Shown here: positions 1 to 28,335 of the stretch, one piece after another
How positions within the stretch are numbered: the first letter of the stretch is position 1
Layout: every line of letters begins with the position of its first letter
Origin: a virus
Reading direction: 5' to 3' (one strand)
Virus record (IMG/VR): IMGVR_UViG_3300006735_000009
Coordinates: 1-28,335 of that record
Length of the DNA stretch: 28,335 nucleotides
The notes under the pieces: model-generated
The model's input: the letters and a program-made list of their open reading frames with translations, nothing else
Databases searched by the model: none
What the model was told of the DNA's origin: nothing
Program-made: the position numbers and the translations under genes

Positions 1-29
1 CACAACCTACTGAAACTATATTTAGACAG
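1..29. repeat. Terminal direct repeat, left copy
   Basis: These 29 bases are identical to 28307-28335. The repeat lies inside the terminase gene and joins the two halves in frame. It is most simply an assembly overlap from a circular or circularly permuted genome, not a biological end, so the non-redundant length is 28,306 bp. Confidence 0.95.
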
Positions 30-551
30 TTTGAGATATGTAACAATGTACCAACAGAAGCTACTCTAATTGCTTTAGGTTTAGATTGGGGCTATTCTAA
101 CGACCCTACCGCAATAGCAGAAGTATATAAGCTAAATGATGATTTATATATTAATGAATTGTTATATAGTAAAGGTCTAACAAATCAAGACATTGCAAGT
201 AAGCTAAGGGAATTAGGTATAACAAGACAGACAGAAATAATAGGGGATAGTGCTGAACCTAAAAGTATTGAAGAAGTACATAGACTAGGGTTTAATATTA
301 AAGGAGCTAAAAAAGGAGCTGATAGTATTAACATGGGGATTGATGTATTAAGAAGATTTAAGATACATATAACAAAGAATAGTACAAACGCTATAAATGA
401 ATTTAAGTATTATAAATGGTTAGTAGATAAGAACGGACACGTTATAAATAAACCTGCTACAAATCAATTAGACCACTTAATAGACGCTATTAGATATGTT
501 GCTTTAAACAAGCTAACAACTAATTATAGTGGCAAGTATTATATATTATGA
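1..551 (+). CDS. terL: Terminase large subunit, C-terminal nuclease part (continues from window end)
   Basis: This is the 3' part of the large terminase, the motor that cuts concatemeric phage DNA and pumps it into proheads. The frame is open from the first base and joins exactly to the partial gene at 27688-28335, giving about 389 residues in all. The RNase H-like nuclease domain lies here. Acidic residues in the expected places are D235 in GLDWGYSNDP, D289 in GDSAEP, and D364/D368 in DHLIDAIRY (numbered from the TTG at 27688). These should bind the two metal ions for cleavage. The length is at the short end for phage large terminases, but both domains are complete. Seen: the motifs and the frame continuity. 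Known: the family fold. The call is firm. Confidence 0.95.
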   Translation, partial: QPTETIFRQFEICNNVPTEATLIALGLDWGYSNDPTAIAEVYKLNDDLYINELLYSKGLTNQDIASKLRELGITRQTEIIGDSAEPKSIEEVHRLGFNIKGAKKGADSINMGIDVLRRFKIHITKNSTNAINEFKYYKWLVDKNGHVINKPATNQLDHLIDAIRYVALNKLTTNYSGKYYIL

Positions 552-578
552 ACAAAAACGTTGAATTTATATTTATAA
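550..578 (+). promoter_or_regulatory. Late-promoter-like element, copy 1 (GAACAA-N14-TATTTATAA)
   Basis: GAACAA at 550-555 and TATTTATAA at 570-578 are separated by exactly 14 bases, as in three other copies (9150, 10201, 12718). It begins at the last codon of the terminase gene and ends three bases before the ATG at 582, so any transcript would have almost no leader. It is placed to start the tail gene block. That it is a promoter is inferred from its position and spacing. Confidence 0.7.
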
Positions 579-581
579 CAA

Positions 582-1166
582 ATGGCTAGAGAACAATTTG
601 AGGTTATAGTGCCTACTGAATGGAAAGATATTACTATTGCAGAATTTCAAAGGTACTTACAAATAGCAAACACTAAAAGAAAAACTAGAGATGATGAGAT
701 TATTTCTATGTTTTGTAAGATTGATAAGAAGCTAATAAAAAAGCTACAATTAAAACAAAAGAAACTTTTAGTAGATAAAATAAACAAATTTGTAAATAGC
801 AAGAATGAAACGATATTAGAAAAGAGAATAAAGTTTAAAGGAAAGAAATTTGGCTTTGTTCCTAATCTAAGTAAGATAACGACAGGGGAGTTTGTAGATA
901 TTGAAGAATACGGAAAAGACATAAACAAAAATCTACATAGAATTATGAGTGTTCTATATAGAGAAGTAAATAGAGAAGCTGGAGAGTTTTATAGCGTAAA
1001 ACCTTATGACCCTGACGAGTTAGAAATAGACAAGTTTAAAGACTTGCCAATGAGTACTACACTATCAGCGATAGATTTTTTTTTTCGTTTAGGGAGAAAC
1101 TTATTGGAGGATTTAAACAGTTATTCGATGGGGGTGAAGAAGACGAACCAGGAGAAAAAACCTTAG
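582..1166 (+). CDS. Tail assembly chaperone, short form (G-like)
   Basis: This 194-residue protein is the zero-frame product at the place where siphoviruses encode the tail assembly chaperone that loads tape-measure protein during tail building. The N-terminal 165 residues are ordinary coding sequence (for example IVPTEWKDITIAEFQRYL near the start). The last 26 codons, after a run of ten T, are odd: about 11 end in G (GAG, GTG, AAG, ACG, CAG), which is rare elsewhere in this genome. The -1 frame over the same bases has normal codons and continues past this stop. The zero-frame tail may thus be only the short-form end of a G/GT-type pair. Function is inferred from position, size and the frameshift layout. 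Confidence 0.72.
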   Translation: MAREQFEVIVPTEWKDITIAEFQRYLQIANTKRKTRDDEIISMFCKIDKKLIKKLQLKQKKLLVDKINKFVNSKNETILEKRIKFKGKKFGFVPNLSKITTGEFVDIEEYGKDINKNLHRIMSVLYREVNREAGEFYSVKPYDPDELEIDKFKDLPMSTTLSAIDFFFRLGRNLLEDLNSYSMGVKKTNQEKKP

Positions 1167-1330
1167 CTGGTAAATGGGGTTGGTATAATTTAATTTTTAG
1201 TTTATGTAATAATAATTTACTAAACATTGAACCAATAACAAAAACAGAGATTACTTTAGTATTAACATATTTAAGTTACCAACAAGATAAAAGCAACATA
1301 GAAAGAAACAATTATAATAAGCATAAATGA
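582..1330 (+). CDS. Tail assembly chaperone, -1 frameshifted long form (GT-like)
   Basis: A -1 shift at the T10 run (1076-1085) would give a 249-residue protein. The -1 frame is open from 1040 to a TGA at 1328-1330. After the shift it reads into an acidic linker (FDGGEEDEPGEK), then KWGWYNLIFSLCNNN and a helical segment ending near LTYLSYQQDK. This matches the usual layout of a chaperone core plus a T domain beginning with a Trp-Gly-Trp-like motif. The TGA overlaps the next gene's ATG as ATGA, as do many junctions here, so the -1 frame behaves as the true end of the gene. Other explanations are a homopolymer length error or natural length variation at the T run. Confidence 0.75.
1076..1085 (+). 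promoter_or_regulatory. Candidate slippery site for -1 frameshifting (ten T)
   Basis: Zero-frame reading is GAT TTT TTT TTT CGT, which contains the canonical T TTT TTT heptamer for a -1 slip. Codon usage switches from zero frame to -1 frame after this run, placing the shift here and not at the A6 tract near 1155-1160. I see no clear downstream stem-loop or pseudoknot. Confidence 0.65.
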
Positions 1331-1839
1331 TAACATATAAAAACTTTATAGACGATTTTAACACAATAGCTACTAATCATTTTCAAATTAATTCTTTTCA
1401 TAGTGGCATGTTAGATGAAGTAGATATAAATAAATTAGACCAATCAGATTTTCCTATATTATATGTTGAGCCAGGTAATACTAATATAGATAAAGGGGTA
1501 ATGACTTATACGTTTACTGTATTTACTATGAGTTTAATTAAAGAGGATTTAAGCAATAGAGAGGAAGTTTGGGATACCATGCTACAAGTTATGCAAGATA
1601 TTATATCAGAGTTTAGACAAAATCTAGCTGTACAAACATCAGGGAGTGATAGTGGAAAGAAATTTAGCTATATACCTGGAGAAGTAGTTTTAAATCTACC
1701 TATTAATGCAGAACCTTTTACAGTTAGATTTGCTAATATGTTAACTGGTTGGAGTGCTAGTTTTACTATGCAAGTTAATAACCCTAATTCACTTTGTGAC
1801 GCTCCTATTGAACCAAGTGATGAAGCCCCTAATACATAA
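1327..1839 (+). CDS. Probable tail terminator / neck protein
   Basis: This 170-residue protein has no signal peptide or membrane segment. A mixed alpha/beta pattern covers residues 1-160: an N-terminal helix (YKNFIDDFNTIATNH), a strand-rich centre (FPILYVEPGN, MTYTFTVFTMSLI), and a helix (EEVWDTMLQVMQDIISEFR). A C-terminal segment with GWSASFTMQV ends in a Pro/Glu-rich tail. The repeated beta strands around a helix, the size, and the position between the chaperone and a gp10-like protein suit the tail terminator that caps the tail tube. It starts at an ATGA overlap with the frameshifted chaperone and ends at a TAATG overlap with the next gene. I cannot confirm the family from sequence alone. 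Confidence 0.5.
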   Translation: MITYKNFIDDFNTIATNHFQINSFHSGMLDEVDINKLDQSDFPILYVEPGNTNIDKGVMTYTFTVFTMSLIKEDLSNREEVWDTMLQVMQDIISEFRQNLAVQTSGSDSGKKFSYIPGEVVLNLPINAEPFTVRFANMLTGWSASFTMQVNNPNSLCDAPIEPSDEAPNT

Positions 1840-2447
1840 TGGAATTAGATACAACAGAAATAGAAGCTGTACTAAGTAATTTTGGAAGTAGATTAATTCA
1901 AAATGCTAGACGTAGACTAACTTTAAAAAAGAAAAGAGCAAGGGGAGTTTTATTTAATCAAATGAGCTATGATATTGAAAAAACAGTTACGGGAGTCGAA
2001 TTTAAAATGAATTTCGGTTTAGCCACCCATTACTGGCGTTTTGTTGATGAGGGAGTACAAGGAAAAGGGGGGTTTAAAGGTAGTGGTAGAGCTAGGGGTT
2101 ATGGTAGTCCGTTTAGATTTGGTACAAATACTGGTCAAGAAGGTGGATTGCGTAAAGCTATTAGGCGTTGGATAAATACTAAAGGAATAAAAGGAAGAAT
2201 ACAGAAAGATTGGAAAAATAACAAAGGGGCAGGGAGATTTATAACAAATGATAGTTTAGTATTCTTAATATCAAGAAGTATCTATCAAAGAGGACTAGCA
2301 AGAACTAGGTTTATATCACAGCCTTTTAGTGAGATGTACCCAGAATTAATATATAATATGCAATTAGCCTCAGTAAAAGACATAGAAACAACTGAAGATA
2401 AAGAGTTAAAAACACAAAATATGAAAATTAAAATAAATACAATATAA
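1839..2447 (+). CDS. Probable head-tail / tail completion protein (HK97 gp10-like)
   Basis: This 202-residue basic protein has an N-terminal helix with the run ARRRLTLKKKRARG, then strands and the segment ATHYWRFVDEGVQGKGG near residues 65-85. A Gly/Arg-rich stretch (GSGRARGYGSPFRFG) follows, then a C-terminal helical part with a TRFISQPF motif. The pattern 'Y..FV..G..G', then basic loops and late F/I-x-P, recalls the HK97 gp10-like family that joins head and tail. It is coupled to both neighbours by TAATG overlaps. The role is an inference from composition and position. Confidence 0.5.
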   Translation: MELDTTEIEAVLSNFGSRLIQNARRRLTLKKKRARGVLFNQMSYDIEKTVTGVEFKMNFGLATHYWRFVDEGVQGKGGFKGSGRARGYGSPFRFGTNTGQEGGLRKAIRRWINTKGIKGRIQKDWKNNKGAGRFITNDSLVFLISRSIYQRGLARTRFISQPFSEMYPELIYNMQLASVKDIETTEDKELKTQNMKIKINTI

Positions 2448-3958
2448 TGTCATATAGCATAGAACAACAACCTAATAAATTTGTGGCTTGTAATAGCCCT
2501 TTAGTTTATGTAGTAAAAGAGGACTCAGGAGCAATAACTGGAGCAGCTAAATTTAGATATATTGTACAAGTACAAATAAGTACATCTAATACGGGAGCTT
2601 TAGCAACTATAGGAAAATTAAAGTTACATAAAAATAAAGCAGGAGTAGGTATTGTAGATGTTAGTAAAATAGTAAGAACTTATTTAGAAACACAACAAGT
2701 AAATGAAAATTCAGACATTAATAGTATACATGGTTTAGGTACAGTAGAAACAAGTAAACCCTTTTCACAAAACAATAAACAAGCTATAGCAATAAGAATA
2801 TTAGGGGGTTATGAAACAGCTACAAGTCAAACAGCTGCTCCTACTGAAAATTTAACCCCAGCAGGAACTTATACAAGTAATATTGCAATAGGTATACCAG
2901 CTACAACTCCTTATACTAATACTGCTACTAATGTAGGGGGATTAGATAATGGCACAAACTTTCCTTTAAACTTTTATAAAAATGACGCTACTAATGAAGA
3001 TGATTATGGTTTTTTAACTAATGCTCCAACTGTTCAATTTGTTAGAGGGGGTGATACAAGTGGTGATAATGTAGATGAGGGTACTATATGTTTTAAACAA
3101 GGTAATAATGCTAGTAGTAGTATTGTGACAGTAGGAGAGAAAATAGAACATATAGCTATACAATACTTTAATAGTGCAGGAAATTTAATAGCTGGCACAA
3201 GTGGTAGCTCTACAGTACATTTTTTTATTAATTCTATTGCTAATGGTGGTGCTACTGCGTCTGAATCTACAACTGTAGATAAAGCAATATTATACTTTGG
3301 TTGTGGTACTAAAAATTTACAATTGCAAACAGATACAGTTATTAATGGTTCAGGAGCTTCGGTTACGGGTATAAATGCTAGACCTAGTAATTTCTCTAAT
3401 TGGGCTTATTATAAAATTTGTGGAACAACAACGAGCGCTAGTACTAATGGTCAGCCTGATACTAGATGTACTAAATTTTATAGTTTCTATAGATATGGAA
3501 GTGGAGCAAAAGTAGATGATAGACACCAAAGCTGTATTAGATATGATAACGTTAGACTAGCATGGAGAAACAGATTAGGAGCTTGGGATTATATGAACTT
3601 TAGAGGTAAATCAACAGAAAGCGTAGACGTAACAAGTGAAGAAATGGAGAGCGTCCCAGGTACTTGGAATTTAGCTAGATATAATTATTATAATTATGAA
3701 AGAGGAAAACAAACATTATTTACAGAAGCTAAAAGAAAATTAGTTGTAAATTCTGATTATTTAAATGAAGATGAGGCGGTATGGTTAGAAGAGTTATTTA
3801 CTTCTACTGACGTTCAAATTATAGATGATAATAGTGTAGTCTATCCTGTTGTAATAACAAGCAAAAACTATATTAAAAAAACAAGCGTAAATGATAAGGT
3901 TAAAATACAATATACAGTTAATTTAGAGTACGCTAACAAAGTAAGAACTAATAGCTAA
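2447..3958 (+). CDS. Structural tail protein, unrecognised family
   Basis: This is a 503-residue protein without a signal peptide. Residues 1-130 are mainly strands (FVACNSPLVYVVKE, KFRYIVQVQIS) and include GVGIVDVSKIVRTYLETQ. The centre (about 135-330) is rich in Thr, Asn, Gly and Ser with few charges, typical of extended virion beta-structure. The C-terminal third has aromatic and charged segments (RLAWRNRLGAWDYMNFRG, then NYYNYERGKQ) and regular strands. It lies between neck proteins and a 1110-residue tail protein, coupled by TAATG overlaps. It is likely a tail or baseplate component, perhaps carbohydrate-binding. No enzyme motif is visible. Confidence 0.5.
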   Translation: MSYSIEQQPNKFVACNSPLVYVVKEDSGAITGAAKFRYIVQVQISTSNTGALATIGKLKLHKNKAGVGIVDVSKIVRTYLETQQVNENSDINSIHGLGTVETSKPFSQNNKQAIAIRILGGYETATSQTAAPTENLTPAGTYTSNIAIGIPATTPYTNTATNVGGLDNGTNFPLNFYKNDATNEDDYGFLTNAPTVQFVRGGDTSGDNVDEGTICFKQGNNASSSIVTVGEKIEHIAIQYFNSAGNLIAGTSGSSTVHFFINSIANGGATASESTTVDKAILYFGCGTKNLQLQTDTVINGSGASVTGINARPSNFSNWAYYKICGTTTSASTNGQPDTRCTKFYSFYRYGSGAKVDDRHQSCIRYDNVRLAWRNRLGAWDYMNFRGKSTESVDVTSEEMESVPGTWNLARYNYYNYERGKQTLFTEAKRKLVVNSDYLNEDEAVWLEELFTSTDVQIIDDNSVVYPVVITSKNYIKKTSVNDKVKIQYTVNLEYANKVRTNS

Positions 3959-6900
3959 TGGACGTAAGATTAGTAGCATATCGTAGAGAAACAACAGGAG
4001 ATGATAATTTTGATGTAACACAATTTGAGCTAGATTTACAACAAGCTCCTAATGTTGTAGTTAACTATAATTGGTTAGATTTAAAAAACCCTGATACAAG
4101 AAAGTCTAGTTTTAGTCAAACTTTAAAGCTACCTTTTTCTAATGCTAATAATGATTTCTTTGAAAATTACTTTGATGTTAATTTAGAAAGTTTAGTCTAT
4201 AACTCTAAAACTAAATTTAGTGCTATTTTATATATAGATAGTATTCCACAACTAAAAGGCTTTATACAATTAAAGTCTATCTATATGAACGCTAGGTTGT
4301 ATGAGGTTGCTTTATTTGGTGATACTGCTGATTTCTTTACTGACTTAAAAGACAATAGATTAAAAGACGCTTTTAGTATTCAAGATGATAGTGATCCTGA
4401 GCTATATCTATTAAGTAGAATGTTAGACCACAAACTAACACTAGCTAATATTGTTAATAGTTGGACTTCACCAGGTTTAACAACTGAATTAGGTACTACA
4501 ACTAATGATGTAATGTATCCCATAATAGATTACGGACACACCCTTAATCCCTATTCAGGTTCTATGTTTTGGAGTCCTGATGATATAACACAAGCAGTAA
4601 ATGAATTAGGAGGTAGTATAAATGACGCTTTTAATTATTATAGTATGGTTGAGGCTTCTAATTTAAAACCTGCAATTAGAGTTCAAAGGCTTTTACATAT
4701 TATTGCCTCAATAACAGGTTATACAATTAAAAGCACGTTTTTAGGAATAGATGGCGATACACTTTCTGATACGTCTTGGTTTAGTAGATTGTTTATGACT
4801 TTATCTACTGAACACAATAGGGTACAAACATTGTTTAATACTACTGAGGATAGTGAAGCTCCATTTATAGGTTTTCAGGCTAATATGTCTAGCTCCTCAG
4901 GAGATACTACATTTCCTGTAACTGATCCTACAGGTATTGGTTTAGTAGAAAGTGTATTTAGTAATTTAGATGTAGATAATGAAGTATTTGATCCTAATGG
5001 TTTATATAATAACCAATTAACAGATTGGGGTGTTGGTGGTATTACAGGAGTAGATACACCATCTATAAAAATACCTGTAGATATAGAAGATAATACTCTA
5101 TTGTCTTTAGGGTCAATATCAGTAAAAGTTACTCTAACCATTAATATTGATGATACAATTAGTCCTAGTGGTGGTAATTTAAGCGTAGTACAATTAAGAC
5201 CTCGTTGGTATAATCAAACAACTAATGAGCCTGTTGGCTTTGGTTTTGAACAAAGTGTTTTTACAGGATCTAATGTAACAATAGAAGAAACACAAGAATT
5301 ACCAGTAATTCCTGGTACAATATATTATTTTTTATTAGAGTGCGTACCTTATCCAGTATCAATCCAAACTGGAACACAAAGCGCTACTGCAACAATATCA
5401 GCTTGTACTATAGAAACGCTACAAACAGATAACGTAGGATTAATGTCAGGGGGGTTAAATGGTGAGGTGCAAATGTACCACAACATGCCTGATATGACAC
5501 AAGCAGACTTTGTAAAAGATTTAGTAAATAGATTTAATTTAATTATACAAACTGATCCTGATAATGAAAAAGAATTATTAATAGAACCTTATCAAGATTA
5601 TATAAATGGGGGTACTACGCAATATTGGACGGATAAATTAGATGTATCAAAAGAGCAAGTTATAAGACCCACAAACGAATTACAATCTAAAGTATTAAAG
5701 TTTAGCGATTTAGAAGATGAAGATATTTTAAATCAAAGATATAAAGATATATACAATACTGTTTATGGTACTTATACAGAAAATAGAAAAAATGATTTTG
5801 CTAATAATGAATTTGAAAACTTTAGTGTTTTTGCACCTTTTATAGCACAAGGAATAGGTCAATGGGATGGTAATACCATAAATGGATCTTTACCTAATCC
5901 TAATGTAGCTTTAGCTTATTTATTTAAAGCTGAATTAGGTCAAGCAAGAAGCCCCCTAGAAACAATGAAACCTAGATTGTTTTATTATAGTGGAACACCT
6001 ATTGATATAACAGGAGAAAACCCAAATACAGGAAACGATTTTGCTTTTAATATATACTCTAGTCAATTTATACAAACAGGAGATAGCTTATCAACAAGTA
6101 ATAAGTTTCCATTATGTACGCAATATAACTTAGACACTTTAGGTTCTGTAACTGCTGACACTAAATTATTACATTGGACTTGGTATAATCCTAATTTTGA
6201 TACAGGCTTTACATTTAATTATTTTGGACTTACTATAAGTGAGCATGGTTTGTATAATGATTATTGGGCACAATACATAAATGAGATATATAGTGATGAC
6301 GCTAGAATAATGGAATGTTATTTAAACCTTAATCCTGTTGATATTGAAACTTTTGCAGGAACAGGTTTTAAAAACGTATATTATATTAAGAATACTTTAT
6401 GGAGAATTATTAGCGTAGATAATTATTTAGTAGGTGGTAATAAATCTACTAAAGTTACATTGTTAAAAGTTATAGAAAAATTAACTAATGATTGTGGGGC
6501 TATAGGAACTATCACCGCAGGTACAGGCTTAATGACTTGGGTAGACGCAGGTACAGGATTAAGTACAACTATAACTAATACTTGTTGTGAGGAAGTAAAT
6601 TCTGACTGGACTTTTGTACAAACTAATACAACTACAGGAGTTGGAGATTGTTACGCAAGTGGAAATACAATAAGTGTAGGAGAGGGGGTGGTAAATGATA
6701 ATGATGACATACCCCCTGAACAACTACCTATGCCCTCATTAATGCCTAATCTACAAACTAACTATAATATAATCACTACTAATGGTAATGCCTATACTAC
6801 TACTTATTATATGCAGGGTACAACATTAGATAGTAGCACAACTACAAATTTTAATTATAATGGTATGCAAAGTCAAATGATGTCTTTGTCTATATTGAGT

Positions 6901-7290
6901 ATGAATTATGTTAAGGTTAATTTATTAGGTAGTATAGTGTCAGGTACTAATTCTGGAAAGTGTGGCTATTTTGAATATGATACAGTATTAATAAATAGAG
7001 ACAATACTAATTCACAAGTAGGAACTGCAGGGGGTGATTTATTAAAAACAAATAAGGATAGTGCTTTTACTACTCCTACTGTTAATATAACAACATTTGA
7101 CAATAGGGGTTTTTGGACTCCTACTATAGTTGGTGGAGCTAGTGAAAGAGTACACTGGGTAGCTAAAGTAGAATTAATTAGACAACCTTTGGGTGATCCT
7201 GATGGTACGCTAACACCAACAGTAAAAGCAATATATCAAAATGCAGATAATATAATTTTACAAAATTTAGACAATTTATTATGGAACTAG
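3958..7290 (+). CDS. Large tail / baseplate protein
   Basis: This 1110-residue product is the largest in the genome. Residues 15-130 form an ordered domain with LDLKNPDTRKSSFSQTLKLP and FFENYFDVNLESLVYN, reading like a tail-tip domain. Later parts are Thr/Asn/Gly-rich beta sequence (about 290-480), a mixed domain from 490 to 850, and a final Thr/Asn-rich stretch with two near-copies of TAGTGLMTW/DAGTGLSTT near residues 850-875. Cysteines cluster here (DCGAIG, NTCCEE). There is no signal peptide or membrane helix. Its place just before the tape measure gene is unusual, since tip proteins usually follow it. A tail-tip or central fibre role is likely but not proven. Confidence 0.55.
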   Translation: MDVRLVAYRRETTGDDNFDVTQFELDLQQAPNVVVNYNWLDLKNPDTRKSSFSQTLKLPFSNANNDFFENYFDVNLESLVYNSKTKFSAILYIDSIPQLKGFIQLKSIYMNARLYEVALFGDTADFFTDLKDNRLKDAFSIQDDSDPELYLLSRMLDHKLTLANIVNSWTSPGLTTELGTTTNDVMYPIIDYGHTLNPYSGSMFWSPDDITQAVNELGGSINDAFNYYSMVEASNLKPAIRVQRLLHIIASITGYTIKSTFLGIDGDTLSDTSWFSRLFMTLSTEHNRVQTLFNTTEDSEAPFIGFQANMSSSSGDTTFPVTDPTGIGLVESVFSNLDVDNEVFDPNGLYNNQLTDWGVGGITGVDTPSIKIPVDIEDNTLLSLGSISVKVTLTINIDDTISPSGGNLSVVQLRPRWYNQTTNEPVGFGFEQSVFTGSNVTIEETQELPVIPGTIYYFLLECVPYPVSIQTGTQSATATISACTIETLQTDNVGLMSGGLNGEVQMYHNMPDMTQADFVKDLVNRFNLIIQTDPDNEKELLIEPYQDYINGGTTQYWTDKLDVSKEQVIRPTNELQSKVLKFSDLEDEDILNQRYKDIYNTVYGTYTENRKNDFANNEFENFSVFAPFIAQGIGQWDGNTINGSLPNPNVALAYLFKAELGQARSPLETMKPRLFYYSGTPIDITGENPNTGNDFAFNIYSSQFIQTGDSLSTSNKFPLCTQYNLDTLGSVTADTKLLHWTWYNPNFDTGFTFNYFGLTISEHGLYNDYWAQYINEIYSDDARIMECYLNLNPVDIETFAGTGFKNVYYIKNTLWRIISVDNYLVGGNKSTKVTLLKVIEKLTNDCGAIGTITAGTGLMTWVDAGTGLSTTITNTCCEEVNSDWTFVQTNTTTGVGDCYASGNTISVGEGVVNDNDDIPPEQLPMPSLMPNLQTNYNIITTNGNAYTTTYYMQGTTLDSSTTTNFNYNGMQSQMMSLSILSMNYVKVNLLGSIVSGTNSGKCGYFEYDTVLINRDNTNSQVGTAGGDLLKTNKDSAFTTPTVNITTFDNRGFWTPTIVGGASERVHWVAKVELIRQPLGDPDGTLTPTVKAIYQNADNIILQNLDNLLWN

Positions 7291-7454
7291 AAAAATACAT
7301 TAAAGAGGTAGGTAGGCTTATGCCTATATCAATTAACCTTTTAACAGAATTAGAAGCAAAGGGAAATAAATACGCTTTTGAAACGGGAGCTAATGAATTT
7401 CCTACAACATTTAAAGAACTATTTAAAAAGATAAAAATATGGCGGAAAAAGTAA
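7281..7454 (+). CDS. Small hypothetical protein between tail-tip and tape measure genes
   Basis: This is a 57-residue, Lys/Glu-rich, mostly helical protein starting MELEKYIKEVGRLMPISINL and ending in KIKIWRKK. It overlaps the end of the 1110-residue gene by 10 bases and the tape-measure start by 16 bases, so it fills an otherwise empty 148-base gap. Codon usage is like its neighbours. The overlap on both sides supports a real gene. Its place before the tape measure would suit a small tail assembly factor, but the function is unknown. Confidence 0.65.
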   Translation: MELEKYIKEVGRLMPISINLLTELEAKGNKYAFETGANEFPTTFKELFKKIKIWRKK

Positions 7455-9151
7455 CAATAGAAGTAGAGGCAGATGTTCAAGAGGCTTTACAAAATTTAGA
7501 GAAAATAAAAGACAAAATAGATGAGATGAATGACAATGTAGAAGACATGGGTAAAACTTCTAAATCTTCTGCAACTGCAACAAAAGGTTTAGCAACTGGT
7601 TTTAGAGGTGTTGGCTTGGCTATGAAAGCTGCGGGGTTTGGTATAGTATTAAAGCTAGTAGATATGTTAGCTTCTGCTTTAATGCAGAATCAAGAAGTAG
7701 TAGATACTGTTTCAACTGCCTTTAATGTAATTGGTATAGTAATGAATAAAATTATTACAACATTTAAAACTATATACGATAGGGTTACTGCAAACAATGA
7801 TAACTTTGACGCGTTAGGAAGAATAATAAAAAACTTAATGACAATTGCTTTAACTCCTTTAAAATTAACTTTTTTTACACTTGTTAAAGTTTTTAAAGAG
7901 GTTCAGTTAGCTTGGGAGAAGTCCTGGCTAGGTAAAGGTGATGTAAAAAAAATACAAAAATTAACTAAACAAATAGATGACTACACAAAAAAAATAAAAA
8001 AGACCACAAATGAAGCAATAAAAGCGGGCGTAAATATTATGGTAGATTTTAAAGAGGGTGTAGGGGAAGTAATGAATATAGCTACAGTAGTACAAGAGGA
8101 GTTTACAAATACTCTTGATGGCATGACGGTTAATAGTGTTTTAAATCAAGCTAGAGGAGTTACTAGAGCAAAAAATAACATAAGTTTATTAGCTGCAGGT
8201 CAACAAGAGCTAATCCTTTTAGCACAAGCCGAAGCTGAAGCTCAACGAATAGTAAGAGATGATATTTCTAAAACTTTTGATGAAAGACTAGAGGCTAATA
8301 GACAATTATTAGTATTATCAGAAGAAGCTAGATTACTTGAAGAAGAAGGAACTAGAAAACAAATAGCTGCTTTAAATACTCAATTATCTATAGATAAAAA
8401 AAATGTAGATTTATTAACGCAAAAAAAAGAATTAGAAAATAATTTAATAGAAATTGGGTTAAGGGAAAAGGCTTTAAAAAAAGAACAAAAAGAACAAGAA
8501 AACGCATTGCTACTAGAAAAAAATGCTATTTTACAAGAACTATCTAGAATAGGTATAGAAGAAGAAGATAGAAGACAGTTAGAGTTTGAACAAGAAAAAC
8601 AAAGATTACTTAAACTAGCTGAGTTAACTATAAGTAATGAAAAAGATTTAGCTGACACTAGATTAAGGATAGAGGAAGATTTTCAAAAAAAGAAAGACGC
8701 ACTAGACAAAGAAAACTTAGCAAAAGAACAAGCGTTACAAGACCAAAAAAGACAAATAATAGGTAGTGCTTTAACTGGTATAACAGCGTTAGTAGGAGCT
8801 GAAACAAAGACGGGTAAAGCGTTAGCTGTAGCTCAAGCAACTATGGACACTTATGCAGGGGCAAATAAAGCAATAGCTCAAGGTGGTTTATTTGGTACTA
8901 TTTCAGCCGTAGGAATAATAGCTACTGGTTTAGCAAACGTTAGAAATATATTAGACACAAATATACCAGGAGAAACTGGGGGGGATGAATCACCAACACC
9001 ACCAGCTACGATTCAAGATACTATTCCAACAGTACCTACATTTGGAGCTATAGGAACTGAACCACCACCAGTACAAGCATTTGTAGTAGAAAGTGATGTA
9101 AGTAGTAGTCAGGCTTTACAAAATGATTTAAACTTACAAGCAACGTTATAA
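7439..9151 (+). CDS. Tail tape measure protein
   Basis: This 570-residue protein sets tail length in siphoviruses. Residues 10-40 are amphipathic helix. Gly/Ala-rich hydrophobic segments follow at about 55-80 (GLAMKAAGFGIVLKLVDMLA), 95-110 and 130-150. A long charged coiled coil fills about 250-445, with many Glu, Lys, Leu and Gln. Residues 450-520 hold another Ala/Gly-rich hydrophobic part (GSALTGITALVGAET, GTISAVGIIATGLANV), and a Pro-rich tail ends the protein. This order is typical of tape measures. At 570 residues it predicts a short tail. It starts within the end of the small gene before it, and a late-promoter-like element overlaps its stop codon. Confidence 0.88.
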   Translation: MAEKVTIEVEADVQEALQNLEKIKDKIDEMNDNVEDMGKTSKSSATATKGLATGFRGVGLAMKAAGFGIVLKLVDMLASALMQNQEVVDTVSTAFNVIGIVMNKIITTFKTIYDRVTANNDNFDALGRIIKNLMTIALTPLKLTFFTLVKVFKEVQLAWEKSWLGKGDVKKIQKLTKQIDDYTKKIKKTTNEAIKAGVNIMVDFKEGVGEVMNIATVVQEEFTNTLDGMTVNSVLNQARGVTRAKNNISLLAAGQQELILLAQAEAEAQRIVRDDISKTFDERLEANRQLLVLSEEARLLEEEGTRKQIAALNTQLSIDKKNVDLLTQKKELENNLIEIGLREKALKKEQKEQENALLLEKNAILQELSRIGIEEEDRRQLEFEQEKQRLLKLAELTISNEKDLADTRLRIEEDFQKKKDALDKENLAKEQALQDQKRQIIGSALTGITALVGAETKTGKALAVAQATMDTYAGANKAIAQGGLFGTISAVGIIATGLANVRNILDTNIPGETGGDESPTPPATIQDTIPTVPTFGAIGTEPPPVQAFVVESDVSSSQALQNDLNLQATL

Positions 9152-9178
9152 ACAATTTTAAACAAATTATATTTATAA
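9150..9178 (+). promoter_or_regulatory. Late-promoter-like element, copy 2 (AAACAA-N14-TATTTATAA)
   Basis: AAACAA at 9150-9155, 14 bases, then TATTTATAA at 9170-9178. It begins at the tape-measure stop codon and ends only two bases before the ATG at 9181. If this is a promoter, the head-gene message would be leaderless or nearly so. Confidence 0.68.
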
Positions 9179-9180
9179 GT

Positions 9181-10194
9181 ATGAGCAAAGAAAAAATAAA
9201 AAAGGTAGAATTAATAATAGATGAAGATTCAGAGAGATTTGGCGTTGAGGCTATTAGTTTAGTAGAATTTCCAGCAATAGAAGAAAACTGGGTGTTTTTT
9301 AATAAAGACCAATTTTTAACTTTAGCTAAATTAGATGAAGAACAAAAGACTTTAGTAGGAGCTGTTTTAATTCCTAATAAAGAGATACCTAGATACGACC
9401 AAGACAAAGACGAAAAGTACACAGTATTTTTTACAGAAGATACTATTAAAAAAGCTCAAGAGTTATTTATGTCAACTTTAAGAAACAATAGTGCTACTTA
9501 TGAGCATAAAGTACCAGTAGAGGGAATGACAGTTGTAGAGAGTTGGATTAAAGAAGATAAGAAAAATGATAAGTCTAATTCTTATGGATTTAATAAACTT
9601 CCAATCGGGAGTTGGTTTGTAAAAATGAAAGTTAACAATCCTGAAATTTGGGAATCAGTAAAAGAGGGTAAAGTTAGAGGCTTTAGTATTGAGGGATATT
9701 TCACAGATAGAGTAATTGAAGCTTCAAGACCTAAAGATATTATAGACCTAGCTGAAAAATGTACTGATTGCCCTGATGAAGTTACACTAGGTAAAATAAG
9801 AGATTTAATATTAGAAAACGAATTAGCTGTTGTAGGTAGTTTAGATGGAGAGCCTTTATTTGCTACTAAAGAAGAAGCTAAGATATACGCTGAAATGTTT
9901 AAAGGATGTAAAGGTTTTCATATACATAAAGTAAATGGAGTTACTAGATACATGGCTTGTGAAACTCACGCAGATAGTGTTAAGAAAGAATATGTTGAAG
10001 ATGAGTTTGGTAAAAAGAAAAAGAAATACAAGAAAAAATATAAATACGTTGAGTACGCTAGTTTTGTTAATAGACAAGCTCTAGCTGTTTATAAATGGGA
10101 ACAATGTATAAAAGATATGGTAAAACAATACGGAAGCAAAGAAACTGCTGCTAAAGTCTGTTCTGCCATTAAAAATAGGACAGTAAGACGCTAG
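9181..10194 (+). CDS. Prohead protease (XkdF-like serine protease) with C-terminal extension
   Basis: This 337-residue protein should mature the prohead by cutting scaffold and capsid precursor. The N-terminal 180 residues match the XkdF-like pattern: GVEAISLVEFPAIEENW near residue 21, GAVLIPNKEIPR at 60-71, HKVPVEGM with H109, and GFSIEGYF with candidate nucleophile S169. The remaining part is an extension: a Cys/His segment (FKGCKGFHIHKVNG, then YMACETHAD), a Lys-rich linker (KKKKKYKKKYKY), and a C-terminal helix set (WEQCIKDMVKQYGSKET). Scaffold and capsid genes follow, which supports the role. It starts two bases after a late-promoter-like element. Confidence 0.82.
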   Translation: MSKEKIKKVELIIDEDSERFGVEAISLVEFPAIEENWVFFNKDQFLTLAKLDEEQKTLVGAVLIPNKEIPRYDQDKDEKYTVFFTEDTIKKAQELFMSTLRNNSATYEHKVPVEGMTVVESWIKEDKKNDKSNSYGFNKLPIGSWFVKMKVNNPEIWESVKEGKVRGFSIEGYFTDRVIEASRPKDIIDLAEKCTDCPDEVTLGKIRDLILENELAVVGSLDGEPLFATKEEAKIYAEMFKGCKGFHIHKVNGVTRYMACETHADSVKKEYVEDEFGKKKKKYKKKYKYVEYASFVNRQALAVYKWEQCIKDMVKQYGSKETAAKVCSAIKNRTVRR

Positions 10195-10200
10195 TCCTAT
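10175..10200 (+). other. Perfect inverted repeat at the protease stop codon
   Basis: ATAGGAC (10175-10181) pairs with GTCCTAT (10194-10200) across a 12-base loop. The stop codon lies at the start of the right arm. No T run follows, so it is a poor intrinsic terminator. It directly abuts the third late-promoter-like element at 10201. Confidence 0.5.
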
Positions 10201-10229
10201 GAACAATAATTTAAGTTTAATATTTATAA
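10201..10229 (+). promoter_or_regulatory. Late-promoter-like element, copy 3 (GAACAA-N14-TATTTATAA)
   Basis: GAACAA at 10201-10206 and TATTTATAA at 10221-10229 are again 14 bases apart. The ATG of the scaffold gene follows 13 bases later, behind an A-rich leader with AAAAGG. It is placed to give scaffold and capsid genes their own strong transcript. Confidence 0.72.
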
Positions 10230-10242
10230 AAAAAAGGTAACA

Positions 10243-10890
10243 ATGAGTACACTAGAAAAAATCAAAACGCTTTTATCTTCTAATAAGGAAGAAAGCAAAG
10301 AAACAAAAATGTATGCAGAAATGATACTAGATGATGGTAGAGTATTAGCAACGGAAGATGAGCAATTTATGATTGGCTCAGTTGTTATGGTTGTAGGAGA
10401 TGATGGAGAAACTTCTAAATTATCTGCAGGTACATACACAATGTCTGATGGAGCTAAAATGACAGTAGACGAAGATTCTAAAATTATGGACTTAGGCGAA
10501 GAAAAAGAAGCAGAGGAAGTAGAAAACGAAGAAGATAAAGAAGAAATGGCAGAAGATGATGAGGCTGATGTTGAAGACTGGGCAGGTATGGAAAAGAGAA
10601 TTAAAAATCTTGAGGACGCTGTTGCAGACTTAAAAGCTGATAAAGAAAGCATGTCTATTGAAACAGAAGAAACTATTGAAGAAGATGAGAAAGTTGAAAT
10701 GTCTAAAGATATGGTAAACAGTTTAGTTGAAGAAGTTGAAGAACTAAAAGCTAAAATTGTTGAATTAGAAAAAGAACCAGGAGCAAAGGGTTTTACTCAT
10801 ACTCCAGAAAATAATACTAAATCAGAAAAAGTTGATTTAGCAAGAATGTCTGCAACTGAAAGAGCAGCATATTACATTAACAATAAATAA
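10243..10890 (+). CDS. Probable capsid scaffold protein
   Basis: This 215-residue, very acidic protein sits between the prohead protease and the major capsid genes. Residues 20-85 form a small strand-rich domain (YAEMILDDGRVLATEDEQF, GSVVMVVGDDGE). Residues 85-125 are nearly all Glu, Asp and Lys, and 115-180 form a coiled coil (MEKRIKNLEDAVADLKADKE). The C-terminal 30 residues are less acidic and end ATERAAYYINNK, a possible capsid-binding tail. Acidic charge, coiled coil and gene order are typical of phage scaffolds. The distinct N-terminal domain may be a separate module, such as a fused decoration-like fold. Role inferred from position and composition. Confidence 0.7.
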   Translation: MSTLEKIKTLLSSNKEESKETKMYAEMILDDGRVLATEDEQFMIGSVVMVVGDDGETSKLSAGTYTMSDGAKMTVDEDSKIMDLGEEKEAEEVENEEDKEEMAEDDEADVEDWAGMEKRIKNLEDAVADLKADKESMSIETEETIEEDEKVEMSKDMVNSLVEEVEELKAKIVELEKEPGAKGFTHTPENNTKSEKVDLARMSATERAAYYINNK

Positions 10891-10906
10891 TTTAAATTTT
10901 AAAAAA

Positions 10907-11908
10907 ATGGCGAATAACAAATACAATTTATCAAAAGAGTATCAGTTTGACATAACTGTTACTGACAACACTTACGCAGGTAAGTTAGCTTTGCCTTATG
11001 TAACTGCTGCAGTTAAAAGTCCTGACACAGTTGCTAAAGGATATGTAAGAACAATAGACGGATTAAATAGAAAAGCAGTTATATCTAATTTAGGTATTTC
11101 TGACCCTATTCAAGCTGCTAATTGTGATTTTAGTACAGGCTTTCCTGGAGCTCCAACTTTAACAGAGCAAGTTTTAACGCTTACTGATTTAAAAGTAAAT
11201 GAATCAGTTTGTCGTGGAACAATTTTTCCTACTTGGATTGGAGAAAATATGGATAGAAACGGAAATCTTCCTGGAACATTTGAGGACTTCTTATTATCTA
11301 CTGTTGCAGGAAAATCAGGTGAGCAATTAGAAGAATTTATATGGACAGGAGCTGCACCTTTTGGAACAGGCTTCTTATCAGATGACGGAGTGTTTGACCA
11401 AGCAGGACTTAACGCTTCTGCATTAGCAGACTTTCCACAGGTAACTATGGCAGGTGGTGCAGGTATTGACTCAACTAACGCAGTTGCTTCATTTGGAAAA
11501 GTATATGATAGTGCAGCAGCAAATTCACCTGCGATACTATCTAAAGCAGGAATAGGATTTTACTGTAATAATAAAACTTATGGCTTTTATATTCAACAAT
11601 TAGCAGGTCAGGGAGCATTTACAGTACATCAGGGTATAAACAATATGGGTCCAGACCAAGCGTTTCCAAGTGCTACATATTTAGGTATTCCTATTAATGT
11701 TTGTCCAGGAATGCCAGATGACGCTATTGTAATGACTTACAGAGATAACCTAGTATTTGGAACTAACTTAGCTACTGATTGGACAGAAGCTAGAATTATA
11801 CCAACTTACCAATATGACGGTTCTGATAATGTAAGAATAGTTATGAACTTTGCAGTAGGTGTGCAGGTATCAGTTAAAACTGACGGTGTTGTTGGTTGTG
11901 ACTTCTAA
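10907..11908 (+). CDS. Major capsid protein
   Basis: This 333-residue protein follows protease and scaffold and is itself followed by a strong terminator, as expected for the most abundant virion protein. It starts with a short polar N-arm and contains long Gly/Ala-rich stretches, many Asn-Pro-Gly turns, and a C-terminal part with NVRIVMNFAVGVQVSV, like the core of HK97-type capsid folds. Cysteines occur near residues 68, 101, 217, 257 and 331. The length is normal for a genome of this size. The family cannot be named from motifs alone, but position and composition make the call strong. Confidence 0.85.
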   Translation: MANNKYNLSKEYQFDITVTDNTYAGKLALPYVTAAVKSPDTVAKGYVRTIDGLNRKAVISNLGISDPIQAANCDFSTGFPGAPTLTEQVLTLTDLKVNESVCRGTIFPTWIGENMDRNGNLPGTFEDFLLSTVAGKSGEQLEEFIWTGAAPFGTGFLSDDGVFDQAGLNASALADFPQVTMAGGAGIDSTNAVASFGKVYDSAAANSPAILSKAGIGFYCNNKTYGFYIQQLAGQGAFTVHQGINNMGPDQAFPSATYLGIPINVCPGMPDDAIVMTYRDNLVFGTNLATDWTEARIIPTYQYDGSDNVRIVMNFAVGVQVSVKTDGVVGCDF

Positions 11909-11921
11909 ATTGAATTAAATT

Positions 11922-11951
11922 AAGGGGTATGAAATACTACCCCTTTTTTTT
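11922..11951 (+). terminator. Intrinsic terminator after the capsid gene
   Basis: AAGGGGTA (11922-11929) pairs perfectly with TACCCCTT (11938-11945) over an 8-base loop, and T continues to 11951. The stem is GC-rich for this genome and lies 14 bases after the capsid stop. It may be partly read through, since no promoter-like element of the late type precedes the major tail protein gene. Confidence 0.92.
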
Positions 11952-11984
11952 AAAAGGAATATTAATAATTAAAAACAAATAACA

Positions 11985-12599
11985 ATGGCTTGTATATTAA
12001 CAAGAGGACGATTAGTAGATTGTAAAGACCAGATTGGTGGTTTAAAAACTATCTTTTTTTGTGCAGGATATTCTAGTAATATAGGACAACATGCTACTTT
12101 AAATGGTACTGACGCTTTACAAATAGATACTGCTGGTTTTACTGGTTGGAGTGCTTATGGAAACCCAACGGGTTCTACAATGACTTTATTTAAGTATGAT
12201 TTAAGACCTAATTTATCTTCAATGACTATTAATACTAATAGTGACCCTGCAAATGGAACTACTTTCTTTGAGCAAACATTATCTTTAACATTACAAAAGC
12301 TAACTGTTCAACAAACTAATGAGCTTAAACTAATGTGTTACAATAGAGTACAGATTTTCGTTCAAGATATGAACGATAACGTATTCTTATTAGGCTTTGA
12401 TAACGGAATGGACGTGTCGGGCGGGACGATTGTTTCGGGCGCTGCAAAGGGGGATATGACTGGATATACTATAGAATTAAGAGGAGAAGAAGTTAATCCT
12501 ATGTATTTTATAAAAAAGACTAATGGAAGTGGAACAGACTATCCATTTGACCAATTAGGAGACGCTGATTCTGAACTAACTATTGTATCAGGAACATAA
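11985..12599 (+). CDS. Major tail (tube) protein
   Basis: This 204-residue protein lies between two intrinsic terminators directly after the capsid gene, which suggests high, separately controlled expression. It begins CILTRGRLVDCKDQIGGL and has alternating strands (TMTLFKYDLRPNLSS, FFEQTLSLTLQKL), a helix (QQTNELKLMCYN), and a late strand set (DMTGYTIELRGEE) ending VSGT. This order of strands around one helix and the final 'GY.iel.geE' are typical of tail tube proteins. A short GC-rich patch with unusual codons lies at 12411-12454. No other gene here fits the tube protein better, but the call rests on pattern and position. Confidence 0.72.
   Translation: MACILTRGRLVDCKDQIGGLKTIFFCAGYSSNIGQHATLNGTDALQIDTAGFTGWSAYGNPTGSTMTLFKYDLRPNLSSMTINTNSDPANGTTFFEQTLSLTLQKLTVQQTNELKLMCYNRVQIFVQDMNDNVFLLGFDNGMDVSGGTIVSGAAKGDMTGYTIELRGEEVNPMYFIKKTNGSGTDYPFDQLGDADSELTIVSGT
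12411..12454 (+). other. GC-rich, codon-anomalous patch in the major tail protein gene
   Basis: About 65% GC over 40 bases in an AT-rich genome. Codons include GTG TCG GGC GGG ACG, which are rare nearby. TCGGGCG occurs twice, at 12417-12423 and 12435-12441, 18 bases apart. The reading frame is kept and encodes VSGGTIVSGAAKGD, a likely surface loop. Confidence 0.8.
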
Positions 12600-12626
12600 T
12601 CAATAATCGTTACTCAATATTAAAAG

Positions 12627-12654
12627 AGGGTTATCTATTCGGTAACCCTTTTTT
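12627..12654 (+). terminator. Intrinsic terminator after the major tail protein gene
   Basis: AGGGTTA (12627-12633) pairs with TAACCCT (12643-12649) over a 9-base loop, followed by T to 12654. It lies 27 bases after the stop codon and ends the capsid/tail-tube block. Confidence 0.92.
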
Positions 12655-12683
12655 ATTAACTAAACTTTACAATTAATATAATA

Positions 12684-12703
12684 ATATAAAATAACTTTTA
12701 TAT
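12684..12703. repeat. AT-only inverted repeat, candidate operator (copy 1)
   Basis: ATATAAAA and TTTTATAT form perfect 8-base arms around TAAC. With flanks, 12683-12706 nearly matches 23143-23165, upstream of the replication initiator. TAAACTTTA lies upstream in both places. It sits between the terminator and the fourth late-promoter-like element. Operator function is inferred; AT-rich palindromes can arise by chance. Confidence 0.4.
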
Positions 12704-12717
12704 AATATACAAGTTGT

Positions 12718-12746
12718 GAACAATATTGTTACTTTTATATTTATAA
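12718..12746 (+). promoter_or_regulatory. Late-promoter-like element, copy 4 (GAACAA-N14-TATTTATAA)
   Basis: GAACAA at 12718-12723 and TATTTATAA at 12738-12746 have the same 14-base spacing as the other three. The upstream box lies inside a perfect palindrome, AACAATATTGTT (12719-12730), so a repressor could also bind here. It follows a strong terminator and precedes the ATG at 12759 by 12 bases, so it must drive the portal and lysis genes unless read-through does. Confidence 0.75.
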
Positions 12747-12758
12747 TAAATAAGTATT

Positions 12759-12977
12759 ATGGCTTGGAAAGTAAAAAAAGATTGGATAGGCAAACAACCT
12801 GCTAATATTAACTACCCTTTAGAAGAATTAACACAAAGACAAATAAACAAATTGAGTGATAGTTTAAGAAAGGCATATTTTGAGCAAGAGGTTTCTAAAC
12901 CAAAAAAGAAAGTGAAAATAAAAGAAGTTAAGATAAAAGAAGATTTAGATTTTATAGGTGGTAACAATGGGAACTAA
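12759..12977 (+). CDS. Small Lys-rich virion-region protein
   Basis: This 72-residue basic protein begins MAWKVKKDWIGKQPANINYP, has a predicted helix (ELTQRQINKLSDSLRKAYF), and then a Lys-rich repeat (KPKKKVKIKEVKIKE). It is the first gene after the fourth late-promoter-like element, and it overlaps the next gene by 11 bases. The opening resembles short head-tail accessory proteins with 'W..K.....P..L..L.Q..L..L', but I cannot assign it. Codon usage is normal. Confidence 0.6.
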   Translation: MAWKVKKDWIGKQPANINYPLEELTQRQINKLSDSLRKAYFEQEVSKPKKKVKIKEVKIKEDLDFIGGNNGN

Positions 12978-13110
12978 AACAGAAAACGTAGATATTAATA
13001 CAAGTATGTATGAGGAGCTTATTGAAAAATTAGCTACTGTTGAGGATTCAGAAGAACAAGCAAAATTAGTAACAGAATATTATAATAAAATTTTTACAAT
13101 TAGAAGTTAA
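12967..13110 (+). CDS. Small acidic hypothetical protein
   Basis: This is a 47-residue protein, MGTKTENVDINTSMYEELIE at the start and ending KIFTIRS. It is acidic and mostly helical, the opposite in charge to the 72-residue basic protein it overlaps, so the two might bind each other. Its stop shares a base with the next ATG (TAATG), the junction used throughout the virion genes. The two overlaps and open frame support it as real. Function unknown. Confidence 0.62.
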   Translation: MGTKTENVDINTSMYEELIEKLATVEDSEEQAKLVTEYYNKIFTIRS

Positions 13111-13712
13111 TGGCTACTTATAATTTAAACTATTCAGGCTCAATGAGTACACTACAATATGTGTACTTTTATGAAAATATTACAAGTGCTATAGATACAA
13201 GCGCCTTGTCAGGTAAAAACTTATTGTTTTATATAAGGGGTAGAGAAACAAATTTTATTAGAACTATTGCAGCTTACCCAACTGATAGCGGAGATTATAA
13301 TAGCCCTACTTTTTTAAATAATAATAGATATTGGACTTTAAGATTAACAGCGTTTTACCCTACTACTAGCAATATATCTAATTATGATACTACAAGCAAT
13401 TTAGCTAAAAGGCAAGGGGGTGTAGTTATTCCTATTGGTGATACTTATGATATTGAAGTTTACTATACTTCACAAAGCTATATAAATATTTTAAATGTAG
13501 CTAGTGCAACTAAAATACCAGGAATAAATATAGTTTTAAATGTATCAGTAGATGAAACTTTTGCTTCTATAGAAACAGATAACCCTATAAGCTACTATAC
13601 AGAATACGCTAATAATGATTTAATTGCTGAAAGTATAGGCACAAAGGGTTATAGTAGTGATAATAATAGAGATAGTCAGTACGGAACTCAAAACTGGCAG
13701 CCAACATATTAA
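13110..13712 (+). CDS. Beta-rich hypothetical virion protein
   Basis: This 200-residue protein is rich in Tyr, Asn, Ser and Thr and poor in charged residues, with regular strands (TLQYVYFYENI, KNLLFYIRG, YWTLRLTAFYP, DTYDIEVYYTS). There is no signal peptide and no membrane helix. The composition fits a capsid decoration, head fibre or tail surface protein. It lies between two small genes and the portal gene, and the next start follows after two bases. No family recognised. Confidence 0.5.
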   Translation: MATYNLNYSGSMSTLQYVYFYENITSAIDTSALSGKNLLFYIRGRETNFIRTIAAYPTDSGDYNSPTFLNNNRYWTLRLTAFYPTTSNISNYDTTSNLAKRQGGVVIPIGDTYDIEVYYTSQSYINILNVASATKIPGINIVLNVSVDETFASIETDNPISYYTEYANNDLIAESIGTKGYSSDNNRDSQYGTQNWQPTY

Positions 13713-13714
13713 AT

Positions 13715-15889
13715 ATGAAGAAACAAGAAAATATATCAGTAATACATTTAGCAGAATATAATCTGCCTAGCATTACAGAAACTAATAATAAAGATTGGAT
13801 TCAATTCGGTTCAGATAACCTTTACCCTCAATACTTATTAGAGCTTTACAATGGTAGTAGTATAAACAACGCAATTATAAAAGGTGTAAGCTCTATGATT
13901 TACGGAGAGGGTTTAGACGCTACAGACAGAGAAGAAAGCGAACATAAAAAAGAGAGTTGGTTAGCTCTTAATGGTTTACTGCACAATTCACCAAAAGATA
14001 CTTTAAAATGCCTAGCGTTTGATTTGAAGCTATTTGGTATGTGTTATGTTAATGCAATATGGAATAGACCTAGAACAAAGATTATTGAGTTTAGACATAT
14101 ACCCGCTCAATATATGAGAAGCGGAAAATCTGACGCTTATGGTAAAGTGAATGAATACTATTATAGTGCTGATTGGACTAATACTAGAAAACACAAACCT
14201 AGATACTACAGAGCTTTTGATTTAAAAGATAGAACAGACGCTAACCAAGTATTATGTATAAAAGATTATAGTCCTGGTTCTTATTATTATGCTACCCCTG
14301 ACTATCAGGGTTCTACTAGCTACATTCAGTTAGATATGGAAATTGCACAATTTCATTTATCTAATATTAAAAGTGGTATGTTTCCTAGTATGGCTATAAA
14401 TATGGCAAACGGAATACCAACAAGAGAAGAAAGAAGAACAATAGAAAGACAAATAAATGCTAAATTTGGTGGTAGTGGTAATGCAGGTAAAATACTTTTA
14501 ACTTTCAATGACGGAAAAGATACTGCTCCTGAAATAGTACCAATAAATGCAAATGACAATTCAGATAGTTATCAGTTTTTATCTACTGAAACAACTAGAA
14601 AAGTTTTAACTGGTCATAGGGTTACAAGTCCGTTATTATTTGGCGTTAATGGAAATTCAACTTTTGGTAACAATGCAGATGAGCTTTCTGATTCTTTTTC
14701 ACTTTTTACGAATACAGTAATCAAACCATTTCAAAACACGCTTTTAGAGGGTTTAGAGCCAATATTTCACGCTAATGACATAAACCTAGATTTATACTTT
14801 AAAACGCTTAAACCTGCTGATTTTATTAATGTTGAAAGTGTTTCTCAAATTAGCGAAGATGAGCAAGAGAAAGAGGGAATAGATACAGAAAATGAGGGAG
14901 AGCCAATTAAAAAAGAATTTAAAGCTCTTGATGATATAGACAGAAAGCCAACAAAACAAATGATGAGAGAGGCTAAAAAAGGTCTTGAAATGCGAAAAGA
15001 ATTTGGTAGGGGTGGTACAGAGGTTGGTGTTGCCAGAGCAAGAGATATAATGAATGGTAAAAATCTTTCTATTGAAACGATAAAAAGAATGTACTCATTT
15101 TTTAGCAGACAAGAAGAATCTGTAAAAAACGGAAAAGGTTTTAAAAAAGGTGATAAAGGCTACCCAAGTGCAGGAAAAATAGCATGGTTACTTTGGGGTG
15201 GTGAGGGTGGTTTTAATTGGGCGAAAAGAAAAGTTGAAGAAATAGAAAACGTTGAAGAATTAACTGAATTATCTGATGAACAATTTGATGGAATACTAGA
15301 CAATTTAGAGGGGCAGCAAATAGATAGTGAAGAATGGGAAATAGTAGACGAAAGACAACAAGGAAATGAGGAAAGCTACGAAGATTGGGCGAATAGATTA
15401 ATCCAAAAGAAAGAGAATTTTGCTGTTAATGAAATTAAGTCTAATGAAGATAAATTTAGTTATTTAGATAAAGCTACATACAGAGTAAGGTTTAAGTATG
15501 CAGTAGGTTCTAGAAAACCAAAAAAAACTGGAAGCTCTAGACCTTTTTGTAAAAATATGATGAGATTAAGTAGAGGGGGTTTTGTTTATAGAATAGAAGA
15601 TATAGACAAAGCTTCACAATCAGGGGTTAATAGACAATTAGGACATAAAGGTAAAAAATATGATTTATTTAAGTTTAAAGGTGGGGTTTATTGCAGACAT
15701 AAATGGAATGAGATATTATATAGACTTAAAAAAGGTACTGAATTAAAAGATGGTCAAAGTTTAGACAATGACTATAACAAAGTAGATAGTATTCCTAAAA
15801 GTTACGTTAGGAATCCTAAAGGAATAAAAGATAGTAAAATAGCTCCAGTAAATATGCCTAATCAAGGACATTATCCAGGAGTAAAATAA
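13715..15889 (+). CDS. Portal protein with two extra C-terminal domains
   Basis: This 724-residue protein forms the DNA entry ring. Residues 1-385 look like a portal: WIQFGSDNLYPQYLLELYN near 28, then CLAFDLKLFGMCYVN, FRHIPAQYMRSG near 126, and HRVTSPLLFGVNG near 301. Residues 405-510 are a separate module (KPTKQMMREAKKGLEMRKEF, VARARDIMNGKNLS, MYSFFSR, IAWLLWGG) of the kind found in other phage head proteins. Residues 585-672 form a third module with SSRPFCKNMM, YDLFKFKGGVYCRHKWNEI and Cys/His at 612, 660 and 662, reminiscent of MuF-like minor head proteins. Typical portals are 400-500 residues, so this appears to merge portal and minor head functions. The portal call is strong; domain names are inferred. 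Confidence 0.82.
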   Translation: MKKQENISVIHLAEYNLPSITETNNKDWIQFGSDNLYPQYLLELYNGSSINNAIIKGVSSMIYGEGLDATDREESEHKKESWLALNGLLHNSPKDTLKCLAFDLKLFGMCYVNAIWNRPRTKIIEFRHIPAQYMRSGKSDAYGKVNEYYYSADWTNTRKHKPRYYRAFDLKDRTDANQVLCIKDYSPGSYYYATPDYQGSTSYIQLDMEIAQFHLSNIKSGMFPSMAINMANGIPTREERRTIERQINAKFGGSGNAGKILLTFNDGKDTAPEIVPINANDNSDSYQFLSTETTRKVLTGHRVTSPLLFGVNGNSTFGNNADELSDSFSLFTNTVIKPFQNTLLEGLEPIFHANDINLDLYFKTLKPADFINVESVSQISEDEQEKEGIDTENEGEPIKKEFKALDDIDRKPTKQMMREAKKGLEMRKEFGRGGTEVGVARARDIMNGKNLSIETIKRMYSFFSRQEESVKNGKGFKKGDKGYPSAGKIAWLLWGGEGGFNWAKRKVEEIENVEELTELSDEQFDGILDNLEGQQIDSEEWEIVDERQQGNEESYEDWANRLIQKKENFAVNEIKSNEDKFSYLDKATYRVRFKYAVGSRKPKKTGSSRPFCKNMMRLSRGGFVYRIEDIDKASQSGVNRQLGHKGKKYDLFKFKGGVYCRHKWNEILYRLKKGTELKDGQSLDNDYNKVDSIPKSYVRNPKGIKDSKIAPVNMPNQGHYPGVK

Positions 15890-15898
15890 AATTAAAAT

Positions 15899-16471
15899 AT
15901 GGCAATACAGCATACATTATTTATAAGTACAGATAGATTAAAAAAAGATTCGTCTTTGGGTGGTTCAGTAGATGATAATTTATTACTACCCTATATACTT
16001 ATGGCTCAAGATAGATACATACTACCAATATTAGGAACTGATTTAAACGCTAAGCTAATATCAGACATTCAGGGTAGTAGTTTAACTGGTAACTATTTAA
16101 CATTATTACAAACATATATACAGCCTGCTTTAGTGCAGTTTGCGTTTGCTACTGTTCTTCCGTTCTTGCGTTTAAGAATGGTTAATAATGCAGTTGTAAC
16201 AATGTCAAGTGAGCAAGGGGGAACGGTAAGCCATGACGAATTAAAACCTCTTATTAATGCTTCTATGGATATGGGAGAGTTTTACAGAGAAAGACTAATA
16301 GACTATATACAAAACAATACGTCTAGCTTTCCTGAATATTCTAGTAATACTGGGGCAGACCTTAACCCAACAACTCAGAATTTTTATGCAGGATTAAATC
16401 TTGACGTAGCGCCAATGAATAATAAAACTAAATCTTTTTTACAGGGAGCAGATATAACTATTTGTTGTTAA
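15899..16471 (+). CDS. Head-tail connector / adaptor protein
   Basis: This 190-residue protein follows the portal gene. It is mainly helical: ISTDRLKKDSSLGGSVDDN near the start, LLPYILMAQDRYILPILGTD, and a long helix from about residue 70 to 105 with PALVQFAFATVLPFLRLR. This all-helical pattern, with an early 'D..LP.I..aQ..yi.piLG' stretch, fits the adaptor that docks below the portal. It starts 9 bases after the portal stop. The C-terminal 45 residues are Asn/Thr-rich and end in two cysteines (TICC). No enzymatic residues seen. Confidence 0.65.
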   Translation: MAIQHTLFISTDRLKKDSSLGGSVDDNLLLPYILMAQDRYILPILGTDLNAKLISDIQGSSLTGNYLTLLQTYIQPALVQFAFATVLPFLRLRMVNNAVVTMSSEQGGTVSHDELKPLINASMDMGEFYRERLIDYIQNNTSSFPEYSSNTGADLNPTTQNFYAGLNLDVAPMNNKTKSFLQGADITICC

Positions 16472-16539
16472 TATGATTACTAAACAAAAAGTCAAAGAAA
16501 GACAAAAAAATATAATTAAATTAAAAACTTATTTAAAAA

Positions 16540-17076
16540 ATGGCAGGACAAAGACTAACAGACAAAACAGCTCTAACAGAACAGTTAGGTAGTGGTGATT
16601 TATTTATGGTTGTTGATGTTAACGACACTACTGGTAGTAGTGCAGGAACTAGCAAAAAACTTGATGCAAAATTTTTAATACAAACTGATAAAATTTCTAT
16701 TAGTAATGCAGAAGTATTAGACCTTAACGCAAACGAAAAAGTATTAGTAGGAGCTTTAAGTGGTTATATGATTACAGTTTACAATGTAACTGTATTATGT
16801 ACTTATGCCTCTGCTTCAGAAAACCAAAGAAAAGATTTATTATTTGGCTATGATGACTCTATTGATACTTCTTACTGGTCTAAAATATCTGATTGTATGG
16901 ACGGAAAAACTAGCGATATGACTTATAACCCTGGAGCTTTTGACCAAACGAAAGAAGGAACTTGGACATCTTCAATTTTAAATAAACCCTTTGTTTGTTG
17001 GGCTGAGGGTACAGGTTTTGCGGGTGGTTGGTCAGCAGATGTTTATGTTACTTATTCTTATACAAAAATATTATAA
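16540..17076 (+). CDS. Probable tail fibre or virion surface protein
   Basis: This is a 178-residue protein with no signal peptide. It begins MAGQRLTDKTALTEQLGSGD and continues LFMVVDVNDTTG, a Gly/Ser/Thr-rich pattern common at the N terminus of phage fibre or appendage proteins. The rest is a compact beta domain with many aromatic residues (SYWSKISDC, WTSSILNKPFVCWAEG, YVTYSYTKIL). It sits after the connector gene and ends at a TAATG overlap with an exported protein. A receptor-binding or head-fibre role is likely; the receptor is unknown. Confidence 0.5.
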   Translation: MAGQRLTDKTALTEQLGSGDLFMVVDVNDTTGSSAGTSKKLDAKFLIQTDKISISNAEVLDLNANEKVLVGALSGYMITVYNVTVLCTYASASENQRKDLLFGYDDSIDTSYWSKISDCMDGKTSDMTYNPGAFDQTKEGTWTSSILNKPFVCWAEGTGFAGGWSADVYVTYSYTKIL

Positions 17077-18104
17077 TGGACGCTACTAAATACCTTTATG
17101 CTTTAATAATGTTTATAGTTTTTGGGTTGGCTACTTGTAATGCTCAATTCTTTAAATACGCTACTTTTTATACTTCTATGAGTATGAATACTAGCATGGT
17201 AGAAGACCAAGATTTTATAGCAATCAATAAAGGATATGAAGAAACTACGCAAATTAATGAATACGATTATAACTTTACTATTGGAATACGCAAGATTGCT
17301 AGGTTCGATTTTGAGCAAAAAGTTAAGACTTGGTACTATGGTAATGAGCAGAGCTATAGCGATAATACTCTTATTGGTAATTCTAGTGGGTGGGAGTATC
17401 TTCTTAATTACTCTTTTATCCGTAATAGGTCTGAAAAATTTACTAATCAGGATTTTTGGATTAGATATTTAGGACATAATGGAGTAACTAAAATACAAGT
17501 AAAAAATGATGAAGCTAGGGATTTAGAGTTTACTTCATTTGATACTAGACACAGAATACAAAAAGGACGTTGGGATTTTACTATAGGTATTGTTGGAAGA
17601 AGTCATAGAGTTTATGGTTACAATCCAATAGAGGACACTTGGGAAGCAGGAGAGGATAGCTTTTTTGATTTAGCAGAAGATTTTGGTTATAGTAGTGAAT
17701 TTGTTAATGGTCGTTTTCATTGGTTTAAAAATGGTGAATTATTAGCAACTTCAAATGATGAGTTTTTTAAGCATTATTTTGGTTCGGCTATAGCTCAATA
17801 TAATGAGAATGAAATAAACGCTTTAGGCAACGTCTATGAGCTTTCTGCGGCGCTTGGAGTTTCTTATTATAAGTATAGTAATAACTTTTGGTTATTAAGT
17901 TGGGTAAATGTAATGCCTTATCACTACGGATTAAATGAATTTAGTTATGACTATGAGCAACTACCTATAGACTTAGATTTAGGGCTTGTTACTGGTTGGA
18001 AAATAACAAAGTCATTAGGAATATTTATAGAGGGTACTTATTTAAGGTATTGGGAAAAGCCTATCTATGAGTGTAAATTGGGGTTTAACTATTTAATATT
18101 TTAG
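17076..18104 (+). CDS. Exported outer-membrane-like beta-barrel protein
   Basis: This 342-residue protein starts at the ATG that overlaps the preceding stop (TAATG). An upstream TTG at 17028 would bury the signal peptide and is not chosen. Residues 1-24 are a signal peptide (MDATKYLYALIMFIVFGLAT then CNAQ, cut after Q24). The mature part alternates short aromatic strands with polar loops, for example YNFTIGIRKI, WDFTIGIVG, NNFWLLSWVNVMPYH and LGIFIEGTYLRYWE. It ends LGFNYLIF, with a C-terminal Phe as in outer-membrane barrels. It is probably placed in the host outer membrane during infection. Possible roles are blocking superinfection or helping release; both are inferred. Confidence 0.6.
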   Translation: MDATKYLYALIMFIVFGLATCNAQFFKYATFYTSMSMNTSMVEDQDFIAINKGYEETTQINEYDYNFTIGIRKIARFDFEQKVKTWYYGNEQSYSDNTLIGNSSGWEYLLNYSFIRNRSEKFTNQDFWIRYLGHNGVTKIQVKNDEARDLEFTSFDTRHRIQKGRWDFTIGIVGRSHRVYGYNPIEDTWEAGEDSFFDLAEDFGYSSEFVNGRFHWFKNGELLATSNDEFFKHYFGSAIAQYNENEINALGNVYELSAALGVSYYKYSNNFWLLSWVNVMPYHYGLNEFSYDYEQLPIDLDLGLVTGWKITKSLGIFIEGTYLRYWEKPIYECKLGFNYLIF

Positions 18105-18106
18105 GT

Positions 18107-18817
18107 ATGAAAAAATTATTATTCTTTTTGGTGTTTAGTTTTAGCTTTAGTCAATCTAATTGTGAATTATGCGTAGAGCAAAATGGTTTTTATTGTGGTG
18201 ATGATGAGTCTAACTGGACGCAATACAGTCCTAATGGCTGTGTTCCTAATAATTGGATAAATGATGGCTGGGTAGATTGTGTTGATTCAAGCGATGAGGG
18301 AGAAGATGTAGTACCTACTACAGCTTTAGACTGTATACCGCCTACGCCTATTTGTGATACAGTTTTTGTAGATGTACCTTTTTATATATATGAAACTATT
18401 ATACAATTAGATACTGTATATCAAACAGAATATATAACACAAATAGTAGTAGACACTGTATTGTTAGAAACGTTTATACCTGAATTTATATTTATAACTG
18501 ATACTGTTTATGCAGAAGTGCTTGACACCATGTATATAAATGTAGTAGACACTTTAGAAATTACAGTATTAGATACAATAATTGAAACAGAGTATATTGA
18601 ATTTTTTATAACTGATACAGTTGTAGAATATATTGATGTTGTTTCTACAGAATATATAGATTGTTTAACTGGTTTACCATGTGGTAATATTGGTATAATT
18701 GAGATACTTAAAAAATCTCAAAACAAAAATAAAATATATAACATTGAGGGAAAAGAAATATATAGACGTAAAGGGTTATATATAGAGAATGGAAAAATAA
18801 ATTTTAAATTAAAATAA
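18107..18817 (+). CDS. Exported Asp-Thr repeat protein with a type IX sorting-like tail
   Basis: This is a 236-residue protein. Residues 1-16 are a signal peptide (MKKLLFFLVFSFSFSQ). Residues 19-85 hold eight cysteines and many Asp/Trp, suggesting a disulfide-bonded head. Residues 84-172 contain eight D-T-[VMLI] repeats (at 84, 102, 116, 132, 140, 148, 156, 170), with an 8-residue period in the middle, set in Ile/Val/Tyr-rich sequence with no Lys or Arg. The C-terminal 27 residues (KIYNIEGKEIYRRKGLYIEN plus seven more) resemble a shortened type IX secretion sorting domain ('vyN..G.ev...kGiYi.ng'). Its start follows the barrel-like gene by two bases. A surface-exposed role is inferred; no function is known. 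Confidence 0.55.
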   Translation: MKKLLFFLVFSFSFSQSNCELCVEQNGFYCGDDESNWTQYSPNGCVPNNWINDGWVDCVDSSDEGEDVVPTTALDCIPPTPICDTVFVDVPFYIYETIIQLDTVYQTEYITQIVVDTVLLETFIPEFIFITDTVYAEVLDTMYINVVDTLEITVLDTIIETEYIEFFITDTVVEYIDVVSTEYIDCLTGLPCGNIGIIEILKKSQNKNKIYNIEGKEIYRRKGLYIENGKINFKLK

Positions 18818-18819
18818 AT

Positions 18820-19002
18820 ATGAAAAACGTAATTAATAAAATTGTAAACAGTAGAAAATTTTGGTATGGCTTTTCTATACTAATGGTTATAATGTTTTCA
18901 GAAGATTTAGGAATTAGTGCAACAAAAATGCAATCAATGTTAATTGTTGGTGTAGCTCTAATTATAGGTCAGGGTATGGCAGATAAATCTTGTAACAAGT
19001 AA
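18820..19002 (+). CDS. Small two-helix membrane protein
   Basis: This 60-residue protein has two hydrophobic segments, at about residues 14-26 (FWYGFSILMVIMF) and 37-53 (MQSMLIVGVALIIGQGM), joined by a short polar turn, with a basic N-terminal end and a KSCNK tail. Size and position upstream of the endolysin candidate would suit a second holin or antiholin. A stronger holin candidate lies at 20257, so this one may modulate it. It starts two bases after the preceding stop codon. Confidence 0.5.
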   Translation: MKNVINKIVNSRKFWYGFSILMVIMFSEDLGISATKMQSMLIVGVALIIGQGMADKSCNK

Positions 19003-19006
19003 ACAA

Positions 19007-19282
19007 ATGGCTACAGAAATCTCTGAAAATACCAAGCTCCAACTTAATCTCAAAACAATTATTGCTATTTGTTTGGTTGTAAGTAGTTTTGTAGGGCAAT
19101 ATTATGTTTTAAGTAATGAAATAGAATTAGCAAAGCGTCTACCAGAATCAGAAATATCTAGGTCTGAGTTAGATTTAAAGCTAGAGTTAATTAGTAAAAC
19201 TGTTATGTCAAACGCTGAAAAACTAAACAAAGTAGAAACAAGCATGGAGAAGATAGAGGAAAGAGTTTACGAATTAAAATGA
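19007..19282 (+). CDS. Membrane-anchored coiled-coil protein (spanin-like)
   Basis: This is a 91-residue protein with one transmembrane segment at about 17-35 (TIIAICLVVSSFVGQYYVL) and a charged helical domain to the end (for example LDLKLELISK and VETSMEKIEERV). An N-terminal anchor with a periplasmic coiled coil is the layout of an inner-membrane spanin, which disrupts the outer membrane at the end of lysis. No separate outer-membrane lipoprotein gene is obvious inside or beside it. It may instead be a holin accessory protein. Its stop overlaps the next ATG (ATGA). Confidence 0.42.
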   Translation: MATEISENTKLQLNLKTIIAICLVVSSFVGQYYVLSNEIELAKRLPESEISRSELDLKLELISKTVMSNAEKLNKVETSMEKIEERVYELK

Positions 19283-19656
19283 GATTTCTAAAATACATAC
19301 TACTATTGTTGGTAGGGCAAACCATAGCTCAAACAACTGTAACAACTCAAAACGCTTTAAGCAAGTACACAGACTCTAAGGGGGTTGTAGTAATAGAATT
19401 TTGGGCTGAGTGGAACGACAAAAACTCTTGTAGTTTTTTAAAAGACCTAGAAGATTGCAATACTGTTAAGGCAGATATTGGAATTTGTACAGCACTACAA
19501 GAAAAATATAACATTGAGGTTCTACCAACATTAGTAGTTATTAACAATTCACAAGAAGTATGCCGATTTACGGGTAACTTACTTTTCCAACTAAATGTTA
19601 AAAAGAAAGAAGTACAAGCAAAAATAGATAGTATAATAATTAGTAAATTTGAATAA
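19279..19656 (+). CDS. Exported thioredoxin-fold protein lacking the CXXC site
   Basis: This 125-residue protein has a signal peptide at residues 1-18 (MRFLKYILLLLVGQTIAQ). The mature part follows the thioredoxin order: a strand VVVIEFWAEW, an active-site loop, strand and helix with KADIGICTALQEKY, and a VLPTLVVIN strand with the cis-proline P83. The active-site loop reads EWNDKNSC, so the first catalytic Cys is replaced by Asn and only C51 remains. Other cysteines are at 60, 70 and 95. It cannot be a normal dithiol oxidoreductase, but could act as a redox chaperone or have a binding role. It lies between the spanin-like and endolysin genes, joined by ATGA and TAATG overlaps. Confidence 0.72.
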   Translation: MRFLKYILLLLVGQTIAQTTVTTQNALSKYTDSKGVVVIEFWAEWNDKNSCSFLKDLEDCNTVKADIGICTALQEKYNIEVLPTLVVINNSQEVCRFTGNLLFQLNVKKKEVQAKIDSIIISKFE

Positions 19657-20270
19657 TGAAGTTAACTAGAGAACTTATAGAAAACACAGTAAAAGACAAA
19701 GGGTATAATTGGTTTGATAAAGGCGATTATAATTTAAATATTGTGGGCGTTAGGAACAGCTCTACTGGTGATGAGGTTACAAATAAGTTTGATGATAAAA
19801 TAACACTATCTTATAAAGTCGAGGGAGAATGGCAATTTTATAGTTTTGACGCTACTACTGACCCTGGTAGATATTGGGTAGAAAATATAATGAGAGTTGA
19901 GGGTGTAGCTTGTTTAAAGCCTGGTCAATTTAAGTCATATAAAATAGACAAACACAGAGGGAATTACGATGCCTTGTGCCAGAGAATTTCAGAGGTCACG
20001 GTATATAGAGATAGCAACAAGGACGGTTGCTATGATTTAGATGATGACAATACACAAACTGGTTTTTTTGGTATTAACATACATAGAGCTACAGCTAGAA
20101 AAGGAAAGAAGTCTAGTCAAGTAGATAAATGGAGTGCAGGTTGTCAAGTAATAGCAAGTAATGATGATTGGGAAGAATTTATATTTGCTTGTTATAAAGC
20201 TGAGGCGGTTTGGGGTAATAAGTTTACTTATACATTAATTAATAGTAAAGATATTTATGGGGATATTTAA
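19656..20270 (+). CDS. Endolysin candidate with L,D-transpeptidase-like motif
   Basis: This 204-residue protein has no signal peptide, as expected for a holin-dependent lysin, and overlaps the holin gene by 14 bases. The key motif is H143 in GINIHRATARKG followed by S160-x-G162-C163 in DKWSAGCQVIAS. The layout H-x16-S-x-G-C is that of YkuD-type L,D-transpeptidase active sites, where Cys attacks peptidoglycan peptides. A second feature is D-x-N-x-D-G-x-x-D at 119-127 (DSNKDGCYD), like an EF-hand calcium loop. The protein may cut or remodel host cross-links. It might also be a structural protein with this fold. Lysis role inferred from motif and neighbours. Confidence 0.65.
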   Translation: MKLTRELIENTVKDKGYNWFDKGDYNLNIVGVRNSSTGDEVTNKFDDKITLSYKVEGEWQFYSFDATTDPGRYWVENIMRVEGVACLKPGQFKSYKIDKHRGNYDALCQRISEVTVYRDSNKDGCYDLDDDNTQTGFFGINIHRATARKGKKSSQVDKWSAGCQVIASNDDWEEFIFACYKAEAVWGNKFTYTLINSKDIYGDI

Positions 20271-20643
20271 AAACATACTAGGAACTGAAAAGGTTATAGA
20301 TGGTGTTGGTGAGATTTTAGATAATGTCATAACAAGTAAAGAAGAAAAGCTAAACGCTAAAGCAAAGATTAAAGAAATAATGAACTCTTATAAAATAGAG
20401 TTAGAAAAAAACATAACAGCTAGATGGGAAGCTGACGCAAATGGTAACATCTTAACACGCTCTGTAAGGCCTTTAGTATTAATATTTTGTATAGTTTGTA
20501 CAATGTTATTAGTATTTATAGATAGTGGCTCTATTGCGTTTGAAGTAGCTGATAAATGGACGGATTTATTAACTATGGTTCTAATAACAATTGTGGGGGC
20601 GTATTTTGGTGGTCGTTCAGTTGAGAAATTTAAAAAGAAATAA
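20257..20643 (+). CDS. Holin (GTA-type 3TM superfamily-like)
   Basis: This is a 128-residue protein. Residues 1-65 are an amphipathic, Lys/Glu-rich cytoplasmic helix region. A conserved-looking TRSVRPLVL motif (67-75) starts the first membrane helix (71-88), and the second covers about 101-117, followed by GAYFGGRSVEKFKKK. The TRS.RP entry and the GAYFG.RS exit are hallmarks of the GTA_holin_3TM-like family. It would form the inner-membrane pores that let the endolysin reach the wall. It overlaps the endolysin gene at its 5' end and the metallophosphatase at its 3' end. Confidence 0.8.
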   Translation: MGIFKNILGTEKVIDGVGEILDNVITSKEEKLNAKAKIKEIMNSYKIELEKNITARWEADANGNILTRSVRPLVLIFCIVCTMLLVFIDSGSIAFEVADKWTDLLTMVLITIVGAYFGGRSVEKFKKK

Positions 20644-21385
20644 TATCAAAAAAGATTATCGTTTAAGATTAACAAAGGTAGAACACGACCTTATAAAAGA
20701 CAAAAGAAATAAAGACAATAACAATATTCTAGTTATTGGAGATTTACACGAACCATTTTGTTTAGATGAATATTTAGATTTCTGTATAGAACAATACTAT
20801 AGGTTTAATTGTAATCAAGTAATTTTTATAGGCGATATTATTGATTCGCATGGGTTCAGTTATCACGAACAAGACCCTGACGGTTATTCAGCAGGTAATG
20901 AGTTAAAATTAGCAATTAAAAGAGTAGCTAGGTGGTATAATGCTTTTAATAATAAAACAGTACCTAATGGAATTGATGTTTGTATAGGCAATCACGATAG
21001 AATGGCTGCCCGTAAAAGTATGACAGGGGGAATACCAAGTGCTTGGATTAGGTCTTATAACGAAGTTTTAAATACTCCTGATTGGAATTGGGTAGAAAAT
21101 GTTATATATAATGATGTTCTTTACGAACATGGAGAGGGTGGACAAGCTCTAACTAAAGCTAAAAATAATATGATGTCTAGTGTTTGTGGTCATACCCATA
21201 CAGAGGCTTATGTAAAATGGTTAGTTGGAAAAAGATTTAGAGTATTTTCTTGCCAAACAGGTTGTGGTTTAAATAATAAAAGTTACGCAACTGCGTACGC
21301 CAAGAATTTTAAAAAACAAGCTATTGGTTGTGCTGTTGTTTTAAACAATGGGGAACTGCCTATTAATCTCTTAATGGAACTATAA
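20591..21385 (+). CDS. Calcineurin-like metallophosphoesterase
   Basis: This protein of up to 264 residues has all main metallophosphoesterase motifs: GDLHEP (D51, H53), GDIIDSHG (D82), GNHDR (N134, H135), then H180 and GHTHTE (H201, H203). It should bind two metal ions and hydrolyse a phosphoester; the substrate is unknown. The start is uncertain. The ATG at 20591 lies 53 bases inside the holin gene and the TTG at 20621 lies 23 bases inside. The sequence from IKKDYRLRLTK looks like the natural N terminus, which would need a rare ATC start at 20645. It is the last gene of the rightward late block, and possible hairpins follow. Confidence 0.82.
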   Translation: MWGRILVVVQLRNLKRNNIKKDYRLRLTKVEHDLIKDKRNKDNNNILVIGDLHEPFCLDEYLDFCIEQYYRFNCNQVIFIGDIIDSHGFSYHEQDPDGYSAGNELKLAIKRVARWYNAFNNKTVPNGIDVCIGNHDRMAARKSMTGGIPSAWIRSYNEVLNTPDWNWVENVIYNDVLYEHGEGGQALTKAKNNMMSSVCGHTHTEAYVKWLVGKRFRVFSCQTGCGLNNKSYATAYAKNFKKQAIGCAVVLNNGELPINLLMEL

Positions 21386-21386
21386 A

Positions 21387-21439
21387 AATAAGGGCAAAAA
21401 TATTAGAATGTTATCCCTACTAATATAATTACCCTTATT
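21387..21439. other. Nested inverted repeats between convergent gene blocks
   Basis: AATAAGGG (21387-21394) pairs with CCCTTATT (21432-21439). Inside, TATTAG (21401-21406) pairs with CTAATA (21420-21425). The two unpaired sides between stems are 6 bases each and the apical loop is 13. On the minus strand the structure is followed by a T-rich stretch, so it may end the leftward transcript. A small structured RNA is an alternative. Confidence 0.5.
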
Positions 21440-21441
21440 CC

Positions 21442-21469
21442 GAGTAGTACAGTAATGAAAAAACTACTC
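21442..21469. other. Second inverted repeat at the end of the leftward block
   Basis: GAGTAGT (21442-21448) and ACTACTC (21463-21469) pair perfectly across a 14-base loop. The right arm covers the stop codon of the minus-strand gene that ends at 21464. Together with the nested repeats just before it, this fills the gap between convergent operons. Confidence 0.5.
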
Positions 21470-21736
21470 TAAAACAATACCTCTTAATACTTCTTTTTCT
21501 CTTTGGAATTGCACATGGTCATAAGGGCTTTTAATTAAATAATATCTTTTAAACTTTTTTATATCTCCATACATATTTTTTCTACTCATATAAAAAGATT
21601 CTATTCTAAAACCATCATCTTTTAAATCTCTTATAATACCTTGTAAATCTAAAATTAACAATTTTTGCATACATTCTAAAGTTGTTATACTAAAGTGTTC
21701 ATTTAAGTATTTTATTAATTGTTCTTTTTGATTCAT
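21464..21736 (-). CDS. Small winged-helix DNA-binding protein candidate
   Basis: This is a 90-residue protein, last in the leftward operon. Residues 5-45 read EQLIKYLNEHFSITTLECMQ, then KLLILDLQGIIRDLKDDGF. This pattern of helix, SITTLE turn, second helix and 'I..L..DGf.I' is that of small winged-helix domains common in phages (HTH_39-like). A basic C-terminal half (RKNMYGDIKKFKRYYLIK) supports DNA binding. Its start overlaps the preceding stop (ATGA). It might regulate early genes. Family assignment is by pattern only. Confidence 0.6.
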   Translation of the reverse strand: MNQKEQLIKYLNEHFSITTLECMQKLLILDLQGIIRDLKDDGFRIESFYMSRKNMYGDIKKFKRYYLIKSPYDHVQFQREKEVLRGIVLE

Positions 21737-21939
21737 TTTTTTTGATTTTCTATTATTATGTTATAAAAGTATTTGTAAAATTTATCAAAATCTTTTTGAG
21801 CGTCTTTAGTATATTTAAAGCTCCTAAACTCCTCATAGTTATTTATAGTATATTCAATTTTTAAATCTTCATACTTTTTTTCTACTTTGTTATGAGCTAA
21901 AGCTATTGCTAAAGTATCAGCGTTTATGGTTATGTTCAT
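21733..21939 (-). CDS. Small hypothetical protein of the leftward operon
   Basis: This 68-residue protein begins MNITINADTLAIALAHNKVE and continues as a charged, helical sequence rich in Lys, Tyr and Phe (KDAQKDFDKFYKYFYN). An in-frame TTG at 21975 would add 12 residues. The ATG at 21939 is preferred because it overlaps the stop of the upstream zinc-ribbon gene as ATGA, as elsewhere here. Its own stop overlaps the next start in the same way. No known family recognised. Confidence 0.58.
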   Translation of the reverse strand: MNITINADTLAIALAHNKVEKKYEDLKIEYTINNYEEFRSFKYTKDAQKDFDKFYKYFYNIIIENQKK

Positions 21940-22052
21940 TTTTCTTGTTTTATAGGTTCGCAAATCTCTCCACAATCAGAACATCTTTGACTATCTGAAT
22001 TACTTGGAGCGTTACAACAATCTGAATATATATCTATTATTTCTTTTTCCAT
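21936..22052 (-). CDS. 38-residue zinc-ribbon-like protein
   Basis: A tiny protein, MEKEIIDIYSDCCNAPSNSD followed by SQRCSDCGEICEPIKQEK. Five cysteines form CC-x(9)-C-x2-C-x3-C, a compact zinc-ribbon-like pattern (C-C...C-x-x-C-G). The start shares one base with the stop of the upstream gene (TAATG), and the stop overlaps the next start (ATGA). Such overlaps on both sides and the Cys pattern argue that it is real. Small zinc proteins of this type occur in many phage early regions; their partners are usually unknown. Confidence 0.68.
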   Translation of the reverse strand: MEKEIIDIYSDCCNAPSNSDSQRCSDCGEICEPIKQEK

Positions 22053-22129
22053 TATCTATATCCTTTTTTATTAGCGTATTCACTAGCTTTTACTATTAGC
22101 GCAAATGTTAAAAATATTATTAATTCCAT
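22052..22129 (-). CDS. 25-residue membrane peptide
   Basis: MELIIFLTFALIVKASEYAN then KKGYR: a single hydrophobic helix with a basic end. It sits one base after the preceding stop codon and overlaps the next start as TAATG, so it fits exactly between two genes. Small membrane peptides of this kind are common in phage early operons. The function is unknown and short length limits confidence. Confidence 0.5.
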   Translation of the reverse strand: MELIIFLTFALIVKASEYANKKGYR

Positions 22130-22130
22130 T

Positions 22131-22322
22131 TTATCTATGTTTTAAGTTTAAAGTTTGTACTTCTATTAGCATTTGATAGGCTTGTATTATTCTAGATTGA
22201 TAATCAGATTGTAAGCTAGAACTAAAATCAGTATCTTTTAATTCTTCTAACCTTTTTTCTAGTTTTTTAATTTGTTCTCTAAATGAGATTTCTAATTGGT
22301 CTAATAATTCTGTGTTTTTCAT
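22131..22322 (-). CDS. Small coiled-coil protein, first gene of the leftward operon
   Basis: This 63-residue protein begins MKNTELLDQLEISFREQIKK and is almost wholly helical and highly charged, with heptad-like Leu/Ile spacing (LEKRLEELKD). An in-frame TTG at 22346 would extend it, but that lies within the probable -7 promoter box (22344-22351), so the ATG at 22322 is the start. It is the first gene transcribed leftward. It may act as a dimeric regulator or partner; no known domain. Confidence 0.62.
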   Translation of the reverse strand: MKNTELLDQLEISFREQIKKLEKRLEELKDTDFSSSLQSDYQSRIIQAYQMLIEVQTLNLKHR

Positions 22323-22343
22323 TACTTGTTGTTTTTGTTTAAA

Positions 22344-22376
22344 CAAATATATGTAAAATATTTTTAATAAAACAAA
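22344..22376 (-). promoter_or_regulatory. Leftward promoter, Bacteroidetes sigma type
   Basis: On the minus strand TATATTTG (22351 to 22344) matches the TAnnTTTG -7 box, and TTTG (22376 to 22373) lies 21 bases upstream as a -33 box. The predicted start would be near 22338, about 15 bases before the ATG at 22322. Confidence 0.6.
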
Positions 22377-22425
22377 TAAATAATTAATAATTTATTAACA
22401 ATACCTATGTTAATATCTTTTTATT

Positions 22426-22452
22426 TTTGTAAAGTTATTTTAATTATATTTG
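22426..22452 (+). promoter_or_regulatory. Rightward promoter, Bacteroidetes sigma type
   Basis: TATATTTG at 22445-22452 fits the TAnnTTTG -7 box, and TTTG at 22426-22429 is a possible -33 box with a 15-base spacer, shorter than usual. It would start transcription near 22459, just before the regulator ATG at 22468. With the leftward promoter it forms a divergent control region. Confidence 0.58.
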
Positions 22453-22467
22453 TAAAAAATATTGTTT

Positions 22468-22692
22468 ATGAGATTTACACAATTTAAAAAACAAGATGAA
22501 GTAAGAAATACTATAATCTTGGAAATGATGAAAAACAAAATAAGGAAAAACCACTTAGCTAAAGAATTATCTTTGAGTTATCCTACAATGTTAGCGAAAT
22601 TAGATAGTCCTTTTTCATTTAAAGTAAGTGAGCTTTTATTATTATGTGAAATAGTCGAACTTGATATTAACGAATTATTAATTAAATACTAA
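22468..22692 (+). CDS. Cro/cI-like helix-turn-helix regulator
   Basis: This 74-residue protein carries a five-helix HTH pattern: VRNTIILEMMKNKIRKNHLA, then KELSLSYPTMLAKLDSPFSF as the turn and recognition helix, and SELLLLCEIVELDINELL as the C-terminal helices. The length is typical for a Cro-like repressor. The start is the ATG at 22468; a TTG at 22462 would add only two residues and sits within the predicted transcript start. It is placed at a divergent control region facing five leftward genes, like the switch of temperate phages. No integrase is present, so it may simply control early genes. Likely targets are the palindromes at 23144 and 12684, which is inferred. Confidence 0.75.
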   Translation: MRFTQFKKQDEVRNTIILEMMKNKIRKNHLAKELSLSYPTMLAKLDSPFSFKVSELLLLCEIVELDINELLIKY

Positions 22693-22697
22693 AAAAA

Positions 22698-23105
22698 ATG
22701 GATATTAAAAAATCAAAAATTACAGAATTAAATTTACAAAACGAAAAGTTTAATGATATGTATATATTTACTATAGTCTTTGAAAATGGAGATATTGGAA
22801 AGTTATACAAAAGAAAAGATAAAACTTATGAGAGCGTAGGAGATGAGGTAGAATACACAATAAGCCCTAAAAACACAGTTAAAATAGCTTTTAAAGGTGA
22901 ATCAAAGTTTAATAACACTACAGCAGCTCCTAGTTATTCAAATACTAAAAATGATGTACAAGATGATATTAGATTTAGTGTAGCTTTTAAAGGAGCTATA
23001 GAATTAGCCGCAGGTGGTGTTATTAGCGTAGATGAAGTAGAACAATATACTACAAAATATGATGAATTTTTAAAAGACAAAAAGTCTGTTGAAATGCCTT
23101 TTTAA
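22698..23105 (+). CDS. Possible ssDNA-binding or replication accessory protein
   Basis: This is a 135-residue protein. Residues 1-70 form strands with alternating hydrophobics (MYIFTIVFENGDIGKLYKRK, DEVEYTISPKNTVKIAF) that could make an OB-like fold. A Ser/Asn-rich segment follows (80-90), then a helix (FSVAFKGAIELAAGG), and the tail reads KKSVEMPF. The final acidic/Pro-Phe ending recalls the tip of single-stranded DNA-binding proteins. It lies between the HTH regulator and the replication initiator. Fold and role are inferences from pattern and position only. Confidence 0.45.
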   Translation: MDIKKSKITELNLQNEKFNDMYIFTIVFENGDIGKLYKRKDKTYESVGDEVEYTISPKNTVKIAFKGESKFNNTTAAPSYSNTKNDVQDDIRFSVAFKGAIELAAGGVISVDEVEQYTTKYDEFLKDKKSVEMPF

Positions 23106-23143
23106 CTATTGAATGTTAATAACTAATAATTAAACTTTATAAA

Positions 23144-23162
23144 ATATAAAATAATTTTATAT
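23144..23162. repeat. AT-only inverted repeat, candidate operator (copy 2)
   Basis: ATATAAAAT and ATTTTATAT form perfect 9-base arms around a single A. It is nearly identical to the repeat at 12684 and lies 12 bases before the initiator ATG, where a bound protein would block its expression. An origin-related role is also possible. Confidence 0.45.
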
Positions 23163-23174
23163 AATTTTAGGCAA

Positions 23175-23963
23175 ATGAAAAAATCAATACTAGCAACTAC
23201 TCCTTTTTTAATTTTAAATAAATGTCTTCTCGTTAATTTAGGGGTAGACGCTAGTTTGGTTCTTTCTGACCTTATACAAAAAGAAGAATACTTTAAAGAT
23301 AGCTCTCAAAATAATGGGGGCTATTTTTTTAATGTAACAAATGACATAAGCTGTAGTACAACTTTAAGTTACTATCAAATAAAACAAGCATTATCCGTAC
23401 TTGAAAAGTGGGGTATAATTAAGGTAGTACTAAAAGGTGTACCAGCTAAAAAGCATTTTAAGATAGACCACTCCCAGATATTAAGTTTTTTAACATCTAG
23501 TATTGAAAAAACTTCACAACTAGATTGTGAAAATTTTAATAACAAGATGTTAAATAATTCTAAAACTATTAATAAGAATAAAGAAATAAGAATTAAAAAT
23601 AAGAATGTATATACACGCAAAGAAAAGTTTTTAAATGATTTAAAAGAATTAGAACCTAAAGAGCATATAGAGGACTTTGTAGATTATTGGACAGAAGAAA
23701 ATAATGTTGGAAAACAGCGTTGGGAATTAGAGAAAACTTGGAATACTAATTTACGATACAAAAGGTGGTGTAAAAATCAAAAGAATTTTAGTAAAGGAAG
23801 TAGTGCAAATAATATGCCTGATTTTTTAGATGGAGCTTATATAAATAGAATTAAAGAAGACCAAGCACAATTAAATAAGTTTTACAAACACCTTGTAGAT
23901 AATTGTCAGTATGAAAAATTTGAAACGCTAACTGGTTATATTAAATACAGAAAGAAAAAATGA
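23175..23963 (+). CDS. Replication initiator-like winged-helix protein
   Basis: This is a 262-residue protein. Residues 25-103 form a winged helix of the phage replication type: GGYFFNVTNDIS, SYYQIKQALSVLEKWGIIKV, then a wing with KKHFKIDHSQ. A low-complexity Asn/Lys linker covers about 120-147. The C-terminal domain (165-203) has FVDYWTEENNVGKQRWELEK and TWNTNLRYKRWCKN, the pattern F..YW.E..vGk.RWE.ekTW found at the ends of phage and plasmid initiators. It likely opens the origin and recruits host replication proteins, since no phage polymerase or helicase is present. It is preceded by a palindrome and an AT-rich stretch. Its stop overlaps the next ATG. Confidence 0.7.
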   Translation: MKKSILATTPFLILNKCLLVNLGVDASLVLSDLIQKEEYFKDSSQNNGGYFFNVTNDISCSTTLSYYQIKQALSVLEKWGIIKVVLKGVPAKKHFKIDHSQILSFLTSSIEKTSQLDCENFNNKMLNNSKTINKNKEIRIKNKNVYTRKEKFLNDLKELEPKEHIEDFVDYWTEENNVGKQRWELEKTWNTNLRYKRWCKNQKNFSKGSSANNMPDFLDGAYINRIKEDQAQLNKFYKHLVDNCQYEKFETLTGYIKYRKKK

Positions 23964-24112
23964 TATTTATTAGTTTCATAAAGAATGGTTTGTTACTTGG
24001 GGTTAGACACTTTGAGCCAGATGAAATAAGAAACTATTGGGAAATACATATACTATTATTAGTATTTCAAGTAAACATATTTATAACAACAAGAGATGAT
24101 AATAATAAGTAA
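23960..24112 (+). CDS. Small hydrophobic hypothetical protein
   Basis: This 50-residue protein begins MIFISFIKNGLLLGVRHFEP and continues DEIRNYWEIHILLLVFQVNI. It contains a short GVRHFEPDE motif and a hydrophobic C-terminal helix. The ATG overlaps the initiator stop (ATGA), and its end overlaps the next small gene. This kind of HFEP-containing peptide recurs in phage early regions, so I regard it as real, though its function is unknown. Confidence 0.6.
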   Translation: MIFISFIKNGLLLGVRHFEPDEIRNYWEIHILLLVFQVNIFITTRDDNNK

Positions 24113-24194
24113 TTTAAGTTTAGTGTCATTAATAGTATTTGTTTTTATACTAGGGGCTTTAACTTGGGAATATATACAAAGTCAAATAAAATGA
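24096..24194 (+). CDS. 32-residue membrane peptide
   Basis: MIIISNLSLVSLIVFVFILG followed by ALTWEYIQSQIK: one transmembrane helix with a short polar tail. It overlaps the preceding gene by 17 bases, and its stop overlaps the methyltransferase ATG (ATGA). The tight packing supports it, although such a short hydrophobic frame could arise by chance. Confidence 0.5.
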   Translation: MIIISNLSLVSLIVFVFILGALTWEYIQSQIK

Positions 24195-24844
24195 GAATAC
24201 TTAATTTATACGCTTGTCTAGGTGGAAATAGATATAAATGGAATGAAGTTAAAAATGACATAGAAGTTACTGCTGTTGAGTTAGATGAAGAATTAGCCAG
24301 ATTATATCAAGAGAGGTTCCCTAATGATAAAGTAATTGTAGCAGACGCACACCAATATTTATTAGACCATTACAAAGAGTTTGATTTTATATGGTCAAGT
24401 CCACCATGTCCTACTCATAGTAAAATAAGAGTATCACAAAAAAACAGAAAAACTTTTATTGACAAATACCCTGACATGAAATTATATCAAGAGGTGTTAT
24501 TATTGCAGCATTTTTATAAAGGTAAATATTGTGTAGAAAATGTAATACCTTATTATGATTGTTTGATACCTGGAAAACAAAGAGGCAGGCATTTATATTG
24601 GACTAATTTTAATTTACCTACAAACATAAATATTAGAAAACCCGCAGGCATAATGTGTACTATGAAAAATGAAGTAAAAAATTTATGTAATTTTCACGAT
24701 TATAATTTTTTTAAATATAAAGGTAAACAAAGATTAGATAAAATAGCTAGAAACCTAGTAGATTATGAAGTAGGAAAAACAATATTTGAAACAATGTTAG
24801 ATATTAAAGAAAATAAAGTAGAACAAATAGGACTATTCAAATGA
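24191..24844 (+). CDS. DNA cytosine-C5 methyltransferase (phage type, short)
   Basis: This 217-residue protein starts at the ATG at 24191, which overlaps the preceding stop. An upstream start at 24164 would add nine residues lacking family features. Family motifs are seen in order: motif I NLYACLGG (5-12), motif II AVELDEE with E30, motif III ADAH (51-54), motif IV SSPPCPTHS with nucleophile C73, motif VI VENV with E116, and motif VIII RGRHLYWTN (131-139). It is much shorter than bacterial enzymes and has little space for a target-recognition domain. It probably methylates phage DNA to resist host restriction. Target sequence unknown. Confidence 0.85.
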   Translation: MRILNLYACLGGNRYKWNEVKNDIEVTAVELDEELARLYQERFPNDKVIVADAHQYLLDHYKEFDFIWSSPPCPTHSKIRVSQKNRKTFIDKYPDMKLYQEVLLLQHFYKGKYCVENVIPYYDCLIPGKQRGRHLYWTNFNLPTNINIRKPAGIMCTMKNEVKNLCNFHDYNFFKYKGKQRLDKIARNLVDYEVGKTIFETMLDIKENKVEQIGLFK

Positions 24845-25152
24845 AAGAACAAGATTTACATAATAGCATAGTAGATTATTTAAATTACTATCCGCATATA
24901 CTTTGGACTTCAACATTAGGTGGTGTTTATTTAGGTAAAGGGAATTACAAACAAAAGGCTCTAGTTAAGAAACATTATAAAAAAGGCGTACCAGATATAT
25001 TAATATTTGAACCTAATAAAAAGTATAACGGATTAATGGTAGAGCTAAAAGTAGGGTATAATAAACCTAGCAAAGACCAGAAACTATGGATAGCTAATTT
25101 AACAGCTAGAAACTATAAAGCTGTTGTATGTATTCACTTGAAGAATTTATAG
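24841..25152 (+). CDS. VRR-NUC nuclease, C terminus apparently frameshifted
   Basis: This 103-residue nuclease has GVPD (49-52), VELK with E69 and K71, and KPSKDQ with Q80, the PD-(D/E)xK pattern of VRR-NUC enzymes that cut branched or ssDNA. The last codons read AVVCIHLKNL and then stop. In the -1 frame the same DNA continues YSLEEFIDIFTKYTKTI and ends in a TGA overlapping the next ATG (ATGA at 25181). A 'vvC-Y-S-x-E-E' ending is what this family normally has. One T seems to be missing near 25131. The core nuclease is intact, so activity may remain. A sequencing error is possible. Confidence 0.82.
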   Translation: MKEQDLHNSIVDYLNYYPHILWTSTLGGVYLGKGNYKQKALVKKHYKKGVPDILIFEPNKKYNGLMVELKVGYNKPSKDQKLWIANLTARNYKAVVCIHLKNL

Positions 25153-25180
25153 ACATATTTACTAAATACACTAAAACGAT

Positions 25181-25471
25181 ATGAGAAAAAAACACGAACC
25201 TTTTAAGAACATTAGAACAAAAGACGGCAGAGAAAACTTTACATATTTTTTATTTGAAGTAGATAGAGGAGTTACAAGTGATGTATTTATACATAAAGAA
25301 ACACAGATTATAATTGATGAAGATGAATACATACTTAATAAGATTGATTTTATACAAGACCAATACAGCCCTCAAATGGTAGTAGTAGAAATAAGCCCTT
25401 TAGGTAAATGGGAGTATAATGCTTTAAAAAATTCAGGTGTTAATTTATTTATTGAGCTTTGCAAAAACTAA
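25181..25471 (+). CDS. Hypothetical protein between nuclease and sigma-like gene
   Basis: This 96-residue protein begins MRKKHEPFKNIRTKDGRENF and contains strands separated by short helices (TYFLFEVDRGVTSD, PQMVVVEISPLGKWEYNALK). It has no membrane segment or catalytic motif. It starts at the end of the restored nuclease frame (ATGA), and the sigma-like gene begins before its stop. Function unknown. Confidence 0.6.
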   Translation: MRKKHEPFKNIRTKDGRENFTYFLFEVDRGVTSDVFIHKETQIIIDEDEYILNKIDFIQDQYSPQMVVVEISPLGKWEYNALKNSGVNLFIELCKN

Positions 25472-25986
25472 ATACATATTTAGAAAAGAGTTACACTAAT
25501 TTGTTAGATATATCTAAACGTATAACTAGCAATAAATACCCTGACTGTGAAGATTTGTTACACGAAACAATATTAGCTTTATACGATTCTAATCAAGAAA
25601 AGATTAAAGTAATAATAGAAAAAAAACAACTAACTTTTTATATAGTTAGAATAATGATGAACCAATACCAAAGTAATACTAGCCCTTATCACAAAAAATA
25701 TAGAAAACAATACAACGAAAAACAATTAAAAGAATTTTATATTTATACTAAAGAACCTCTAACAAAAGAAAAAATGAAGAAGCTAGAGGAACAAGAAGAT
25801 AGATTACAATGGATAGATGAGAAGTTAAAAGGTTTAAGTTGGTTTGATGTAGAGGTATTTAGAATATATTTTAGAGAGGGTTTTAGCTTAAACAAAATGC
25901 AGAAAGAAACAAAGATAAATAGAAGTACACTAGGGAAGTCAATTAGATTTATTAAAAATTTTTTAAAAAATGAAAAACAAAAGTAA
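25459..25986 (+). CDS. Sigma-factor-like regulator (ECF-type layout)
   Basis: This is a 175-residue protein with a TTG start at 25459, 13 bases inside the preceding gene; no ATG lies nearby. Residues 11-70 resemble sigma region 2 (SYTNLLDISKRITSNKYPDC, then EDLLHETILALYD). Residues 115-172 resemble region 4, with WFDVEVFRIYFREGFSLNKM and an HTH INRSTLGKSIRFIKNF that could read a -35 box. The two are joined by a Lys/Glu-rich linker, as in ECF sigma factors. It would redirect host RNA polymerase. The four RAACAA-N14-TATTTATAA sites are obvious candidate targets, which is inference. Alternatively it is a terminase-associated HTH protein of the same layout. Confidence 0.65.
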   Translation: MQKLNTYLEKSYTNLLDISKRITSNKYPDCEDLLHETILALYDSNQEKIKVIIEKKQLTFYIVRIMMNQYQSNTSPYHKKYRKQYNEKQLKEFYIYTKEPLTKEKMKKLEEQEDRLQWIDEKLKGLSWFDVEVFRIYFREGFSLNKMQKETKINRSTLGKSIRFIKNFLKNEKQK

Positions 25987-26338
25987 AGGTTTAGGAGATA
26001 GTATAGCCAAAATAACTAAAGCTACTGGTATAGATAAGTTAGCTAAAAAAGTATTAGGAGATGATTGTGGTTGTGAGGAACGTAAACAAAAGCTAAATCA
26101 AATGTTTCCAAACTTTAGAAACATAAGACAGTTTACGGAAGATGAGATAAAGATATATGATGAAGTAGTGCCAGGAATAGAATTAAGGCAAAGACTAAAT
26201 GCAGAAGAAAAAACTATAATAGCTACTTTATATAATAGCGTGTTTGGTCAGAATCCACAATGGAAAAGTTGTAGCCCATGTAATAAGCAAATAATGGATA
26301 ACCTTAAAAAGGTATATGAAAAGTCTTGTAAAGTATGA
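25970..26338 (+). CDS. Conserved-looking Cys-rich hypothetical protein
   Basis: This 122-residue protein begins MKNKSKGLGDSIAKITKATG and has DDCGCEERKQKLNQMFPNF near residue 31. Cysteines at C33, C35, C100, C103 and C119 form a possible metal site (CGC, then CSPC). The N-terminal amphipathic helix with GLGD and KATGI followed by a CGC-ERK motif is a layout I associate with small phage proteins near packaging genes, but no function is known. It overlaps the sigma-like gene by 17 bases and the HNH gene by four (ATGA). Confidence 0.6.
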   Translation: MKNKSKGLGDSIAKITKATGIDKLAKKVLGDDCGCEERKQKLNQMFPNFRNIRQFTEDEIKIYDEVVPGIELRQRLNAEEKTIIATLYNSVFGQNPQWKSCSPCNKQIMDNLKKVYEKSCKV

Positions 26339-26583
26339 AGAAACATACTAAAATATATATGAAATATCATAATTACGATATATCAGATTGGATAGCTTGT
26401 GAGCATTGTGGTACAACTGCTGTAGACATACACCACCTTTCAGGACGTGGTCTTGGGGGTTCAAAGAATAAGGACTTTATAGAAAACCTTATAGCTCTTT
26501 GTAGAAGATGTCATATAAAAGCAGAAACAGACAAACAATTTAATAATCAGCTAAAAGAATTAAATAAACAAAAACACAGATAA
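26335..26583 (+). CDS. HNH endonuclease
   Basis: This 82-residue protein has a complete small HNH fold: CEHC (C22, C25), the metal site DIHHLSG (D31, H33, H34), N51, and CRRCH (C56, C59, H60). Two CxxC pairs hold zinc and the His/Asn residues cleave DNA. HNH nucleases next to terminase genes commonly assist DNA packaging by helping the terminase cut concatemers, and this gene lies two genes upstream of the small terminase. A homing role is less likely because the gene is embedded in a packed operon. Strong call for the domain; role inferred from context. Confidence 0.9.
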   Translation: MKKHTKIYMKYHNYDISDWIACEHCGTTAVDIHHLSGRGLGGSKNKDFIENLIALCRRCHIKAETDKQFNNQLKELNKQKHR

Positions 26584-26584
26584 A

Positions 26585-26857
26585 ATGAATATAGAAAAAA
26601 TGTCATATAAAGAAGCAAAATGGTGGACAAAAAACAACTGGAAGTTTATAGAACAAAAAGCAAGTGAACACTATAAAAAAGAGGTTATACTATTGTATTG
26701 TGAAAAAACAAAAGATATATTTTTTGCAGATAAAAAAACAGAAGAGCCAATATATACTATGTTATATAAAGAAAGAAATAAAAAACCTACTTACGATTAT
26801 AATAGTTTAGTAGAAGCGGTAAAACAAAGAGATAAACTATATTTTGATGATTTATAA
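26585..26857 (+). CDS. Hypothetical protein before the ParB-like gene
   Basis: This 90-residue protein begins MNIEKMSYKEAKWWTKNNWK and is rich in Lys, Glu and Tyr, with a strand-helix pattern (KEVILLYCEKTKDIFFADKK) and a C-terminal helix (SLVEAVKQRDKLYFDDL). There is no signal peptide, membrane segment or recognisable motif. It starts one base after the HNH stop and is followed by the ParB-like gene after six bases. Function unknown. Confidence 0.6.
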   Translation: MNIEKMSYKEAKWWTKNNWKFIEQKASEHYKKEVILLYCEKTKDIFFADKKTEEPIYTMLYKERNKKPTYDYNSLVEAVKQRDKLYFDDL

Positions 26858-26863
26858 AAAAAT

Positions 26864-27343
26864 ATGAAAATAGAAAAAGTTAAAATAGCAGAATTAAACC
26901 CAGCAGAGTATAACCCTAGAAGAATGACTAGCAAACAATATGAGGACTTAAAAAACTCATTAGAAAAGTTTGGTTGTACTACTCCAATAGTAATAAACGC
27001 AGACAACACTATAGTTGGTGGTCATCAAAGGGTAAGGATAATGAGAGAGATAGGGGCAGAGCTTGTACCTGCTGTTAGAGTAAATCTATCTAAAGAAGAT
27101 GAAAGGGAGTTAAACATAAGGCTAAACAAAAATACTGCTGAATGGGACATGGATATACTATGCAACTTTGATATAGACAATTTGTTAGAATGGGGGTTTA
27201 AGCATGTAGAACTTGGTTTTAACATAGATAAAATAGAAGAAGATAAACCAACAACTGTAACAGTAAAAGAGAAAGACATTAAGTTAGCTAATAAATTATA
27301 TGAAGATTTAAAGGCACAAGGATATAAAGTAACTATAAAATAA
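26864..27343 (+). CDS. ParB/Srx-domain protein
   Basis: This 159-residue protein has an N-terminal ParB-like domain: LNPAEYNPRR (11-20), then DLKNSLEKFGCTTPIVIN, and the diagnostic GGHQRVRIMREIG (52-64). Members of this family bind or cut DNA and hydrolyse CTP or ATP. In phages they often lie beside terminase genes or are fused to a DNA methylase. Residues 110-159 (GFKHVELGFNIDK, then a VTVKEKDIKLANKLYEDLKA tail) are not part of the core. It probably acts on phage DNA before packaging or in host takeover. The domain call is firm; the role is inferred. Confidence 0.86.
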   Translation: MKIEKVKIAELNPAEYNPRRMTSKQYEDLKNSLEKFGCTTPIVINADNTIVGGHQRVRIMREIGAELVPAVRVNLSKEDERELNIRLNKNTAEWDMDILCNFDIDNLLEWGFKHVELGFNIDKIEEDKPTTVTVKEKDIKLANKLYEDLKAQGYKVTIK

Positions 27344-27353
27344 ATTTAATAAA

Positions 27354-27737
27354 ATGGGCAAAAAAGAACATAACTTAAAGAAAGACGCATTACTACAAGC
27401 ATTAGAGAATAGCTTGGGTATAGTATCAACAGCTTGTAATAGGTCAGGAATAAGTAGAAGTAGTTTCTATAAATGGTATAAAGAAGATGAGGAGTTTAGA
27501 AAAAAGGTAGATGAGATAGACAATGTAAAACTAGATTATGTAGAAACAAAGCTATTCAAGAATATAGAGAATGAGAAAGAGAAAAGTATTATATTTTACC
27601 TACAACACAAAGGACATAAAAGGGGATATGTACAAAGACAGAATATTAACTTAACATCTAACGAAGAAGACATTAAGAAAATAGAAATTGAAATCATTGA
27701 ATCTAAAGGGAACAGTAGTACTACAAAAGAATCTTAA
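27354..27737 (+). CDS. terS: Terminase small subunit
   Basis: This 127-residue protein has an N-terminal HTH, about residues 9-50 (KKDALLQALENSLGIVSTAC, then NRSGISRSSFYKWYKED). This fits the terminase small subunit that recognises packaging sites. A central helical part (ETKLFKNIENEKEKSIIFYL) could form the ring, and an acidic C-terminal tail (EEDIKKIEIEIIESKG) would contact the large subunit. The gene overlaps the large terminase start (TTG at 27688) by about 50 bases. The position supports the call. Confidence 0.87.
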   Translation: MGKKEHNLKKDALLQALENSLGIVSTACNRSGISRSSFYKWYKEDEEFRKKVDEIDNVKLDYVETKLFKNIENEKEKSIIFYLQHKGHKRGYVQRQNINLTSNEEDIKKIEIEIIESKGNSSTTKES

Positions 27738-28335
27738 TGCTAGTACAAGAATTGTAGTTAATCAAGGTGGTACAAGAAGTAGTAAGACCTATAGTTTAGC
27801 TCAATTAATAATACTTAAAGCATTACAAACAAAGGGAAAGGTATATACTATTTGTAGAAAAACACTACCTGCTCTTAAAGGAACTGCTTATAGAGATTTC
27901 TTTAATATATTAGAAAGCCACAATTTATACAATCCTGATAATCATAATAAGTCAGAATTAACTTATAAACTAAATGGTAATGAAATAGAGTTTATTTCTG
28001 TTGATATGCCACAAAAAATAAGAGGACGTAAGAGGAACATATTATGGTTAAATGAAGCCAATGAGTTTAGATTTGAGGATTGGGTTCAACTATCATTAAG
28101 AACCACAGAGAATATATATTTAGATTTTAACCCCTCTGACCCTTATAGTTGGATATATGACAATGTAATGAATAGAGAAGATTGTACGTTTATTAAATCA
28201 ACTTATTTAGATAATCCTTTTTTGCCTGATGAAACAATAAAAGAAATAGAAAGATTAAAACAATTAGACTCTAACTATTGGCAGATATATGGTTTAGGTG
28301 ATATGGCACAACCTACTGAAACTATATTTAGACAG
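27688..28335 (+). CDS. terL: Terminase large subunit, N-terminal ATPase part (runs off window end)
   Basis: This is the 5' part of the large terminase, holding the packaging ATPase. A variant Walker A, NQGGTRSSKTYS, spans residues 25-36, and a Walker B-like LWLNEANEF follows with the likely catalytic Glu at residue 123. There is no ATG in this frame upstream of the ATPase; the frame opens just after a stop at 27682. The start must therefore be a TTG, either 27688 (chosen) or 27697, overlapping the end of the small terminase by about 40-50 bases. Such overlap suggests translational coupling between the two subunits. The frame continues at position 1 after the 29-base repeat. Function is certain; the exact start is not. 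Confidence 0.93.
   Translation, partial: MKSLNLKGTVVLQKNLNASTRIVVNQGGTRSSKTYSLAQLIILKALQTKGKVYTICRKTLPALKGTAYRDFFNILESHNLYNPDNHNKSELTYKLNGNEIEFISVDMPQKIRGRKRNILWLNEANEFRFEDWVQLSLRTTENIYLDFNPSDPYSWIYDNVMNREDCTFIKSTYLDNPFLPDETIKEIERLKQLDSNYWQIYGLGDMAQPTETIFRQ
28307..28335. repeat. Terminal direct repeat, right copy
   Basis: Exact copy of positions 1-29. Collapsing the two copies restores one continuous large terminase reading frame. Confidence 0.95.

Follow-up and report, generated by a model that had tools for sequence, protein, structure and literature searches.

The question raised by this locus is whether a two-box element repeated ahead of the virion genes of a small phage is a promoter and, if so, which protein reads it. 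The window, meaning the whole stretch of DNA analysed, is the entire virus record of 28,335 bp and carries a 29-bp terminal repeat, from which the record was deduced to be probably complete. Judged from its sequence, the phage is small, tailed and kin to flavobacterial phages, and a flavobacterial host was inferred from its relatives and its promoter style. Profile searches gave the following landmarks by start position:

7439, tape measure
9181, head protease
10907, virion/capsid protein (the scaffold-like gene starts at 10243)
13715, portal
19656, endolysin-like protein
23175, O-like replication protein

The gene at 582 is the first of the block leading to the tail genes. By our reading, TerL was named from its own sequence and from its position spanning the ends of the record. 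A tblastn search of named phages gave no relative of the protein encoded at 3958-7290.

The initial annotation had described four copies of RAACAA-N14-TATTTATAA, all on the plus strand and ending 2 to 13 nt before the start codons of late blocks. These points were reproduced, as four exact copies were found on the plus strand and none on the minus strand:

550..578, plus strand, proposed late promoter P1, GAACAA-N14-TATTTATAA, 3 nt before the ATG at 582 and overlapping the terminase stop codon; 37/37 loci
9150..9178, plus strand, proposed late promoter P2, AAACAA-N14-TATTTATAA, 2 nt ahead of the start codon of the protease gene (9181); 69/69 loci
10201..10229, plus strand, proposed late promoter P3, GAACAA-N14-TATTTATAA, 13 nt before the ATG at 10243 (scaffold-like gene, then capsid); 64/66 loci
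12718..12746, plus strand, proposed late promoter P4, GAACAA-N14-TATTTATAA, 12 nt before the ATG at 12759 (portal/lysis block); 43/46 loci

The genes concerned fit late blocks, leading from 582 to the tail genes and comprising the protease (9181), the scaffold-like and capsid genes (10243 and 10907) and the portal (13715). Equal numbers of matches in shuffled sequence would have refuted the annotation, but dinucleotide shuffles averaged 0.01 exact matches against the four found, and when spacers of 5 to 30 nt were scanned, exact matches occurred at 14 alone. Scored with a matrix of the boxes, P1 to P4 gave 22.5-25.8 bits, the top shuffle 18.7 bits and the next site (P5, described below) 11.6 bits. 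Matches with three mismatches were rejected as being at chance level (21 found versus 20.6 expected). A matrix built from relatives widened the consensus to about TTRTRAACAA-N13-ATATTTATAA. Separately, a group of unrelated phages (L087, L055, L062, L021 and L122) was seen to repeat ATATTTATAA 10-25 nt before several genes; the AAACAA box is mostly absent there, and the tail genes are T4-like (by visual inspection of L087).

Two intrinsic-terminator-like hairpins lie in the same region:

11922..11951, plus strand, hairpin after the capsid gene, from the terminator scan
12628..12654, plus strand, hairpin GGGTTA..TAACCC followed by a T run, just upstream of P4

The second was read from the sequence and was not flagged by the terminator scanner, which had a loop limit of 8 nt; the number of hairpins returned by the scan was no higher than in shuffles. 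Two intergenic stretches, 12650-12715 and 23107-23170, both carry TAAACTTTA...ATATAAAATAA-TTTTATATAAT, possibly another regulatory element.

Relatives for footprinting were retrieved by using the protease and the sigma-like protein as queries. Among 218 related loci, 213 had the box pair ahead of the corresponding gene of these four, with a spacer of 14, or 15 in some distant loci, and it was kept even where the downstream genes were just 35-60% identical. Two of the five exceptions (L174 and L175) are of one type, in which an inverted-repeat insertion of ~60 nt separates the boxes from the start codon. In the record that holds L175 (G017), the P4 boxes are intact upstream of the insertion and the start lies about 85 nt away. 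Many of the matches listed in an exact-motif scan of the collection were due to chance; those listed also include more distant relatives with the motif before homologous genes.

The claim that no other copy exists did not survive. A fifth element with one mismatch had been overlooked within the gene for the sigma-like protein:

25459..25986, plus strand, ECF-type (sigma2 plus sigma4) sigma-like protein of 175 aa, the proposed reader of the boxes (predicted fold, weak profile match)
25720..25748, plus strand, fifth element P5, AAACAA-N14-TATTTATAC, within the sigma-like gene (one mismatch)

Synonymous sites across P5 are nearly invariant in relatives, with a diversity of 0.043 compared to 0.320 in the rest of the gene (39 unique sigma genes). 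The corresponding stretch of a distant clade gave 0.033 compared to 0.299. Since synonymous variation is suppressed in both clades, 7-9 times below that of the remaining gene, P5 was deduced to be under selection. When 3974 nine-codon windows of the phage were ranked by this measure, P5 fell within the lowest three; another of the three is the frame overlap between the TerS-like gene and TerL. P5 probably drives the downstream block of HNH, ParB-like and terminase genes.

The closeness of all four main sites to an ATG (2-13 nt), together with the overlap of two of them with the stop codon of the upstream gene, could also suggest a signal for translation initiation or coupling, and Flavobacterium relies for translation on adenines immediately ahead of the start codon (PMC6847099). 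This reading is scarcely tenable, however, as the boxes extend 30 nt upstream with a fixed spacer, other plus-strand genes have no boxes, and no known gene start lies directly 3' of P5. The boxes of G017 remain intact though the start is displaced, which likewise argues against a translation signal. The elements are taken here to be promoters.

The distant clade (protease 50-69% identical) proved informative as to what reads them. All four of its main sites have the form AAACRA-N14/15-TATATA, followed by CTA, ATA or similar, so that the downstream box is TATATA in place of TATTTA. Because the four sites are mutually non-homologous, the identical change at all of them implies, as far as sequence comparison can tell, that one trans-acting protein reads the four main sites. 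The downstream box of P5 in this clade is TATATTTAA, unlike that of its other four. A further site in the distant clade, within the 18107-type gene (AAACGA-N15-TATATAAT), was not claimed, as it lies in coding sequence and its synonymous variation is just modestly reduced. The C terminus of the 18107 protein in the window (KIYNIEGKEIYRRKG...KINFKLK; 18700-18815) is one that we take to resemble type IX secretion C-terminal signals.

The maximum-likelihood tree inferred from 32 sigma proteins has a single switch of box type, on a branch with support of 99/98, and none of 500 label shuffles gave a count as low as a single change. The box change and the divergence of the sigma are thus one event on the tree, and their pairing is not replicated. 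Between the clades, identity is 46% in the putative -10-reading loop (sigma residues 71-84), compared to 68% in the putative region 4 recognition helix (residues 154-168); these limits were assigned by analogy with ECF sigmas. The difference fits a changed -10 box and a kept -35 box, although by its nature this agreement is correlative.

In ECF promoters, the -35 box contains AAC and precedes the -10 box by about 16-17 nt, and the late boxes of the phage are similar, with an AAC core upstream and about 16 nt to the downstream box. The ECF likeness that had been noted was borne out, since RAAC followed by 16 nt and TATTTA is fixed in relatives. The phage -10 box itself, TATTTA, is unlike the CGT- or TCTGA-like boxes that are usual at ECF promoters. 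A CGT-like -10 box is among those usual for ECF sigmas (PMC9723704). The view that the elements are not of the usual host type was also upheld, as TTTG at -33 and TAHHTTTG at -7 were found in none of the five. In contrast to the housekeeping sigmaA promoters of Bacteroidetes, the late boxes lack the TTG and TTTG elements. The TTG/TAHHTTTG arrangement is the housekeeping type of Flavobacterium (PMC6847099, PMC9723704), and promoters of this kind do occur at the early region of the phage. Outside genes, the sole matches to TTG-N15..21-TAHHTTTG were two divergent ones, at 22427(+) and 22375(-), before two presumed early gene sets, and none was found outside genes in the structural region:

22427..22452, plus strand, promoter of host type for the rightward early operon, TTG-N15-TATATTTG; its -7 box is variable among relatives
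22344..22375, minus strand, promoter of host type for the leftward early genes, TTG-N21-TATATTTG (pattern match)

The sigma-like protein that had been noted at 25459 has a predicted ECF-type fold and, at 175 aa, sigma2 and sigma4 domains only, meeting the size and domain criterion for an ECF sigma (those two domains alone, about 160-200 aa). Sequence support is weak. The PHROG 1740 'sigma factor' profile matched the window protein at E 4.7e-5; Pfam gave no match for it, while Sigma70_r2 was matched in 7 of 25 homologs (best E 0.032). The AlphaFold2 model, made from 25 sequences, consists of two helical domains (mean pLDDT 79, pTM 0.45). The top five Foldseek matches were transcription initiation complexes, four of which are M. 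tuberculosis structures. Matches 2 to 6 are all sigmas of such M. tuberculosis complexes, with ECF sigma H or L accounting for at least four. Since their E-values were 0.02 or worse, with none under 0.001, the fold support rests on the consistency of the list. By VIA-align, the whole chain gave a Z of 9.7 to an ECF sigma over 151 residues, with the large rmsd of 14.8 attributed to a different predicted orientation of the domains. The separate parts gave Z 9.1 to the sigma2 part of an RpoE (3.3 A over 81 residues) and Z 8.7 to a sigma4 domain (1.9 A over 63 residues). The protein resembles the ECF group (group 4) in having sigma2 and sigma4 only and in having ECF structures among its best fold matches, but differs in that its sequence is distant from known families and no anti-sigma gene was recognised. 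A homolog was present in 13 of 20 related records, including all ten of at least 28.5 kb; the seven without a match measure 12.7-24.7 kb and are probably fragments. The gene is placed upstream of the terminase genes. No relative of the window sigma was found among named phages by tblastn, or among cellular genomes in one scan of genome contigs.

With so weak a sequence likeness, the boxes could instead be read by an alternative sigma of the host, with the phage protein doing something else. Flavobacterium psychrophilum has seven ECF sigmas and one sigma54, with their own promoter motifs (PMC9723704). This is unlikely, as RAACAA/TATTTATAA fits none of the described host motifs (sigma54 -24/-12, TAnnTTGY and the CGT -10 box), the box shift at the four sites tracks the clades of the phage sigma, and every relative searched that reaches 28.5 kb or more was found to have the sigma gene. 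It is also conceivable that the host polymerase is recruited by a phage activator bound at the boxes and not by a sigma, and a conserved bipartite site would be compatible with an activator site plus a -10 box. We regard this as quite improbable given the ECF-like layout, with its spacer fixed at 14-15, and the protein of predicted ECF fold encoded upstream of the terminase genes, although no other DNA-binding candidate was compared for co-variation. The sigma that reads the boxes is very probably made by the phage itself; there are no binding data.

The phage-specific late switch that had been suggested is supported by the observed sites and their conservation, by the clade-wide concerted box change and its single occurrence on the sigma tree, by the predicted ECF-type fold of a protein that co-occurs with the boxes, and by the restriction of host-type promoters to the early region. 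The layout is also that of a phage late sigma/late promoter system, since the sites precede blocks of virion genes and the phage sigma gene lies outside them. On this evidence, we consider with good confidence that the five elements are late promoters read by host RNA polymerase with the phage sigma, with binding, start points, timing and the identity of the reader all being inferred. The host-type promoters at 22.4 kb would switch on early genes, including that of the 175-aa ECF-type sigma. This sigma would then direct host RNA polymerase to both boxes, with RAACAA as a -35-like box read by sigma4 and ATATTTA as a -10-like box read by sigma2, and transcription would start for the packaging, tail, protease, capsid and portal/lysis blocks. 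The distance from the -7 element to the start point is 4-5 nt in Flavobacterium (PMC6847099), from which it follows that transcription from P1 and P2 would start on the ATG or only a few bases from it. With a start point on or just before the ATG, these mRNAs would be leaderless or nearly so; just 5.5% of the mRNAs mapped in F. psychrophilum are leaderless (PMC9723704).

The late promoter of T4 is a single TATAAATA box without a -35, whereas the window promoters have a conserved RAACAA at a fixed distance upstream of TATTTATAA. The proposed sigma resembles T4 gp55 and SPO1 gp28 and gp34, which redirect host RNA polymerase to phage promoters (PMC9429907), but differs from these systems in its two boxes, its two-domain ECF-type sigma and its setting among kin of flavobacterial phages. 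No report of these late promoters, nor of a described phage sigma for this kind of phage, was found in the open-access literature. We lean, if only slightly, towards an undescribed late switch of Bacteroidota phages that combines an ECF-type phage sigma, two-box promoters, near-leaderless virion mRNAs, one promoter within the sigma gene and a -10 specificity rewritten at all main sites in one clade.

The best named relatives of the portal are those of the Nonlabens (Persicivirga) phages P12024S/L, at 32% identity. P12024S contains six exact AAACAA-N14/15-CGTTAAT sites, or seven with a relaxed pattern (shuffles 0.01 and 0.06), each on the plus strand and immediately ahead of a gene; the genes include that of the protease, the one just before the portal, and one between the sigma-like gp33 and the terminase. 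P12024S resembles the window phage in that bipartite sites with AAACAA-N14/15 lie a few nt ahead of its late genes and in having a sigma-like gene, there with sigma-70 region 2 and placed between a VRR-NUC gene and the terminase, but its downstream box, CGTTAAT, is different. The gp33 protein passes the Pfam cut-off for Sigma-70 region 2 but could not be aligned to the window sigma by BLASTP or hhalign. No report of the P12024S sites was found in the open-access literature. P12024S is cultured and thus offers a system for a bench test of the hypothesis. The relatives of the window phage supply a naturally occurring set of sigma/promoter pairs in which the -10 box is of two types and the -35 box hardly varies, so that sigma specificity could be tested by swapping. 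Flavobacteria and E. coli have different transcription signals, and the elements also offer a source of compact orthogonal promoters for the former.

Two observations concern other genes. Within the portal (13715-15889), the internal segment of residues 411-505 matches part of Roseobacter phage proteins at 61-64% identity, a value far higher than that of the remaining portal protein. The O-like replication gene has several windows almost without synonymous variation in relatives (23484-23585; also 23310-23336 and 23787-23813). This stretch holds TTAACATCT/AGATGTTAA and CACAA/TTGTG inverted repeats, and on these sequence features it is a candidate intragenic replication origin.
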